A stretch of DNA of 64,000 nt, from contig NZ_JALJQZ010000010.1 of NCBI RefSeq assembly GCF_022968395.1, positions 1 to 64,000 of the forward strand, given 5' to 3'. Shown in pieces: positions 1 to 64,000 of this stretch. The notes below the pieces were generated by a model, which worked only from the letters and a program-made list of their open reading frames with translations, had not been told where the DNA came from and did not search any database. The translations under genes and the position numbers were made by a program. This DNA is from Affinirhizobium lemnae. GTDB taxonomy: Bacteria > Pseudomonadota > Alphaproteobacteria > Rhizobiales > Rhizobiaceae. Position 1 is the stretch's first letter. The number at the start of each line of letters is the position of its first letter.

Positions 1-597
1 ATCGGCACCGAAGCCGCGCCCGCCGTGCTCGCCTATCTGTTTCACCGGATCGAAGACCGGCTCGACGGATCGCCGACCCTCATCATCGTTGATGAAGGCT
101 GGCTCGCCCTCGACGACGAAGGTTTTGCCGGCCAGCTCCGCGAATGGCTGAAGACGCTGCGCAAGAAGAACGCCAGCGTCATCTTCGCCACGCAATCGCT
201 CTCGGACATCGACGGCAGCGCCATCGCTCCGGCGATCATCGAAAGCTGCCAGACCCGGCTTCTCTTGCCGAACGAGCGCGCGATCGAGCCGCAGATCACC
301 GCCATCTATCGCCGCTTCGGCCTCAACGACCGCCAGATCGAGATCGTCGCGCGGGCCATGCCCAAGCGCGACTATTACTGCCAGTCGCGGCGCGGCAACC
401 GGCTGTTCGAGCTGGGCTTGTCCGAAGTGGCACTGGCGCTTTGCGCTGCGTCCGCCAAGACCGATCAGGCCGCCATCGCCAAGATCGTCGCCGAGCATGG
501 CGCGGACGGATTCCTCGACGCCTGGCTGCGCCATCGCGGCGTGAGTTGGGCCGCCGATCTCATTCCCAACCTCATCAACAAGGAGAAACTGCCATGA
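1..597 (+). CDS. trbE: Conjugal transfer ATPase TrbE, C-terminal part (truncated by window edge)
   Basis: The reading frame is open from base 1, so the gene starts upstream. TrbE is the VirB4-type ATPase that energises pilus assembly and DNA transfer at the inner membrane. The visible part has a Walker B-like strand ending in acidic residues (TLIIVDEGWLAL) followed by a sensor-like segment (VIFATQSLSDI), as in VirB4/TrbE. About 198 codons are visible; the Walker A motif must lie outside the window. The stop codon overlaps the trbJ start (ATGA), which indicates translational coupling in the trb operon. The identification rests on the motif and on the following trbJ-L-F-G-I order and is secure. 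Confidence 0.9.
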   Translation: MGTEAAPAVLAYLFHRIEDRLDGSPTLIIVDEGWLALDDEGFAGQLREWLKTLRKKNASVIFATQSLSDIDGSAIAPAIIESCQTRLLLPNERAIEPQITAIYRRFGLNDRQIEIVARAMPKRDYYCQSRRGNRLFELGLSEVALALCAASAKTDQAAIAKIVAEHGADGFLDAWLRHRGVSWAADLIPNLINKEKLP

Positions 598-1352
598 AAC
601 TGCGCCGTTCACGCGCGGCGTTGCTTGCCGCGTCCATGCTTTCGATCCCGCTCGCCCTGTCGCCGATCGTCACAACGCCGGCCTACGCCATCATCGTCTT
701 CGATCCGACCAACTATGCGCAGAACGTGCTTCAGGCCGCTCGCGCGCTTCAGCAGATCACCAACCAGATCACCTCGCTTCAGAACGAAGCGCAGATGCTC
801 ATCAACCAGGCCCGCAACCTCGCAAGCCTGCCGTATTCATCGCTGCAACAGTTGCAACAGTCCGTGCAGCGGACCCAACAGCTTCTACAACAGGCGCAGA
901 ACATTGCCTATGACGTGCAGCAGATCGACCGGGCATTCCAGACCAAATATGGCAACGTCTCGATGTCGGCGACCGACCAGCAGCTCGTGGCCGATGCCCG
1001 CTCGCGCTGGCAGAACACGGTCGGTGGCTTGCAGGACGCCATGCGCGTGCAGGCCACCGTCGTCGGCAACATCGACACCAACCGCACTCAGATGTCGGCG
1101 CTGGTCGGCGCCAGCCAGTCGGCCACCGGCGCGCTTCAGGCGACGCAGGCCGGCAATCAGCTTCTCGCGCTCCAGGCCCAGCAACTCGCCGATCTCACCG
1201 CCGTCGTCGCCGCCAATGGCCGCGCGCAGGCATTGTCGGACGCCGAACGCGCCGCCGCCGCCGCGCAAGGGCAGGAACAGCGCCGCCGCTTCCTGACGCC
1301 GGGCGCGGGCTACCAGCCCGGCAACGCGCAGATGTTCCCCGACGGCAATTGA
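594..1352 (+). CDS. trbJ: P-type conjugative transfer protein TrbJ
   Basis: The 252-residue product has a cleavable signal peptide (about residues 1-31, ending in a PAYA-like site), then a long Gln- and Ala-rich helical region with coiled-coil character. This is the VirB5-like TrbJ profile: a periplasmic, pilus-associated component of the mating-pair apparatus. The chosen ATG overlaps the trbE stop by 4 bp and gives a complete signal peptide directly. An in-frame upstream start exists but would fuse unrelated residues to the signal sequence. It is followed after 10 bp by the trbK-type gene. Confidence 0.88.
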   Translation: MKLRRSRAALLAASMLSIPLALSPIVTTPAYAIIVFDPTNYAQNVLQAARALQQITNQITSLQNEAQMLINQARNLASLPYSSLQQLQQSVQRTQQLLQQAQNIAYDVQQIDRAFQTKYGNVSMSATDQQLVADARSRWQNTVGGLQDAMRVQATVVGNIDTNRTQMSALVGASQSATGALQATQAGNQLLALQAQQLADLTAVVAANGRAQALSDAERAAAAAQGQEQRRRFLTPGAGYQPGNAQMFPDGN

Positions 1353-1362
1353 GGGCAGCGCG

Positions 1363-1707
1363 ATGGATGGCAAGACCCTCGCGCGGATTGGCGCCATCAT
1401 CTTCGTAGCGCTGGCGATCACCGCCACCGCGATCGAGATGAACCGGCCTGCCGACAGACCGGACGATCCGGTCACGGTAGCGCAGCCCGTCGCGGCGCGA
1501 GATCCGCTGCGCGCGGAACTCGCCAGGTGCGGCGCGATGGGGGAAGCCGGTGGCCGCGATCCATCCTGTCTGCGCGCCTGGGCTGAGAATCGCCGCCGGT
1601 TCCTGGGTCAGCCCGAACCGGCGACTGCCCCGGCTTCGGATACACCGACGACGCTGTTCCCGTCCGCGCCAGCCTCCACCACGCCTGACCAGAACGGGAG
1701 CCGCTGA
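1363..1707 (+). CDS. Putative entry exclusion protein, TrbK-alt type
   Basis: The product is a 114-residue protein with one hydrophobic N-terminal segment (about residues 6-24), a short charged region containing two cysteines (LARCGAMGE and DPSCLRAW), and a proline/threonine-rich tail. It sits between trbJ and trbL, the place occupied by entry-exclusion genes of the TrbK-alt family in ICEs. Those proteins are thought to sit in the envelope and limit redundant transfer into cells already carrying the element. The call relies on position, size and the cysteine pattern; the exclusion role itself is inferred. Confidence 0.7.
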   Translation: MDGKTLARIGAIIFVALAITATAIEMNRPADRPDDPVTVAQPVAARDPLRAELARCGAMGEAGGRDPSCLRAWAENRRRFLGQPEPATAPASDTPTTLFPSAPASTTPDQNGSR

Positions 1708-1708
1708 C

Positions 1709-3049
1709 ATGCAGGGCGCCGGCGTCATCGACCATTTTCTCGATGTCTTCACCCGCTACATCGACAGCGGCTTCGGCCTGCTGCGCCCCGAGGTGGCGTT
1801 CATCGCCACCACGCTGATCGTCATCGACGTAACGCTGGCGGCGCTATTCTGGTCGTGGGGTGCCGACGAGGACATCATCGCGCGCCTCGTCAAGAAGACG
1901 CTGTTCGTCGGCGTCTTTGCCTACATCATCGGCAACTGGAACAATCTCGCCCGCATCGTTTTCGAGAGTTTTGCGGGTCTTGGCCTGAAAGCATCGGGCA
2001 CGGGGTTCACGACCGCCGATCTCCTGCGGCCCGGCAAGGTGGCGCAGACCGGCCTCGACGCAGCGCGACCGCTGCTCGATTCCATCTCCGACTTGATGGG
2101 CTGGGTCTCGTTCTTCGAGAACTTCATCCAGATCGCCTGCCTGATGTTCGCCTGGGCGCTGATCCTGCTCGCCTTCTTCATTCTCGCGATCCAGCTCTTC
2201 ATCACGCTGATCGAGTTCAAGCTGAGCACGCTCGCGGGGTTCGTCCTCATTCCCTTCGGTCTGTTCGGCAAATCCGCCTTCATGGCTGAACGGGTGCTCG
2301 GCAATATCATCTCGTCCGGCATCAAGGTGCTGGTGCTCGCCGTCATCATCGGCATCGGCTCGACCCTGTTTTCCGAGTTCACCCAGGGCTTCAACGGCGC
2401 GACGCCCTCGATTGACGACGCCATGACCATCGTGCTCGCGGCCCTGGCGCTGCTGGGCTTGGGCATTTTCGGCCCCGGCATCGCCAATGGTCTCGTCTCC
2501 GGCGGCCCGCAGCTTGGCGCTGGAGCGGCGGTCGGCACGGGTCTCGCCGCAGGCGGCATGGTCGCGGCAGGCGGTGCGGCGGTTGGCGCCGTCGCATCTG
2601 GCGGTGCATCGCTCATCGGAGGCGCCGCCGCTGCCGCCCGTGGCGGAGCCGCGCTCGCGGGCGGGGCGTCCACCGCCTACAGCCTCGGCGCGGCCGGTCA
2701 GTCCGGGGCATCGGGCGTGGCTTCCGGTCTCGGCAATGTCGCCTCGACCGGCGCGTCGAAGGCCGGGTCAGCGATCACCAGCCCGTTTCGCCGTGCCGCC
2801 GCCTCGATGCGAGAGAGCTTCGATGCTGGAAGCCGCGCCGTCTCCGGTGAAGCCGGCGCAGTCGAGGCCGAAGCCTCGTCCGCCGCTCCTTCCACCGCCG
2901 CAGCTTCCGCTGATGGCCCGCCGGCTTGGGCCAAGCGGATGCAGCGCTCCCAGAAACTCTCCCACGGGGTCCAGGCGGCCGCCCACGCCGTCAAATCCGG
3001 CGACGCCCACGGCGGCGGCGCTTCCGTCAACCTCTCCGAAAGCGACTGA
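1709..3049 (+). CDS. trbL: P-type conjugative transfer protein TrbL
   Basis: This 446-residue protein is a polytopic inner-membrane component of the conjugation channel (VirB6-like). The first 270 residues carry several hydrophobic helices, for example around residues 28-48, 65-80, 145-180 and 205-240. The C-terminal half is a low-complexity Gly/Ala/Ser-rich tail typical of TrbL. The ATG at 1709 was chosen because it lies 1 bp after the trbK-type stop and starts the conserved N-terminus; an upstream in-frame start would overlap trbK. The trbF gene follows within 3 bp. Confidence 0.88.
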   Translation: MQGAGVIDHFLDVFTRYIDSGFGLLRPEVAFIATTLIVIDVTLAALFWSWGADEDIIARLVKKTLFVGVFAYIIGNWNNLARIVFESFAGLGLKASGTGFTTADLLRPGKVAQTGLDAARPLLDSISDLMGWVSFFENFIQIACLMFAWALILLAFFILAIQLFITLIEFKLSTLAGFVLIPFGLFGKSAFMAERVLGNIISSGIKVLVLAVIIGIGSTLFSEFTQGFNGATPSIDDAMTIVLAALALLGLGIFGPGIANGLVSGGPQLGAGAAVGTGLAAGGMVAAGGAAVGAVASGGASLIGGAAAAARGGAALAGGASTAYSLGAAGQSGASGVASGLGNVASTGASKAGSAITSPFRRAAASMRESFDAGSRAVSGEAGAVEAEASSAAPSTAAASADGPPAWAKRMQRSQKLSHGVQAAAHAVKSGDAHGGGASVNLSESD

Positions 3050-3051
3050 TC

Positions 3052-3735
3052 ATGTTCAAGCGACCGTCCGCCCATTACGGCAAATCCCCGCAACCCGAGA
3101 CGCCCTACCAGCGCGCGAGCCAAGCCTGGGACGACCGCATCGGTTCCGCCCGCATACAGGCGAAGAACTGGCGGCTGATGGCCTTCGGATCGCTCGCTTT
3201 GTCGGCCGGATTGTCCGGCGCGCTGTTCTGGCAGTCGCTGAACGGCTCGATCGTGCCCTGGGTGGTGCAGGTCGATCGGCTGGGACAGTCGCAGGCTATC
3301 GCCCCGGCGACCGCCGACTACCAGCCCTCCGATCCGCAGATCGCGTTCTACCTTGCGCACTTTATCGAGCAGGTCCGCTCGATCCCGGCCGACGTCATCA
3401 TAGTGCGGCAGAACTGGCTGCGCGCCTATGACTTTACCACGCAGGCCGGCGCGCTGGCGCTCAACGACTATGCCCGCGCCAACGACCCCTTCGCCAAGGT
3501 CGGCAAGCAGCAGATCGCGATCGAGGTATCGAGCGTGATCCGCGCCTCACCATCGAGCTTCCGCATCGCCTGGATCGAGCGCCGCTATCAGGACGGATCG
3601 CTAGCCGCGACCGAACGCTGGTCCGCCATCCTCACCGTCGCCGTGCAGCCACCGCGCGATGCCGACACGCTGCGGAAGAACCCGCTCGGAATCTACATCA
3701 ACGCCATCAACTGGTCGAAGGAGCTTGGACAATGA
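3052..3735 (+). CDS. trbF: Conjugal transfer protein TrbF
   Basis: TrbF is the VirB8-like bitopic inner-membrane scaffold of the transfer machinery. The 227-residue product has a short cytoplasmic N-terminus (NTF2-like family, with the YQRASQAWDDRIG segment), one membrane helix at about residues 42-65, then a periplasmic VirB8-like domain. The ATG at 3052 follows the trbL stop by 2 bp and gives the usual family length; the longer in-frame extension into trbL has no support. Its end overlaps trbG by 4 bp. Confidence 0.88.
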   Translation: MFKRPSAHYGKSPQPETPYQRASQAWDDRIGSARIQAKNWRLMAFGSLALSAGLSGALFWQSLNGSIVPWVVQVDRLGQSQAIAPATADYQPSDPQIAFYLAHFIEQVRSIPADVIIVRQNWLRAYDFTTQAGALALNDYARANDPFAKVGKQQIAIEVSSVIRASPSSFRIAWIERRYQDGSLAATERWSAILTVAVQPPRDADTLRKNPLGIYINAINWSKELGQ

Positions 3736-4775
3736 CACCAGCACTCCGCAAAGCCGCCCCCTGGAGTGCAGGAAGTCCGGCCTTCCGAAATGCCTCACTC
3801 GCGGCTTTGCTGATTTCCGTATCCGCGCTCGCCGGATGCGCGGGGCACATCCCACCGCCGGAGATTTCCTATGATGATGCCGCGCCGGCCGTCATCGCCG
3901 CCGATCCGCCCAAGCCCGTGCAGATCGTGGAACTGCCGAAGCCGTTGCCACTTCCCGGCCAGTTGAAGCCGGTCGGCAAGGACGGAAAGCCGACGCCCGA
4001 ACTGCCGGACCCGGCCGCGCGCGTGAACGAGGCCAATGCTGCCGCACGGATGCAGCCCATCCGCAACGGCTTCATCAACTCGATACAGGTCTATCCCTTC
4101 GTCGATGGCGCGCTCTATCAGGTCTATGCCTCGCCGGGGCAGATCACCGACATTTCGCTCCAGCCCGGCGAACAGCTCGTCGGCTCCGGTCCCGTCGCCG
4201 CCGGTGACACCGTGCGCTGGATCATCGGCGATACCGAGAGCGGCACGGGCGCGACAAAGGTCGTGCATATTCTTGTGAAGCCCACGCGGCCCGAACTGAT
4301 GACCAATCTGGTCATCAACACTGACCGGCGCACCTATCACATGGAACTGCGCTCCACCGAGAAGACCTATATGGCCTCGGTGTCCTGGCAGTATCCGCAG
4401 GACCAGCTCATCGCGCTGCGCCGCCAGAACGCTCAGGCCGAGGCTCAGCAGCCGGTCGCGAATGGCGTCGACCTGTCGAGGGTCAATTTCCGCTACGACG
4501 TGTCGGGCGACCGTGCGCCGTGGCGGCCGTTGCGGGCGTTCGATGACGGGCGGCAGGTGTTCATCGAGTTTCCGCGCGGGATCGGACAGGGCGAGATGCC
4601 GCCGCTCTTTGTCGTCGGGCCGGAAGGCGACACGTCCGAGCTGGTGAACTATCGCGTGCGCGGCAACTACATGATCGTTGACCGGCTCTTCGCCGCCGCC
4701 GAGCTGCGCTTCGGAGCGGGCAAGGACCAGAAGCGCGTCCGTATCTCCCGCACCGACGGGAGGCCGGCGTCGTGA
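3732..4775 (+). CDS. trbG: P-type conjugative transfer protein TrbG (VirB9-like lipoprotein)
   Basis: The 347-residue product begins with a hydrophobic signal segment ending in the lipobox LAGC near residues 34-37, predicting an outer-membrane lipoprotein or lipid-anchored periplasmic protein. The rest resembles VirB9/TrbG: an N-terminal beta region, the IVDRLFAAAELRFG segment near the C-terminus, and a basic tail. TrbG forms the outer-membrane core of the channel with TrbI and the lipoprotein subunits. Translation is coupled by 4-bp overlaps with trbF upstream and trbI downstream. Confidence 0.9.
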   Translation: MTPALRKAAPWSAGSPAFRNASLAALLISVSALAGCAGHIPPPEISYDDAAPAVIAADPPKPVQIVELPKPLPLPGQLKPVGKDGKPTPELPDPAARVNEANAAARMQPIRNGFINSIQVYPFVDGALYQVYASPGQITDISLQPGEQLVGSGPVAAGDTVRWIIGDTESGTGATKVVHILVKPTRPELMTNLVINTDRRTYHMELRSTEKTYMASVSWQYPQDQLIALRRQNAQAEAQQPVANGVDLSRVNFRYDVSGDRAPWRPLRAFDDGRQVFIEFPRGIGQGEMPPLFVVGPEGDTSELVNYRVRGNYMIVDRLFAAAELRFGAGKDQKRVRISRTDGRPAS

Positions 4776-6043
4776 GCGAGGAACACCCCGAGAAGGAGGA
4801 CGGGCAGAAGCCCGATGCCCCGCGCGCCGTCAATACGCCGGAGGTGGATGATGACGCCCGGCCGCTGACCGGCGAGCCGGTCGCGCCGATGCGGCTGCGT
4901 CCCGAGCCGCCGCGCGTCACCCGCCTGTCGCGCAAGGTGCTGGCGGGCTTAAGCCTCGTCGCCAGTGTCGGTATCGGCGGCGCGCTGGTCTATGCGCTCC
5001 AGACCCGGCATGGCGGCGATCAGGGCCAGGAACTGATTTCCACCGACAACCGCGCCACCCCGGACGGGCTGGCCGGCTTGCCGAAGGATTATAGCGGCGT
5101 GCCAAAACTCGGCCCGCCGCTGCCTGGCGATCTCGGCCGTCCGATCCTCAATGCGCAAAACGCCGGTCAGCCGGTCCCGACGCCGGCGATTGCCACGCCG
5201 TCCGGGCCTGTCGGCCCCACACCGGAGGAACAACGGCAGGCGCAGGAGAGGGAAGCGGCGCGCAACGCGAAACTGTTCGCTTCCACCGAGACAAGGCCCG
5301 CGAATACGGGAACGGTCCCGGCCACTACGACGCCGACGCCGCAGACCGACCTCGCCAGCCTCGGTCTCGCGCCGCAGCCGGCAACGCCCACGGCGCAGGA
5401 TCGCCAACTCGCCTTTCTCAACCAGACGCCCGACAAGCGCACGGCCTCGCCCGATCGCGTCGCAACACCCGCATCGGCCAACGTGCTTCAGGCCGGCGCG
5501 GTGATTTCCGCCGCGCTCATCACCGGCATCCGTTCCGACCTGCCCGGCCAGATCACCGCCCAGGTCACGGAAAACATCTATGACAGCCCGACCGGCAAGA
5601 TCCTGCTCGTGCCGCAGGGCACACGCGTCGTCGGCCAATACGACAACGGCGTCGGTTTCGGCCAGAAGCGCATCCTGCTGGTCTGGAACCGGCTGATCTT
5701 CCCGAACGGCCGCTCGATCGTGCTGGAACGCCAGCCGGGCGCGGACGCCGAAGGCTATGCCGGTCTTCAGGATGGCGTCGATTACCATTGGGGCGAGCTG
5801 TTCAAGGCCGCAGCTCTCTCCACTCTGCTGTCGATCGGGAGCCAGATGGGGTCTTCGAGCGACGAGAGCGAGATCGCCCGCGCATTGCGCCAAGGCGCGT
5901 CGGACAGCGTTGCCCAAGTCGGGCGGCAGGTCGTCGGCCGTCAGCTCGACATAGCGCCGACTTTGACCATCCGCCCCGGCTTCCCTGTCCGTGTCCTCGT
6001 CACCCGCGATCTCGTCCTCGAACCCTATGGAGGCACGCCATGA
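4772..6043 (+). CDS. trbI: Conjugal transfer protein TrbI (VirB10-like)
   Basis: The 423-residue protein starts at a GTG that overlaps the trbG stop. It has a short cytoplasmic N-terminus, a membrane helix near residues 50-72, a long proline/threonine-rich periplasmic linker (about 100-230), and a C-terminal VirB10/TraB beta-barrel domain (LLVPQGTRVVGQYDNG and the FPNGRSIVLERQPG region). VirB10 proteins span the periplasm and transmit energy state to the outer pore. It is the last clearly recognisable mating-pair gene in the run and overlaps the DUF2274 gene by 4 bp. Confidence 0.92.
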   Translation: MSEEHPEKEDGQKPDAPRAVNTPEVDDDARPLTGEPVAPMRLRPEPPRVTRLSRKVLAGLSLVASVGIGGALVYALQTRHGGDQGQELISTDNRATPDGLAGLPKDYSGVPKLGPPLPGDLGRPILNAQNAGQPVPTPAIATPSGPVGPTPEEQRQAQEREAARNAKLFASTETRPANTGTVPATTTPTPQTDLASLGLAPQPATPTAQDRQLAFLNQTPDKRTASPDRVATPASANVLQAGAVISAALITGIRSDLPGQITAQVTENIYDSPTGKILLVPQGTRVVGQYDNGVGFGQKRILLVWNRLIFPNGRSIVLERQPGADAEGYAGLQDGVDYHWGELFKAAALSTLLSIGSQMGSSSDESEIARALRQGASDSVAQVGRQVVGRQLDIAPTLTIRPGFPVRVLVTRDLVLEPYGGTP

Positions 6044-6273
6044 GCAAGCTGAAGCTCGGCCCGATCACCGAGACCAAGCCGGTCAAGGTCACTCTCGAAC
6101 TGCCGGCCGCCTTGCATCGCGATCTCACAGCATATGCCGAGATCCTCGGACGCGAGGCCGGACACCCGCCGACCGACCCCATTCGCCTGATCGTCCCCAT
6201 GCTGGAACGCTTCATCGCCACCGATCGCGGCTTCGCCAAAGCGCGCAAGTCAGCGCCGAATGCGGACCGTTAA
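6040..6273 (+). CDS. DUF2274 domain protein
   Basis: A 77-residue protein whose whole length matches the DUF2274 type found directly after trbI in many alphaproteobacterial ICEs (LKLGPI at the start, KVTLELPAALHRDL, then a helical end containing PIRLIVPMLERF). The predicted beta strand followed by helices looks like a ribbon-helix-helix DNA-binding fold, so an autoregulatory role on the transfer operon is possible but unproven. The ATG overlaps the trbI stop (ATGA). No function is experimentally assigned to the family as far as I know. Confidence 0.8.
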   Translation: MSKLKLGPITETKPVKVTLELPAALHRDLTAYAEILGREAGHPPTDPIRLIVPMLERFIATDRGFAKARKSAPNADR

Positions 6274-6282
6274 GGAGGGGGC

Positions 6283-6606
6283 ATGTCTGCAAACGTCAAA
6301 CGCCTCCGCAAGGAACGCTCGCGCAAACCAGCGCAGATGATCCTTCCCGCCGATCTCTATGATTATCTCATAGAGAGGCCGTCGCATCGTCGCGAGACCC
6401 GACATGCTGGTGAGAGCATCGACGGCATCGACCATGTGACCGTCGTCGATGACTGGCCGGACAGCATTCCCGTGACCGAAGCCGAGGTCGATATCTTCGA
6501 GCGTTATTTCAGTGATGTCCTCGACCGTTTGTTCAGTTCCTCCGCCGCCGACCATCCAAATCCGGCCTTGTCATTATTAACATCTGATGTTAACAATAAG
6601 CCATGA
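6283..6606 (+). CDS. Small hypothetical ICE protein
   Basis: I do not recognise this 107-residue product. It has a very basic N-terminus (first 20 residues rich in Lys/Arg) and an acidic C-terminal half. It starts 9 bp after the DUF2274 gene behind an AAGGAGG ribosome binding site, so translation is well supported. The 3' end of the gene contains the palindrome at 6577-6593, which probably controls the next genes; the last residues (LLTSDVNN) are therefore dictated partly by an operator. It could be a regulator or accessory transfer protein. Confidence 0.6.
   Translation: MSANVKRLRKERSRKPAQMILPADLYDYLIERPSHRRETRHAGESIDGIDHVTVVDDWPDSIPVTEAEVDIFERYFSDVLDRLFSSSAADHPNPALSLLTSDVNNKP
6577..6593. 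promoter_or_regulatory. Perfect palindrome, candidate operator of the toxin-antitoxin/recombinase operon
   Basis: The site reads TTAACATC-T-GATGTTAA: two perfect 8-bp arms around one base, with further partial symmetry on both sides. It ends 9 bp before the start codon of the TumE-type gene. Autoregulated toxin-antitoxin operons usually carry such a site, bound by the antitoxin or the complex. The placement and symmetry are seen; binding by the adjacent HTH protein is inference. Confidence 0.65.
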
Positions 6607-6956
6607 GCGAGGATCGTGACCCGAGCCTCGATACGCTGCTGAACCTTCATGGTCAGGTTCTCGTCGTCGATCCCGCGGGCGGTCATTGGGTGAAGTTCAT
6701 TGTCACCCGCGTCCCGGTTTCGTCGGAAAAGCCACACGGCCTCGATTACTCGCTCACGCTTCACGGGCCTTCGGGCGAACGGCTGGTCGGGTTCGATAAT
6801 GCCCATCCGGTCGGTCGTCAGAAGAAAGGCGAGCCGCAGGATCATCGCCACCGGTTCCAGACCGTGAAGCCATATGCCTACGAGAATGCGGCCACGCTGC
6901 TGGCCGACTTCTGGCAGGTGGTGGACGCGGTGCTGAAGGAACGAGGCGTGTTATGA
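6603..6956 (+). CDS. Toxin of TumE (DUF6516) family
   Basis: The 117-residue product has the features of the TumE/DUF6516 family: an N-terminal beta-rich part (GGHWVKFIVTRV), a central HGPSGERLVGFDNAH segment, a DHRHRFQ motif and an end of the form LLADFWQVVDAVLKE. Family members are growth-inhibiting toxins encoded just before an HTH antitoxin. Here the stop overlaps the start of exactly such an HTH gene. The molecular target is not known to me. A role in stabilising the ICE is inferred from its place in the element. Toxin-first gene order is usual for this family. Confidence 0.75.
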   Translation: MSEDRDPSLDTLLNLHGQVLVVDPAGGHWVKFIVTRVPVSSEKPHGLDYSLTLHGPSGERLVGFDNAHPVGRQKKGEPQDHRHRFQTVKPYAYENAATLLADFWQVVDAVLKERGVL

Positions 6957-7342
6957 CGACACTGAAGATCGGGATTGCCGACTATGATGAGATGAAAGCG
7001 CGCACCATGCGGATCGCGCGCGGCGAGGAGAAGCCGGCGGCCGATGATCCGAAGGTGTGGTTCACCTCGACCGAATCCTTTGCGCAGGTGCTCTCCAGCG
7101 GGAACCGCGAATTGTTGCGTGTCATCGACGAGCAGGCGCCGCGTTCGCTGGACGAGCTGTCGCAGATCACCGGCCGCGCCAAATCCAGCTTGTCCCGAAC
7201 CCTCAAGACGATGGCGGGCTACGGCCTCGTCAGTATGGAGCCGGGCCAGGGCCGCAAGCTCATGCCCAAGGTGCTGCACGATCGAGTGGCGCTTGAACTC
7301 CCCATCCTCGAACGGCGTGAAGCGAAGGGAGGCCGCGCATGA
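6953..7342 (+). CDS. HTH DNA-binding protein, probable antitoxin (TumA-type, MarR-like)
   Basis: The 129-residue protein carries a winged helix-turn-helix (about residues 50-105: ELLRVIDEQAPRSLDELSQ, then GRAKSSLSRTLKTMAGYG and a wing). It is of the HVO_A0114/MarR-like type that partners TumE toxins. It overlaps the toxin gene by 4 bp upstream and the recombinase gene by 4 bp downstream, so all three should be translated from one message. It is the obvious candidate to bind the palindrome at 6577-6593. An alternative reading is a simple recombinase regulator. Confidence 0.75.
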   Translation: MTTLKIGIADYDEMKARTMRIARGEEKPAADDPKVWFTSTESFAQVLSSGNRELLRVIDEQAPRSLDELSQITGRAKSSLSRTLKTMAGYGLVSMEPGQGRKLMPKVLHDRVALELPILERREAKGGRA

Positions 7343-9018
7343 ACATGCAATCGCCCTCCATCGCCCAGCGCGCCGCTCTTTATCTCCGTGTCTCGACCAC
7401 CCGCCAGGCCGAACATGACGTCTCCATCCCCGATCAACGTAAACAGGGCGAAGCGTATTGCGCCTCGCGCGGGTACGAACTGGTCGAAACCTTCGTCGAG
7501 GCCGGCGCATCCGCCACCAACGATCGGCGTCCGGAATTTCAGCGCATGATCGAAGCGGGCACGACCAAACCGGCCCCCTTCGATGTCGTCGTGGTCCACT
7601 CGTTCAGCCGCTTCTTCCGCGATCACTTCGAACTGGAATTCTACGTCCGCAAGCTCGCCAAGAATGGCGTGAAGCTCGTCTCCATCACGCAGGAGATGGG
7701 TGACGATCCGATGCACGTCATGATGCGGCAGATCATGGCGCTGTTCGACGAGTACCAATCGAAGGAGAACGCCAAGCACGTCCTGCGCGCCATGAACGAG
7801 AACGCGAGGCAGGGCTTTTGGAATGGCGCGCGGCCGCCGATCGGCTATCGTATCATCGCTGCCGAACAGCGTGGGTCGAAGACCAAGAAGAAGCTGGAGA
7901 TCGACCCGCTGCACGCGGAAACGGTCCGGCTCATCTATCGCCTGTTCCTGGAAGGCGATGGCATCTCTGGCCCGAAAGGCGTCAAGGCAATTACCACCTA
8001 CCTGAATGAACGCCGCATTTTTACCCGCGATGGCGGGAAATGGGGCTTGGCGCAAATCCACGCCATCCTGACCCGCACGACCTATATCGGCGAGCACAGG
8101 TTCAATACCCGGTCTTTCAAGAATCGCGAGAAGAAGCCGGAGAGCGAAGTAGCGATCATGGCGGTTCCATCGCTGATCGATCGCGACATCTTCGATGCGG
8201 TTCAGGCCCGCCTCAAGTCCCGCAACCCGATGGTGATCCCATCGCGGGTCACGAGCGGTCCGACGCTCCTGACTGGCATCTGCTTCTGCGCAAAGTGCGG
8301 CGGGGCGATGACAATGCGTACCGGCAAGGGCAGCGCGGGCGGCATGTATCGCTATTACACCTGCTCCACCAAGGCCCGGCAGGGAAAGGCTGGTTGCGAA
8401 GGTCGCTCGATCCCGATGGACAGGCTCGACCATCTGGTCGCCAGCCATCTCGAAGAACGCCTGCTACAGCCAAAGCGGTTGGAGACGATCCTTTCCAGCC
8501 TTCTCGACCGCCGGCAGGAGCGAACCGAACGCCGTCGCGAACATCTGGCGGATCTCCACCGGCGAATCACGGAGACCGATCAGCGGTTGGGCCGGCTCTA
8601 TGACGCGATCGAATCAGGCGTGGCCGCGCTCGACGATGTGGGCCTCAAGGACCGCATCGCCGGCCTCAAGGCGATCCGGGACCAGGCGGCGGCCGATGCC
8701 GAGCGGATACGGGCGACGCTCGACGGCTCGGGCGACAGGGCCGTGACACCGGACATGATCGACACGCTGTCTGCCGCGGCGCGCGGTAGCCTGCGGATCG
8801 AAGGAGGCGGCTATCGGCGGGATTACCTGCGCGCCTTCGCGCAACGCGTCGAGGTCGCGGACGATGAAATTCGCATCATGGGGACGAAATCGGAACTGCT
8901 GCAAACGCTCGTCGCCGCTTCCAGCGTGGAATCGGCGGCAATCGGCGTTCGCAGTTCTGTACTGAAATGGCGCACCCGAAGAGATTCGAAAACCTTCAGA
9001 GAGCGCCCATTTCACTGA
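7339..9018 (+). CDS. Large serine recombinase
   Basis: The 559-residue product has the serine recombinase catalytic domain (LYLRVSTTRQ with the nucleophile at Ser19, and the Arg-containing SFSRFFRDHFELE segment). A recombinase domain follows (about 170-290), then a zinc ribbon (CFCAKCGGAM near residue 316 and a later Cys pair) and a coiled-coil end. This is the phiC31/TP901 type that integrates and excises mobile elements. The final codons run into the 25-bp tRNA-Arg-derived repeat at 8966-8990, and the last nine residues and stop are encoded by DNA of the neighbouring element. The gene overlaps the HTH gene by 4 bp. It may be the ICE integrase. Confidence 0.9.
   Translation: MNMQSPSIAQRAALYLRVSTTRQAEHDVSIPDQRKQGEAYCASRGYELVETFVEAGASATNDRRPEFQRMIEAGTTKPAPFDVVVVHSFSRFFRDHFELEFYVRKLAKNGVKLVSITQEMGDDPMHVMMRQIMALFDEYQSKENAKHVLRAMNENARQGFWNGARPPIGYRIIAAEQRGSKTKKKLEIDPLHAETVRLIYRLFLEGDGISGPKGVKAITTYLNERRIFTRDGGKWGLAQIHAILTRTTYIGEHRFNTRSFKNREKKPESEVAIMAVPSLIDRDIFDAVQARLKSRNPMVIPSRVTSGPTLLTGICFCAKCGGAMTMRTGKGSAGGMYRYYTCSTKARQGKAGCEGRSIPMDRLDHLVASHLEERLLQPKRLETILSSLLDRRQERTERRREHLADLHRRITETDQRLGRLYDAIESGVAALDDVGLKDRIAGLKAIRDQAAADAERIRATLDGSGDRAVTPDMIDTLSAAARGSLRIEGGGYRRDYLRAFAQRVEVADDEIRIMGTKSELLQTLVAASSVESAAIGVRSSVLKWRTRRDSKTFRERPFH
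8966..8990. repeat. Left attachment-site repeat (25 bp, copy of tRNA-Arg 3' end)
   Basis: These 25 bases are identical to 21053-21077, which cover the CCA end, acceptor strand and part of the T arm of the tRNA-Arg gene. Sequence diverges on both sides of the match. A tRNA 3'-end copy in direct orientation about 12.1 kb from the intact tRNA beside an integrase is the usual signature of att sites. The copy lies within the 3' end of the serine recombinase gene. Confidence 0.88.
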
Positions 9019-9095
9019 TTTCGTTGGAGAATTTTCCCTGCCAACTGTTGTCTGTGTACCAATGTGGTGGACCACCCGTCAAGGGTTGACGTGCC

Positions 9096-9482
9096 TTATT
9101 CCGGTCCTCCCGCAGCCGCCTTCTTCATCTTGGCGGCCTCACGTACCTCTTGAATGTAGGTGAATGCCGTAAACGCCAGCCTCACTGGAAAGTCGGCAGG
9201 CCATACATCAGGAAGCTCAGGGGCGGCTTCATAGCGCAAAGCCTCCTCCTGCTCGACGAAGCACTCCACGCCGTCATGCATGGCTTGTAGAGTGTTCCTC
9301 GTCTCTTCGAGGATGTTGCTTGCTCTTGGCAGTCCGAAGGCCCCCATGTGGTGGATTGCGGTTAGCGTGTGGATCAACCAGTGTTCCCACTTTTTGAAGC
9401 GCTTGTGCTCGGCAGCTTTCATTCGATTTCGAGGGACAATCTTCAGCTCGACAATTTCCGCGTTGTGGTCAGTCATTCTCAT
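9096..9482 (-). CDS. Hypothetical protein of the phage-derived element
   Basis: I do not recognise this 128-residue protein. It is predicted soluble and mostly helical, with a basic N-terminus, several His and Trp residues (KKWEHWLIHTLTAIHHMG) and a Lys/Ala-rich C-terminus. The start is supported by an AAGGAAGG ribosome binding site 7 bases upstream. It is the gene closest to the left att repeat, a place where phages often carry accessory or host-modifying cargo. No function is proposed. Confidence 0.55.
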   Translation of the reverse strand: MRMTDHNAEIVELKIVPRNRMKAAEHKRFKKWEHWLIHTLTAIHHMGAFGLPRASNILEETRNTLQAMHDGVECFVEQEEALRYEAAPELPDVWPADFPVRLAFTAFTYIQEVREAAKMKKAAAGGPE

Positions 9483-9530
9483 GTTGGGCCTTCCTTGAAA
9501 TTGGTTTCGTTGTGGAACGAGGAGGTGCGC

Positions 9531-9767
9531 TTAGCGGGTAGCAAGCGTGTCCGATACAGGCTTCGAATGCCTAAGGAACATGGCGTGCATCGTTCGCAGT
9601 AGGTGCAGTTCGATGATGAGATGCTTGTGGCCCCGCCACAGCATTACGCCCCCGGCAATCCACATGGCGTCAAAGAAGCGCCCCGGTCTGGAGGACGTTA
9701 CGTCATCAGACGAGAAGAAAAAGTCACAGATGTAGGGGATGTTGAAGCTGACGATGAATGGACCCAT
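9531..9767 (-). CDS. Small hypothetical protein
   Basis: A 78-residue product without recognised family. A strong GGAGG site lies 5 bases before the ATG, which is the main reason for calling it. The sequence is rich in Phe, His and hydrophobic residues but shows no clear transmembrane helix. It lies 48 bp upstream of the 128-residue gene on the same strand and may be co-transcribed with it. Confidence 0.45.
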   Translation of the reverse strand: MGPFIVSFNIPYICDFFFSSDDVTSSRPGRFFDAMWIAGGVMLWRGHKHLIIELHLLRTMHAMFLRHSKPVSDTLATR

Positions 9768-9925
9768 GTTTGCCTCCGTTATGCTGCGTCATGCTGCTGG
9801 CAGAGGCTTATGAGTCAAACCGCAAATCCTGTAAAGATAAATAAAATCATTCACTTACGGGTTTATCGCACAGGTGGATAGATCCGGGATTGCCGCACGG
9901 GAGCTTAAGGAACGGCTTCGGTGTT

Positions 9926-9950
9926 GAAAAACTGGCCTCTCAGAGGGCCA
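9926..9950 (-). terminator. Intrinsic terminator downstream of the small serine recombinase
   Basis: On the minus strand TGGCCCTC and GAGGCCA can pair around a TGA loop with one bulged base, followed by GTTTTTC. It lies about 90 bp after the recombinase stop codon. Confidence 0.5.
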
Positions 9951-10041
9951 CTGAACCAGCCCTCATGTGTCAGCTTACGTGGCTCGCTTTGGTGATCTGC
10001 CGAAAAGCAATCGATACGCCCGGAGAGAAGCGCGGACGCGA

Positions 10042-10680
10042 TTAAGCGAGCCCCCAAGTGGCAAGCAGAGCTTCAGCCTTCGCGGGGTCTTGCTTGATGC
10101 GGAGAACGGTCTGCCTTGTGAGACCCGTCACTCTTGCAATCTCGCTGACGCTCGTCGCTCCGGTTCCGAGCATATCAATGACGGCATTGAACGACTTCCG
10201 GTCATAGCTCGGCTTTCTCCCGAGGTAGGTTTTGCCTTCCGCTTTCGCCGCCTCGATACCGGCCCGCTGGCTGGCTTTCGTTGCCTCGTGCTGTGCCTGT
10301 GCGGTTGCCGCCATGAACGCAATGAGCGCGTCTCTCACAGCCATCTGAACGGGGTCCGTGGTCGAGCCGTCAAAGGTCATGTTATTGATGACCGTGCGGA
10401 TGATGACGCCACGCCCCATGAACTCTCTGATGATGTCCGTAACGTCTTGGTAGTTTCGCCCGAGGCGGTCCACCCAGCGCACCACGAGGGTGTCACCCTT
10501 GCGCAGCATGTCGAAGAGCCGCTTGCCTTCAGGACGCTCTCTGAGGGCTGTGGATGCGCCTGAGACGCCATGGTCACTTACCACAGCGTCAATGACGAAA
10601 CCCGCCTGCTCGGCTTGTGTCTTTTGGTGATGAAGGGTCTGGTCCGCTGTCGAGACGCGGGCATAGAGGATAGTGGACAT
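10042..10680 (-). CDS. Small serine recombinase of the resolvase/invertase (Hin/Pin) family
   Basis: The 212-residue product has the full catalytic domain: ILYARVSTADQ with the nucleophile at Ser10, the conserved VVRWVDRLGRNYQD segment, and a long E helix. A C-terminal helix-turn-helix follows (about residues 160-195, ATSVSEIARVTGLTRQTVLR). Such enzymes invert or resolve DNA between short sites. The ATG at 10680 is preferred over an upstream in-frame ATG because AGGAAG lies 6 bases before it. Repeats at 10709-10755 just upstream look like its binding site. It may invert a segment or resolve element dimers. Confidence 0.9.
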   Translation of the reverse strand: MSTILYARVSTADQTLHHQKTQAEQAGFVIDAVVSDHGVSGASTALRERPEGKRLFDMLRKGDTLVVRWVDRLGRNYQDVTDIIREFMGRGVIIRTVINNMTFDGSTTDPVQMAVRDALIAFMAATAQAQHEATKASQRAGIEAAKAEGKTYLGRKPSYDRKSFNAVIDMLGTGATSVSEIARVTGLTRQTVLRIKQDPAKAEALLATWGLA

Positions 10681-10708
10681 GAAGCTTCCTGACTGACCGT
10701 ATGGATTG

Positions 10709-10755
10709 TGTCCGCAGAAATGCATGTCCGTAGAATGAAGTCAACCCTTACGGAC
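10709..10755. repeat. Candidate res/inversion site: TGTCCGYAGAA repeats
   Basis: TGTCCGCAGAA at 10709-10719 and TGTCCGTAGAA at 10725-10735 are direct repeats 16 bp apart. A partial inverted copy (TTACGGAC) follows at 10748-10755. They occupy the leader of the small serine recombinase gene, the usual place for resolvase sites that also repress the gene. Function is inferred. Confidence 0.4.
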
Positions 10756-10796
10756 GGTCTTTGTGGTCAGCATGAAGATGTACGCTGAGGTATACT

Positions 10797-11372
10797 TCAA
10801 CGGTCATCAGTCGAGCCGTGAGTAAGAAGGTTCTCCGTAATCCTGCTGCGAATGGCTTCAGCGACGAGGTCTGCCTCTTTCATAAGATCAAATACTTTTC
10901 TCCGAATTTCCCGATAACGCTCCAGTTCGTCCGCCAGCTCATTCTTCAAGTGATCATGGATGTGCTCGGGAGACTTGAGAGGCGCGAGGAAACTTTCGAT
11001 GCGAGCAGCTCTTTCTGCCTCATCAGGAGGAGCAAGCTTGGCCAACCAGTGCCGCCAGTTGTCCTTACCCTTCCGTTCATTGCAGCTACGACAACAAGGC
11101 ACTAAATTTCGGATGTAGTGCCCGTATCCCGAGAACTCACCATCAACGACCCTATTGAACACGTGGTCCCAAGTTTGCGCAGCGTCACCGCAATAAACGC
11201 AGTTGAGGTCATCTTCAGGGTCTTGGCCCAGCTCACGTAAACCGTCAGCGACTGCTAATGGAGAGTACCTGTCCTGCGGAGCGAGCGCAGAGGCAAATGC
11301 ATTCGAGAAGGTGCTCTTCCTGCTCATGACGGTGTGACGTTTAAGATACTTCTTGATGGTGTCCATTTTCAT
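10797..11372 (-). CDS. HNH endonuclease
   Basis: The 191-residue protein contains a clear HNH core: a zinc-binding CVYCGD pair (Cys58, Cys61), the catalytic TWDH (His70), and NLVPCCRSCNERKGKD with Cys94, Cys97 and Asn98. A helical C-terminal half follows. HNH proteins of this size in phages act as free-standing homing endonucleases or packaging-associated nickases; neither can be chosen here because no terminase is present. A GGAGG site lies 12 bases before the ATG, somewhat far. The gene is downstream of two candidate phage promoters at 11831-11877. Confidence 0.85.
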   Translation of the reverse strand: MKMDTIKKYLKRHTVMSRKSTFSNAFASALAPQDRYSPLAVADGLRELGQDPEDDLNCVYCGDAAQTWDHVFNRVVDGEFSGYGHYIRNLVPCCRSCNERKGKDNWRHWLAKLAPPDEAERAARIESFLAPLKSPEHIHDHLKNELADELERYREIRRKVFDLMKEADLVAEAIRSRITENLLTHGSTDDR

Positions 11373-11830
11373 ACTTGTCTCAATCCTCCGTATGCGAGCG
11401 TCGTGTATCGTAGCCGTCTGCGGATTCTAGGCCGCCTCACTGCATTAGGCAGGGCACGGGGGAAACTACAAGCAAGTCCAGTCGAGGCTGACGCTCGGAT
11501 TTTTGCCGCCAACTAAACGGCCCATTTCGGACCACGTGACGCCCTACTTCGCATTTTCCCAGATGGGGCAATAATAGCTTGGGAGACCACCTACCAACGA
11601 AGGACGTGAGGAGGCGGGGTGGTCGGTGAAAATTGCTCAATTGCATCGGAGAATAGGTGTCGGAGGATGCTGGTGGCGGTCAATCCCTCACTCCCCCTTT
11701 AGGTTATCCTTTAGGTCTCCTATCTCTCACCTCTATCTGTTCACTCTCACTATCCACTCCCATCATCAGAAATAGGATCAGGGAGAGAGAGGGTATTCTC
11801 ACATCCCCTCTCCCTCACCTATTTATCACT

Positions 11831-11853
11831 CTCTCCTAGGGTGGGCCCTAATT
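11831..11853 (-). promoter_or_regulatory. Candidate T7/K11-type phage RNA polymerase promoter
   Basis: On the minus strand the site begins AATTAGGGCCCACCCTAGGA and continues GAG. Compared from memory with the phage K11 promoter (AATTAGGGCACACTATAGGG), 18 of 23 positions agree, including the recognition half and the TAGG initiation region. It is the best match of four related sites in this element. Confidence 0.6.
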
Positions 11854-11855
11854 GA

Positions 11856-11877
11856 CGACGTTAGGTGGGCCCTAATC
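11856..11877 (-). promoter_or_regulatory. Candidate phage RNA polymerase promoter, tandem copy
   Basis: The minus-strand sequence GATTAGGGCCCACCTAACG shares 13 consecutive bases (ATTAGGGCCCACC) with the site at 11831-11853, which starts 24 bp further along. The initiation half is less conserved, so this may be a weak promoter or a degenerated duplicate. Confidence 0.45.
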
Positions 11878-11904
11878 ACCTGTGGTCTGTCCGTCGTGCG
11901 GCAA

Positions 11905-12459
11905 TCAAGCGGGCCACTTGTAGGCATTGTGTCCGATCAAGTCCAACGAACCATCAAGAGGGCGTGTCATATCGACCGTCGTGGCCATCTCACCGCCATC
12001 GGTGAAAGCACTTTGAAATGCCGCCATCTCGACGGTCCATCCGCGTTTGTGAGCAATATTGACCAGAGGGATAAAATCGCGGTCGCCTGACGCGATAACA
12101 AGAACTCCTGTATTTGGGCCGGTCGCAACGGCAAGGGTCCCCTGAGCGACGAGCTCCGTATCCACAGCCTTCTCTTTGTTCTGGGAGTCGCGGTCATGGG
12201 TGATGACTTCAAAGCCACCGTTCTTGGCCATTTCCCAGACATCGTCTTTCGGCGGCGGACGAGAACCTACCAGAAAGGCGGCGTGGATGTTTCGCCCATT
12301 CGCAAGCACCTTCAGGAGCTTGGCAAAGTCAATACGCCACGACGGATCGGCGGGACGCTTGCCGCCAGCTTCAGCAGGTAATTGCCCCTTGCGAAACGCC
12401 GAAGCCTTCTGGCCCTCAATGAATATATTCGAGTTGTCCACAAGTATGATGCAGTCCAT
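11905..12459 (-). CDS. NYN-domain (LabA/DUF88-like) PIN-fold nuclease
   Basis: The 184-residue product is one NYN domain. It has the first acidic residue in ILVDNSNIF (Asp8), the central acidic KAVDTELV (Asp100) and the SGDRDFIPLV motif (Asp126, Asp128), which together form the metal site of PIN-like ribonucleases. Family members are RNases or degenerate RNA-binding proteins. A strong GGGAGGA site lies just before the ATG. The stop codon of a preceding interrupted frame (12469) abuts this ribosome binding site, suggesting an operon. In a phage element it could act on host or competitor RNA, but this is speculation. Confidence 0.85.
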   Translation of the reverse strand: MDCIILVDNSNIFIEGQKASAFRKGQLPAEAGGKRPADPSWRIDFAKLLKVLANGRNIHAAFLVGSRPPPKDDVWEMAKNGGFEVITHDRDSQNKEKAVDTELVAQGTLAVATGPNTGVLVIASGDRDFIPLVNIAHKRGWTVEMAAFQSAFTDGGEMATTVDMTRPLDGSLDLIGHNAYKWPA

Positions 12460-12468
12460 GGTTCCTCC

Positions 12469-12804
12469 CTACCTGTGTCTGATGGATGTATCATTAATCG
12501 AAGGTAAGAAACTGTCTAGCTGCCAGCACAACTTGCACCGACTTTTATTGACACCCTGTTTGTACACGTCCACCCAAGTGTCCACCTTAGGACCACCAGT
12601 GAACTTCTTACAGGACTTCCTCAGCTCGGCATTGGCCTCATAGTGGTCTTGAGCTGTCTTCCGGGTGTCCTTGCTATCTCCGCAGTGTCTTCGGAGTGCC
12701 AGCTAAATTACCTGTTGATGGCATTCGGCCATCACCCGGCCCCACTCCGCTAGAGTGACTACAAGAACGAGGGTCACGGTAAGCACCACCGTGGCCCTCA
12801 CCAT
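12469..12804 (-). pseudogene. Small membrane-protein frame interrupted by an in-frame amber codon
   Basis: From the ATG at 12804 a 33-codon frame encodes a membrane-type N-terminus (LTVTLVLVVTLAEWGRVMAE). It meets TAG at 12703-12705 and then stays open for 77 more codons to TAG at 12469. The second part looks protein-like (DHYEANAELRKSCKKF, a CKLC pair) and stops just before the NYN gene's ribosome binding site. One membrane helix followed by a charged helical domain resembles phage lysis accessory proteins (spanins) in outline only. It may be a nonsense-inactivated gene, a readthrough gene, or chance. No good ribosome binding site precedes the ATG. Confidence 0.35.
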
Positions 12805-12870
12805 TTTCTGACGTGTTGTGGGCTTAAGTAATATACCTACGTACCCCCCTAAGCGGCCTCAAACGGTCCA

Positions 12871-13512
12871 TCAAGAGAACCAAAGTGAACCGGGCTTCCT
12901 CTTCAATTGCGCTTCCCTGCATTCCTTCCATCTGGCCTTTTCCCTCTGACGCTCCCCAAGATAGCGGCTCACGAGCTGCTGACTGACATCAAGGATCGTG
13001 GCAATGTCGGAATGGCTGAGCCTCGGGAAGAAGTGGTTCAGCCACGAGACCATCTCCGTGACCTCCATGTCTGGCGGGTTGTCTTCGCGATGTGCAAACC
13101 GTTCGCGGATAGAACGTCTGTAGCTGTTCCGACCGTCTCGGAAGCTTTCCAATGCCGCTTTGGCTTCCGCCACCGGACCATTCTCTTTCAGCTCAAGCGA
13201 GCTTGTTGCTTGAGACCACCGCTCCGCTATCCAGTCTCTGGCAAGAGGGCTGATGACATCAAAAGGAATGGTCCCCTTCGCTTGAATGCGTTTGCCCCAA
13301 CCTTTGGCCGTCACCCATGGGCAGAGCCTATGACGATGTTGTCTTCCCCCGCCTTCGATTTGCAGAAAGTCCATGTGCCGAAGGATGATCCTAATGCGGC
13401 GAGGGCCGACTGAGTGAAGTTCCGCCAGTTCAGTGATGGTGATCCAATCCCCGTCTTCGACAAGGACAAGTTCCCCGGTCTTTCTATCGAGGAGCTGGGA
13501 GGTATAGAGCAT
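12871..13512 (-). CDS. Phage-type protein with predicted DNA-binding region
   Basis: I do not recognise a named family for this 213-residue protein. It begins with a short beta segment, then ITITELAELHSVGPRRIRII, which looks like a helix-turn-helix. The C-terminal part has a second HTH-like stretch (SHSDIATILDVSQQLVSRYL) and a basic tail. This two-HTH outline suits a transcriptional regulator. The ATG at 13512 was preferred over a longer frame because TAGGA precedes it at good spacing and the extension would overlap the terminator at 13536-13568. Confidence 0.6.
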   Translation of the reverse strand: MLYTSQLLDRKTGELVLVEDGDWITITELAELHSVGPRRIRIILRHMDFLQIEGGGRQHRHRLCPWVTAKGWGKRIQAKGTIPFDVISPLARDWIAERWSQATSSLELKENGPVAEAKAALESFRDGRNSYRRSIRERFAHREDNPPDMEVTEMVSWLNHFFPRLSHSDIATILDVSQQLVSRYLGERQREKARWKECREAQLKRKPGSLWFS

Positions 13513-13535
13513 GTGTGATCCTACGGTTGTTGGAA

Positions 13536-13568
13536 ACAAAAAGCCCCCGCTCTGGTGAGAACGGGGGC
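13536..13568 (-). terminator. Intrinsic terminator after the second Rha/KilAC gene
   Basis: On the minus strand GCCCCCG pairs with CGGGGGC around a 12-base loop and is followed by TTTTTG. It lies about 40 bp beyond the stop codon of the gene at 13607-14335. Confidence 0.85.
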
Positions 13569-13606
13569 GCTGAGGGTGGGTGATGAGGAGATGAACGAGA
13601 GCTGAC

Positions 13607-14335
13607 TTAGGTGGATGTGGTCGGGCGTCCCATCTCATCGCAGCCCTTGCGCATGGTCAGCTTGCCAGCCTCGTAGAGCTGCACCAGCAGTGCCTTGCCT
13701 TCCGCCGTGGGGAAGATGTCTACGCTGCCGAACTCAGCCAGCGCCTTCTCGGTGAAGACGTTGCGGTGCTTGGCATAGACGCGATAGGTGCCGCCCTGCT
13801 TGTAGAAGTAGCCGAGCCGCATCAGGTCTTTCTTGATGGCTTTCTGGTTAATGCCGTCCAGCGTGCGGATGAACCGGCTGAGGCTGTGGTTGTGGGAGAC
13901 TACGCGCTCGGCAATAGCAAGCTGAGGCTTGGCCTCTTCGAACTTTTGCTCGGCTAACTGCTTCGCTTTCCACTCAGCAGCCCACGCAATAGCGGCCTCT
14001 GCCGGGTCTGCGAAGTTGGGTATTGAAAGCATGGTGACCGGCTGGTGCGTGTCCTTAGCTTCCAGTTCCATCCACCTGTCGATGATGCGGGTGCGGAGAG
14101 TGACCGAATAGCCGGAGACGAGGATGAGGGTTTCCCGCTTGGGGAGTAGGTATTCAAGCGAAGGGCGGCCACCAGTAGAAGGGACGACCTTTTCTTCAAG
14201 TTTGAGGGAAAGCTCTTGCGCCATGTTACGAACATCACGGCGAACGTTATCGTGTGTCTTGCCGGTCAGCTCTGCGATTTCACGGCTGGACATGGTGAGA
14301 GTGGAAGCGGTGTTCAGGTTCACCATCTGGTTCAT
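13607..14335 (-). CDS. Rha family regulator / phage antirepressor with KilAC-like C-terminus
   Basis: The 242-residue protein has an N-terminal Rha-type domain (MSSREIAELTGKTHDNVRRD, then the RPSLEYLLPKRETLILVSGY region). Its C-terminal domain has the antirepressor KilAC pattern (KKDLMRLGYFYKQGGTYRVY). Such proteins control phage development, often by opposing a repressor. Of two nearby ATGs the one at 14335 was chosen because AAGGA is 8 bases away, against only 2 bases for the ATG at 14341. It has its own terminator, like the other Rha gene at 18457-18894, suggesting independently acquired units. Confidence 0.8.
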   Translation of the reverse strand: MNQMVNLNTASTLTMSSREIAELTGKTHDNVRRDVRNMAQELSLKLEEKVVPSTGGRPSLEYLLPKRETLILVSGYSVTLRTRIIDRWMELEAKDTHQPVTMLSIPNFADPAEAAIAWAAEWKAKQLAEQKFEEAKPQLAIAERVVSHNHSLSRFIRTLDGINQKAIKKDLMRLGYFYKQGGTYRVYAKHRNVFTEKALAEFGSVDIFPTAEGKALLVQLYEAGKLTMRKGCDEMGRPTTST

Positions 14336-14517
14336 TTGCATTTTCCTTGAAGTCAGGTGCGTAAAGACGCTGGGTTCAGTGGTGATTGCGGTTTGCCCAC
14401 GCGCCGTTCAGGTCACGCAGGGTCGAAGCCGAGGGGATGTTGATGAGCTGTTCCAGAAGCCACGGCAGCGCGGCCCAGAAGGACCACGAGCCAACAGGAA
14501 AGAGGCTGGGATGATCA

Positions 14518-14552
14518 GCACCCCCGGAGCTTTTACTCCGAGGGATGCTTTT
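14518..14552. terminator. Stem-loop directly downstream of the gp16-like gene
   Basis: GCA-CCCCCGGAG and CTCCGAGGGATGC pair with one bulge around a TTTTA loop. Four T residues follow on the plus strand, whereas the minus strand, used by the genes here, lacks a T run after the stem. It could be a phage polymerase terminator or an RNA processing signal. Confidence 0.4.
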
Positions 14553-14561
14553 GATACTGCC

Positions 14562-17500
14562 TCACCACGAGGAGCTTCGTGTCCGTTCCGGCTGATGACG
14601 GATCAACGAGTTAACCAGAGGCTGAACGCCGATGACGTTCTGGAAAGGCATGATGCGTTGCAGGGCTCTGATTTCGCTCTGCGACCAGCCCCCCTGTCGG
14701 ATTGCACGACCAATCCCGTGGCTGGCCTTCAAGCCAGTGCTCGCCAGATCAAAGGTAGGATTGCTGAAGGCGTTAGATGCCAGACCTGACGCACGGTCTT
14801 CAAACCAAGGCTTGAAGCTCGTCACATACAGGCCCGTATCGATGATGGTGGGCATGATGCTCGACCATTCGCCACGCTGAACCATTGCCTTTGCAATGCC
14901 GCTAGGGCTCAACTTCTCCTCCAAGTAGTCCTTCTGGTCCGAGCGGCCCGTAGAGTTGAGGTACTGCTGAGCCGTGTAGACCATGCCACCCACCACCGAA
15001 GTGGTCATAAAGGAGGCGAAGGTGTTGAAGTCCATGTGGTGGAGGTTGCGAAGAAGCTGGTTCGTCCATGCATTCATCATGAAGTTTCGGAACTGAAGGA
15101 TGGTGCGGGCCATCGGATGCGAGAGCATCACGTTCCCCTGCCCCACCACGTTGTCCTGAATGACCATTCGGCTCCACCTCCACACAGCCGTGCGGAAGTG
15201 CGAGAGGGCTTCCTGATCATCCCACTTGCCGAAGTTTCCTGCGAGATATTTCCGGCTGGAGATTGCGCCATCCTCAAAGTCCGCGTGCTTCCTGATCTGA
15301 GCGAACACGCGATGGGCCATGTCATCGTCCAGTCCGAGGGCACGCATACGGTTCATGTTGAGGCCCTTGACGCTACCCCCTTCGGCTGTCTTCGCGGCTG
15401 CGTTGACAATCTTCATGACCGCTGCTGCGGATGCCCAGCGCCGTGAGAACGTGTCCACGGTGCTCATGCCAGAGACCACGTTGGTGATCCGCTTGCCGGT
15501 GTGCAGAAGGTCATCGACCTTGTTCCACCGCTGGCCGTTGGCGCTCCGGTTGATCATCTCACCCATGTCGTCAAGGTGATGCCTGAAGCCGTCACGGAAC
15601 CAGTCCGCACCGAAGCCTGAAAGCTCCTCCATCTCGCGAGCGAACGATGTTTGGAGCTGGCCGGTCTTCGCGTCACGCAACATGGCCCTGAACGAGGGCA
15701 TCCCTTCGAGTGCAGCCTTGAGGCCAATCTGAGTTCCCACGCCCAGCATTTCACCAAGCTGCGCAAGGCCGACTTGGTTCATGACGCGGGTGTAGTTGTA
15801 GCCGTGAACGGCACGAGCCCACTTCGCGAGGTTCGGGAACTTGGTCTGATCCGGCGTGCCGGTGATCCGGTCGTAGATGAACTGGAGCCGAGCCTCGTCC
15901 GCATTCGCTGCCTTCATGCGGTCAGCGTGCGGGATGTGGGTCTTGGCATCCCAGACAGAACGCATCTCACGAACGAACTTGTCGAACTCACCACGCGAGG
16001 TGATGCCATCGACAAGGAACTCAGCAGCGTGAGGATTATCTGCGCTGTAGAGCGGGTTCTTAATCCGCATCATCGCCATGCCAATCTGGCCGGACATCTG
16101 ACGGGAATAGCTCTTGAAGCCATAGAGGTAGTCGTCCTGAAACAGGTCGGCCATCCTCAGCTTCTCCATCTCCCCCGTGCTCTTGTTGCGGACCATCATC
16201 TCGAAGTTGTTGTCGTAGAGCGCCTTGCGCTTCGACCGGGCCGTGCCGCCTTCCTTCGAGGGCTTGGGCTTCGCCACGCTGATGACCTTCTGGATGTCAG
16301 CGTCCGAGAGGTCGATGTCCTGTAACGCCTTCTTCAGGGCCTCCATATCGTTGCCATGAAGCACCCTATCGAGGTTGCTCATGCCAGCCGTAGCTTCTCG
16401 GAGGGTGCGCCAGTAACCCTTGCCCATTCGACGGGCCAGCTCTTCGCCCAGCTCGGGCACCTTCCGAAGGAACGCTTGGGCCACGAACTCACGCATCGTA
16501 TCGTCACCATAACGGACGCTGTGTGCGTCAATCTTCTGGTGGTCCGCGATGTTGGGCCGATAGGGAGCCCGGTCCACGTTCTCGAAGCCTGCCACCGCTC
16601 GACGCTCTGAACCATCCAGCAAGCCGGGGTTCTTGAGGTATTCGAGGTAGTCAGCATAGCTCTTGCGGATGAGGTCACCCTGCTTCTTCACGGCAGCGTC
16701 CCATTCCTTTTCAGGACGAACGTTGTCGAGATAGTTGGTGACCAGCTTCTTGAACTCCACCTCAGCCTCGTCCTTGCCCGCTCCGGTGATCCCGCGAGAG
16801 GTCATGAACTCGTTGAAGTGCTGAACGTGCCCTTGCTCGGCACGCATGGAGAAGTCGAAGTCGAGCTGCTTCTGCCACTCTTCGGCAGCGATGTGGGATA
16901 CCTTCGTCTTGTCGGCATTGCCCACAACGTCCACCACAGCGTGGCTTGTGAAAGCTCGCGTTGCGGGGTTCTCGGAAGCCTTACCCTTGCCAGCCACATC
17001 CCAGCGGATGCGAGAAGCCCATGAGCGTTCAATGGCATTGTCCACCGCACCGTGAAGCCAGTCTTCGCCAGCGTCAGTGAGCACGTCACGGGAGCTTACT
17101 CGGGCAGCACCAGCGGAACCGGGAAGGTCCACAGAGCGGAGCATGGTGCCCGCCTTCAGCTCTTCCTCAGCATGGGCCTGAAGGCTCTTGCCGATGCGGA
17201 TGTACTCGGCACTCTCTTGGGCCAGTGCGGGGTTCTTGGCGAATGCACCGAAGGCACCACCGAGGGCCGCACCTGTACCAGCCGCCCACAGCAGGTCAGT
17301 TCCGTTCGCTGATGGCTTGTAGGCCACGCGAGGGATTTCCGTGAGGGTGTTGATGAATGCGCCCTCAGCGGCCTTTATGCCGACCTTAGCGAGCATCCCA
17401 CCGTATTTCGGGAGGCTCACTTCAGGGGCCAGCAGGAGGAGTGCCAGGTTGTCGATGGTCGTGAGGCTCGCACCGACACGCAGGCCCGTGCCTGTCCAGC

Positions 17501-18368
17501 CCAGACCCTCCATCTTCTTCTCATAGTCCACGTCAGCGAGGATGCCCTCTTTGATCTGTTCGAGGTGGGCCTGAGAGTGCGCCTTACCGAGCTGGGGCCA
17601 GAATTGCTCTGGCACGCCAGCCTTGGCAGCGTTGAGGATGTCGGGAGTGGGTTGCCAGTTTGGATCAGGAAGGAGGTCCGTGCGGCCCTTCATCATCCAA
17701 TTGATCATGCTTTCGTCCTCGCGAGCGGCCTTGAAGGCATCCCACTTCGAGTCGAACGCAGGTGCCTGAGCGGCCTGCTGTGCATTGAACTGGTTCATCT
17801 CGACATCAGTGGTCACCGCACGCGGAGAAATCGGATTGTCGAAGGAGACCTTATCGCCGTTCGGGGTGGAGGAAACGGACTCGCGAGGGATGTTCCCACG
17901 GTCAATCTGGGGATAACTCATGTTGCCACCGAAGATGGCCTTAGCGTTCGCCAGACGGCCAGCCCAATTGTGGCCCGCTGTGGGGTTGTTCCGGCTGTAG
18001 CCGCTGGGACGTTCGAAGTGCATGAATGCAGCAGCCGCTTCGTCCACTGTAGTGGCAGCTCTCAGGCGGCTGGCCGCGTAGCTCTCGGAAGTCTCCAGCT
18101 CGTGTTGCGCGAACTCAAGCTGGGTGTCGAAGTCGAGGTGGTCCCGACCGTTGTTCTTCGCCCACTGGATGAGCTTGGGTCTCCGGTCGTTCCACTGAAA
18201 GATGCCGAGGGCTGCACCGCTGTCGCCTACTGCACGTTCGTTTAGTCCCTTGCCGCTTTCGGCCTGTCCGTTACCGACGATGCCAGCGGCCTGTGCAGGG
18301 CTCCACCCCTTCGAAACGAAGAAGTCGAATGCCCTTTGGGCTCTGTCGTTGATGTTGGATTGTCTCAT
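14562..18368 (-). CDS. T7 gp16-like internal virion (DNA ejection) protein with lysozyme-like domain
   Basis: The 1268-residue product is close in length to T7 gp16 (about 1,318 residues). Residues 10-110 form a phage tail lysozyme/transglycosylase-type domain: VGNGQAESGKGL with the likely catalytic Glu37, then ALGIFQWNDRRPKLI. The remainder is long and helical with a hydrophobic, glycine/alanine-rich stretch around 380-440, as in ejection proteins that cross the envelope with the genome. The ATG at 18368 follows a GAGGATC site; a longer in-frame extension would overlap the Rha gene. It is the only virion-type gene in the element. Its stop is followed in frame by 61 open codons. Confidence 0.75.
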   Translation of the reverse strand: MRQSNINDRAQRAFDFFVSKGWSPAQAAGIVGNGQAESGKGLNERAVGDSGAALGIFQWNDRRPKLIQWAKNNGRDHLDFDTQLEFAQHELETSESYAASRLRAATTVDEAAAAFMHFERPSGYSRNNPTAGHNWAGRLANAKAIFGGNMSYPQIDRGNIPRESVSSTPNGDKVSFDNPISPRAVTTDVEMNQFNAQQAAQAPAFDSKWDAFKAAREDESMINWMMKGRTDLLPDPNWQPTPDILNAAKAGVPEQFWPQLGKAHSQAHLEQIKEGILADVDYEKKMEGLGWTGTGLRVGASLTTIDNLALLLLAPEVSLPKYGGMLAKVGIKAAEGAFINTLTEIPRVAYKPSANGTDLLWAAGTGAALGGAFGAFAKNPALAQESAEYIRIGKSLQAHAEEELKAGTMLRSVDLPGSAGAARVSSRDVLTDAGEDWLHGAVDNAIERSWASRIRWDVAGKGKASENPATRAFTSHAVVDVVGNADKTKVSHIAAEEWQKQLDFDFSMRAEQGHVQHFNEFMTSRGITGAGKDEAEVEFKKLVTNYLDNVRPEKEWDAAVKKQGDLIRKSYADYLEYLKNPGLLDGSERRAVAGFENVDRAPYRPNIADHQKIDAHSVRYGDDTMREFVAQAFLRKVPELGEELARRMGKGYWRTLREATAGMSNLDRVLHGNDMEALKKALQDIDLSDADIQKVISVAKPKPSKEGGTARSKRKALYDNNFEMMVRNKSTGEMEKLRMADLFQDDYLYGFKSYSRQMSGQIGMAMMRIKNPLYSADNPHAAEFLVDGITSRGEFDKFVREMRSVWDAKTHIPHADRMKAANADEARLQFIYDRITGTPDQTKFPNLAKWARAVHGYNYTRVMNQVGLAQLGEMLGVGTQIGLKAALEGMPSFRAMLRDAKTGQLQTSFAREMEELSGFGADWFRDGFRHHLDDMGEMINRSANGQRWNKVDDLLHTGKRITNVVSGMSTVDTFSRRWASAAAVMKIVNAAAKTAEGGSVKGLNMNRMRALGLDDDMAHRVFAQIRKHADFEDGAISSRKYLAGNFGKWDDQEALSHFRTAVWRWSRMVIQDNVVGQGNVMLSHPMARTILQFRNFMMNAWTNQLLRNLHHMDFNTFASFMTTSVVGGMVYTAQQYLNSTGRSDQKDYLEEKLSPSGIAKAMVQRGEWSSIMPTIIDTGLYVTSFKPWFEDRASGLASNAFSNPTFDLASTGLKASHGIGRAIRQGGWSQSEIRALQRIMPFQNVIGVQPLVNSLIRHQPERTRSSSW

Positions 18369-18383
18369 GATGATCCTCAAATG

Positions 18384-18411
18384 AAAAACCCCGCAGCGGG
18401 AAGCTACGGGG
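18384..18411 (-). terminator. Intrinsic terminator between the Rha gene and the gp16-like gene
   Basis: On the minus strand CCCCGTAG pairs with CTGCGGGG (one G-T pair) around CTTCCCG and is followed by TTTTTC. It lies after the Rha gene and the candidate promoter at 18430-18452 and 16 bp before the gp16-like start codon. Confidence 0.75.
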
Positions 18412-18429
18412 CCGGAAGGAAAGGTTTGG

Positions 18430-18452
18430 ATTTCTTCGGGTGGGCCCAAATC
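18430..18452 (-). promoter_or_regulatory. Candidate phage RNA polymerase promoter before the gp16-like gene
   Basis: On the minus strand the site begins GATTTGGGCCCACCCGAAGA and starts 4 bp after the Rha stop codon, 62 bp before the gp16-like ATG. It shares GGGCCCACC with the sites at 11831-11877 and most of its length with 18939-18961. A terminator lies between it and the gene, so it may instead drive a short RNA or rely on readthrough. Confidence 0.5.
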
Positions 18453-18456
18453 GATT

Positions 18457-18894
18457 TCAGGCGACCACCCGAGGGCCGTGTTCGGTTGCCAGAGCGCGGA
18501 GCCTGAGACCGTCGAGCTGGAACTCTCGAACCACGTTGGCACCGAAGGCTTTGCTGCGGGCTGCGTGGTGCAGGGCCCGCTCCATCTCATTGAAGCGGGT
18601 GATGTAGGCCAGCTTGAAGTGCAGCGCCTTAGCTCCGGTGAAGCCCATGGCGAGGAGCGTGAAGCCGTCTCGGGAGATGTTGAAGGCGCGACTTCTGCGG
18701 TATCCGAAGCCGACTTTGACCGCCACTTCAATGGCCCCAAAATTGGGGGCAATGGTGGGCTCAGCTTCTAAGAGCGCGTCGATGTCGCGGAGAACGTGGT
18801 CGTGCCGCTTCCCGAATAGCTCAGCCACGTTGGCGCTTGTGGTGACCGGCTGGCCGTTCTGAAGGGTGACGATAGGGGTGATTGCGTGGGTCAT
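18457..18894 (-). CDS. Rha family phage regulatory protein
   Basis: The 145-residue protein matches the Rha family along its whole length: PIVTLQNGQPVTTSANVAEL, FGKRHDHVLRDIDALL, the YRRSRAFNISRDGFTLLAMG segment and a KLAYITRFNEME helix. Rha proteins are lysogeny-linked regulators first described in lambdoid phages where host factor IHF is involved. An AAGGAACCCC site precedes the ATG. A candidate phage promoter lies 45 bp upstream and a terminator follows, so this looks like a self-contained transcription unit. Confidence 0.88.
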   Translation of the reverse strand: MTHAITPIVTLQNGQPVTTSANVAELFGKRHDHVLRDIDALLEAEPTIAPNFGAIEVAVKVGFGYRRSRAFNISRDGFTLLAMGFTGAKALHFKLAYITRFNEMERALHHAARSKAFGANVVREFQLDGLRLRALATEHGPRVVA

Positions 18895-18938
18895 TCTGGG
18901 GTTCCTTGCGCCTCGCTGTCGCGGGGTTCAGCGTCCAG

Positions 18939-18961
18939 ATTTCCTTGGGTGCGGCCAATTC
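18939..18961 (-). promoter_or_regulatory. Candidate phage RNA polymerase promoter before the Rha gene
   Basis: On the minus strand the site begins GAATTGGCCGCACCCAAGGA and ends AAT. Eighteen of 23 positions agree with the site at 18430-18452, including the conserved CACCC core. It ends 45 bp before the Rha start codon. Confidence 0.45.
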
Positions 18962-19002
18962 ACTTTCAACCCTGAAGTGACCGGCAAGATACATCGGGGG
19001 CC

Positions 19003-19200
19003 TCAGACTGAGGCGTTGTAGGCGAACACACCCGCCCAAACGGAAGCGGCCAAACACGCCCCTTTGATCACAGGAGAAAAATAGGAAAGCCTGATGAGCA
19101 CGAACATGGTTCTGCTCACGCCACATAGAAAGCCAGCCAAAATGGCGAGAAGGAAATTGACGGCAACGAATGCGCCGATAGCGGCTAAAACAGGAACCAT
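19003..19200 (-). CDS. Small predicted membrane protein
   Basis: A 65-residue frame with two hydrophobic segments (about residues 3-27 and 40-62) separated by a short basic loop (RTMFVLIRL). This is the size and topology of holin-like or other small phage membrane proteins, but no family is recognised. The ribosome binding site is weak. The stretch just upstream contains AATTAGG, distantly like the candidate phage promoters. The call is tentative. Confidence 0.4.
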   Translation of the reverse strand: MVPVLAAIGAFVAVNFLLAILAGFLCGVSRTMFVLIRLSYFSPVIKGACLAASVWAGVFAYNASV

Positions 19201-19345
19201 ACCAGGATCAGACCTAATTGAAGATGGTAGTGTCCGCTATCAGACACCATGAGGGCCACTGAAGTCCCCAGATGGGCGCGTGAACGCAACTACGACAGCG
19301 GCCAGAGAAGCCGATGGCTTCGCGCCATGAGCCCACCAAGGGGCT

Positions 19346-20974
19346 TCAGTCCCCATCCTTCCTTCGGGGATCAATTGCCGGTAGTTTCTTTATCTCACGC
19401 AGCAGTGCAGGAGGCTCAAACTCGCCATATTTACGCCCCTGCGCAGGCGAAGTGTGTCCGCAAATCGCATCAAGATATGCGTCATCCACCCCTGCCGTCC
19501 GTCCCTTGGATTTGAACCAATGCCGCCAAGCGTGGTTCGGGCCTATTCGCGGGTCGGTAACCTTGGCTGTACCTCGCACCCACTCGCCAAGTATCTGGAC
19601 AGTCTGCACCCAAGGCTGGCCGGAAGTCAGATTGCCGTTGTAAAACAGAGGTCCGGCTTTTGCTCTCTTGGCGTATTCCCAGATGCCTTGCTCTAATAAA
19701 TGCGGATGCAACGGAACATGGCGGAACTTCCCTGTCTTGATCGTTCCGGCATCAGGGAGCAAGGCGATGCACCGAACGCCATCAATCTCTATGAAATCCT
19801 CCTTTCGAAGCTGGCATACCTCGCCTGCACGCGCACCAGTATACGCGCAAATCCACGGCACCCATCGCATGGCTGCGCGATTGGCTTCGGAATAGTTGTT
19901 TTCGACGGTAAGCGCATCCAGCGCACACCGAAGGATGCTATGAGCCTCATGAACGAAGAAGCTCTTAGGCCGACTCTGGGTCTTTTTCGGTCCCTCTAGC
20001 AGTAGCTTCTCAGCGGGATTGTCCGTGACCAACTTCCCGCCCTGCGCGGTCATCCCGTAAGCGTATATGGTACTGACCGCTGCTCTGTAAGCTTTGATGA
20101 AGGTGTCATGAGACACCGCCCCTGATGTCGTCAATTCTGAATGCCAGCGAACAAGGTCCGCATCGGTTACCCGAGAAGCGTCGTCATGCCCTAGATAGGC
20201 GATGAGCTGCTTCACAATGCCCGTATAGCGGATGATAGTTTGCGGCTTTGGCTGCTTCAGCCGGTTCGACCAAGCGGACAGTAGCTTGGTGAGGCTTGGC
20301 CCTTGGCTCTCTGGTGCTTTGGGTTGGTCCGCTGGGATGTAAGCAGGAAATCGACCGCCCACGGTATCTACACCGAAATCACCCTGTGCCCGCCTTTCCA
20401 GTAGGTCCGCGACATCAGCGGCGGCACGGTCGAACTCAACCAAAAGACGCTGATAAGTAGCTTCGGTGACGGTGAGATGATGCTGCGAGAGCGCGCCATC
20501 AACCCATGAACCAAGGCGCTCAGAAAGGCTGGGTGCTGTTCGAAGCCTCAGTTCAGATAATGCAGAGCCGATATGACGTTGCTCTTCAGCTTTACGCTCA
20601 CGTTTGCGTGCAGCCCACAAAGCGGCTTCGCCGGGGTCATCCTCCAGCACCTGCCGGATTGTATGGTACATCTGACCTGAGAGAGCGACGATTTGCTTCA
20701 GGGTCAGAGAGACTGGACCTTGCTCGAAGCTCAGCCAAACCCGGTCGAACTCTGCCTGAGCCTCACCAGCCAGACGCTTGGCCTCCAAGGGCACCTTTGT
20801 CCGCAATGACACCTTGAGATCGTCTCCAATGGTTGGTGACGATGAATGTCCGTCGATTAAGACGGTTACAACTTTGCCCTTTGCTGCTGACTTAAGTCGC
20901 GTCGGCACTCGTTGACGATACCAATAAACGCCAGTCGCCGGGTGCTTATATGGTGAGGGCATAGAAAGAACCAT
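19346..20974 (-). CDS. Tyrosine site-specific integrase
   Basis: The 542-residue protein has an N-terminal domain with the GVYWYRQRVP pattern (DUF6538-like), a SAM-like core-binding domain (about 225-330) and a C-terminal catalytic domain. Visible catalytic residues are Arg382 in YTGARAGEV, the HAWR box (His481, Arg484), His507 in CGHTS and the nucleophile Tyr516 in GRKYGEF. It should integrate the 12.1-kb element at the tRNA-Arg 3' end, from which its start is only 78 bp away. The ATG at 20974 was chosen because AGGTGG lies 6 bases upstream; the longer frame would start at GTG. Confidence 0.93.
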   Translation of the reverse strand: MVLSMPSPYKHPATGVYWYRQRVPTRLKSAAKGKVVTVLIDGHSSSPTIGDDLKVSLRTKVPLEAKRLAGEAQAEFDRVWLSFEQGPVSLTLKQIVALSGQMYHTIRQVLEDDPGEAALWAARKRERKAEEQRHIGSALSELRLRTAPSLSERLGSWVDGALSQHHLTVTEATYQRLLVEFDRAAADVADLLERRAQGDFGVDTVGGRFPAYIPADQPKAPESQGPSLTKLLSAWSNRLKQPKPQTIIRYTGIVKQLIAYLGHDDASRVTDADLVRWHSELTTSGAVSHDTFIKAYRAAVSTIYAYGMTAQGGKLVTDNPAEKLLLEGPKKTQSRPKSFFVHEAHSILRCALDALTVENNYSEANRAAMRWVPWICAYTGARAGEVCQLRKEDFIEIDGVRCIALLPDAGTIKTGKFRHVPLHPHLLEQGIWEYAKRAKAGPLFYNGNLTSGQPWVQTVQILGEWVRGTAKVTDPRIGPNHAWRHWFKSKGRTAGVDDAYLDAICGHTSPAQGRKYGEFEPPALLREIKKLPAIDPRRKDGD

Positions 20975-21052
20975 GTGTGCCACCTTTGTGTATCAAAAGC
21001 GGCAGGGAATTCATTAGGAAAATCAGATTGTTGTTTCCCATCAGTGAGATGG

Positions 21053-21077
21053 AATGGCGCACCCGAAGAGATTCGAA
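21053..21077. repeat. Right attachment-site repeat within tRNA-Arg
   Basis: This 25-bp sequence is identical to 8966-8990. It comprises the 3' end of the tRNA-Arg gene plus two flanking bases. The tRNA remains intact on this side, so the element's integration preserved tRNA function. Confidence 0.88.
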
Positions 21078-21131
21078 CTCCTGACCCCCAGATTCGTAGT
21101 CTGGTGCTCTATCCAGCTGAGCTACGGGTGC
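21055..21131 (-). tRNA. tRNA-Arg (anticodon ACG)
   Basis: The minus strand folds into a complete cloverleaf of 77 bases including an encoded CCA end. It has acceptor GCACCCG pairing with CGGGTGC, a D arm with GCTCAGCTGGATAGAGC, an anticodon stem CCAGA/TCTGG around loop CTACGAA (anticodon ACG), and a T arm with GTTCGAATC. The 3' end is the integration target of the adjoining tyrosine integrase. Confidence 0.97.
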
Positions 21132-21263
21132 TTGCCTCGCTGACTGTCCGTCGGCGTTGGCGATCCTCTAAAGCGTTACGTTTCGGATTGCAAGCGCTTT
21201 TGAAAAGCAAGTCGGCATTTTCTTTCAATACAGATTTATGTCATTGATTTACAATGATTATTT

Positions 21264-22766
21264 TCACGCTCGCGCTCGATAGCTCTCCAGCGAGACCGGA
21301 CGATCGGGAATCTCTATGCGAAATTGGGTGCCACGCCCCGGCTTCTCGACAAGCGCAATCGTACCCCCGTGAGCGAGCACAAGCTCGCGCGCTATGGCCA
21401 AGCCTAGACCCGTCCCACCGGAACGTGCAGCGCCCCGAAACGCTGTGAACAGGTTCTCCCGGGCTTTCTGAGGCATGCCGGGCCCATTATCGTCGATAAT
21501 GATGCTGACAACCGATCCTACGCGTTGCGCACTGAGGGTAATGCGATGAGCCTGCCCTTCTTCGCCGAGCTCTGCCTGACTGAGTGCCTGAACGGCGTTT
21601 CGACACAGATTGTGGATAACGCGGAACAACTGCTCACCATCGGCATCAACTTCCAAATCCTCCGCAATCTGCTCGACGAAACCAATGGTTCCTTCCGGAT
21701 CGATGGCCAGCATTTCCCGAACATCCTGACAGAGGTCGGCGAGCTTCAGCAGCCTGCGGCGCGGCGCCGCCTCCGAGGCCTGGCCATAGGCAAGAACTTC
21801 ATTGGTATAGCCGACTGCTCGATCGATCGTGCGCAGCAGCTTGGGGGCAAAGCTTCGCACCATGGGATCTTCCACGTCTACCAGACGGTCGGACATCAGT
21901 TGGGCCGAGGCGAGAATGTTGCGCATATCGTGATTGATCTTCGAAACCGCGAGACCAAGATCGGCGAGATTCTTTTGTTGTTTGAGCGTGCGCTGTAATT
22001 CCGTCTGCATCGCAGCCAGATGTTGACCAGCGACTTCAAGCTCGCCCTTTGCCCTACCCGGCTGAAAAATACGCTCCGGATCCTCGGGGCGATCTGAAAA
22101 GCGCTGCATGCCATGCGTCAAGCGACGGATCGGACTGATCATCATGCGATTGATCGAGACGTAAATCAGTCCCGCCGTCACTATGGAGATCAAGAGCGAA
22201 ATACCGAACATGAGCTTCGAAAAACTGATCATTGCTTTGCGCAGGGCATCGTCCGTCATGACAAGCTCTATGAGCATATCGGTCTCACCGATCGGACCAA
22301 AGACGCGCATCACCTTTCCGCCACCAAAAAAAAGTGTGCCAAGCGCATTGTGCATGGCGTCAACGGCGCCTTCATTGGCGAGATCATACTGGTCATCGAC
22401 CTGTGGCGGCACATCAATAGCCGCCAGAAGTCGTGACGTTCCGTCCTTGCGCAGCGCCAGAACCTTCGTCCCGGTCGCAAGCAGCGTATCGTCCTGGACT
22501 TCGCGGGGCAATTCGGCTGGCTGCAGCCCATCGATGACAATCCCGGCAGCAGCAGCCGTGTCCAACCTGTCGCGCAGCCAGGTGGTACGCATCACCGAAA
22601 TGGACGGTATGAAAATCAGAACTTCCGCAAACATGACGAAGGCGACCGTCAACCAAAGAAGGCGTCCTGAAAGGCCGTGCAGTCGGCGCGGCATCCGGCG
22701 TATCGCCGCCTCCGCATCGTCGGCTGTCAGCGTCTGTCGGCCGGATAGGTCCGCCAGTCTGTTCAT
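21264..22766 (-). CDS. Sensor histidine kinase
   Basis: The 500-residue membrane kinase has two transmembrane helices (about 35-56 and 182-204) flanking a periplasmic sensor region. A HAMP-like linker (SPIRRLTHGMQRFSD) follows, then a phosphoacceptor region with SKINHDMRN (His279). The ATPase domain has an N box (NLCRNAVQAL), DDNGPGMP and GGTGLGLAIA. The H box follows the HDMRN form rather than HELRTP. No response regulator gene is adjacent, so the partner is unknown. A GGAGT site precedes the ATG. It lies downstream of the chemoreceptor gene on the same strand. The signal sensed cannot be told from the sequence. Confidence 0.9.
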   Translation of the reverse strand: MNRLADLSGRQTLTADDAEAAIRRMPRRLHGLSGRLLWLTVAFVMFAEVLIFIPSISVMRTTWLRDRLDTAAAAGIVIDGLQPAELPREVQDDTLLATGTKVLALRKDGTSRLLAAIDVPPQVDDQYDLANEGAVDAMHNALGTLFFGGGKVMRVFGPIGETDMLIELVMTDDALRKAMISFSKLMFGISLLISIVTAGLIYVSINRMMISPIRRLTHGMQRFSDRPEDPERIFQPGRAKGELEVAGQHLAAMQTELQRTLKQQKNLADLGLAVSKINHDMRNILASAQLMSDRLVDVEDPMVRSFAPKLLRTIDRAVGYTNEVLAYGQASEAAPRRRLLKLADLCQDVREMLAIDPEGTIGFVEQIAEDLEVDADGEQLFRVIHNLCRNAVQALSQAELGEEGQAHRITLSAQRVGSVVSIIIDDNGPGMPQKARENLFTAFRGAARSGGTGLGLAIARELVLAHGGTIALVEKPGRGTQFRIEIPDRPVSLESYRARA

Positions 22767-22899
22767 GCGGAACTCCGATTCAGTTGCCTAGCGGCCATCC
22801 GGGGCCTCTCATGTTGCAACGAGATGATAATAGCGCCCGAAGGGTTTTTCCAGCCCTCGGACGCTAAACCTGCATTACAGTTCGTTAATTCGGAAGTTC

Positions 22900-24960
22900 T
22901 CAGAACTCTTCCCAGTTCTCGCCGCTGGGTGCAACCGCAACAGCGGCGGCTGGTGCTGAGAGAGCGCGGGCGAGATTGCCCATGATCTTGCGGGCCGGCG
23001 ATGCCTTCGGAGCAGATCCAACATCGGCGGCTCTCGGCGCACGAGACACAACCGGGCGCGCCGTTGCTTCGGTAACGTAATTCGTAGAGGCAGCAGCGAC
23101 CATATCACCAATCTTGAAGTGCGACAGAAGTGAGAAAAGCGTTGCAGTTTCGCTGGACAGCTTATGTGTCGCGGCAGAGGTTTCCTCCACCATGGCCGCA
23201 TTCTTCTGCGTGACCTGGTCCATCTGATTGATGGCGGTGTTGATCTCGTGAAGGCCGGTTGCCTGCTCCCTAGCAGCAACTGCGATCGAATGGATGTGAT
23301 CGTTGATGCTGAGGACCTGCGTCTCGATTTCGTGGAGCGAAGCGCCCGTCTTCTGCACAAGCTTCACACCGCCAGCAACCTCGTCGCCAGACTTCGTGAT
23401 GAGCGTCTTGATGTCCTTGGCGGCATTCGCAGAGCGCTGAGCCAGTTCACGAACCTCCTGGGCAACGACGGCAAAGCCTTTGCCAGCTTCACCGGCGCGA
23501 GCCGCTTCGACGCCTGCGTTCAAAGCCAGCAGGTTCGTCTGGAAGGCAATTTCATCGATCACATTGATGATCTGAGAAATTTCGTGAGAAGCCTGCTCAA
23601 TGCGGCCCATTGCGGTGATTGCATCACGAACAACGGTCGCGGATTGGGCGGCGCTCTGCTTGGCTTCGGTCACCATTTCACTGGCTTCCTGGGCTCGCGT
23701 TGTGGATGTCTTGACCACAGCGGTAATTTGATCAAGCGAGGCCGACGTCTGTTCAAGCGCGGCGGCCTGCTGTTCCGTCCGGCGGGAAAGATCATCTGCC
23801 GCTATACGCAGCTCTTCTGAGTTGCTGTTGATCGAGCTCGTGGCGTTGCGGATCTCTTCCATTGTCTTGCGCAGACCCGTGATGGCCTCATTCACGTTGG
23901 TTTGCAGTTCGGCAAAGGCACCGCGGAAGTCTCCGCGCATTGTATCGGTCAGATCACCGATGGCGAGACGTTTCAGAATTGCACCGGTCTGGGTCAGTCC
24001 AGAGTCAACCGCCTCGAGCAGTTCATCGACATTGCGAGCAAAGCGATCTAGCGCCGGATCACCGAACTCCTTGTTGATGCGCGAAGAGAAATCACCGCTC
24101 GCAGCTGCCGCAAGAACACTGGCCATGCGATTCTGGAGAGCATCGCTCTTGGCGCGATTCGCGTTTTCCTGCGCATTCATGCGATTGACTTCGACACCGT
24201 TCGATTTAAACACCTCGACGGCAGCAGCCATGTCGCCGATCTCATCTTGGCGCCCCATCAATGGAATGTCGGCAGAATAGTCTCCGCTGGCAAGGCGCTT
24301 CATCGCTTCGGTCAGGCCAAGGATCGGGTTACTCAATGAACGAGAGCCGATAAACAAGCCAACCGCAGCGCCTGCGATAACGCCGACAGCAGTGATCGCA
24401 GCGATCATGACGAACAGTGTTCGACCGAAGGTTTCGGTGCTCTTCTGGACACTCTCTAGCTCGGCAAGGTCAGCAGCAACGACGGCATCGATCTCAGCCT
24501 GAAATGCCTTGCGATTGTTACGATTTGCCTCGTTATTGCCCTGCTTGTTGGCTGCGGCAGGACCTTCTTCCTTCGCCAGCCGGACCGTTTCGGAACGGAA
24601 CGCGCGGAATTCTTTCGCGCGCGACAACATAGCGTCGAAGACAGCCCGCTGCTCCTTAGGAACCAAAGGTTGCCAGGAGGCCAAAATCTGATCGATCTTA
24701 TCCAGGCTCTTCATGAGGCCCGGACCAAACTTCTCCGCGTCTGCGGCGTCTTTGGCAGCATAGATACCACGCGCTTCCATGACAACGGCCGTGACCGCGC
24801 GGTTCAGCGCCTCGCCTTTAAAGGCACGCGCGGCAGCATTATCGAATGCCACGATACGATTGCTGTACTCATGAATTGCAAAGAGCGACAATCCGCCGAC
24901 AACCAATGCAACCAGACTCAGTATACCAACAAGTAAATTGATTTTGCCTCGAATTCTCAT
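22900..24960 (-). CDS. Methyl-accepting chemotaxis protein with CheR/CheB tether
   Basis: The 686-residue chemoreceptor has a transmembrane helix near residues 8-30, a helical-bundle sensor region rich in Ala/Lys, a second membrane helix near 185-208 and HAMP repeats. The conserved signalling hairpin ([15 protein letters not shown]) ends in methylation helices. The protein ends in NWEEF, the pentapeptide type that docks CheR and CheB in high-abundance receptors, so it can probably assist adaptation of other receptors. The ATG at 24960 was preferred because AGGAAGG precedes it and the first membrane helix then begins directly; a longer frame adds 26 poorly supported residues. Confidence 0.92.
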
Positions 24961-25308
24961 TCCGCCCTTCCTGTCTTGCCTGTCGCCGGTTACTGAGCCC
25001 CCGCTCCCGGACAGCTTCGATTGCACAAAATTTGCCATCGAGTAATTAAGGAAACCTGAACTTAAATCAGAGTTTGTGTCGCAACCGACGCGTCCAAACG
25101 GGTCACCTGAACAATGTCGGACTCAGAGTTACCGTGATGTGAAGGCGGCAAGATTGACTTTGCGCGGCTGATGCCCTTATAAGCCGCGCACGTGCGGCAT
25201 CTCAGGCTGAAGCGCATCCGCGCACCTGTGGCCGAAACGTTTTCAAACAACGCTCTTGCTCTTCACGGAGCAACTTCAAGAAGGGCCGCACACCGCGGTG
25301 TTAAAAAA
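24961..25308. other. Divergent intergenic region between mcp and rpmH
   Basis: This 348-bp stretch holds the chemoreceptor's ribosome binding site on the minus strand and the rpmH promoter at 25154-25183 on the plus strand. A transcript leader of about 120 bases lies before rpmH. No gene is evident; a short plus-strand frame running into rpmH is only an N-terminal extension of it. Confidence 0.6.
25154..25183 (+). promoter_or_regulatory. Sigma-70-type promoter of rpmH-rnpA-yidC
   Basis: TTGACT at 25154-25159 and TATAAG at 25178-25183 are separated by 18 bp, close to the vegetative consensus. The start point would lie about 115 bp before the rpmH ATG. Strong promoters are usual for this operon. 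Confidence 0.7.
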
Positions 25309-25443
25309 ATGAAGCGTACCTACCAACCATCCAAGCTTGTTCGCAAGCGTCGTCACGGCTTTCGTGCTCGTATGGCGACGCCCGGTGGTCGCAAGGTTCT
25401 TGCTGCCCGTCGCGCACGTGGCCGCAAGCGTCTGTCGGCCTAA
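25309..25443 (+). CDS. rpmH: 50S ribosomal protein L34
   Basis: The 44-residue, very basic product begins [18 protein letters not shown] and contains the [19 protein letters not shown] stretch, diagnostic for L34 of the large ribosomal subunit. The ATG at 25309 gives the standard length; a longer in-frame start exists but would add a non-conserved leader. It precedes rnpA by 28 bp, the nearly universal bacterial arrangement, and is expressed from the promoter at 25154. Confidence 0.98.
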
Positions 25444-25471
25444 GTGTCGATAGCCCGAGATCGACCGGGCG

Positions 25472-25864
25472 ATGAAGTCGCAAGACAAAATGCAGCGAAC
25501 TGTCGGGCGGCTGAAAAGTCGGCCGCAGTTTCTTGCCGTGAGGGACGGTGAGAAGCGGCGTGGACCTCTCTTCCTTCTAGAGGTTCTCGATCGCAAGGAT
25601 CCCGCAAGCGAGCCCCGCGTCGGCTTTACTGTGACGAAGAAGCAGGGCAATGCTGTTGAGCGAAACCGGATGAAGCGACGGCTGCGCGAAGCGGTTCGTC
25701 AAGTCGCCCATTTTGCAATGAAAGACGGTCACGACTACGTCATTGTCGCGCGGCGCGAATTACTCGGAGCGCCTTTCGCCGACGTGACGAAAGCGCTTTC
25801 CGAGCGGATCGGAAGCAGACCGAAACACAAGCGGTCCGAGGAGACCCGTTCCAGGAAAGCATGA
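25472..25864 (+). CDS. rnpA: Ribonuclease P protein component
   Basis: The 130-residue basic protein is the protein subunit of RNase P, which with its RNA removes 5' leaders from pre-tRNA. The signature RNR motif region is present ([19 protein letters not shown]), with [10 protein letters not shown] before it and DYVIVARRE after it. It lies between rpmH and yidC, and its stop overlaps the yidC start, so the two are translationally coupled. The N-terminus could begin at Met1 or Met7. Confidence 0.96.
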
Positions 25865-27666
25865 TGGAAAAGAATCGCAATTACTTCATCGCGATCGCCC
25901 TTTCAGTGGTGATCGTTCTTGCCTGGCAATTCCTCTATATGAATCCGAGGTTGGAAGCCCAGCGTCGCGCTGAGGAGGCCCGGCTCGCAAGCCAGGGGCA
26001 GAGCCAGATCATCCAGCCGCAGAGCCCCGGCGCCCAATCTGGCGTACAGCCAAACGGCACATTGCCTGCCAGCGCACAGGCTCAGGTTCAGGTCACCCGT
26101 GAAGAGTCGCTGGCGAAATCCGTACGCGTCGTGATCGACACCCCCGCGCTTTCCGGCTCCATTAATCTTGTGGGCGCTCGCTTCGATGATCTGAGCCTTC
26201 GCGAATATCATGAGACGGTTGATCCGAAGAGCCCAACCATTGTGCTCTTCTCTCCGGCCGACACGAAGGACGGATATTTTACCGAACTTGGCTACATCGG
26301 CAGCCAGGAAACCGGAACGGTTCCGGGCCCGTCCACCGTGTGGACTGCACCTGCAGGTGCCAAGCTAACCGTGCAGACACCGGTAACGTTGACCTTCACC
26401 AACGACAAAGGTCTGGTGTTCAATCGAACGGTCGCGATCGACGAACATTACATGCTGACGGTGACCGACAGGATCGAGAACCCGACCGGCGCGCCTGTTA
26501 ATCTTTCGACCTATGGACGCGTCACACGCTATAACAAGCCAAGCCATCCATCCGTTTATGTCATCCATGAGGGCTTTCTTGGCGTGATCGGTTCAGAGGC
26601 AGGTCTCACCGAACACAGCTATAGCAACGTTGAGAAAGAGGCTACGATCAATCCCAAGGCGACTGGCGGCTGGCTCGGCATTACCGACAAGTACTGGGCT
26701 GCAACGCTCATTCCGCCGCAGACGCTCGCTTACGAATCCCAATTCCGCTATCTTGCAGATGGTCAGGCACGCTATCAGGCGGACTTCAAGTCCGACAGCT
26801 TCACCGTCCAGCCGGGCCAGCCAACAGAGATCAAGAATCTTGTCTTTGCAGGCGCCAAGGAAGTACCGCTCGTCGACGGCTATGAGGCGAGCTACTCTAT
26901 TCCGAAGTTCGATCTGCTCATCGATTGGGGCTGGTTCTATTTCATCACCAAGCCGATGTTCAAGCTGATGGACTTCTTCTTCCGCTTCTTCGGCAACTTC
27001 GGCGTTGCTATCCTCTGCACCACCATCGTCGTTAAGGCTTTGTTCTTCCCGCTTGCCAGCAAGCAATACGCTTCCATGGCTGCGATGAAGCGCGTTCAGC
27101 CAAAGATGGAGGAATTGAAGGCAAAGCATGGCGATGACCGCATGGCAATGCAACAGGCGATGATGCAGCTCTACAAGGAAGAGAAGATCAACCCGATTGC
27201 AGGCTGCTGGCCGGTCCTGCTTCAGATCCCGGTGTTCTTCGCTCTCTACAAGGTCATCTACGTCACGATCGAAATGCGCCACGCGCCGTTCTTTGGCTGG
27301 ATCCAGGATCTGTCTGCGCCCGATCCGACATCGCTGTTCAACCTCTTCGGCCTTCTGCCCTACGACGTGCCGCATGCATTGATGATCGGCATCTGGCCCA
27401 TCATCATGGGTGTCACGATGTTCTTGCAGATGCGCATGAACCCGACACCGCCGGATCCGACGCAGGCCATGATCTTTACGTGGATGCCGCTGGTCTTCAC
27501 CTTCATGCTGGCTTCGTTCCCTGCAGGTCTGGTCATCTACTGGGCATGGAACAACACCCTCTCCATCACCCAGCAGGCTCTGATCATGAAGCGTCATGGT
27601 GCCAAGATCGAACTGTTCGGCAATCTCAAGAGTCTGTTCCAGCGAAAACCGGCTGGAACGAAATAG
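25861..27666 (+). CDS. yidC: Membrane protein insertase YidC
   Basis: The 601-residue inner-membrane insertase has an N-terminal membrane anchor (residues 9-26), a low-complexity linker and a large periplasmic beta domain (about 80-340). The conserved 60KD_IMP core follows with five membrane helices, including the [20 protein letters not shown] segment. It inserts and folds membrane proteins alone or with SecYEG. Two adjacent ATG codons are possible starts. An intrinsic terminator follows the gene. Confidence 0.98.
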
Positions 27667-27678
27667 CGTGGTTTATCC

Positions 27679-27711
27679 AGCCCCGGCTTCAACAGAGCCG
27701 GGGCTTTTTTT
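27679..27711 (+). terminator. Intrinsic terminator after yidC
   Basis: AGCCCCGGC and GCCGGGGCT form a 9-bp stem around an 8-base loop and are followed by a run of seven T residues. It ends the rpmH-rnpA-yidC operon. Confidence 0.92.
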
Positions 27712-27728
27712 GTTTCAGGAGATTCCGA

Positions 27729-28649
27729 TTGCTGAACGGTGAAACACCGATACCCAACCGTTTTTCGTCTCGCTTCATGGGTATTCTGCTTGTGGCAGCG
27801 TCTGCTTTCGTCTGGAGCTATGGCGGCGCAATCCAGCGCTTCATCCAGATCGATGACACCTGGACGATTGTGTTCTGGCGCTGCTTCTTTGCTGCACTCT
27901 TCCTGCTTTGCTTTATGATACTGAGAGACGGGCCGCGCGAAACAGCGCGGCTGTTTTCATCGATGGGAGTGCCAGGGCTGACGATTGCCACTGGCTTTGC
28001 TATCATTTCTACCTGTTTCGTCTTGGCCGTCAGCATCACGCCGGTTGCCAATGTCGCCTTGTTCATGGCCTCTATCCCGCTCTTTGCAGCCCTGTTTGCT
28101 CGCATCTTTCTCAAGGAGCCGATCACACGCGTCACGTGGCTGGCCATCATTGCGGTCATGGCTGGGGTGGGCATAATGGTCTCGTCTTCGCTCGGTGAAG
28201 GCCTTTCTGTTATTGGGCTTACGCTCGCGGCATCCATAGCCCTTATCTTTGCGGGCATGACGGTCATCACGCGGCGCCACCCCGGCATCAGGATGACGCC
28301 AGCCGCCTGTCTTGGTTCTCTGATTGCGACGCTTGCCGCAGCCACTCAGGCCGGTTCATTCCTTGCACCGACTCAGGATATGGCGCTGCTCTTCGCGTTC
28401 GGAGCCTTGAACCTCGGTCTGGGCATGGCGCTGTATGTGACTGGCGCCAGAATGATCCCGTCAGCGCTTGCTGCCCTGCTGGGTACGCTGGAAATGATCC
28501 TTGCTCCGGCCTGGATGGTATTGCTACACGATGAGGTCCCCTCCCAGCGAACTTTGATCGGAGGTGCTGTCGTTTTCGCAGCACTTTTTACCTATTTGCT
28601 GAACAGGCCGGGACCAAAGGAAACACGAAACCTGACGCGTTCGGCTTGA
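27729..28649 (+). CDS. DMT-superfamily transporter (EamA family)
   Basis: The 306-residue product has ten hydrophobic helices arranged as two EamA repeats (about residues 15-150 and 165-295), the fold of drug/metabolite exporters. The substrate is not deducible. The TTG at 27729 was chosen because AGGAG lies 8 bases before it; the first ATG is 48 bases later and would cut into the N-terminal helix region only slightly. It follows the yidC terminator closely. Confidence 0.85.
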   Translation: MLNGETPIPNRFSSRFMGILLVAASAFVWSYGGAIQRFIQIDDTWTIVFWRCFFAALFLLCFMILRDGPRETARLFSSMGVPGLTIATGFAIISTCFVLAVSITPVANVALFMASIPLFAALFARIFLKEPITRVTWLAIIAVMAGVGIMVSSSLGEGLSVIGLTLAASIALIFAGMTVITRRHPGIRMTPAACLGSLIATLAAATQAGSFLAPTQDMALLFAFGALNLGLGMALYVTGARMIPSALAALLGTLEMILAPAWMVLLHDEVPSQRTLIGGAVVFAALFTYLLNRPGPKETRNLTRSA

Positions 28650-28700
28650 CTCGTGCAGCGAAACCCTGAATTCACAGGAGCTGAAACAAAGGCACCTTTC

Positions 28701-29357
28701 ATGACCAGCGACACCAAAAGCACAAAGCCGATCTTCGGGCACCCCTGGATTTTCATTCGCGGAGTTCCCGCCATGAAGTTCCTGCCACCGGAAGGACCGC
28801 TCGAGGTTGCCTTTGCGGGACGCTCGAATGTCGGCAAGTCTTCGCTGATCAATGGACTTGTCGGGCAGAAGGGTCTTGCGCGGACATCAAATACGCCCGG
28901 CCGCACCCAGGAACTCAACTACTTCGTCCCGGACGGCTATTCCGGTGAAGGCGACGATCTGCCGCCGATGGCCTTGGTGGATATGCCCGGTTACGGTTAT
29001 GCGCAGGCCCCGAAGGAACAGGTGGATGCCTGGACGAAATTGGTTTTCGATTATCTTCGCGGCCGCGCGACCCTGAAGCGTGTCTATGTTCTGATAGATA
29101 GCCGCCATGGGTTGAAGAAGAACGATGATGAGGTTCTGTCGCTGCTCGACAAGGCCGCTGTCTCCTACCAGATCGTTCTGACGAAGACCGACAAGATCAA
29201 GGTTCCAGCCGTACCGAAGCTGGTCGACGAAACGCTGGAGAAGATCCGCAAGCGCCCCGCTGCCTATCCAGAGGTTCTGGCCACCTCGTCGGAAAAGTCC
29301 GAAGGTCTTGAAGCCCTGCGCGGGGAAATCCTGAAGACGATCGGGCGTCCGGCCTGA
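28701..29357 (+). CDS. engB: Ribosome biogenesis GTP-binding protein EngB (YsxC/YihA)
   Basis: The 218-residue GTPase has the G1 motif GRSNVGKSS, the switch I segment [15 protein letters not shown]3 DMPGYGYA, G4 LTKTDK and a G5-like SSEKSEG. The family acts in 50S subunit assembly and is essential in many bacteria. The ATG at 28701 gives the usual length; an in-frame GTG 48 bp upstream lacks a ribosome binding site. It is convergent with the fasciclin gene. Confidence 0.95.
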
Positions 29358-29393
29358 CGCATCGGTGAGCCAGGCCGAACCTTGATTTAGCTG

Positions 29394-29954
29394 TTACATG
29401 GTCTTCGGCAGCATAACGCGGTCGATCACGTGGATCACGCCGTTCGACTGCTTCACATCGGCAATCGTGACACGAGCAACGCTTCCATTTTCATCGGTCA
29501 GCGTTATGCGGCCCTTGTTCATCTTCGCTTTCAGGATGCATCCGCCAACCGTCTTCACGTCGTGCGTACCGCCATCGTCCTTGATCATCTTGGCGATCAT
29601 GCCGGACATGGCATCAGCCGCGACAACGTGGCAGGTCAGCACCTTCTGCAACTGCGCCTTGTTTTCCGGCTTCAGGAGGTTATCGACCGCGCCCTTCGGC
29701 AGCATTTTGAATGCGGCATTCGTCGGCGCGAACACGGTGAAGGGGCCCTTGCCGGTCAATGTATCGACAAGACCGGCAGCCTTCACAGCAGCGACCAGCG
29801 TGGTGTGATCCTTGGAGTTGACGGCATTCTCGACGATGGTCCTGGTTTCGTACATCGGCGCACCGCCGACCTTCGGATTCGCAGCGAAGACGGGAGCGGC
29901 GGAGCCTGCTACCAGAGCGACAGTTGCTAATGTATGCATCGCGAATTTGAACAT
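29394..29954 (-). CDS. Secreted fasciclin-domain protein
   Basis: The 186-residue protein has a signal peptide (about residues 1-24, ending SAAPVFA) and a single FAS1 domain. The domain is recognised by TLVAAVKAAGLVDTLTGKGP, FTVFAPTNAAF, the GAVDNLL segment and VIHVIDRVMLP at the end. FAS1 domains mediate adhesion or ligand binding at the envelope. It stands next to an ECF sigma/anti-sigma pair on the same strand, an arrangement also known from SigK-type systems whose regulons contain fasciclin-like proteins. It may be a target of that sigma factor. Confidence 0.92.
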   Translation of the reverse strand: MFKFAMHTLATVALVAGSAAPVFAANPKVGGAPMYETRTIVENAVNSKDHTTLVAAVKAAGLVDTLTGKGPFTVFAPTNAAFKMLPKGAVDNLLKPENKAQLQKVLTCHVVAADAMSGMIAKMIKDDGGTHDVKTVGGCILKAKMNKGRITLTDENGSVARVTIADVKQSNGVIHVIDRVMLPKTM

Positions 29955-30086
29955 GGATATTTCCTCTTCCTTCGTTCAAACGCCGACGGGACTCTTGCCC
30001 GTTGGGTGGCCCGGAATGATCGGTTCATCCGGAAGGACGAAGACTGCGAAGAGAAAGTTTCAGTTGATCGAAAATAAATGAACCGT

Positions 30087-30818
30087 TCAGCGAGCGAGCA
30101 TCTGGCCTGACAGCAGGACCGGGCCGGTAGGGCCCAAGGATGGAGAGCCACCCTTTGGTTCCAGACTGACAGCCAGCGTGACACCATTCGCAATACGGCG
30201 GCGCATCGTGTCTGGAACGATGACATCGCCGTTCGCGGTGTCCGGGATTACCCCGAGTGAAACCGGCGGCGCATTTCCATCGATCATCCAAAGCTCTAAC
30301 GACTTGGGCTCCGACTGCGGATTGGCAACTGGCATCATGGTGAGCCTTCCACTGCGCGGCTCGTAATTTGCGAGCAGGCTTATATTCGTCCCGTCCTGCC
30401 CTTTCAATTGCGCCTGCATCTGTCCGCCAGTCTTCAGCGAAGACGGAGGCTGAAGACCAAAGATAGCGACACCAATCAGCATCAGGAACGAGGTCAGAGC
30501 CAAGGTTCGCCAAACCGGAGCAGAGGACCACAGGCGCCGTCCAAATCCCGAATGCTGCGCTTGTTGCGAGCCTCTCGAGAACAATCGTTGTTGCACTTGC
30601 GGAAATACAGCTTCCGATGGTACCTGGGGAACATATTCATCATCCATAGACGACAGATTTTCCTGCCAGCGCGCAACCATTGCCGCAAAGGCACGGTCGC
30701 ACCGGATCCGCTGCTCGACCTGCTGACGCTTTTCGGCGGGCAAAACACCAAGAACATATTCGCCTGCAAGAACTTCGTCTCTTGCGCGATCACCTTCGCT
30801 CTGGTCCGGCTTAGTCAT
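30087..30818 (-). CDS. Anti-sigma factor, RskA/ChrR-like
   Basis: The 243-residue protein has a cytoplasmic N-terminal anti-sigma domain (about residues 10-70, DEVLAGEYVLGVLPAEKRQQ), one membrane helix (about 107-125, LALTSFLMLIGVAIFGL) and a periplasmic RskA C-terminal domain (PKSLELWMIDG, VSLGVIPD). It should hold the adjacent ECF sigma factor inactive at the membrane. The ATG at 30818 overlaps the sigma stop codon (ATGA), giving coupled, balanced synthesis. A longer frame starting inside the sigma gene has no support. Confidence 0.9.
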   Translation of the reverse strand: MTKPDQSEGDRARDEVLAGEYVLGVLPAEKRQQVEQRIRCDRAFAAMVARWQENLSSMDDEYVPQVPSEAVFPQVQQRLFSRGSQQAQHSGFGRRLWSSAPVWRTLALTSFLMLIGVAIFGLQPPSSLKTGGQMQAQLKGQDGTNISLLANYEPRSGRLTMMPVANPQSEPKSLELWMIDGNAPPVSLGVIPDTANGDVIVPDTMRRRIANGVTLAVSLEPKGGSPSLGPTGPVLLSGQMLAR

Positions 30819-31357
30819 CGGTCCATGCACTCTCTCAGTTTCAAAAGACTGCGTCTCAGCCATGTCCGCATCGTATTCAGCGGTACATCGTATCGTTCCG
30901 CCAGTTCCTGATAGCTCATGCCGTCGACATAAGCCGCACGAACCGCCTGCGCGCGATCAGGATCCAACTCTTGCATACACCTGTCAATGCGCCTTCCTTC
31001 GCCACTGATCACAGTTTGCGCCTCCGGATCCAGAGCGTCATCGACAAGGCTGTCCATTTCATCGTCCAGATTTTCCGTTTCTTGCTTTCGGCTTCGCAGC
31101 ATATCCAACGAATGGTTACGCGCAATCGCACAGAGCCAGGGCATCGCGCTGGTCTGCCCTCCGACAAAGCGATCGGCGCGATACCAGATCTTGACGAAGA
31201 TTTCCTGCAGCGCATCCTCGGCATCATTTCGCACCTTGAGGAGACGCAGGCAAATGCCGAAAAGTTTCGGCGAGACCGCAACATAGAGAGCGTGGAAGGC
31301 GACACGATCCTGCAACGCCACCCGGGCCAGCAGATCCGGGAGATCGGTTTCACCCAT
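30815..31357 (-). CDS. ECF-type RNA polymerase sigma factor (SigK-like)
   Basis: The 180-residue protein contains sigma region 2 (about 25-95, with [17 protein letters not shown] and the [17 protein letters not shown] helix) and region 4 (about 120-175, [20 protein letters not shown]). It should direct RNA polymerase to envelope or oxidative stress genes once released by the adjacent anti-sigma factor. The ATG at 31357 was chosen because AAGGTGAG lies just upstream and the length fits ECF factors; a frame 29 codons longer exists. Its own promoter was not identified with confidence. Confidence 0.9.
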
Positions 31358-31482
31358 TGCACTCACCTTCCATGGCACATTTGGCTGCATCACGTCGCTT
31401 ACGGTCATTTGTTTCAAACGGATTATTTCCTCCGTCAAAAACATGGGTTACAAGGCCGCACCAAGGTTCCAGAGGTGTTTTC

Positions 31483-32370
31483 ATGTCCCCTTCCGAAAGC
31501 GAGATGCAGGCCCAGTTGCTGGCACAGGCCCTGCCCTTCATGCAGCGTTACGAGAATAAGACGATCGTCGTGAAATATGGCGGCCATGCGATGGGTGACG
31601 CAGCACTTGGTCGCGCTTTCGCTGAAGACATCGCACTTCTCAAGCAGGCGGGCGTTAACCCGATCGTCGTGCATGGCGGCGGCCCGCAGATCGGTGCAAT
31701 GCTCTCCAAGATGGGCATCGAATCCAAGTTCGAGGGCGGATTGCGCGTGACCGATCAGAAGACGGTCGAGATCGTCGAGATGGTACTGGCCGGTTCGATC
31801 AACAAGGAAATCGTCGCGCTCATCAACCAGACTGGCGAATGGGCAATCGGGCTTTGCGGCAAGGACGGCAACATGGTGTTTGCCGAAAAGGCCAAGAAGA
31901 CCGTGATCGATCCGGAATCGAATATCGAGCGCGTTCTGGACCTCGGCTTCGTTGGCGAAGTGGTGGAAGTCGACCGTACGCTGCTCGACCTTCTGGCGAA
32001 GTCGGAAATGATCCCCGTTATCGCGCCTGTTGCTCCGGGCCGTGATGGCGCGACCTATAACATCAACGCCGATACCTTTGCCGGCGCGATTGCAGGCGCG
32101 CTGCGCGCCGACCGTCTGCTGTTCCTCACCGATGTGCCGGGCGTGCTCGACAAGGACAAGAACCTGATCAAGGAGCTTTCTGTTGCGCAGGCGCAGGCGC
32201 TCATCAAGGACGGTACGATTTCCGGCGGCATGATTCCGAAGGTCGAGACCTGCATCGACGCCATCAAGGCGGGCGTTCAGGGCGTTGTCATCCTCAACGG
32301 GAAGACGTCACATTCGGTTCTTCTGGAAATCTACACGGAAGGTGGCGCAGGAACTCTCATCGTTCCCTGA
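31483..32370 (+). CDS. argB: Acetylglutamate kinase
   Basis: The 295-residue enzyme phosphorylates N-acetylglutamate in arginine biosynthesis. Visible motifs are the nucleotide-binding [14 protein letters not shown], the glycine-rich [10 protein letters not shown], the [13 protein letters not shown] segment and [15 protein letters not shown]. The length and the ATG at 31483 (GAGGTG upstream) fit the rhizobial enzyme; a longer frame would start inside the divergent sigma gene. The insert pattern is that of arginine-regulated enzymes, though this is not certain from sequence alone. Confidence 0.97.
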
Positions 32371-32376
32371 TATCGC

Positions 32377-33282
32377 TCAAACGAAAATGAGACCGAGGAT
32401 GCCTGTCAGAATGAGCAGGCATCCCAAGACTTCCAGCCGGTTGATGCGCTCCTTGAACAGGAAAACCGAGGCTGCGAATGTAAAAACGAGTTCGATCTGG
32501 CCCAGCGCCCTGACATAGGCCACCTGCTGCAGCGTCATGGCCGTAAACCATCCCGCAGACCCCAGAACACCGGCAAGCCCGACCAGAGCTGACGACCGCC
32601 AGGACTGTATGACCTTGCCGATTTCCGCACGGTCGGTGAACACCATCCAGACCAGCATATAGAGCGTCTGGAACCCGGTGACGAAGGCCAGCGTGAAGGC
32701 TGCCTGCACCACCGCATTGGGTCCGTCCAGAGACAGAGATGCGCTGCGATAGGCGACGGCCGAGATTCCGAAGACACCGCCCGACGCAATGCCGATGAGG
32801 GCTGTGCGGCTGAAAAGCGCCGCCAAGAGACTGCGCACGCTGAGTGGCGTGCGGGCAACCGAGATCAGCATGACACCGATAACACCGATGATGATGGCAA
32901 CAACGGTTCCCGGCTGAAGTCTTTCACCGAGCAGCACCAGACCGAACAGCGCCGCCTGCACGGGCTCTGTTTTCGAGTATGCAGTTCCGACTGCGAAGTT
33001 TCGCAAGGAAAACAGATAGACCAGCATGATCGTTGCGTAGATCTGCGCCAGACCACCGAGGATTGCCCAGCCAACGAAGGGCCAGTTCATCTGTGGCAGA
33101 AAATGGCCTCCCAGGAAATGCAGGCCAGCGACGTAAAGAACGGCAACCGGAAAACCGTAGCCGAAGCGCACGAAGCTGGCGCCCCACGTGCCGAGGCTGG
33201 AACGCAGATGACGCTGCAGGGCGGAGCGCAGATTCTGCAGAAATGCAGCCGCAATGGTGATGGGGATCCAGAGTTCCATCAT
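32377..33282 (-). CDS. DMT-superfamily transporter (EamA family)
   Basis: The 301-residue integral membrane protein has about ten helices in two EamA-like halves, with the typical second-half pattern near the C-terminus (ALGQIELVFTFAASVFLFKE). The substrate is unknown. It is convergent with argB, the two stops being 6 bp apart, with no clear intrinsic terminator between them. It is not closely similar by eye to the EamA protein at 27729-28649. Confidence 0.85.
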   Translation of the reverse strand: MMELWIPITIAAAFLQNLRSALQRHLRSSLGTWGASFVRFGYGFPVAVLYVAGLHFLGGHFLPQMNWPFVGWAILGGLAQIYATIMLVYLFSLRNFAVGTAYSKTEPVQAALFGLVLLGERLQPGTVVAIIIGVIGVMLISVARTPLSVRSLLAALFSRTALIGIASGGVFGISAVAYRSASLSLDGPNAVVQAAFTLAFVTGFQTLYMLVWMVFTDRAEIGKVIQSWRSSALVGLAGVLGSAGWFTAMTLQQVAYVRALGQIELVFTFAASVFLFKERINRLEVLGCLLILTGILGLIFV

Positions 33283-33378
33283 GCTGGGCTAACATGCAGG
33301 GCATGAGCCGCCAAGCCCGCTCGGATGCGTAAGCGTTCTCCCCTTTCAATTCTCCTCGGCTCAAGGCATAAAGCGCGC

Positions 33379-34089
33379 ATGGCAAAGATGACGAACACAC
33401 CTGACCCCGCCGATTTCTCGCATGTCCGCGACTGGGTCTTCGACCTCGACAACACGCTCTATCCGCATCACGTCAATCTGTTTGCACAGATCGATCGCAA
33501 CATGACGGATTTCGTCGCGACCCTTCTGCAACTGGAGCCGGAAGAGGCGAGGAAACTGCAGAAGCAGTACTACCACGAGCATGGGACGACGCTGCGCGGC
33601 TTGATGATCCATCACAAGATCGATCCGAATGCCTTCCTCGAAAAGGCCCATGCGATCGATTACTCGGCACTCCTGCCGCATCCGGAACTGGGCGAGGCGA
33701 TCAAGGCTCTCTCCGGACGCAAGTTCATCTTCACCAATGGCACAGTATCGCATGCGGAGGCTGCGGCCCGGGCGCTTGGGATCCTCGATCATTTCGACGA
33801 TATCTTCGATATTGTCGCTGCCGATTACGTTCCGAAACCTGCGGGCGAAACCTACGACAAGTTCACCCAGCTGAAGCGGATCGACACAGCCCATGCAGCC
33901 ATGTTCGAAGACCTGCCGCGCAACCTCATCGCTCCACGGGCGCTTGGCATGAAGACGGTTCTTCTTGCACCCAGAAATCTCGGCGAATTCGTTATCGAGC
34001 GCTGGGAAGAGGTGCGCGAAGACGACGAGAACATCGACTACGTCACCGATGACCTTGCGACATTTCTGCAAACGCTGAACCGGGGTTGA
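33379..34089 (+). CDS. Pyrimidine 5'-nucleotidase-like HAD hydrolase
   Basis: The 236-residue protein is a class I HAD phosphatase of the SDT1/pyrimidine 5'-nucleotidase type. Motif I is VFDLDNTLYPHH, motif II FIFTNGT, motif III includes the Lys of YVPKPAGETYDK, and the acidic motif is AAMFEDLPRN. It probably dephosphorylates nucleoside monophosphates or related substrates. Starts at 33379 or 33388 are both possible, and a still longer frame exists; the first was chosen for an upstream CAAGG. Confidence 0.88.
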   Translation: MAKMTNTPDPADFSHVRDWVFDLDNTLYPHHVNLFAQIDRNMTDFVATLLQLEPEEARKLQKQYYHEHGTTLRGLMIHHKIDPNAFLEKAHAIDYSALLPHPELGEAIKALSGRKFIFTNGTVSHAEAAARALGILDHFDDIFDIVAADYVPKPAGETYDKFTQLKRIDTAHAAMFEDLPRNLIAPRALGMKTVLLAPRNLGEFVIERWEEVREDDENIDYVTDDLATFLQTLNRG

Positions 34090-34213
34090 ACTGATCTCGC
34101 CACAACCGAGCTTACCAAAGTTTCATATAGCCTTACGGTTCTTTAAGTGGTGTCGGAACGGCTCTGCTCCTACCTTCGATGTCATAAGACAAAAAGAAAG
34201 GAAGCAACCCAAA

Positions 34214-34912
34214 ATGACACTCAAGAGAGTTGCACTCGCCGCGCTTGGCGCAACATTTTTGGTGGGCGCGTTGGCGCCTGCAAGCTTCGCCGCGCCCAGT
34301 CGCCCGGACAGAGATGGGCATGGCCCCCGTGGCGGAATGATGCAGGAACTGGTGTTCGTGCGGCTGTTGAAAGACGCCGACACGAACAAGGACGGCAAGA
34401 TTACCAAGGAAGAAGTTGCCGCGTGGGAGACCAAGCTGTTCGATGCCGCTGACGCCAATAAGGACGGCAACCTGACGCCCGGTGAAATTCGCCAGTATCA
34501 CAAGGCGCGCATGGAAGAATTCCGGGAGCAGCGCAAGGCTGAACGGGCTGCAAATGACCAGGCAAAGCCGGAAGAGCAGGCCAAGGGTGCCGACGCTCCG
34601 CCGCCGCCTCCGCCAGGCCCCGACGGCAAACCAGGTCATGGACCAAAGCATGGCGGCCATCACGACATGGCGGAAGGTCGCCACGGACGCGACCATGGCC
34701 GCGATCATGGGGGCAGAGACGATTGGGATGGTCCACGCAAGGGACCGGGCATGATGCCGGCAGCTGCCCTTATCCGCTTTGTCGATACGGACGAAAACGG
34801 GCAGATCAGCAAGGATGAAGCTGCCAATGCCGCAACGAAGCTGTTTGAGCGCATGGACCGCAACAAGGATGGCGTCATTTCCATCGACGATATCCCGAGC
34901 CAGCCGCTTTAA
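34214..34912 (+). CDS. Secreted EF-hand protein with histidine-rich linker
   Basis: The 232-residue protein has a signal peptide (about residues 1-26, ending ASFA) and four EF-hand loops: DADTNKDGKITKEE, DANKDGNLTPGE, DTDENGQISKDE and DRNKDGVISIDD. Between the second and third lies a Lys/Glu-rich helix, a run of prolines and a region rich in His, Gly and Asp (about 135-170). It is probably a periplasmic or exported calcium-binding protein; the histidine-rich part may bind other metals. An AAGGAAG site precedes the ATG, and a strong terminator follows. Confidence 0.88.
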   Translation: MTLKRVALAALGATFLVGALAPASFAAPSRPDRDGHGPRGGMMQELVFVRLLKDADTNKDGKITKEEVAAWETKLFDAADANKDGNLTPGEIRQYHKARMEEFREQRKAERAANDQAKPEEQAKGADAPPPPPPGPDGKPGHGPKHGGHHDMAEGRHGRDHGRDHGGRDDWDGPRKGPGMMPAAALIRFVDTDENGQISKDEAANAATKLFERMDRNKDGVISIDDIPSQPL

Positions 34913-34956
34913 TCGCGACCGGTAGTGCAGCGCGCTATCCAGCCGCTGCATTGCGA

Positions 34957-34988
34957 GGTCCGCTCCTGCCGCCGGGAGCGGACCTTTT
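34957..34988 (+). terminator. Intrinsic terminator after the EF-hand gene
   Basis: GGTCCGCTCC pairs perfectly with GGAGCGGACC around an 8-base loop and is followed by TTTT. It separates the EF-hand gene from the convergent LOG-family gene. Confidence 0.88.
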
Positions 34989-34994
34989 CAGTCT

Positions 34995-35873
34995 CTACTC
35001 TTTCTTGCCGTTCAAGTCGTAGAAGTCGGCGATGACCTTCCAGGCCTGATCTGCTGTCTCTACAAAATTGATGAGATCCATATCGTCCGGAGCGATGGTG
35101 CCAAAATTGGCAAGCGCTTCGAAATCGATGATGCGGTTCCAGAATTCCGGCGCAAACAGGATCAGCGGAACGCGTTCCATGCGGCGTGTCTGGATCAGCG
35201 TCAGCGCCTCGAACAGCTCATCCAGAGTTCCGAAACCACCCGGAAACACCACGACGGCGCGTGCACGCATCAGGAAGTGCATCTTGCGAATGGCGAAATA
35301 GTGGAAGTTGAAGCTCAACTCCGGCGTCACATACTGGTTTGGCGCCTGTTCATGCGGCAGAAGAATGTTCAAGCCGATGGTGGGGGCACCGGCTTCCGAT
35401 GCGCCCTTGTTACCGGCTTCCATGACCCCGGGGCCGCCACCGGTCACGACAACGAATTCCTGATGATTCGAGAGTGCCGAATGGCGGGCGCACAGTGCCG
35501 CGAACTTCTCAGCCTCCTCGTAGAAAACGGAAGCCTTCTTAAGATTGTCCCGCTGAACATCGTTCTTGGCAGCCCAGGGTTCCGCGCCGGGTGCGGGAAT
35601 GCGCGCACCGCCGAACAGTACGACCGTGGATTTGATGCCCATCTCGGTCAGCATCATTTCAGGCTTGAGCAGTTCCAATTGCAGGCGGACGGGGCGCAGC
35701 TCCGGGCGGCACAGGAAATCCTCATCCACATAGGCAAGGCGATAGGACGGCGACTCAGACTGCGGCGTCTTGGGAACCTGACGGGCGCGCAGCTTGTCGA
35801 CGGAACTCGCCTTCAACGGATCCCATACACCATCCTTGCGCCGCATCTTCTTCTCATCGCCTGCTTTCGCCAT
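34995..35873 (-). CDS. LOG family (TIGR00730) protein
   Basis: The 292-residue protein has a Rossmann-like fold with [17 protein letters not shown] and the hallmark [15 protein letters not shown], as in LOG phosphoribohydrolases that release cytokinin-type bases from nucleoside 5'-monophosphates. It belongs to the longer bacterial subgroup with an extended N-terminus, where the physiological role is less clear. The ATG at 35873 has GAGGG upstream; a longer frame is possible. It is divergent from dapD. Confidence 0.88.
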
Positions 35874-36022
35874 TGCGCACAATCCCTCAAGATACGAATC
35901 ACGGAGGGCGCCAATTCGCATTGACGCCCGGATGGCGCTCGCTTAGAGCAAAAGGCACCAATTTGCCAGTCGGCAAGAGAGCCTACCCCATCACGTTACG
36001 AGCGACAGCCGCAGGATTTCCG

Positions 36023-36892
36023 ATGACCAGCACAGCAAGCCAGGACTACGCCTCCCTTGAAGCCCTGATTGAAAAGGCTTTCGACGAGCGCGACAGCATT
36101 TCAATCAGCACGCGCGGCGAAGTGCGCGACAGCGTGGAAGAGGCGCTGAACCTGCTCGATAGCGGCAAGCTGCGCGTCGCAACACGCGGCGAAGACGGTG
36201 ACTGGACTGTTCACCAGTGGCTGAAGAAGGCCGTTCTTCTGTCGTTCCGCCTGAACGACATGGAAGTCGTGAAGGGTGGTCCCGGCGCTTCTACATGGTG
36301 GGACAAGGTTCCTTCCAAGTTCGAAAACTGGGGCGAAACGGAGTTCCGTTCAGCTGGCTTCCGCGCAGTGCCAAACGCCGTCGTTCGCCGCTCCGCCTAT
36401 ATCGCGCCAAGCGTCGTTCTGATGCCCTCCTTCGTCAATCTCGGCGCCTATGTCGGCGAAGGCACCATGGTCGATACATGGGCGACCGTCGGCTCCTGCG
36501 CTCAGATCGGTAAGCACGTCCATCTCTCCGGCGGCGTTGGGATTGGCGGCGTTCTGGAGCCCATGCAGGCAGGCCCGACCATCATCGAAGACAACTGCTT
36601 CATCGGCGCGCGTTCGGAAGTGGTGGAAGGCTGCATCATTCGCGAAGGCTCCGTGCTCGGCATGGGCGTCTACATCGGCAAGTCCACCAAGATCGTGGAC
36701 CGCGCAACCGGCGAAGTCACCTATGGCGAAGTACCGCCTTACTCGGTGGTAGTTGCAGGCTCCATGCCATCCGCCAACGCCACCATGGGCAATGGCCAGC
36801 CAGCCCCGCACCTCTATTGCGCCGTGATCGTCAAGCGTGTCGATGAAAAGACGCGTTCCAAGACCGGCATCAACGAGTTGCTGCGCGACTGA
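36023..36892 (+). CDS. dapD: 2,3,4,5-tetrahydropyridine-2,6-dicarboxylate N-succinyltransferase
   Basis: The 289-residue enzyme catalyses the succinylation step of lysine/meso-diaminopimelate biosynthesis. The C-terminal half is a left-handed beta helix of hexapeptide repeats ([20 protein letters not shown], then [14 protein letters not shown]). The N-terminal part carries [18 protein letters not shown]. The ATG at 36023 with AGGA nearby gives the family length; the longer frame would overlap the divergent LOG gene. It is followed by dapE, the next dedicated succinylase-pathway enzyme in this window. Confidence 0.97.
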
Positions 36893-36919
36893 TTGAGCAT
36901 AGTGAGCATTGTCGAGATC

Positions 36920-38113
36920 ATGGCTGTTACAGATCCTGTCCAAAACCTGCAGACGCTGATCCGCTGCCCTTCGGTCACACCGAAGGAAGGCGGGGCCCTT
37001 TCAGCTCTTACGGCCATGCTCGAACCACTGGGTTTTTCCGTCGAGCGTGTCACGGCTACCGAGCCGGGCACGCCTGACATCGAGAACCTCTATGCGCGCC
37101 TGGGTTCCTCCGGGCCGCATCTGATGTTTGCCGGTCATACGGATGTGGTTCCGGTTGGCGATGAAGCCTCTTGGACGCATCCGCCCTTTTCAGCCGATAT
37201 TGCCAATGGTGAGATGTTTGGGCGCGGCGCGGTTGACATGAAGGGCGGCATTGCCTGTTTTGTCGCAGCTGTCGCTCGCCACATCGAGGCGCATGGCGCA
37301 CCGAAAGGCTCCATTTCGTTCCTGATCACCGGTGACGAGGAAGGCCCTGCCATCAACGGCACCGTCAAGCTGCTGGAATGGGCGGCGGCGAAGGGTGAGC
37401 GTTGGGATGCCTGCCTTGTCGGCGAGCCGACAAACCCGGATCAACTGGGCGATATGATCAAGATCGGCCGTCGCGGTTCGATCTCAGGTTTCGTAACCGT
37501 GCATGGGGTGCAAGGCCATGTGGCCTATCCGCATCTGGCAGATAATCCCATTCGCGCCGTCACGGCTATGACCAAGGCATTGATGAGCCCGCCTCTCGAT
37601 GCAGGAACGGCCGAATTCCCACCCACCAATCTCGAAGTCACGTCGATCGACACAGGCAATTCCGCGACCAACGTCATTCCCGCCAAGGCAAGCTTTGCCT
37701 TCAATGTACGCTTCAACGACACATGGACGGCTGATAGCATTCAAGCCGAACTGATCCGGCGGCTGAACCAAGCTGCCAATGATCAGGAATTGCGCGCGGG
37801 CCGCCCTGCCATTCGCTATGACATCACTTGGTCTGAGCGACCCAGCCACGTGTTCCTGACCCGCGACGATGCGTTGATCTCTTCGCTCTCCAAGGCGGTC
37901 GAGGCGAAGACCGGCAGGCGCCCTGTGCTTTCCACGACAGGCGGCACATCCGACGCACGGTTCATTAAAGATTACTGCCCGGTGGTGGAGTTCGGCCTCG
38001 TGGGACAGACCATGCACATGGTGGATGAGCGGGTGGCCGTGGCAGATCTGGAAAAGCTGACTGAGATCTACGCTCACTTCATCGAGCAATGGTTCGAGAA
38101 TGCCAAGGCTTGA
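36920..38113 (+). CDS. dapE: Succinyl-diaminopimelate desuccinylase
   Basis: The 397-residue metallohydrolase (M20 family) removes succinate from succinyl-diaminopimelate. Metal and catalytic residues are visible in MFAGHTDVVPVGD, GRGAVDMKGG, TGDEEGP and the C-terminal GQTMHMVDERV. It is paired with dapD in the same orientation. The ATG at 36920 gives the usual length; the frame could begin 27 bp earlier at TTG. Its end overlaps the next membrane-protein gene by 14 bp. Confidence 0.97.
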   Translation: MAVTDPVQNLQTLIRCPSVTPKEGGALSALTAMLEPLGFSVERVTATEPGTPDIENLYARLGSSGPHLMFAGHTDVVPVGDEASWTHPPFSADIANGEMFGRGAVDMKGGIACFVAAVARHIEAHGAPKGSISFLITGDEEGPAINGTVKLLEWAAAKGERWDACLVGEPTNPDQLGDMIKIGRRGSISGFVTVHGVQGHVAYPHLADNPIRAVTAMTKALMSPPLDAGTAEFPPTNLEVTSIDTGNSATNVIPAKASFAFNVRFNDTWTADSIQAELIRRLNQAANDQELRAGRPAIRYDITWSERPSHVFLTRDDALISSLSKAVEAKTGRRPVLSTTGGTSDARFIKDYCPVVEFGLVGQTMHMVDERVAVADLEKLTEIYAHFIEQWFENAKA

Positions 38114-38717
38114 AGAGGTCCGCTCCCTTTGGGGAGGACTGTGGCAGATAGCCCGTGGAGATGCCCGTGGACTGTCTCTATTCGACATTTCCGATGAGGG
38201 TCTGGCACGCTCCTTCTGGGCTCTCGCCTACTGCCTGCCCATCTTCCTGCTCAAAGCGATCCTGCTTCGTGCCGCCTATATCGAGGTTCTCGCCGATCCT
38301 GCACGCGGACATGTGATCTTTGTGTTTCAGGCGATCGTGCTGCAACTGGCGAGTTGGGCCTTCGTTCTGATCTGCATCATCCTGTTCGGGCTGGCATTTG
38401 GTTATCGTCCATTGCTGAGACCGATGGTGGTCATGGCGAACTGGGGCAGCGTTCCCGTGCTTTACGCCATCGCCGGACTTGTTCAGCCGATCCTACATTT
38501 GACACGCGGAACCGGCCTCCTGTCCTGGATGCTGAATATGTCATTCTGGATTGTAGCAATCGCAATCCCGCTCTATCTCATCTGGCGTATTCTTCTGACA
38601 CTTGTGGGCGGCCCAGCGTGGAAGCGTGGCGGTTTCCTGCTTCTGGTTCTGGCTGCGTCGCTCTGGGCCATCCGCACACTTGAAATATCTCTGGGACTCA
38701 ATATTCCCTATCCTTGA
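38100..38717 (+). CDS. Predicted polytopic membrane protein (paralogue 1)
   Basis: The 205-residue protein has four to five membrane helices (about 38-58, 72-100, 112-130, 138-165, 178-195) after an amphipathic N-terminus (VRSLWGGLWQIARGDARG). I do not recognise a characterised family, though the layout resembles YIP1-type domains. It overlaps dapE by 14 bp. The neighbouring downstream gene encodes a paralogue with the same start pattern, so the pair arose by tandem duplication. Confidence 0.75.
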   Translation: MPRLEEVRSLWGGLWQIARGDARGLSLFDISDEGLARSFWALAYCLPIFLLKAILLRAAYIEVLADPARGHVIFVFQAIVLQLASWAFVLICIILFGLAFGYRPLLRPMVVMANWGSVPVLYAIAGLVQPILHLTRGTGLLSWMLNMSFWIVAIAIPLYLIWRILLTLVGGPAWKRGGFLLLVLAASLWAIRTLEISLGLNIPYP

Positions 38718-38745
38718 AATTCTGTTCCATCGCGAGGCGTGATTC

Positions 38746-39342
38746 TTGCCCTCTTTCTCCGAAGTGAAGCTTTACGTGCTTGGTCTCTGGCTTCTGGTCA
38801 AAGGCGACCGGGCAGGATTAGCACTGGTCGATTTTACCGACCGTGGAATGATGCGCTCCTTCTGGGCCATCGTCTGGTGCATTCCGGCCATCGGCTTTTC
38901 CTGGATCTGGTGGCGGCTTGCCTTTCTGGAAACCATGCCCCCCGGCTTCCGTCTTGGCGGGATATTCTTTTTCCGCATGGCCCTGCTGGAGGCCTCGAAC
39001 TGGCTGGTGCCGCTCGTTCTTGCCGGTCTGATGGCTCTCACAATGGGGCTTGCCCGACAATTCCCGGCCATTGTTTTCACGGCTAACTGGCTGTCCGTGC
39101 CGTTTTCCTATCTGTACGGATTGCTCAGCATCTTGCTGGTGCTCATGCCCGGACTGACCGGCCTGATTGCACTTATCTGGCTTGGCGCGATCGTCGCGCT
39201 GGTCGTCTGCCTGTCGCGCATCTTTCGCATGATCATCGGTCCGCAGGGATTGACGATTGCGACGCTGACAATGGTGCTGATCGTGCCGTCATTGCTGCTG
39301 TCCGACGTCCTGGAACGCTTTCTCGGCGTCTATCCCGGCTGA
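38746..39342 (+). CDS. Predicted polytopic membrane protein (paralogue 2, TTG start)
   Basis: The 198-residue product aligns by eye with the preceding protein: both have an E-V-(K/R)-x5-GLW start, a D-(I/F)-(S/T)-D-(E/R)-G motif and then RSFWA. This homology, with GAGG upstream, fixes the start at the TTG codon 38746, since no ATG occurs before the conserved part. It has about four or five membrane helices. Its 3' end overlaps the convergent truA gene by 13 bp. Function unknown. Confidence 0.75.
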
Positions 39343-40088
39343 TCCGGATAATCGACCTGCATGAAGTAAAGTCCTTCCGGCGGAGCGACCGGCCCGCAGG
39401 CGGCCCGGCTTCTGGCCTCCAGCGCGGCGCGAACATCCTGCGGGCTCATCTTGCCCTCACCCGCCAGCTTCAGCGTTCCTGCGAAAGAGCGAATCTGGTT
39501 GTGCAGGAAGCTCTGGGCAGAAGCGCGGATCTCGATCAACTCTCCCTGCCGCGTCACATCCAGCCTGTCGAGTGTCCTGATCGGGCTTGGCGCCTGACAG
39601 TGCGCCGAACGGAAGGTGGTGAAATCGTGGTGACCGACAAGCATCTGCGCGGCCGCATGCATGGCTTCGTGATCGAGATCCTTGGACACCCACCAGGCAC
39701 GCTTCGCTTCGATCGCCAGCGGCGCGCGACGGCTGATGATGCGGTAGAGATAGTGGCGGCGTAGCGCCGAGAAACGGGCATCAAAATCATCAGACACCCG
39801 ATCGACATCGATGATCGACACCTTTTCGCTCGCCATCATCAGGTGTGCATTCAGCGCATTGCGCAGTTTGAAAGGCGCCCATTCGCGCGAAAGATCCGCG
39901 TGGATGACCTGGCCCAGTGCATGAACGCCGGAATCCGTTCTGCCCGCTCCGCGAATGACAACGGTTTCCGAGGTCAGCGACAGAATGGCCGCTTCGACTG
40001 CTGCCTGAACGGAATGGCCGTTTTCCTGTCGCTGCCAGCCCACATAGGGCGTGCCATCATACTCCACGACCATCTTGTAGCGTGGCAT
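39330..40088 (-). CDS. truA: tRNA pseudouridine(38-40) synthase TruA
   Basis: The 252-residue enzyme isomerises uridines 38-40 in the tRNA anticodon arm. The catalytic Asp lies in [28 protein letters not shown] at the start and [13 protein letters not shown] near the C-terminus are characteristic. The ATG at 40088 overlaps the fmt stop (ATGA), so def-side genes fmt and truA form a coupled unit. Length is normal. Confidence 0.97.
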
Positions 40089-41023
40089 CAACCAATCCTC
40101 AAACCGGGCGGCAACTGGGTACCGTGCAGAAATTCCTGTGCGTCGAGGGGCTTACCACCGGCTTTTTGCAGTCGCGTCAACCGGACCGCGCCATAGCCGC
40201 AGGCAATGGACAGGCGATCATCCAGAACCTCACCCGGCTGGCCATTTCCGTCTGCCATTTCACTCGACAAAACCTTGATACGTTCCGGCCTGCCGCCCAG
40301 TTCAACCTCGAACCATGCGCCGGGAAACGGCGAAAGACCACGGATGTGGTTGTGCACCTCAATGGCTGGGCGCGTGAAATCGATGCGCGTTTCGCTTTTT
40401 TCGATCTTGGAGGCGTAAAGAACGCCATCCTCGGCCTGCGTGACCAGCGGCAAATCGCCGTCTTCCAACCTTGCCATGGCTTCCACCATGGCCTCTGCGC
40501 CCTGCTCCATAAGGATATCGTGTAATTCGCCTGCCGTCATGGTCGCACCAACTGCGACCTCGCGCGTCAGCGCGACAGGGCCTGTATCCAGCCCCTTTTC
40601 CATTTTCATCACCATCATGCCGGTCTTTGCGTCCCCGGCCATGATGGCGCGCTGAATGGGCGCTGCACCACGCCAGCGCGGAAGAAGCGACGCGTGGCCA
40701 TTATAGGCGCCAAGCCTGGTGCCCTCGAGGATCTCGACCGGCAGCAGAAGCCCGTAGGCGACAACGACAGCCACATCGGCATTCAAGGCCCGGAATATCA
40801 GCCGATCTTCAGGATCCTTGAAGTTGACCGGGTTGAAGACCGGTATGCCCAGTTCTTCCGCAGCCTGATGGACGGGGGACTTTTGAAGATCCAAGCCGCG
40901 CCGGCCACCCGGACGCGGGGGCTGGCTGTAGACGGCAACGATCTCATGACCCGCCTTGGCCAGAGCCTTCAAGGTCGGCACGGAAAAATCCGGCGTCCCC
41001 ATGAAGATGATGCGAAGAGCCAT
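40088..41023 (-). CDS. fmt: Methionyl-tRNA formyltransferase
   Basis: The 311-residue enzyme formylates initiator Met-tRNA. The folate-binding catalytic region shows FMGTPDFSV at the start, the active-site Asn-His of [18 protein letters not shown] and the following [13 protein letters not shown] loop; the C-terminal domain binds tRNA. It lies 50 bp after def, which encodes the enzyme removing the formyl group later, and is coupled to truA. Confidence 0.97.
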
Positions 41024-41073
41024 TCAGACCTCCATCCTGACCGGTACGTATTGAAGATCAGCGCCGTGCGCGC

Positions 41074-41586
41074 TCAAACCTTGGCTTTGGCAGCCTTGGT
41101 GAACTTCTTGATAACCATTTCGCGCTTCAACCGCGAGATATGATCGATAAAGAGCACACCGTTCAGATGATCGATCTCATGCTGCAGGCACGTCGCCAGC
41201 AGGCCATCGGCCTCAAGCAGGTGCTCCTTGCCGTCCCGACCGACATGCTTGACCGTCACCGCCGCAGGACGCTCGACTTCCGCATAATATTCCGGGATCG
41301 ATAGGCAACCCTCTTCGTAAACTGAGCGCTCGTCCGAGCTTCTGACGATCTCGGGATTAATGATAACGATCGGCTTCTTTTCCTCATCCTCGCGCGAGAC
41401 GTCGACTACGAGAATACGGCGTGCAACACCAATCTGAATGCCGGCAAGGCCGATGCCTGGCGCGTCATACATGGTCTCCAGCATGTCATCAGCAAGCTTG
41501 AGAACGTCGGAATCCACCTGCTCGATCGGCTTGGAAACCTGACGCAGAAGAGGATCGGGAAGAATGATAAGCGGCTTGATCGTCAT
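41074..41586 (-). CDS. def: Peptide deformylase
   Basis: The 170-residue metalloenzyme removes the N-formyl group from nascent proteins. All three motifs are seen: [10 protein letters not shown] (motif 1), EEGCLSIP (motif 2, metal Cys) and QHEIDHLNG (motif 3, two metal His and catalytic Glu). The ATG at 41586 is preceded by GGGAGG and gives the standard length. A longer frame upstream would run into the divergent rmuC gene and is unsupported. Confidence 0.97.
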
Positions 41587-41709
41587 GCGCCTCCCATAGC
41601 CGATCTTTTTGCAAGATGGAACATCCCTGCAAGCGTCAGAAGGAGCGCAAATGCAATTTGTTCTTGTTTTGATCTTCCTATCTGGACACGATTGGGCTAG
41701 CTTCCGGTC

Positions 41710-42897
41710 ATGCAAAGCCAAGTCTTTTCGAATACAGAGCGTTTCATGCAGTTCGTTGAAAGCAACAGCACTCTCTTCATCGTGCTGGGAGTGGCCGTGC
41801 TCGCGCTGCTGTTCTGGCTCATACAAGCCCGTCGGTCTGGAGGCGAGAAGGCATTGGATGAGCGTTTTGCGGAACTGATGCAGGCGCAAATAGAAATGCA
41901 GGGACGCGTTTCCGCCATGACGGAAGCCATCGGCATGCGTCAGACCGAGCTCAACCGTGCCGTCAACCAACGCCTGGATGGCATGGCCCATCGTCTGGGC
42001 AGCAGTATCGTCGAACAGACCAGATCCACGCACGACAACCTTCGGCAATTACAGGAACGTCTGGCGGTTATCGACGCGGCGCAGAACAATATCCAGACAT
42101 TGGCAAGAGACGTCGTTGGCCTGCAGGCCATTCTTTCCAACAAGCAGACCCGCGGCGCCTTTGGGCAGGGCCGAATGGAAGCCATCATCGCCGATGCCTT
42201 GCCAAAGGCCAGCTATCAATTCCAGGCGACCCTTTCGAATGGAATGCGGCCAGACTGCCTGATCGACATGCCAAACGACACTCCGCCGCTGGTGATCGAC
42301 GCCAAGTTTCCGCTGGAAGCCTGGCACGCATTCCGGGACGCAACACAGCCGGACCTGCGCAAGATCGCGGCACAACAATTCCGGCGTGATCTGGAAAAGC
42401 ATATCAGTGATGTCGCGGAGAAATATCTCCTCAAGGGTGAGACACAGGAGACGGCCTTTCTCTTCGTGCCTTCCGAGTCAATCTTTGCGGAAATTCACGA
42501 ACACTTCGAGGCGTGCGTCGCGAAGGCACAACGTTCGCGCATCGTCATTGTCTCCCCTTCCTTGCTGATGCTGTCCATTCAGGTCATTCAGGCTGTGCTG
42601 AAAGATCAGCGTATGCGCGAGCAGGCTCATCTCATCCAGGGCGAAGTCGCAAGCCTGATGGACGATCTCGGTCGTCTGGATGAGCGGACGCGGAAACTGC
42701 AATCACACTTCGCGGCGGCGCAGAAGGACGTGGAGCAGATCCTGACCTCATCCGACAAGCTTGTTCGCCGCGGAGATCGCATTGCCTCTCTCGACCTGGC
42801 GCGCGAATCAACTCCAGCCGAAGCGACGACGGTGGAACCGAAAAGTGTTGAAAGCAGAACGGGGATGCTGAAGCTGAGGGTGGTTGACGAGGATTGA
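41710..42897 (+). CDS. rmuC: DNA recombination protein RmuC
   Basis: The 395-residue protein has an N-terminal membrane anchor (about residues 21-40), a long coiled coil (about 50-145) and the RmuC nuclease-like domain (about 155-330, including [13 protein letters not shown] and [15 protein letters not shown]). RmuC limits inversion recombination at short inverted repeats. The gene is divergent from def and 14 bp of its 3' end precede the ribokinase region. Confidence 0.92.
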
Positions 42898-42946
42898 TAC
42901 TGTCGGGCAGTGTCTCCAAAACCATACGACACGACAGGCTCATATC

Positions 42947-43846
42947 ATGATTACCGTTTTCGGCTCCATCAACATGGATCTCATCGCCACCACCACCCGC
43001 TTGCCGAAACCGGGCGAAACCGTTGCGGGACAAAGCTTCACTACAGCTGCTGGCGGCAAGGGCGCGAACCAGGCACTGGCGGCGCGGCGTGCAGGCAGCA
43101 CTGTTCGCATGGCGGGTGCCGTGGGTGAGGACGGCTTTGCGGAACCCGCGCTCACCTTGCTGAAGGAAGCAGGCGTGCTACTGGATACGGTGCGCCCGGT
43201 TTCTGACCCGACGGGAACCGCCATCATTCTCGTGGGCGGTGATGGCGAGAACATGATTGCGGTCGTGCCCGGCGCCAACGGGGCTGTTTCTGCAGAGGAC
43301 GCAGAGAAAAGTGTTGGTCTGCTGTCGGAACGCGACATCCTGATGATGCAGATGGAAGTGCCCGCAGACGCCATGGAAGCCGCGTTTCGTCTTGCCAAGA
43401 CGCAAGGAACTACCACCATCTTCAACACCGCGCCTTTAACGGATGATGCAATTCGGCTGGCTTGCCTCGCAAATATCGTCGTTTCGAACGAAACCGAATT
43501 CGAACTCCTCGTCGGTCGGTCTGGGCTCTCAGCCGATGAACGAGTTTCTGAGATGCAGCAGATGGCAGAAAGAAGCGGCCAGACGCTGGTGGTAACGCTC
43601 GGCGCCGATGGGGTGGTGGCGATCCACAAGGGGCAGATCCTGAGAGCAACCGGCCTCAAGATTGCACCCGTCGATACCGTTGGAGCAGGAGATACGTTCT
43701 GCGGTTATCTTGCTGCGAGTCTTGACCAAGGTTTGGACTTTGCCTCGGCACTGCGTCGCGCGGCCGTCGCCGGTTCGCTCGCTTGTCTGAAAGCCGGTGC
43801 ACAGCCATCGATTCCTACTTCGGACGACGTTGCCGGGCATCTCTAA
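42947..43846 (+). CDS. rbsK: Ribokinase (PfkB family)
   Basis: The 299-residue sugar kinase has the PfkB N-terminal signature region (FGSINMDLIATTTRLPKPGE, then AAGGKGANQALAA). Its C-terminal catalytic signature DTVGAGDTFCGYLAA contains the active-site Asp. The best match is ribokinase, though related sugar kinases share these motifs and no ribose transporter is adjacent. The ATG at 42947 begins the conserved strand directly. Confidence 0.88.
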   Translation: MITVFGSINMDLIATTTRLPKPGETVAGQSFTTAAGGKGANQALAARRAGSTVRMAGAVGEDGFAEPALTLLKEAGVLLDTVRPVSDPTGTAIILVGGDGENMIAVVPGANGAVSAEDAEKSVGLLSERDILMMQMEVPADAMEAAFRLAKTQGTTTIFNTAPLTDDAIRLACLANIVVSNETEFELLVGRSGLSADERVSEMQQMAERSGQTLVVTLGADGVVAIHKGQILRATGLKIAPVDTVGAGDTFCGYLAASLDQGLDFASALRRAAVAGSLACLKAGAQPSIPTSDDVAGHL

Positions 43847-44003
43847 TACCGAGTATGGTTCATCTAGCAGGGAAGGTCGGGAGGCTGCTGCCTTGCAGGA
43901 TCCAGGCAGGCGCTTGCACTTGCCGATCCCAGTTCCCATATGCTGTCGCACAGCCGCATGCCGTAAGGGTGCGTGATAGGTCGCTTGTTTCAAGGACTGT
44001 TTG

Positions 44004-44432
44004 ATGAGCCGGATGACACCGTTTGCCAGCCCGCTTCTCCTGGGCTTCGACACAATGGAGAAGACACTCGAACGCCTGACCAAGGCCAATGACGGATATC
44101 CTCCCTACAACATCGAGCGCCTACGCCCAAGCATCGGCGGGGAGCCAGAAAAACTGCGAATCACTCTGGCTGTCGCCGGTTTCGCGGAAGACGATCTGGA
44201 CGTCACCGTGGAGGAAAACCAGCTCATCATTCGCGGACGCCAGGCTGATCCGGGCGAGAGGGAATATCTCTATCGTGGTATCGCCGCGCGCCAGTTCCAG
44301 CGCATGTTTGTTTTGGCAGATGGGATGCAGGTGGCGGGGGCTGGTCTGAAGAATGGCTTGCTTTCGGTTGATCTCGTCCGACCGGAACCGGAGCGAATGG
44401 TGCGAAAAATTAATATTTCCGTCTCAGACTGA
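44004..44432 (+). CDS. Small heat-shock protein, Hsp20/IbpA family
   Basis: The 142-residue chaperone has an alpha-crystallin domain (about residues 35-130) with LRITLAVAGFAEDDLDVTVE, the NQLIIRGRQ strand and GLKNGLLSVDLVRPEPE near the end. Such proteins bind unfolding proteins under stress. AAGGA precedes the ATG; an overlapping TTG one codon earlier is also possible. No ROSE-type thermometer could be shown in the short leader. It probably forms a unit with the DUF1150 gene, a pairing common in rhizobia. Confidence 0.92.
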   Translation: MSRMTPFASPLLLGFDTMEKTLERLTKANDGYPPYNIERLRPSIGGEPEKLRITLAVAGFAEDDLDVTVEENQLIIRGRQADPGEREYLYRGIAARQFQRMFVLADGMQVAGAGLKNGLLSVDLVRPEPERMVRKINISVSD

Positions 44433-44475
44433 TCTTCGTGGCAGTTTTGCCAGAATCAGTAAGACGGAGGCGTCC

Positions 44476-44733
44476 ATGCTCCTGAAGAACACCTCAGCCC
44501 AGTTGACACTCAACGAGCTCGCGCATCTTGGCGCGGGAGAAGTGGGTTACATTCGCAAGATGCGCCTTGAAGATGTGAGCCGCTGCTTTCCGGAAGCTCC
44601 GGAAATTGATCCCGGCCTTGACCTCTGGGCGCTTTTCGGGGCCGATGGCACACCGATCCTGCTGACGGATAACCGTTCCAGCACCTTTTTCAAGGCAGCG
44701 GAAGACGACTTGAAGACCGTCAGCCTCCACTGA
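44476..44733 (+). CDS. DUF1150 family protein
   Basis: The 85-residue protein matches the DUF1150 pattern (LAHLGAGEVGYIRKM, then LDLWALFGADGTPILLTDNR). The family is restricted to alphaproteobacteria and commonly follows an Hsp20 gene, as here (43 bp gap). GGAGG precedes the ATG. No biochemical function is known to me; a link to heat shock is inferred from position. Confidence 0.88.
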   Translation: MLLKNTSAQLTLNELAHLGAGEVGYIRKMRLEDVSRCFPEAPEIDPGLDLWALFGADGTPILLTDNRSSTFFKAAEDDLKTVSLH

Positions 44734-44756
44734 GAGGCAATCGGCCCGTCATGGCA

Positions 44757-44857
44757 TTAAAGCGCGTCGCGATCTTTCAGATTCGCTCCTGACGCTTTAA
44801 CTCTTTGTTTTCACGCATGTCGTTATCGCAAAACCGCGGCACACTTTTGCGCGACAT
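44757..44857. repeat. Rhizobial intergenic mosaic element (RIME-like), two palindromes
   Basis: Two imperfect inverted repeats stand side by side: TTAAAGCGCGTC (44757-44768) with GACGCTTTAA (44791-44800), and ATGTCGTTATCGCAAAA (44817-44833) with TTTTGCGCGACAT (44845-44857). The second palindrome matches my memory of repeats widespread between genes of Rhizobium, Agrobacterium and Sinorhizobium. It lies between convergent genes. Confidence 0.6.
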
Positions 44858-44922
44858 ACTTTAGATGACGGGCTGCCCAAGAGTTATCGCCCCGATTTTC
44901 CCGAGCTAAACCGATTGGCACT

Positions 44923-45630
44923 TCAAGAGATTGAGACGCGCTCGAAGGTCAAGTAAGCGGATGAACGACCTTCGCGGCGAGCCTTCGCCTCGTAACGCGT
45001 GCTGGGCCAGTTCGCAAACGGCGTCAGCCAATCGCTTGGCTCTTGCGCCGTCCAGGCGAAACCGCCATGCGAATAGGTATGTTGCAATGTCCAGTTGACG
45101 TAAGTGTCAATGTCGGAGGCAAAGCAAAACAGGCCGCCCGGTTTCAGGACACGATGGAACCGGTTGAGGTTGACCTGCGACACGAAGCGACGCTTCCAGT
45201 GCTTTTTCTTAGGCCATGGATCCGGATAAAGCAGATCAATCTGATCCAGTGATGCGTCGGGAAGCCAGTCCAGGAGTACCGTCGCATCATCGTCGTATAG
45301 CCGGATGTTGTTCACGCCCGCTTCTTCGACATGGGCCAGTAATTTGGCCATAGAATTGATGAATGGCTCGACACCGATGAAACCGGTTGTCGGTTTCTCC
45401 TTGGCACGGTGGATGAGATGCTCTCCACCGCCAAAGCCGATTTCCAGACGAATACGCTCAACAGGCTCTGGAAAGAGTTGCCCCAGTGCCGCAGGTGCGG
45501 GCTGGGACAAATCCACCTTCAGTTCCGGGAGTCTGGTGGCCATCATGTCGGCCTGCCGCTCCCGCAATGGTTTACCCTTGCGCCGGCCGAAAAACGCCTC
45601 GGTGGCGCGCGACCGACGTTCGGAGTCCAT
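44923..45630 (-). CDS. trmB: tRNA (guanine-N7-)-methyltransferase
   Basis: The 235-residue SAM-dependent enzyme makes m7G46 in tRNA. The SAM-binding loop is [13 protein letters not shown], and the family signature [17 protein letters not shown] with its DPWPKK core is present. It follows metK directly on the same strand (11 bp), so the gene for SAM synthesis and a SAM consumer are co-transcribed. Confidence 0.97.
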
Positions 45631-45641
45631 CGCTTCTATCC

Positions 45642-46880
45642 TCAGTTTTTCAGGGCTTCCTTGAGCGGCTTCACGAGATCCAGCTTTTCCCAGGAGAAGG
45701 AGCCGTCGCGGCCGGCCTTACGCCCGAAATGTCCATAGGAAGCCGTCTTTGCATAGATCGGCTTGTTGAGATCGAGATGGCGGCGAATGCCAGTTGGCGA
45801 CAAATCGATCACCTGACGGATAGCCGCCTCGACTTGGTCTTCGGTTACCTTGCCGGTACCGTGCAGGTCAACATAGATCGACAGCGGCTGGGCGATACCG
45901 ATCGCGTAGGACAGCTGGATCGTGCACTTTTCCGCCAGCCCCGCAGCTACGACATTCTTTGCGATGTAGCGCGCAGCATAGGCAGCCGAACGATCGACCT
46001 TCGTTGTATCCTTGCCCGAGAAGGCGCCGCCGCCGTGAGGCGCTGCGCCACCATAGGTATCCACGATGATTTTACGACCTGTCAGGCCTGCGTCTCCGTC
46101 CGGTCCACCGATAACGAATTTTCCGGTTGGGTTAATGTACCACTTGCAATCATCGGCAATCTTCAGATCACCGAGCGCTTCCCGGATATAGGGTTCGACA
46201 ACGGTACGAACCTTGGCAGAATCCCAGCTCTCATCCAGATGCTGCGTTGAGAGAACGATGGACACAGCCTCCGTCGGCTTTCCATCGACATAGCGCACTG
46301 TGACCTGGCTCTTGGCATCAGGTCCCAGTTTACCAACATCGCCTTCCCCCTTCTTGCGTGCAGTTGCGAGCAACTGCAAAATGCGGTGCGAATAATAGAT
46401 CGGCGCCGGCATCAGGTCCGGTGTCTCGTTGCAGGCGTAACCGAACATGATGCCCTGGTCGCCAGCGCCTTCATTGCCCTGATGGTCAGCGGCGTTATCC
46501 ACGCCCTGGGCAATATCGGCAGACTGAGAATGCAGGAGAACGTCAATCTTGGCAGTGCGCCAATTAAAGCCATCCTGCTCATAGCCGATGTCTTTGATCG
46601 CGCGGCGCGCCGCAGCCTTGAACTTGGAAGGATTGATAACCTCGTTGCCGTTCTTGTCTTGTTTCATAAGGCTCGGCGGCAGTCGGACTTCGCCGGCGAT
46701 GACCACCCGGTTCGTCGTAGCAAGCGTCTCGCAGGCGATGCGCACTTTCCAGGGATCAACCCCGGTCTTGGCCGCTTCACGATAGACGAGATCCACGATT
46801 TCGTCGGAGATCCGATCGCAAACTTTGTCAGGATGGCCTTCTGCGACAGACTCGCTGGTGAACAGGTAATTGGCGCGCAT
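45642..46880 (-). CDS. metK: S-adenosylmethionine synthase
   Basis: The 412-residue enzyme makes S-adenosylmethionine from methionine and ATP. Characteristic motifs are [27 protein letters not shown] and [19 protein letters not shown]. The ATG at 46880 follows AGGGGAA; ten codons upstream there is an alternative in-frame start that would add a non-conserved leader. I could not identify a SAM riboswitch in the 5' region. Confidence 0.97.
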
Positions 46881-47023
46881 GCTGGGATTCCCCTCAAGAA
46901 CAAACCGCAACTGTCCTAGTCACTTCCAACCGTCATGACAAGGACAGAACCACATAAATATATCTTTATATGGCACAGTCTGGTTTAAGAAGGGTAGCTT
47001 TCGCTATTTTTTCTGCGTCAAAC

Positions 47024-47051
47024 GAAAAAAAGCGGCCTTTCAACCGCTTTT
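47024..47051 (-). terminator. Intrinsic terminator between the XRE regulator and metK
   Basis: On the minus strand AAAGCGG and CCGCTTT form a stem around TTGAAAGG... of 9 bases, followed by a T run. It ends the regulator transcript about 23 bp after its stop and isolates metK, which must have its own promoter. Confidence 0.8.
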
Positions 47052-47073
47052 CTCTGAACAATGTGGTAAGACG

Positions 47074-47493
47074 TCAGTCCACATCACCGTCGGCGGCCAA
47101 TGCCTTCACAAGGTCCACAACCTTGCGACGGACCTTTGGATCAGAAATCTTGACGAAGGCGCGATTGAGTTGAAGACCTTCCGATGACGACAAGAAATCC
47201 ACCACGTAGTTTGAACTGGAAGCCTCTGCCATGCCGCCCAGGGCGGAAGATTGCTCACCTGGCGCATCTTCGAAAAAGAATGAAACAGGTACATTCAGTA
47301 TGCTGGAGATATTCTGCAACCGGCTCGCACCAACGCGGTTCGTGCCTTTTTCGTATTTCTGGATCTGCTGAAAGGTAATGCCAAGGCTTTCCCCCAGCTT
47401 TTCCTGGCTCATCCCCAGCATCGTGCGCCGAAGTCGGATGCGGCTTCCGACATGTATATCAATCGGGTTCGGCTTCTTCTTGTTTTCCATCAT
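47074..47493 (-). CDS. XRE family transcriptional regulator
   Basis: The 139-residue protein has a Cro/CI-type helix-turn-helix in the first 75 residues (GSRIRLRRTMLGMSQEKLGE, then TFQQIQKYEKGTNRVGASRL). A C-terminal extension of about 60 residues follows (LNRAFVKISDPKVRRKVVDL), typical of the SinR/PhrR-like regulators conserved upstream of metK in Rhizobiales. Target genes are unknown; its constant position suggests an old link with the cluster, but a terminator separates it from metK. Confidence 0.9.
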   Translation of the reverse strand: MMENKKKPNPIDIHVGSRIRLRRTMLGMSQEKLGESLGITFQQIQKYEKGTNRVGASRLQNISSILNVPVSFFFEDAPGEQSSALGGMAEASSSNYVVDFLSSSEGLQLNRAFVKISDPKVRRKVVDLVKALAADGDVD

Positions 47494-47640
47494 TTCACGC
47501 GTCCTAATTTTTTCTCAATTGTCCCCACAGCCCGCAGAACGTGCAAATATACGTTATTGCTAATATCCGCTGCCCAAACGGCTGATTGCAATAAGGCGGC
47601 ACGACGTGCGCGAGCACTATGCAATTTTAGGGGTTTGCGG

Positions 47641-49242
47641 TCAATTGAGCTTTATTTTGTAACCTAGGCGCGAAATTACTGCAATCAAAAACAGCGATAT
47701 GAAAATCAACCAAAAATTGTTATTGCGCGTAAAGCTGTTCCAATCAGAGACATAAGGTCCACTCAAGGTGGAATCAACAAATCCTTTCTGGCCAAAATCG
47801 AGACCCTGCAATATGTCACCATGGGGATTTATGATTGCAGAGATACCGCTGTTCGCGGCACGAATCAGAGGAAGACCGGTTTCAACGGCACGCAAGCGGG
47901 ATTGGAGAAAGTGCTGGTAGGGCCCCGGCGTATCTCCAAACCAGGCATCATTCGTCAAGTTGAGGACGAAAGAGGCCTTGTTTACGTCCGGCGTTATTTC
48001 ATCCGGAAAAATAGCCTCGTAGCAAATCAGTGGATACAAGAGCCTTCCGTCTGGAAGGGTGATGAGCGAGCGGGTAGAACCAGCAGTAAAGCCACCGGGC
48101 ATATTAACGATATTGCCGATTCCGACCGAGTTCCAAAACGCCTCATAGGGAAGATATTCGCCAAAGGGCGTAAGATGAACCTTATCGGATGCACCAATGA
48201 TTTGTCCCTGGTCATCGATGGCGTAAATCGAATTGTAATAACGGGTCGGCTGGCCTGCGCGCGCCCCCTCCGCTCGCACTACACCCGCAATCAAAACCTG
48301 CCCATCGCTTAAGACATCTGCAATGCGTGAAAGCGCATCGCGATTTTCCGTCAGCAAGAACGGCACCGAAGTTTCCGGCCAGACAATTATATCTGGCCTT
48401 CTCTGGCCCGGCTTCGGGGGGTGCGATGACAAAGACAGGTGCTCTTCGAAGACGGCCTCCCGCTCCCTGTTGTCCATCTTTCGTGCCTGATCAATGGAGG
48501 GTTGAACGATCCTTATGGTGAAAGGCGTATCTGAAGCCTTTGGGTCGGTCGGGAGAGGCTGGTTCAAGCGGTAATAGCCGTAACCAAAATGTGCGCAAGT
48601 CAACAGAACCGACAGAATGACTCCCGTTGCCAATCCACGACGTGTGCCGAACAAAGCGGGCGTGGATAGAACAAATACTGCGCAGCCAGTCACGCCCAGA
48701 ATACCTATGGCGTGCGCGGATTGCATCATGATCGGGATCGGCATGACGCCATAGCCGATGGCGTTCCACGGAAAGCCGGTCAGCAGAATTCCACGCAGCC
48801 ATTCCGCAAGCGTAAAGCTGACGGCGAGCGCCGCCAAACGGCCAAAGCCCTCCGACCAAAGCAGACCTGCCAGCATTGTCGCGAGGCCATAATAAAGCGC
48901 AAGAAATGCAGGAAGACCGAAGATGGCCAACGGCAGCGCCCAGGCGAATTCGTCTCCGTCCACAAGCAGTGCGTTGCCCAGCCACCAGAGTCCGGCGACG
49001 AAGTAACCAAAGCCAAAAAGCCAGCCGAGGACAAAGCTCGCTCGGCATCGTCCCAGGATGCCGGTTCCGGGCGCACTGGCACATCCATCCATCAACCAGA
49101 CGAGAAGAGTGAAGGACACGAACAGAGCTGCAACAAACGAGAACGGAGGAAGGGCCAAAGCTCCGAGCGCTCCGGCGAAAATGGCAAGGAGGGCCCGACG
49201 AAAGCCCCATAGCAGAATGACCCTATCCGCCAGACGCTCCAT
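47641..49242 (-). CDS. lnt: Apolipoprotein N-acyltransferase
   Basis: The 533-residue inner-membrane enzyme adds the third acyl chain to lipoproteins. About six N-terminal membrane helices precede the nitrilase-like periplasmic domain, with catalytic Glu in IIVWPETSVPF, Lys in SDKVHLTPFGEY and Cys in YPLICYEAIFP; a last membrane helix ends the protein. The ATG at 49242 with AAGGGG upstream was preferred to a GTG two codons earlier. It is downstream of corC in the miaB-phoH-ybeY-corC-lnt cluster. Confidence 0.96.
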   Translation of the reverse strand: MERLADRVILLWGFRRALLAIFAGALGALALPPFSFVAALFVSFTLLVWLMDGCASAPGTGILGRCRASFVLGWLFGFGYFVAGLWWLGNALLVDGDEFAWALPLAIFGLPAFLALYYGLATMLAGLLWSEGFGRLAALAVSFTLAEWLRGILLTGFPWNAIGYGVMPIPIMMQSAHAIGILGVTGCAVFVLSTPALFGTRRGLATGVILSVLLTCAHFGYGYYRLNQPLPTDPKASDTPFTIRIVQPSIDQARKMDNREREAVFEEHLSLSSHPPKPGQRRPDIIVWPETSVPFLLTENRDALSRIADVLSDGQVLIAGVVRAEGARAGQPTRYYNSIYAIDDQGQIIGASDKVHLTPFGEYLPYEAFWNSVGIGNIVNMPGGFTAGSTRSLITLPDGRLLYPLICYEAIFPDEITPDVNKASFVLNLTNDAWFGDTPGPYQHFLQSRLRAVETGLPLIRAANSGISAIINPHGDILQGLDFGQKGFVDSTLSGPYVSDWNSFTRNNNFWLIFISLFLIAVISRLGYKIKLN

Positions 49243-49340
49243 TCCCACCCCTTTTCGGATCCGCTCAACGAATCGATTCGGCCGATTTGATGCGGCCTTC
49301 CTGGCAACTGTTTAGCAGGAAGGCCGAACGGGTCAAAAGG

Positions 49341-50507
49341 TCATGGTGATGAGGTCTGCTCTTCAGCACGTGGCGTTGACGCGACTGCCTCGGGCTCGGA
49401 AATCGGCGCATCCTGCTCCCCCTTCGGCAAGCGGCGGCGCGCAACAATCTGTTTGCGCCGAACGATCCGCACACGCTTGATCCGCCGCGGATCAGCATCG
49501 AGAATCTGAAACTCGAAGCCGGGCACCGCCTGGACCAGTTCTCCGCGCACAGGAATGCGACCGAGCGCAGAAAAGATCAGGCCGCCCAGAGTATCGACAT
49601 CGTCGAGCTTTTCGGCAATATCGAAATCCGATCCGATCGCTTTCGCTATGTCTTCCAGTTCGACGCGCGCATCGGCAAGCCAGATGTCGTCGCCGGTACG
49701 AGAAAACATGACTTCTTCGTCGTCATGCTCATCGTCCACATCACCAATGACCATTTCGACGATGTCTTCGTGGCTCACCAGTCCGTCCGTGCCGCCATAT
49801 TCGTCGATGACCAGCGCCATCTGGGTGCGGGTTGCCTGCATGGTTCGCAGCAGGTCCGAGGCGAGCATGGATGGCGGAACAAACAGCACTTTGCGGATGA
49901 GGCCCGCCTCCGCCACGGTCTTGGTGAGATCGACGCGCCCCAAATCGAAGGCCGACCTTGGCACTCGCACAGGCTTTTCCTTCGAAACTGCATCCGGCGC
50001 CACATCCACCTGCACCGTCTTGGCAGTCGACGTCCTGCGTTTGTTACGCGCCTGTTTAGCCAGATAGGACAGAAGGTCGCGGATATGGACGAAGCCACGC
50101 GGATCATCCAGCGTTTCGCTGTAAATCGGCATACGGGAGCGCCCCGTTTCTTCAAAGTGGATCAGCAGCTCGCCTAATGTCATCGTGATATCGATGGCCT
50201 CGATATCGGCACGGGGCACCATGACATCCTCGACCCGGACTTCCCGGAAACGAAGGATATTGTGCAACATGTCGCGCTCTTCAGGAGAAAATGCTGCACC
50301 CACCGCAGTATCGGTCAAAAGCGCATCGGCAAGATCCTCGCGCAACCGTTCTCCTTGCGCCGGACGCAAAAGCCTTACAGCTCTCGCCCAGAAGGAATTG
50401 CCGTTGCGACTGCTCGCTTCACGCTTTAACGGACTGCCACCTTCATCAGAAGATGAGTGCTCCGATTCGGTGCCGCTGTGCGCGGCGCTGGTCGAAATCT
50501 CGTTCAT
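49341..50507 (-). CDS. corC: CBS-domain transporter-associated protein, CorC/hemolysin C family
   Basis: The 388-residue protein has a basic low-complexity N-terminus, two CBS domains (about 95-290, with the REVRVEDVMVPRADIEAID start and the ALVIDEYGGTDGLVSHEDI signature) and a C-terminal CorC_HlyC domain (GDDIWLADARVELEDI). These proteins are linked to Mg/Co efflux. A longer than usual insertion between the CBS repeats (around 150-185) is rich in Lys/Arg/Thr. It lies between ybeY and lnt, as in many proteobacteria. Confidence 0.93.
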   Translation of the reverse strand: MNEISTSAAHSGTESEHSSSDEGGSPLKREASSRNGNSFWARAVRLLRPAQGERLREDLADALLTDTAVGAAFSPEERDMLHNILRFREVRVEDVMVPRADIEAIDITMTLGELLIHFEETGRSRMPIYSETLDDPRGFVHIRDLLSYLAKQARNKRRTSTAKTVQVDVAPDAVSKEKPVRVPRSAFDLGRVDLTKTVAEAGLIRKVLFVPPSMLASDLLRTMQATRTQMALVIDEYGGTDGLVSHEDIVEMVIGDVDDEHDDEEVMFSRTGDDIWLADARVELEDIAKAIGSDFDIAEKLDDVDTLGGLIFSALGRIPVRGELVQAVPGFEFQILDADPRRIKRVRIVRRKQIVARRRLPKGEQDAPISEPEAVASTPRAEEQTSSP

Positions 50508-50517
50508 AGTTCCAAGT

Positions 50518-51027
50518 TTACACTATCGGGTCCTGTCCCGCATAGGGGTCAGATAGGCCGAGCTCTGCCAAAATGCGAGTCTCCAGCTCTTCCATTTTTT
50601 CTGCTTCGTCATCATTCAGGTGGTCGTAGCCGAACAGGTGCAAAAATCCATGCACCATCAGATGGATCAAATGGTCCTCGAAAGGCTTCTCGAGGTCAAG
50701 CGCTTCCCGCTCGACGGTATCACGGGCAATGACGATGTCACCCAACATCGGACCCGGTTTCTTGCCCGGCGTGATGGGGAATGCAGGAAAGGACAGAACA
50801 TTGGTCGGCTTGTCCTTGCCACGCCATTCGGTGTTGATTTCACGAATCGATTCGTCGTCCGTGAAGACAAGTGAAAGCTCGACGGGATGAGAAGGAAAAG
50901 GCTGCTTTTCGTGGCCTGCAAGGTACGTGGCAGCACATACCAGCACCTTATCCACCGTCCTCAGCAATTCGTCTTCATTACCCCAGCGTTCATCTTCGAC
51001 GCTGATCTGTATGTCGAGTTTAGGCAT
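50518..51027 (-). CDS. ybeY: Endoribonuclease YbeY
   Basis: The 169-residue metalloprotein functions in rRNA maturation and ribosome quality control. The zinc site HGFLHLFGYDHLNDDEA (HxxxHxxxxDH type) is intact, and the RGKDKPTNVLSFP segment is typical. It lies 14 bp after phoH and 10 bp before corC on the same strand. Confidence 0.97.
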   Translation of the reverse strand: MPKLDIQISVEDERWGNEDELLRTVDKVLVCAATYLAGHEKQPFPSHPVELSLVFTDDESIREINTEWRGKDKPTNVLSFPAFPITPGKKPGPMLGDIVIARDTVEREALDLEKPFEDHLIHLMVHGFLHLFGYDHLNDDEAEKMEELETRILAELGLSDPYAGQDPIV

Positions 51028-51041
51028 AGAACATGGGATTC

Positions 51042-52100
51042 TTACGAATCCGCTGCCTCGCTTTCCTCATGCACGGCATATTGCGCGTCATAGGCTTGAA
51101 CGATCCGGCCAACCAACGGGTGGCGGACAACATCAGTATCCTTAAAGCGGATTACCGAAATCCCTTCCACGCCTTTCAGGATTTGGAGTGCTTCCACAAG
51201 CCCGGATTTCACACCACGAGGCAGGTCAACCTGGCTCGGATCGCCGGTAATGATCATCCGCGAATTTTCACCAAGACGGGTCAGAAACATCTTCATCTGC
51301 ATGGATGTCGTGTTCTGCGCTTCGTCGAGAATGACCGCCGCATTGGCAAGGGTGCGTCCGCGCATGAAGGCCAGCGGTGCTATTTCAATGACACCGGCGG
51401 TAATTGCGCGCTCCACCTTGTCCCCGGGCATCATGTCATAAAGGGCGTCATAGAGTGGACGAAGGTAGGGATCGACCTTCTCCTTCATGTCACCGGGTAG
51501 AAAACCCAGACGCTCCCCCGCCTCCACGGCTGGACGCGACAGGATGATCTTGTCGACAGCACCTCGTTCTAAAAGTTGCGCGGCATGAGCAACGGCGAGA
51601 TAGGTTTTGCCAGTGCCAGCCGGACCGACGCCGAACACAAGTTCAGAACGCTCCAGTGCGCGCATATAGGCGTCCTGAGTCGGGGTGCGCGCCGAAATGG
51701 TTTTCTTGCGTGTGGCAATCTGCGCCATGGAAAGCTTCGCCTTCCGTTCAAGTGTCGGCAGCGTCAATTGGTCATCGGCGGCCACTGCCATGCGAATGGC
51801 TCCCTCTACGTCCGACACGTCTACGGAACCGCCCCTTTGAAGACGCTCATATAGAAAATCGAGTGCGCGGCGTGCCTGGTTGGTCGCCTGCAGTTCACCG
51901 GTTATGCTGACAGAATTGCCGCGGGCGCGGGCATCGATGTGAAGGCGTTCTTCGAGAAGCTTCAGATGCTGATCGAACCGACCGAACAGTTCGCTTGCCA
52001 GCCGGTTGTTCTCAAACGTCAAAACGAAGTGATTGGCGTCTATCGCAGCGGCGCGGGTGTTGCGCGATGATGAGGGGTGTACCAGTTCACGTTCGTTCAA
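51042..52100 (-). CDS. phoH: PhoH family ATPase
   Basis: The 352-residue protein has an N-terminal KH-like region (about 25-110) and a RecA-like ATPase core. The core has Walker A GVGPAGTGKTYLAVAHA, Walker B AAVILDEAQNTT and the following ITGDPSQVDLP motif. Its nucleic acid role with YbeY is inferred from their constant adjacency. It is preceded by miaB (35 bp). Confidence 0.95.
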   Translation of the reverse strand: MNERELVHPSSSRNTRAAAIDANHFVLTFENNRLASELFGRFDQHLKLLEERLHIDARARGNSVSITGELQATNQARRALDFLYERLQRGGSVDVSDVEGAIRMAVAADDQLTLPTLERKAKLSMAQIATRKKTISARTPTQDAYMRALERSELVFGVGPAGTGKTYLAVAHAAQLLERGAVDKIILSRPAVEAGERLGFLPGDMKEKVDPYLRPLYDALYDMMPGDKVERAITAGVIEIAPLAFMRGRTLANAAVILDEAQNTTSMQMKMFLTRLGENSRMIITGDPSQVDLPRGVKSGLVEALQILKGVEGISVIRFKDTDVVRHPLVGRIVQAYDAQYAVHEESEAADS

Positions 52101-52135
52101 GTAGGCATGCTCCCAACAGGATCGATGGTCAGAGT

Positions 52136-53539
52136 TTAACGCTCAATCCGCTCCGCAAACAAGCTGTTTGGTCCGGTGCCGACGATTCGTACAGAAATAA
52201 TGTCACCGATTTGCGATGATTTTGCATCAACATTCACAGATTGCAGCCACGGAGAACGACCAATCAGTTGCCCTGGCATGCGACCCGGCTTTTCAAGCAG
52301 GATATCGATGACTTTGCCGACGCATGATTCGGCGAATTCATGCTGCTGCTTCAAGAGCAATGCCTGCAGCCTTTCCAGGCGCTCCGCCTTGACCTCTTCC
52401 GCTACCTGAGAACCGAGCTCCGCGCCCGGCGTTCCCGGCCGTGTCGAATATTTGAACGAGAAGGATTGCGCATAACGAACTGTTTCCACCAGCTTCAGCG
52501 TATCCTCGAATTCGGCATCCGTCTCGCCGGGGAAGCCAACGATGAAGTCGCCGGAAAGAGCAATATCAGGGCGTGCCGCGCGAATACGTTCAATAAGGCG
52601 AACATACTCGTCTGCCGTATGTCGCCGGTTCATGGCCTTCAGGACCCGATCAGAACCCGCCTGAACCGGAAGATGGAGGTAAGGCATGAGGGCACGCAGG
52701 TCCCGATGCGCCTCGATCAGCCGATCATCCATGTCACGCGGATGGCTTGTCGTGTAGCGAAGTCGCGCAAGGCCCGGAATTTCTGCCAGCCGGTAGAGCA
52801 GATCGCCAAGCCCCCAGCTTGAACCGTCCGATCCCATTCCATGCCACGCATTGACGTTCTGCCCCAGCAGCGTGATCTCACGAACGCCGGCATCAACGAG
52901 CTTGTTCGCCTCATCGAGTATCTGCGCCAGTGGACGGGAAACCTCGGAACCGCGGGTATATGGTACGACGCAGAAGGTGCAGAACTTGTCGCATCCTTCC
53001 TGCACTGTCAGGAAGGAGGTTACGCCGCGCGAGCGGATCACCTTCTTGTCCGGCACCGGCAAGTGTTCGAACTTGTCTTCGACCGCGTAGTCTGTATCGA
53101 CAACACGTTCGCCCTGACGAGCGCGTTTCAGAGCTTGCGGCAGGCGGTGATAGGTCTGCGGACCGATGACGACATCGACTGCGGAGGAGCGGCGTAGAAT
53201 TTCCTCGCCTTCCGCCTGCGCAACGCAGCCCGTGACCCCGATCATCAACTCCCTGCCTTCGGCATTGCGCTCCTTCTTCATGTCGCGCAAACGGCCCAGA
53301 GCGGAATAGACCTTGTCGGCCGCTTTTTCGCGGATATGACAGGTGTTCAACAGTACGAGGTCAGCGTCCTCAGCCGTATCGGTCGTGACATAGCCTTCGC
53401 TGGCAAGCGCGTCGCCCATACGCACGGAATCGTAGACATTCATCTGACACCCGTAGGTCTTGATGAACACCTTACGTGCATTGGTGCGGTCAGCGGCCTG
53501 AGCCACCGGGTTCGGGATGAGAGCTGTCTGGTCGGTCAT
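52136..53539 (-). CDS. miaB: tRNA-2-methylthio-N6-dimethylallyladenosine synthase
   Basis: The 467-residue radical SAM methylthiotransferase modifies A37 of tRNAs reading UNN codons. The N-terminal UPF0004 domain has three cysteines ([21 protein letters not shown]), the radical SAM cluster motif is [15 protein letters not shown], and a TRAM domain ends the protein. It heads the miaB-phoH-ybeY-corC-lnt gene series. Confidence 0.97.
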
Positions 53540-53583
53540 GGCGGGTTCTTTACTGCAAGATCGCCCGGAAATGAAGGGTTCTT

Positions 53584-54378
53584 TCAGCCAGAACGCGGGT
53601 AAAGGCGCTGATTGAGCATCGTGCGCAGGCGCAAGACCACCGATGCGCCCGCAACCTTGCGGTTCGTGTCTGCGCGAAACTCGACAGCCTCACCAAAATC
53701 CACGTCGACTTCCAGCGCTTCGGCCTTCAGAACGCCCATCAGGTGGGGCGTAAGCTCTATATCACCGGGCCAGGCTGCGATCGGTCGATGATAGCGCCCC
53801 ATCGGCATTCCGTAGATGCCCGTATAGGCAATCGAAACCGGCTGCACATAGACCACACCCTCTGGTGAGGAGGCCACGGCGGCGCTTGCGGCGCCGAAAA
53901 GCGATGACTTCACATCAAGCAGACGGTTGCCATCCGATGTTGTCCCCTCAGGGAAGAGAACGACGATCTCGCCACCGCCAAGCCGCGATGCAATCTCGTT
54001 CACTTGGTCTCCGGCTTTGCGCTTCTGTTCGCGCTCGACGAAGATCGTCTTCTGAAGCTTGGCCAGAACGCCGAAGACCGGCCAGCTAGCGACTTCCGCC
54101 TTGGCGACGTAGACCACGTCTGCGACGGAGCCGAGGACGAGGATATCCTTCCAGGATGCATGGTTTGCGGCAATCATCAGCGGGCGACGCGCTTCCAGGC
54201 TCCCGTGAGTGCGAACATGAATGCCCAGCAGCCGACATGCTACCCGATGCCACAAACGCGGCAGGGTTCGTCGCAGGCGCCAGTCGAACTTCAGCCCCAA
54301 CAGTTGCACGGGCAGCAGACAGAGTGTGACGACTGCGAGGATGAAAACAATCGCGACGATTCGCAACCAAGCGATCAC
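53584..54378 (-). CDS. 1-acyl-sn-glycerol-3-phosphate acyltransferase (PlsC-like)
   Basis: The 264-residue membrane-associated acyltransferase has a hydrophobic N-terminus (residues 4-28), the catalytic NHASWKDI (HX4D) motif and the [12 protein letters not shown] substrate motif. It should acylate lysophosphatidate or a related lipid such as a rhizobial ornithine lipid precursor; the exact acceptor cannot be decided. It starts at GTG overlapping the stop of the Fur-family gene (GTGA), so the two are coupled. Confidence 0.92.
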
Positions 54379-54803
54379 GTGTCGTCCTTGTCGAGCGGGA
54401 TACCATAAAGCTCCAGACGATGACCCACGAGCCGGAAGCCATGCTCGCGTGCAATGCGCTCCTGCAGCGCCTCGATTTCGGCGGAATGAAACTCGATCAC
54501 CGTGCCAGTTTTCACATCGATCATATGATCATGATGCTCTTCCGGCACCGTTTCGTAACGCGAGCGGCCATCGCGAAAATCATGCTTTTCGATAATCCCG
54601 GCATCCTCGAACAGCTTGACCGTGCGATAGACAGTCGAGATCGAAATGCGCGGATCAATCTTGCTGGAGCGTCTATACAACTCCTCGACGTCCGGATGAT
54701 CATCGGATTCCTGCAAGGTCCGCGCAATCACGCGGCGCTGCTCGGTCATGCGCATGCCCTTTTGAGCACAAAGCTCTTCCAGCGATTTGGTCAAATCGGT
54801 CAT
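54375..54803 (-). CDS. Fur-family regulator, probably Mur (manganese uptake regulator)
   Basis: The 142-residue protein has the winged helix (MRMTEQRRVIARTLQES, then SISTVYRTVKLFEDAGII) and metal-binding EEHHDHMIDVKTG of the Fur family. It lacks the C-terminal CxxC zinc motif of classical enteric Fur. In Rhizobiales the homologue at this locus is Mur, which senses manganese and represses Mn uptake genes. Which metal it senses here is inferred from lineage and locus, not seen. Irr is less likely because its heme regulatory motif is absent. Confidence 0.85.
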   Translation of the reverse strand: MTDLTKSLEELCAQKGMRMTEQRRVIARTLQESDDHPDVEELYRRSSKIDPRISISTVYRTVKLFEDAGIIEKHDFRDGRSRYETVPEEHHDHMIDVKTGTVIEFHSAEIEALQERIAREHGFRLVGHRLELYGIPLDKDDT

Positions 54804-54842
54804 CGTGTCACGGCCTTGCGCGTTCCCGTCATCGCCAAGGGA

Positions 54843-55337
54843 CTAGCGAAGATCACGCTTCATGACAAGCGCCGCGGAACGCGTTCCATCGGCGCTGGCA
54901 TAATAGGCGGGTCTGCGGGCAACCTGCTTGAAGCCAAGCCTGCGATAAAGCCCGACAGCTGGGTCGTTGGTCTCCTCGACTTCCAGGAACATCTCTTCGG
55001 CGCCGCGCTCAACGGCATCGCGAAGCGCTGCCTGCATGAGCCGCCAGCCGAGCCCGGAGCGACCGACTTTTTCGCCAACAGCAATCGTGAGAATTTCCGA
55101 TTCGCCGCCCGCCTCACGGGCAAGCACGAAGCCACCCAACGGCCTACTGAAGAAAGCATTCGTCTGAATGGCGCAAAAGCCGAAGACACCCGACTGTTCG
55201 AGAAGGTTCAGAACCTCCTGCTCACTCCACTGGCGCGCAAAGCGCTGCCCGTGCATTTCCGAAACTTCAGCCGCATCCGCATCGCGCATCGGTACGATGT
55301 CGAAAAACGGCTTCCAGGTCAGGTAGTCCTCAAACAT
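54843..55337 (-). CDS. rimI: GNAT acetyltransferase RimI-like
   Basis: The 164-residue acetyltransferase has the acetyl-CoA loop VGEKVGRSGLGWRLM and the following EMFLEVEETNDPAVGLYRRLGF typical of ribosomal protein S18 alanine N-acetyltransferases. It is adjacent to tsaB, the common pairing. The N-terminus is slightly longer than in E. coli RimI. Confidence 0.9.
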   Translation of the reverse strand: MFEDYLTWKPFFDIVPMRDADAAEVSEMHGQRFARQWSEQEVLNLLEQSGVFGFCAIQTNAFFSRPLGGFVLAREAGGESEILTIAVGEKVGRSGLGWRLMQAALRDAVERGAEEMFLEVEETNDPAVGLYRRLGFKQVARRPAYYASADGTRSAALVMKRDLR

Positions 55338-55346
55338 GAAGTCTCG

Positions 55347-56006
55347 TCAGGCACGAAGTAGGGCAAAACCATCCTGCGGTTTAGCATCCGGCCCGCGCAG
55401 GTAAAGAGGTTTTGGCCAATCCACAGTCACGTCCGCCAAGGCAGCAAGCCGGGCGACCACGGCGATGTCGAACCGATCGGGTTCGACTGTCTGGTCCGCA
55501 TCGTCGAGCAAGGCGCAAGCGGTGCCGGTCACTTTAGCTCCGAAATGTGCGACCCAACGTCGGAGTTGCTGAACATCAATGCTTTGCGGTGGATTAAGCG
55601 GCTTTCCATCTACCGCAAAGACCTGTGCATAGATCTCGTCGCGTTTGGCATCCATGGCGGCGATGACGGGAAGTGATGCATCTGCATTGAGATGCATTTG
55701 CGCGAGCGTGTGCAGGGTCGACACGCCGACCGTATCGACGCCAAGAGCCAGACCAAAACCCCGGGCAGCGGCAACGCCGACACGGATTCCGGTGAAGGAG
55801 CCAGGGCCAATCGTTACGCCGATCCGCTCGATGCTACTCAGCGAAATACCGGCAGTGCCCACAGCTTCTTCAACCATGGCCATCAGCCGTTCTGCATGCC
55901 CTTTGCCGATCCGCTCTCTTACGACCGACAACATCTGGCCGGTCGCGGCGTCAAGAACCGCGGCGGAGCAATCCACCCCCGCCGTATCGATTGCGAGAAC
56001 CTTCAT
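55347..56006 (-). CDS. tsaB: tRNA threonylcarbamoyladenosine biosynthesis protein TsaB
   Basis: The 219-residue protein has the ASKHA-type beginning VLAIDTAGVDCSAAVLD and the GPGSFTGIRVGVAAARG segment of TsaB. TsaB supports TsaD and TsaE in making t6A37. It ends 9 bp before rimI on the same strand. Length is normal. Confidence 0.94.
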   Translation of the reverse strand: MKVLAIDTAGVDCSAAVLDAATGQMLSVVRERIGKGHAERLMAMVEEAVGTAGISLSSIERIGVTIGPGSFTGIRVGVAAARGFGLALGVDTVGVSTLHTLAQMHLNADASLPVIAAMDAKRDEIYAQVFAVDGKPLNPPQSIDVQQLRRWVAHFGAKVTGTACALLDDADQTVEPDRFDIAVVARLAALADVTVDWPKPLYLRGPDAKPQDGFALLRA

Positions 56007-56012
56007 CGAGGA

Positions 56013-56579
56013 TCAGAGCGCTTCGACTGCTTGTACTTCAGGCACGAAATGGCGCAGCAGGTTCTGTACACCGTGCTTCAGCGTTGCCGTCGAGGACGGG
56101 CAACCCGAGCAAGCGCCCTTCATGTTCAGGTAGACCGTTCCTTCGCGGAAGCCCTTGAACGTGATGTCGCCACCATCCTGCGCAACAGCCGGACGAACGC
56201 GCGTTTCGAGCAATTCCTTGATGGTTGCGACAATGGTCTCATCGCCCGCATCGAAGAACTCGCCTTCCTCATCGGTTGCTTCCGCAAAGCTTGCCGAACC
56301 ACCCATAACCGGCTGACCGGACATGAAGTGCTCCATGATGGAGCCGAGGATTGCTGGCTTCAGATGCTGCCACTCCTGCGCTTCCTTCGTAACGGTCACG
56401 AAATCGTAGCCGAAATAGACGCCTGTGACGCCCGGAATATTGAACAGACGTGCTGCAAGCGGTGACGCCTGGGCTTCATCGGACGAGCGGAAATCGGCGG
56501 TGCCCTTTTCCATCACGACCTTGCCCGGCAGAAACTTCAGCGTTGCAGGGTTCGGGGTGGCTTCGGTCTGGATGAACAT
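56013..56579 (-). CDS. NifU-like Fe-S scaffold/carrier protein (NfuA type)
   Basis: The 188-residue protein has an N-terminal Nfu_N domain (FIQTEATPNPATLKFLPG) and a C-terminal NifU domain with the cluster-binding CxxC in GACSGCPSSTATLKHG. It should transfer Fe-S clusters to client proteins. The ATG at 56579 follows AGGAGATG and fits the family start; the frame extends 16 codons further upstream without support. It ends 6 bp before tsaB. Confidence 0.94.
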   Translation of the reverse strand: MFIQTEATPNPATLKFLPGKVVMEKGTADFRSSDEAQASPLAARLFNIPGVTGVYFGYDFVTVTKEAQEWQHLKPAILGSIMEHFMSGQPVMGGSASFAEATDEEGEFFDAGDETIVATIKELLETRVRPAVAQDGGDITFKGFREGTVYLNMKGACSGCPSSTATLKHGVQNLLRHFVPEVQAVEAL

Positions 56580-56691
56580 GTCGCATCTCCTTGGCGGCTC
56601 TTGCAGCGCCAGTTTAGAATTCTTCAAAAGAAGATAGTCGCATTCAGCTTTATGTTCAAGTGCGCCGTTGCTCAGTAAGGGTCAAGAGCGA

Positions 56692-57183
56692 TCAGCAGAG
56701 TGCGTCGATTTCGTCATCGCTGAGTGTATCCGGCAGAACGGTGACCGGAATGGGAAAAGCGGCGGTGCGGCCGGCAAGCGAGGCGACCAGTGGTCCCGGC
56801 CCTTCCTTGGCGGAACCGGCAGCCAGAACCAGAATGGCAATGTCCCGGTCTTCTTCGATCGCGGCATTGATCTCTTCAGCCGCATTTCCTTCGCGAATCA
56901 CGATTTCCGGGTCAATGCCGATGGTCTCGCGCACTTTCTGTGCCACCTTTGCCATGACTGCCTCGGCCTCCTCACGCGCCTCCGCACGCATTATCTGCTC
57001 AACACCCAGCCATTGCTGAAAATCACCTTCGGGGATCACATAGAGCATGACCAGAGAGCCGTTGGTATTCTGGGCGCGGCGGCCTGCATAATGTACGGCC
57101 CGTTCGCATTCCGGCGTACCATCGATCACGGCCATGAACTTGCGCCGGTGCCCCTCCAGCCGTGACAGTCGCTTTGATACCAT
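56692..57183 (-). CDS. Universal stress protein (UspA family)
   Basis: The 163-residue protein has the UspA fold pattern: a first strand KFMAVIDGTPECERAVHYA, an acidic middle, the EIVIREGNAAEEI region, and a C-terminal VLAAGSAKEGPGPLV in place of the strict ATP-binding G-2X-G-9X-G(S/T) loop. GGAGGGG precedes the ATG. Role in stress survival is inferred from the family. Confidence 0.88.
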   Translation of the reverse strand: MVSKRLSRLEGHRRKFMAVIDGTPECERAVHYAGRRAQNTNGSLVMLYVIPEGDFQQWLGVEQIMRAEAREEAEAVMAKVAQKVRETIGIDPEIVIREGNAAEEINAAIEEDRDIAILVLAAGSAKEGPGPLVASLAGRTAAFPIPVTVLPDTLSDDEIDALC

Positions 57184-57248
57184 GCTTCCCCTCCGCCACC
57201 TCGACCGATCCTATCGAGATTGCAAAATCTATACGAAAACCGCCAAAT

Positions 57249-57277
57249 GAAAACCCGCCGGTCATGACACCGGCGGG
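57249..57277 (-). terminator. Intrinsic terminator after trpS
   Basis: On the minus strand CCCGCCGGT and ACCGGCGGG form a perfect 9-bp stem with loop GTCATG followed by TTTTC, 24 bp beyond the trpS stop. Confidence 0.9.
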
Positions 57278-57301
57278 CTCACATGAAGCTGATCTATCCT
57301 A

Positions 57302-58366
57302 TCAGCGCAGGAAGCCGACGATGTCGTAAACGTCGTTCATCACTGCTTCGGCGCGGGCGCGGGCGCGCTCACCGCCATCCTTGAGGATTGCGTCGATATG
57401 CGAGGTATCTCCAAGCAGACGGCGCATTTCGTCACTGATCGGTGCCAGAACCTGAACGGCCAGATCGGCCAGTGCGGGTTTGAAAACGGAGAATTGCTGA
57501 CCGCCGAATTCCTTCAGAACATCGGCTTTTGTTCTGTCTGCAAGAGCAGCATAGATGCCGATCAGATTGTCCGCTTCCGGACGTCCGGCCAGCCCTTCGA
57601 CTTCCGACGGCAAACCGTCAGGATCCGTCTTTGCCTTGCGGATCTTCTTGAGAATTTCGTCGGCGTCATCCATCAGGTTGATGCGGGACAGGTCGGATGG
57701 ATCGGACTTGGACATCTTTTTGGTGCCATCGCGTAAGCTCATGACGCGGGGGGCAGGACCGTCGATCAAAGGCTCGACCAGCGGGAAATAGCCATGGATC
57801 GGCTCTTCTCCGACCACCATGTCCACGCCCTGACCCGTGGTGCGGATGCGCTCCTGGAAGTCGATGTTGAACTTCTGTGCGATATCACGCGCCAGTTCCA
57901 GATGCTGCTTCTGGTCGTCTCCGACCGGCACATGGGTCGCGCGATAGACAAGAATATCAGCAGCCATCAGGCTCGGATAGGCAAGCAGGCCAAGTGAGGC
58001 GTTTTCGCGGTCCTTGCCGGCCTTGTCCTTGAACTGCGTCATGCGGTTCATCCAGCCAATACGGGCAACGCAATTGAAAATCCACGCCAGTTCCGCATGC
58101 TGCGGCACAGCCGACTGATTAAAGACGATATGCTTGACCGGATCGATGCCGGACGCGATGAAGGCGGCGGCAATGGAGCGGATCTGACCCTTCAGGTCTT
58201 CATGGACCAGTTGGGCGGTAATGGCATGCAGGTCCACGACGCAATAGATGCAATCATTGTTTTCCTGAAGCGCCACGAATTTACGGATCGCACCGAGATA
58301 ATTGCCGAGATGCAGGTTGCCGGTGGGCTGAACACCGGAAAAAACGAGCGGCTTGAAGCTGTTCAT
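57302..58366 (-). CDS. trpS: Tryptophanyl-tRNA synthetase
   Basis: The 354-residue class I synthetase has the HIGH-like motif in [13 protein letters not shown] and KMSKS in [12 protein letters not shown]. The ATG at 58366 follows GAGGACG and begins the conserved FSGVQPTG region closely; the frame extends 17 codons upstream without support. It is followed by a strong terminator, with no attenuator-like leader peptide seen upstream. Confidence 0.97.
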
Positions 58367-58737
58367 ATCGTCCTCGATAGGCTGGTGGAGGGCCACAGGC
58401 TTTCGGAAACGAGGCATCGGAAAGGGTGAAGTCTTTCCGCGCCGCGCCCCTGACGGCCAGGGTTTGCGCGGCGTTTCTAGTGCGTTTCGGGCAGGCCGAT
58501 CAAGGGATTATTCGCCGCTGTGCTGGATCAGATCCTTCAAAACGCATTTCCACAGGCAGTCCACAGTCTAACTACTTTCCACGTCATAAATCCCTCAATG
58601 GTTAATGGATCTTAGCAATTAAGGCAGCGACTTCTCTAATTTGAGCAAATTTATCCTTATTGACGTCACTTTGAGAAACGAAATGCTCCGCACATTCTTT
58701 TGCGGCTGTCCGAGGGCCGCACAGTTACGGAGTTCAA
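58367..58737. other. Divergent intergenic region trpS / peptidase-like gene
   Basis: No gene is evident in these 371 bp. It should contain promoters for both flanking genes, though no strong sigma-70 match stands out. An imperfect inverted repeat spans 58480-58547 (TGCGTTT on the left, AAAACGCA on the right) and may be an intergenic repeat element. The right part is AT-rich. Confidence 0.5.
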
Positions 58738-59172
58738 ATGCGTTTACTTCTATGTGTCGGGCTTAGCCTCGCCATCGCGGCCACATCCGCCATTGCCGGA
58801 GAGGCCTCCACAGAGAGCAACGGTGTCAAGAAGCGCCGCGCCAATCTATTCAAGCACGATTATAGTGCAGCCTATACAGTCCAGCGTGTCAGCGTACGCA
58901 CCGCCTGTTTTCCGGAAAAGCTGGAAGCAATCCTTGCTCATATTGCGCAGCAGACGGGTCGCAAGCCCGTCGTCACGTCAGGCCATCGTCCCCGCGCCGG
59001 GGCCTCACAGCACAGCCATTGCCTCGCCGCCGACATCCGGGTTCCGGGTGTGTCTGATCGCAAAGTGGTGGCTGCGGCCAGCACAGCCCCCGGAATTGGC
59101 GGCATCGGGCGCTATTGCAATGGCATCATCCACGTCGATGTCGGGCCGAAGCGTCGCTGGGTCTATTGCTGA
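58738..59172 (+). CDS. Secreted peptidase M15A-like protein (DUF882/YcbK-like)
   Basis: The 144-residue protein has a signal peptide (about residues 1-20, ending AIAG) and an M15-type metallopeptidase core: VTSGHRPR, SQHSHCLAADIRVPG with His and Asp ligands, and [14 protein letters not shown] with the final His. Family members act on peptidoglycan side chains or are inactive murein binders. ACGGAG precedes the ATG. Its 3' end overlaps the convergent murJ gene by 10 bp. Confidence 0.85.
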   Translation: MRLLLCVGLSLAIAATSAIAGEASTESNGVKKRRANLFKHDYSAAYTVQRVSVRTACFPEKLEAILAHIAQQTGRKPVVTSGHRPRAGASQHSHCLAADIRVPGVSDRKVVAAASTAPGIGGIGRYCNGIIHVDVGPKRRWVYC

Positions 59173-60758
59173 TCGTCCGCAGTAGAAGCAGGCGCCCGCT
59201 TTCCACGCTTCAGATTTCGCCGGATCATGCCGAGATCAGCGCCGCCGATCAGGAAGGCGATGCCGAAATAGGTCACCATCGCCAGCCCGATCAGGCCGAA
59301 GAGTGCCGCGAGCTGATGCAGAAGTCCGCTTCCTGGTGTCAGCCAAGGCGCAGCATAGGGCATGGCATAGATCAATCCCGCGCTCATGAACGCGGTCGCA
59401 ATCAGCAACATCAGCACTCGTCGCGCAAACGACCATTCCCAGGTTAGATCACCACGTTTCCACAGCGTGAAGAATAAGAGGCAGGTGTTGATCCAGCCGG
59501 CAGCAGCTTCCGCCGTCGCAATGCCCCTTTCCGCGATCAACGGGAACAAGCTTATGGCGAGCGCGGAGTTGACCACGACCGAGACGATGGTGAAACGCAT
59601 CGGCGTCTTGGTATCTTCTCGTGCGTAAAAGCCTGGCTGCAGCGCCTTGATCATCACAAACCCCGGCAGGCCAAGACCGTAGATGGCGAGAATAGACGCA
59701 ACGACAGCGGTATTGTCTGCGCTGAAGGCTCCACGCTCATAGAGAACGCGAATGATGGCTTCGGACAGGATCCAGATACCTGCAGCGGCGGGGAGCGTCA
59801 GAAACAGCACGAATTCCAGAGAGCGGTTCTGGATGTTCGATGCCTCCTTCATGTGCCCGCCCTTCAGGGCACGCGCGAGTTCCGGCAGAAGCACGACACC
59901 GACAGCCACGCCCACTACACCCAGCGGCAGCTGGTAGATGCGGTCGGCATATTGGAGCGCCGCGATAGCGCCTTCCTTGCCGGACGCAATGGCCTGGCCG
60001 ATGATCTGGTTGATCTGGGTAATGCCGCCTGTCACCGCAGCCGGAACGGCCAAGACCAGCAAGCGCTTGACGTTCGGTGTCATTTTTGGTCGGCGCAAAC
60101 CAATGCGGATGCCTGCATGGCGCACGCCGAAATAGACGATAGCGAGCTGAACGATCCCCGCCGCGAGCACGCTCCAGGACAGGTACCAGCCTGTCGTCAG
60201 CGGATCGGCGCCGGTCCACAGCGCATACAAGAGCGCGCTGATCATGATGACGTTCAGGAAGACCGGCGCAATGGCTGCCGCGAAGAAATGATGCAGCGAA
60301 TTCAGCATACCGCTCATCATGGCCGTCAGCGACATGCACATGAGATAGGGGAACATGACGATCGCCATGCGCACGGTGATCGCCGTCTTTTCTGGATCAT
60401 CGGCAAAACCGGGTGCTATGATCCAGCGCACCAGAAGCGGCATGGAAAGCTGCATGCCAATGGTGATGACGAGAAGCGCCGTGAAGAGGACCCCGAAGAC
60501 TTCTTCCGAAAAGCGCTTGGCACCCTCGACGCCATTTGCCTCGATCTCCTTGGAGAACAGCGGCACGAAGGCGGCGTTGAATGCGCCTTCCGCGAACAAA
60601 CGACGGAACAGGTTCGGAAAGCGGAAGGCCGCATAGAAGATGTCCGCCATCGGGCCTGTGCCAAGGGCCGCAGCCATCAGCGTCTCACGGGCAAAGCCGA
60701 ACAGGCGGCTGCCGAGCGTTGCGCCGCCAACGGTCGCGAACTTCTTGACGAGGCTCAT
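59163..60758 (-). CDS. murJ: Lipid II flippase MurJ
   Basis: The 531-residue integral membrane protein has about 14 helices and the MviN/MurJ N-terminal pattern ([20 protein letters not shown]). It flips lipid II to the periplasm for peptidoglycan synthesis. The ATG overlaps the glnD stop (ATGA). The arrangement glnD-murJ is conserved in rhizobia. Confidence 0.96.
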
Positions 60759-63595
60759 GCGTCAGCCCGCGTCTTGCGCGGCGGGTTGCCTGCACGCACC
60801 GCGACCGGATCCGGTGCAATAATGCCGGAAGGCATTCCGCGGCGAAGCTCGTCTTCCTGCTCGGTCAGAACCGTCTTCAGTCGTTGAACGATGGTGCCCT
60901 GCCGGTTTTCATTGGTGATTTTCGATCCCACGAGATCCGTCACATAGAAGGTATCGATGACCTTTTCGCCGAAGGTGGTGATGCGTGCCGAATGAATGTC
61001 GAGCGACAGATCCGCAAGCACAACGGTGATATCTGCGAGGAGACCTGTTCGATCCAGGCCTTCGACTTCGATCACCGTGAACTTGTTCGACAGTGTGTTC
61101 GAAATCGTCACTGACGGGTGAACGGTAAACGTCTTGTTCTTCTTCTTGGCCTTGGCCCGTGTTGCGATAACCTCTGGCAGGCGCTTCTTGCCGGACAGAA
61201 CGTCCTCTATCATCCGGCAGACGCTTTTGGCACGGCGAAGTTCGTCCTCATCATCCGGGAATTCGCGGTTGATGAGAATCGTATCCAGGGCACGACCATC
61301 GGTTGTCGTGTAGATCTGCGCATCCGCAATGTTGGAGCCCGCCGCGGCGCAAGCACCTGCGATGATCGACAAGAGGCGTGGATGGTCGGGCGCCAGGACC
61401 GTAATCTCCGTAATGGCCCGGAAACTATCGGTGCGGACCATGGTTGCCAGCGCCTGCCCGCCCTTGTCCGCATCGCGGATGAACTGCGCATGCCGCAACT
61501 GGTCTTCAAGCGCAACGGACAGGAGGTAGGGCTGGTAATGGAGCTTGGAATAGGTCTTGCGGTCCTTCTGGCTCCACGAATCCAGTGCATTGGCCAGAGC
61601 TTCTTCGGCAGCCTTGGCGCGTTCCTTGCGGGAGACCTCGGAGAAGCCGCCGGACAGGAGGAGCTCCGTTTCGTAATACAGCGTGCGCAGCAACTGGCCT
61701 TTCCAGCCGTTCCACACACCCGGACCGACCGCGCGGATGTCACAGATCGTCAGGACCAGCAGCGCCTTCAGCCGGTCAAGCGATTGCACCTTGTCGGCAA
61801 AGTCCGTCACGGTCTTGCGATCATGGAGGTCGCGGGTCTGGGCTACCATGGACATCAGAAGATGCTGATCGATGAGCCAGGCAACCAATTCGACCTGCTT
61901 CGGCTTCAAGCCAAAACGTGGACCCAGTTTGCGAGCAACACGCGCACCGGCAATCGAATGATCTTCCTGCCGCCCCTTGGCGATGTCATGCAAAAGCACG
62001 GCTACATAAAGCGCCTCACGCTCCTCGATCGAGGGCATCAGCTTGTTGGCAAGCGGGTGCTCATCCGCAAAGCGACCCTTGTCGATATCGGAAAGGGCTT
62101 CGACAGCGCGGATCAGGTGCTCGTCCACTGTATAATGGTGATACATGCTGAACTGCATCATCGCGACGATCTTGCCGAATTCCGGGATGAAGCGCCCTAG
62201 AACACCAGCTTCGTTCATTCGCCTGAGCGTCAAAGCCGGTTCAAGCCGTGATGTGAGGATCGAGAGGAACAGCCGGTTGGCTTCGGCATCCTCACGCAAT
62301 TTGTCGTCTATGAGATGCAGGCTGCGTGTAATCGCCTGAAGCGCGTCCGGATGATATTCAAGGCCATGGAGATCGGCCACATGAAACAGGCGGATGATGC
62401 TGACCGGATCCCGCTTGAAGACCTCGGGATCTGCCAGTGCGATGCGTCCACGATCTTCAACGAATTCCGAGCTTCCGGGGAGCCTGCGCACGCGACGGCG
62501 GAAACGCCCGATCACGCCCGTAATGCCGGGGGCAGGTTTTGCCTGCTCTTCCTCAAGCGCGGCGCAGAGGATGCGCGTCAGATCCCCCACATCCTTGGTG
62601 ACAAGGAAGTAGTGCTTCATGAAGCGTTCGACGGCAGAGAGGTTTGGTCTGTTGTTATAACCAAGATTGGCGGCGATTTCGCGCTGGATATCGAAGGAAA
62701 GCCGCTCTTCTGCCTTTCCCGTTACGAAATGCATCTGGCAGCGTACGGCCCAGAGGAAATCTTCCGCCTTCTGAAAAAGATGCCATTCTCGGCGAGACAG
62801 GACACCAAGCTTCACAAGCTGGGCGGTATCCCGAACACGGTAATGATACTTGGTAATCCAGAAGAGGGTCTGGATATCGCGGAGTCCGCCCTTGCCTTCC
62901 TTGACGTTCGGTTCGACGAGATAGCGCGTATCGCCAGCCTTCTGGTGCCGCTGGTCGCGCTCGCCCAGCTTTGCCGCGATGAAGTCTTCGGCGCCGTGAC
63001 TGACGATTTCGCTATCGAAGCGATGCTGCAGTTCATCCGACAGAAGCTTGCGGCCGCAGATGAACCGCATCTCCAGCACTGCGGTGCGGATCGTCATGTC
63101 CTGCTTGGACAATGCGATGCATTCATCGACGGTGCGGGTGGCGTGGCCTACCTTGAAACCGAGATCCCAAAGGACATAGAGCAGGAACTCGATCGCCTTT
63201 CGCATTTCGTCTGTATTCTTGGAAGGCAATAGGAAGAGCAGGTCGATATCAGACCCTGGCGCCAGCGTGCCTCGGCCATATCCGCCGACGGCAGTGACTG
63301 AAACCTGCGCCGCAGCCGCTGGATAAAACTTGGCGGTAACCGTTTCGAAGATGATGGCGATCAACTGATCCTGAACGTAGGAAATACGCTCTGCGCAGTT
63401 CAGGCCGCTGCCATCCTCTGCCAGAAGCTCCCTGGCCCGGTCACGGCTTTCATTGCTCGCCTTGCGAAAAATGGGTAGCAATGCTGCTCGCATTTCCAGG
63501 ATCTTGTCGGCTCCCAGTTCCAGAACCGCTTCGCAGTCCTTTCTCAGTTGAGCCGCATCCAGAAGTCCGGAAAATTCTATCTCGTGTCGTGCCAT
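60755..63595 (-). CDS. glnD: PII uridylyltransferase/uridylyl-removing enzyme GlnD
   Basis: The 946-residue bifunctional sensor uridylylates or deuridylylates PII in response to glutamine. In order it has a nucleotidyltransferase domain ([19 protein letters not shown] near residue 108), a GlnD PII-UTase region, an HD domain ([15 protein letters not shown] with HHYTVDEH before it) and two C-terminal ACT domains (about 720-800 and 835-910). All catalytic motifs appear intact. It is the main nitrogen-status sensor and is translationally coupled to murJ. Confidence 0.97.
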
Positions 63596-63764
63596 GTTAT
63601 CCCGCCGGGTGCCGCACCCTGCGCTACAGCCTCAATCGCATCGTGTCGATACCGGATTGAGACGTAACGCCTCATTGCGGCACAGTGGTGCCGCAGTGTT
63701 GCCAGAGCGTTTCAGTCCTGCGGATAGATTTCACATCCGGGCCGATTTTCCAATCCTTGGTTTC

Positions 63765-64000
63765 TCATGTCTTACTGATTGACGAAGTACGCAACCTCAA
63801 ACGCCACTCGCTGGGGCTCATTCCCATTACGCGGCGAAACTCGCGATTGAAGTTAGACTTCGTCGCGAAACCGGCATCGAGCATGATCGTCGTCAAAGGC
63901 TGATCTGTTTCTTCCAGCAGACGGCACACTTCGCGTATACGGCGGTTGTTGACGAATTGCGACACGTTGAGACCCGTTGCACGATTGATTGCTGCGGAGA
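63765..64000 (-). CDS. AraC-family transcriptional regulator, C-terminal part (truncated by window edge)
   Basis: The frame is open to the right edge. The visible 78 codons encode an AraC-type double helix-turn-helix (AAINRATGLNVSQFVNNRRI, then TTIMLDAGFATKSNFNREFR and RVMGMSPSEWR). The effector-binding N-terminal part lies outside the window, so the regulated pathway cannot be named. It is read in the same direction as glnD, 169 bp upstream of it. Confidence 0.88.
   Translation of the reverse strand, partial: SAAINRATGLNVSQFVNNRRIREVCRLLEETDQPLTTIMLDAGFATKSNFNREFRRVMGMSPSEWRLRLRTSSISKT

Follow-up and report, generated by a model that had tools for sequence, protein, structure and literature searches.

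The window analysed here, a stretch of 64,000 nucleotides of Affinirhizobium lemnae that opens a 148-kb contig, contains a 12.1-kb element (8963-21082) bounded by direct repeats of the 3' end of a tRNA-Arg gene. The repeats are 33 nt long and 91% identical; one (21050-21082) lies within the tRNA-Arg gene (21055-21131, minus strand) and the distal copy is found at 8963-8995. A tyrosine integrase of family F1 is encoded next to the tRNA gene (19346-20983), with DUF6538 and Phage_integrase domains (the latter below the Pfam cut-off) and a PHROG integrase match (4.9e-24). Flanked by att repeats, provided with its own integrase and lying within about 7-20 kb, the element has the size and mode of integration of a satellite. 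The genes described here are on the minus strand and include, besides the gp16-like gene, a 145-aa candidate Rha-like gene upstream of it (18457-18894), an ORF with a family F13 match at the homologous position of C97, a sister copy of the element in the same genome. Further along are a Rha-like regulator (13607-14341; Pfam Phage_pRha, 3.3e-14; phrog_63 antirepressor, 1.4e-36), a 255-aa protein of family F4 (12871-13638) that has no Pfam or PHROG match of its own and whose relative in element L092 has a winged-HTH match, a NYN-domain protein (11905-12459; Pfam, 2.4e-12), an HNH nuclease-like protein (10797-11372; Pfam score slightly below the cut-off), a small serine recombinase of the invertase/resolvase type, family F2 (10042-10725; Pfam Resolvase, 5.5e-28), and a 128-aa protein (9096-9482) without Pfam or PHROG match that is 97% identical in C97. 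Phage genes are lacking from the DNA to the left of the element (1-9018), which encodes conjugation functions and a serine recombinase.

The gp16-like gene (14562-18368, minus strand) was recognized from its ORF, Pfam and PHROG matches and encodes a 1268-aa ejection (internal virion) protein with an N-terminal lysozyme-like domain. Its reading frame starts at an ATG at 18368 and is open upstream to 18752; the plus strand contains eight internal stops across the same interval. The N-terminus matched Phage_lysozyme2 (Pfam, E 1.1e-30) and the whole protein phrog_342, "internal virion protein with endolysin domain" (PHROG, E 4.7e-130), over the full length of the profile, residues 114-1264 aligning with positions 153-1230 of 1235. 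A first-pass annotation of this DNA had placed at these coordinates a gp16-like ORF of 1268 residues, free of stops and with an intact lysozyme-like N-terminus; the observation is confirmed, the coordinates being correct, the absence of stops holding for the minus strand and the Phage_lysozyme2 match supporting the integrity of the domain. The same annotation held that this is the sole virion gene of the 12-kb element and that capsid, portal, tail and terminase genes are gone, in agreement with both a reference search and the Pfam/PHROG assignment of the main ORFs. When references from phages Pasto and RHEph21 (portal, scaffold, capsid, tube A/B, gp14, gp15, gp16, terminase, RNA and DNA polymerase, and fibre) were compared with the window (tblastn, E 1e-5), gp16 was the only match, and the gene set of a T7-like prophage (RNA polymerase, head, tail, terminase) is absent from the window. 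As in satellites, the element has no capsid, portal or terminase of its own; no terS, ppi, sid, psu or related packaging or redirection family appeared among the Pfam/PHROG matches listed, which derive from general models.

The search was extended to the whole genome, which has no T7-like portal and no detectable T7-type RNA polymerase. This polymerase was found in none of 22 element-host genomes, the own genome included, in a scan with two positive controls. For the portal, PF12236 was silent in 14 of 14 named control genomes and was rerun with G157 and G191 as positives. A T7-like portal occurs elsewhere in the genome in 3 of 19 element hosts, and no T7-type polymerase was detected in the two portal-bearing hosts checked (genome G584; loci L075 and L091).

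The F1 integrase family is a marker of compact tRNA-integrated elements in Alphaproteobacteria, and it recurs in 17, and the F2 recombinase family in 15, of 20 clustered loci. Of 52 integrase places listed, outside the own genome, G584, G547:C15 and G512, 40 were taken in and 12, several of them at contig ends, were left out. The integrase loci read numbered 49, 5 of them shorter than 10 kb owing to contig ends and some sharing descent (L227/L228), and none of the 49 matched the T7-like head, tail-tube, terminase or polymerase references. Ten of the 49 carry an ejection-type or tail-fibre gene (one match being weak); in elements other than that of the window the virion-type genes are gp14, gp15, a PHROG 6651 internal virion protein or a T7-type fibre. 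Sizes vary, with members of 4.5-8 kb and some related elements of 19-28 kb; five elements of 2.9-6.0 kb gave no virion gene by tblastn. In the Stenotrophomonas loci L096 and L097, no T7-like head genes were present in the locus DNA examined. Within a sample of 57 genomes of the genus, the only other long gp16 matches belong to two complete T7-like prophages (G157 and G191), which use a different integrase, located beside tRNA-Leu. Family F8 (L079, L088, L092, L100, L205) was tested as a T7-type scaffold, for which support was lacking (no profile match; best blastp E 0.054).

The first-pass annotation attributed the retention of gp16 to selection and suggested dN/dS as a check of its conservation. 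Both the ratios, which are far below 1, and the ORFs, intact in 16 of the 17 elements compared, bear this out. Comparisons between element gp16s gave dN/dS of 0.13-0.31, vs 0.11-0.17 between phages, a constraint about that of phages or slightly weaker; those dS values that exceed 1 are near saturation. ORFs shorter than 900 aa were left out (L095, at a contig end, and L100, with only a 111-residue match), as were L096 and L097; the gp16 gene of L083 is divided between two frames. As judged from these sequences, element gp16s are under purifying selection, also inside element-only clades, and a continuum of decaying complete prophages under relaxed selection was not found among the relatives. 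On the phage gp16 tree, built by a quick method, the element genes account for at least nine label changes, and the sequences indicate that gp16 has been captured repeatedly by elements. In viral contigs, a single-protein scan with the window gp16 gave no match; an alignment scan did give matches. The sister copy C97 has lost gp16, of which a remnant is left, evidencing that the gene is dispensable for persistence.

The element also contains T7-type promoter sequences. A double promoter (11835-11877, minus strand) comprises a main site (PWM 18.3 bits), which together with about 170-190 nt of right-end homology resembling RHEph21 and L120 spans 11660-11853, and an upstream half (11859-11877) 24 bp further upstream; phage L103 and elements L072 and L200 show a similar layout. 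The two other copies in the window each differ from the main site at 4 positions; one of them is the promoter-like site (18434-18452, minus strand) that ends 65 bp before the gp16 start. Its counterpart in C97, with one extra G, precedes the gp16 remnant (L003:3283). A weak candidate promoter (18943-18960, minus strand) precedes the 145-aa gene; it fits a loose pattern only, the PWM scan at 12 bits being silent there. Within the own genome ATTWGGGSCCACC has five occurrences, all of them inside the two elements. The promoter and right-end signals constitute new evidence, absent from the first-pass annotation.

The PWM was trained on 11 phage sites, of which 8 (from 7 phages) were picked by eye out of the 17 of 46 phage loci with a pattern match after terminase and 3 were further RHEph21 sites; leave-one-out scores were 9.4 and 17.5-32.4, and the L127 training site is identical to a site found in element L074. 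At a threshold of 12 bits, picked by eye, 41 sites were detected in 39 elements (476 kb) vs 4 in their flanks (412 kb), with an average of 3.3 in shuffles; L070, L074, L077, L079, L084 and L086 were counted as elements and are stretches without a proven att pair. The 41 sites fall in 20 of the 39 elements, 8 of them in L205 alone, and the other 19 elements have no site at this threshold. At 10, 11, 13, 14 and 15 bits the elements gave 54, 47, 38, 35 and 29 sites and the flanks 7, 6, 2, 1 and 0. The promoter class of the window, AATTAGGGCNCACNNTAGG, was found in 36 viral-contig stretches, all on the plus strand as listed; 11 contigs of 39.9-41.7 kb account for 35 of these stretches, and 34 of the 36 bear T7-like protein matches. 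The window promoter itself had no exact match in viral contigs. In phage L103, one of the closest phages by gp16, a site that differs from that of the window at 4 positions lies just 3' of the terminase gene, and a looser pattern covering this variant matched viral contigs only once, on L103; the pattern was devised when the L103 site was already known, so this single match could be foreseen and the information lies in the lack of further ones.

Approximately 190 nt after the double promoter are homologous to the right end, past terminase, of rhizobial T7-like phages. With the promoter removed, the best placement of this region in RHEph21 is at 38851 (+) with a score of 70 (next 41; mean 24.3, sd 5.3), and in L120 it scored 61 (next 38), in both phages directly after terminase. 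The placement of the window region in Pasto is ambiguous (43, 41, 39), and in L103 it falls at the right end on the opposite strand; L072, L200 and L212 have a weak right-end placement themselves. Element L074 and phage contig L127 have 69 bp in common, about 950 bp past the L127 terminase gene. By its T7-type promoters and right-end homology, the element appears to have regulatory or packaging sequence in common with a helper, as satellites do. CCTAAAG heptamers beside the right-end copy (two in the window, one in C97) are reminiscent of T7 end repeats and were discarded, the phage loci examined lacking them there.

One complete injection protein, no shell genes and T7-like control sequences point to a probable parasite that is woken by T7-like infection and rides in particles. 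Based on this evidence, we consider it likely that T7-like (autographivirus-type) phages serve the window element as helpers, and that this satellite is activated by the RNA polymerase of the helper and contributes an ejection protein of its own. A satellite placing its own ejection protein into helper virions was the first option of the first-pass annotation and is the best supported one, ahead of the exclusion and lysis roles that it also named, the virion placement itself being inferred. According to this model, the element would stay silent in tRNA-Arg until a T7-like phage infects the cell and its single-subunit RNA polymerase reads the promoters recognized by sequence; the site at 18434-18452 would turn on gp16 and the double site the HNH-recombinase operon. 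The integrase would then excise the element at its att sites, and the copied phage right end (promoter and about 190 nt) may let the helper replication or packaging machinery take the element DNA. Finally, the element gp16 would enter the helper-derived particle as DNA-ejection protein, by analogy with the tape measure protein of satellite PLE11.

PICI and P4-like satellites carry an integrase, regulators and cargo and no virion assembly genes of their own, a gene content that the window element resembles. Their packaging genes include terS, sid and ppi, according to the accessible part of PMC10803314. The same partial source describes the PICMI satellites of Vibrionaceae, which integrate at fis, have three core proteins and depend on virulent phages (PMC10803314). 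The window element is likewise small, integrated and devoid of capsid-remodelling genes, with dependence on a virulent phage as a likely shared trait; it differs in integration site and core proteins, and a virion protein is unmentioned in the accessible text on PICMI. PLE11 is a PLE satellite of the Vibrio cholerae phage ICP1, and its tape measure protein combines with helper parts to form chimeric particles (accessible part of PMC12987554, 2026). Both encode a virion protein of the ejection path, PLE11 with a virulent helper and the window element as known from its sequence. The PLE11 helper is contractile-tailed and the protein is a tape measure, whereas the window element has a T7-type core protein and a proposed wiring to a single-subunit RNA polymerase; T7-type promoters are unmentioned in the accessible text on PLE11 (PMC12987554), and the two are likened by description. 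Pasto, RHEph21 and prophages G157 and G191 have a gp16 homologue, and in RHEph21 the right-end sequence and the type of promoter are shared too, but these phages encode RNA polymerase, head, tail and terminase proteins, and their integrase is a different one.

Other explanations can be weighed against this evidence. The phage-type promoter-like site before gp16 would make its expression infection-triggered; the RNA polymerase of the infecting phage could induce a gp16 that spoils virions or ejection, the element being a defence island that protects its host. Some relatives carry defence-like cargo (PtuA-like in L091, OLD/GajA-like in L092, a helicase in L085; strong matches in 3 of 10 proteins scanned), and satellites with tail-assembly interference systems are known (accessible part of PMC11364771). 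A sabotage protein need not remain full length with its hydrolase domain, as element gp16s do under constraint, and the phage right-end copy would be superfluous; such interference is rather unlikely, although it and satellite spread are not mutually exclusive. The same promoter-like site and the intact lysozyme-like domain could also serve abortive lysis, in which phage-triggered gp16 breaks the cell wall early and the infected cell dies before progeny mature. We regard this as very improbable, the long C-terminal part of gp16 being conserved as well and the gp15, gp14 and fibre genes of other elements suggesting use in virions.

That the element is the remnant of a decaying T7-like prophage has equally little probability. 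The genes gp14, gp15, gp16 and fibre adjoin one another in T7-like genomes, gp16 is deleted in C97, split in L083 and fragmentary in L100, and L227 and L228 have gp15 and a second integrase that shares 55-56% identity with the Pasto enzyme. However, the integrase of the complete T7-like prophages in this genus is a different one and lies next to a different tRNA, one integrase and one serine recombinase family recur in the clustered loci, purifying selection extends to element-only clades, and the head, tube, terminase and polymerase references that had no match in any of the 49 loci are better conserved than gp15/gp16. A small autonomous phage with an unrecognized capsid is hardly credible either: functions have yet to be assigned to many phage protein families and some related elements attain the larger sizes given above, but every window ORF of at least 180 aa has a family (the 255-aa one only via the HTH match of its relative), members of 4.5-8 kb occur, and no capsid, portal or terminase occurs among the families listed for other elements (the 25 commonest of 47, 37, 34 and 39 in four alignment scans), where phrog_2825 "polymerase" was the match of a single ORF in the first set.

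Beyond the window, the satellite reading may extend, with somewhat better than even chances, to a widespread and undescribed family in Alphaproteobacteria, with copied promoters that make helper RNA polymerase the trigger, a copied right end for replication or packaging, and, per element, its own gp16, gp15, gp14 or tail fibre, a gene that local phages would have supplied time and again. Among the literature matches listed, from a search mostly outside subscription papers and preprints, there was no satellite that exploits T7-like phages or that responds to its helper's own RNA polymerase. If true, this would be a podovirus counterpart of PLE11 in several families of Alphaproteobacteria, raising the testable question of why satellites that steal the shell replace the virion part that enters the next cell. 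The promoter signal would provide a sequence test to find such satellites and their helpers in genomes. A further genome, G100, excluded from the counts, has gp16 split across two contig ends, one of them with an F1-like integrase and a recombinase.

The gp16-like gene (14562-18368, minus strand) encodes 1268 residues without internal stops; its N-terminus matches Phage_lysozyme2 (Pfam) and most of its length matches PHROG 342, an internal virion protein with endolysin domain, in agreement with the stop-free, lysozyme-like ORF described in the first-pass annotation. The gene lies in a 12.1-kb element flanked by direct repeats of the tRNA-Arg 3' end (21050-21082, with the copy at 8963-8995). 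Read leftwards from the tRNA, the minus strand of the element encodes an integrase, a 145-aa Rha-like protein, gp16, Rha, a 255-aa protein, NYN and HNH proteins, a serine recombinase and ORFs of 78 and 128 aa. Reference proteins of Pasto and RHEph21, T7-like phages of rhizobia, matched nothing in the window except gp16, in line with the absence of capsid, portal, tail and terminase genes noted at first reading.

A profile scan of genome contigs recovered relatives of gp16 at 33 loci. In 13 of these, gp16 has T7-like head or tail-tube genes as neighbours; in the other 20, two of which carry gp15 or gp14-gp15, no such genes were found within the DNA examined. By record title, the hosts include Bradyrhizobium, Devosia, Aureimonas, Methylobacterium, Bosea, Aliiroseovarius, Pontivivens, Thalassobius, Ruegeria and Mesorhizobium. 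ORFs were clustered for 18 of the 20 head-less loci together with the window element and a sister element on contig C97 of the same genome; the F1 tyrosine integrase or the F2 small serine recombinase is present in 16 of the 18, and over all 20 clustered loci F1 occurs in 17 and F2 in 15. Nine gp16 elements are compact and bounded by exact repeats, namely L069 and L092 (14.8 kb each), L072 (13.0 kb), L075 of Aureimonas flava (12.3 kb), L083 (12.7 kb), L085 (18.9 kb), L087 (12.9 kb), L088 (13.9 kb) and L091 (14.0 kb). Behind the gp16 element of L075 stands a second, tandem element with integrase and recombinase (L075:14061-22866), the two having the same 25-nt repeat in common. Four elements (L085-L088) encode upstream of gp16 a P-loop protein of ~465 aa (F10) and a partner of 129-158 aa (F11), families with a weak origin-binding-protein match. 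A gp16 and a recombinase, both of the element type, were also seen in a cyanobacterial assembly (L084, a 10.4-kb contig of a Nostoc favosum record, possibly a contaminant). Among 57 genomes of the window's genus, the sole other long gp16 matches belong to the complete T7-like prophages of G157 and G191, which have a different integrase and lie near tRNA-Leu; four further matches were short.

Among the 17 element gp16 ORFs above 900 aa, 16 have 1255-1421 aa (L083 is split; L095, L096, L097 and L100 were left out of the comparison). A quick tree with 17 gp16s from elements and 52 from phages has nine or more switches of the element/phage label on supported branches, and groups the window protein with phage contigs L101-L103. 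Identity to proteins adjoining T7-like genes reaches 83% for L069, 86% over 615 residues for L074 and 78% for L091, and the gp16s of L085-L088 form an element-only clade at ~72% identity. These phylogenetic data indicate that gp16 has been captured by elements repeatedly. With dS partly saturated, dN/dS was 0.13-0.31 in six element-element pairs, 0.06-0.33 in six element-phage pairs (0.30 and 0.33 for those with the window) and 0.11-0.17 in five phage-phage pairs. The low ratios support the selection that the first-pass annotation suspected behind the retention of gp16: elements maintain the gene under purifying selection, possibly somewhat less strict than that acting in phages.

An integrase profile, chosen to avoid selection by gp16, matched 76 of 397 genomes of the order at 1e-60. 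The resulting 49 loci (40 of 52 listed places plus nine same-genus places) gave no match at 1e-5 to Pasto/RHEph21 portal, scaffold, capsid, tube A, tube B, terminase, RNA polymerase or DNA polymerase, and extension of 18 of them to 30-40 kb still yielded no head, tube, terminase or polymerase match to these phages. In the prophages compared, portal, capsid and terminase are more conserved than gp15 and gp16, so detection bias runs against the pattern seen. Repeats located at a tRNA bound 24 of the 49 loci within 20 kb (weak or very short in L198 and L234), and extension adds 11 (L209 weak). Ten loci carry an ejection-type or fibre gene: a T7-type fibre of 467 aa (L195), gp15 (L200, L212, L227, L228), a weak gp14 match of 36 bits (L239) and the internal virion protein PHROG 6651 (L220, L221, L225, L233). 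The PHROG scan comprised seven large ORFs from six loci, L237 having no match and L238 matching a family of unknown function. Among the families listed (the commonest 25 per PHROG or Pfam scan), the other element ORFs include antirepressors, RNase H, nucleases, integrases and one "polymerase", with no capsid, portal or terminase; PtuA-like and OLD/GajA-like proteins are part of the cargo. L227 and L228 have an additional integrase that shares 55-56% identity with the Pasto enzyme, evidencing some exchange with T7-like prophages.

The fibre of L195 (9315-10718, G194), in a 13.1-kb element without gp16, is 74% identical to RHEph21 in its N-terminal part and is followed by a small gene. The PHROG 6651 proteins measure 1351-1626 aa, and three of their four elements are repeat-bounded, at 19-20 kb. 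The gp15 of L227 (G578) and L228 (G444) is 51-52% identical to that of a rhizobial phage. In L212:4903-7740 (G352) the gp15-like protein overlaps a lysozyme-like domain found on gp16 in other cases, which suggests domain exchange between ejection proteins.

In six element-phage pairs, DNA similarity was limited to gp16 and its edge with one exception: element L074 has 69 bp in common with phage contig L127, at whose end the stretch lies ~950 bp past the terminase gene. Its core has the form of a T7-type promoter. The window element holds a repeated motif of like build, namely AATTAGGGCCCACCCTAGGAGA at 11853 (minus strand), preceded 24 bp upstream by a partial copy, and GATTTGGGCCCACCC, which stops 65 bp short of gp16; C97 has counterparts. 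The 4.85-Mb genome contains ATTWGGGSCCACC five times, of which the window element holds three copies and C97 two, and its backward control not once. Among viral contigs AATTAGGGCNCACNNTAGG matched 36 stretches, all listed on the plus strand, and 35 of these belong to 11 contigs of 39.9-41.7 kb; as 34 of the 36 match T7-like proteins, this distribution identifies the motif, at sequence level, as a promoter class of T7-like phages. A site with four mismatches to the window's lies directly past terminase in phage L103; L101 and L102 have none within the DNA examined. The scan with a matrix from 11 phage sites (eight past the terminase gene of seven phages, three others of RHEph21) covered 39 elements or stretches of elements, 412 kb of flanking DNA and 20 shuffle sets. 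At ≥12 bits it detected 41 sites in 20 of the 39 elements versus four in the flanks and a mean of 3.3 in the shuffles, and at 15 bits 29 versus none in the flanks; sites occur in 9 of 22 integrase-sampled elements and 11 of 17 others. One element without gp16 (L205, G429) alone has eight T7-type promoter-like sites (≥12 bits), clustered in a ~560-bp stretch (9253-9814).

Non-coding DNA follows the double promoter of the window element. With the promoter excluded, the best placement of this region in the 40-kb RHEph21 genome is directly past terminase (score 70, next 41, mean 24.3, sd 5.3), as it is in phage L120 (61, next 38); the C97 region was placed likewise (67 and 61, respectively). The Pasto right end, with its promoter 229 bases short of the record end, is the best placement for C97 (54, next 47) and not for the window region (43 at the left end, then 41 and 39). 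The right end of L103 is the best placement for the window (47) and C97 (55), yet on the opposite strand, and for L072 (47, next 40) and L200 (62, next 54), two regions whose best placement in RHEph21 is not at the right end. The C97 element (L003:244-9481, bounded by 17-nt tRNA-Ala repeats) matches the window copy in blocks of 77-95% DNA identity. Its gp16 is reduced to the first 23 codons, joined directly to the Rha upstream region with a 4-base overlap, evidence that gp16 was once present and then lost. The integrases of both elements are distant (18% identity in alignment), and their recombinase ends are 92% identical in DNA.

The search for T7-type RNA polymerase was negative in all 22 element-host genomes and positive in the two controls. 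A T7-like portal is encoded elsewhere in 3 of 19 host genomes (G584, G595, G603), with no T7-type polymerase found in those checked, and hence no fitting resident helper was found. An intact gp16 under selection, att sites, phage-type promoters and phage right-end homology, together with the assembly genes and polymerase not found, are best explained by an element that would be activated by an infecting T7-like phage, would excise and would have its DNA packaged by the helper, the element gp16 being used in the particle. The closest precedent is PLE11, whose tape-measure protein is incorporated in chimeric tails (PMC12987554). The main alternative is that the element interferes with the helper phage, an effect that may also arise as a by-product of this system. 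Phage satellites are already known as a kind; what appear to be new are the type of helper, the trigger and the virion part that is exchanged. Among the literature matches listed (subscription papers and preprints mostly uncovered) none concerned a satellite with a podovirus ejection protein or one driven by the helper's RNA polymerase.

To the left of the window element, from position 1, where the contig also begins, to 9018, the DNA encodes the conjugation homologues TraG, TrbL, CagX and TrbI, along with a large serine recombinase (7339-9018), the end of which overlaps the far att repeat; two mobile elements abut at a single tRNA site.
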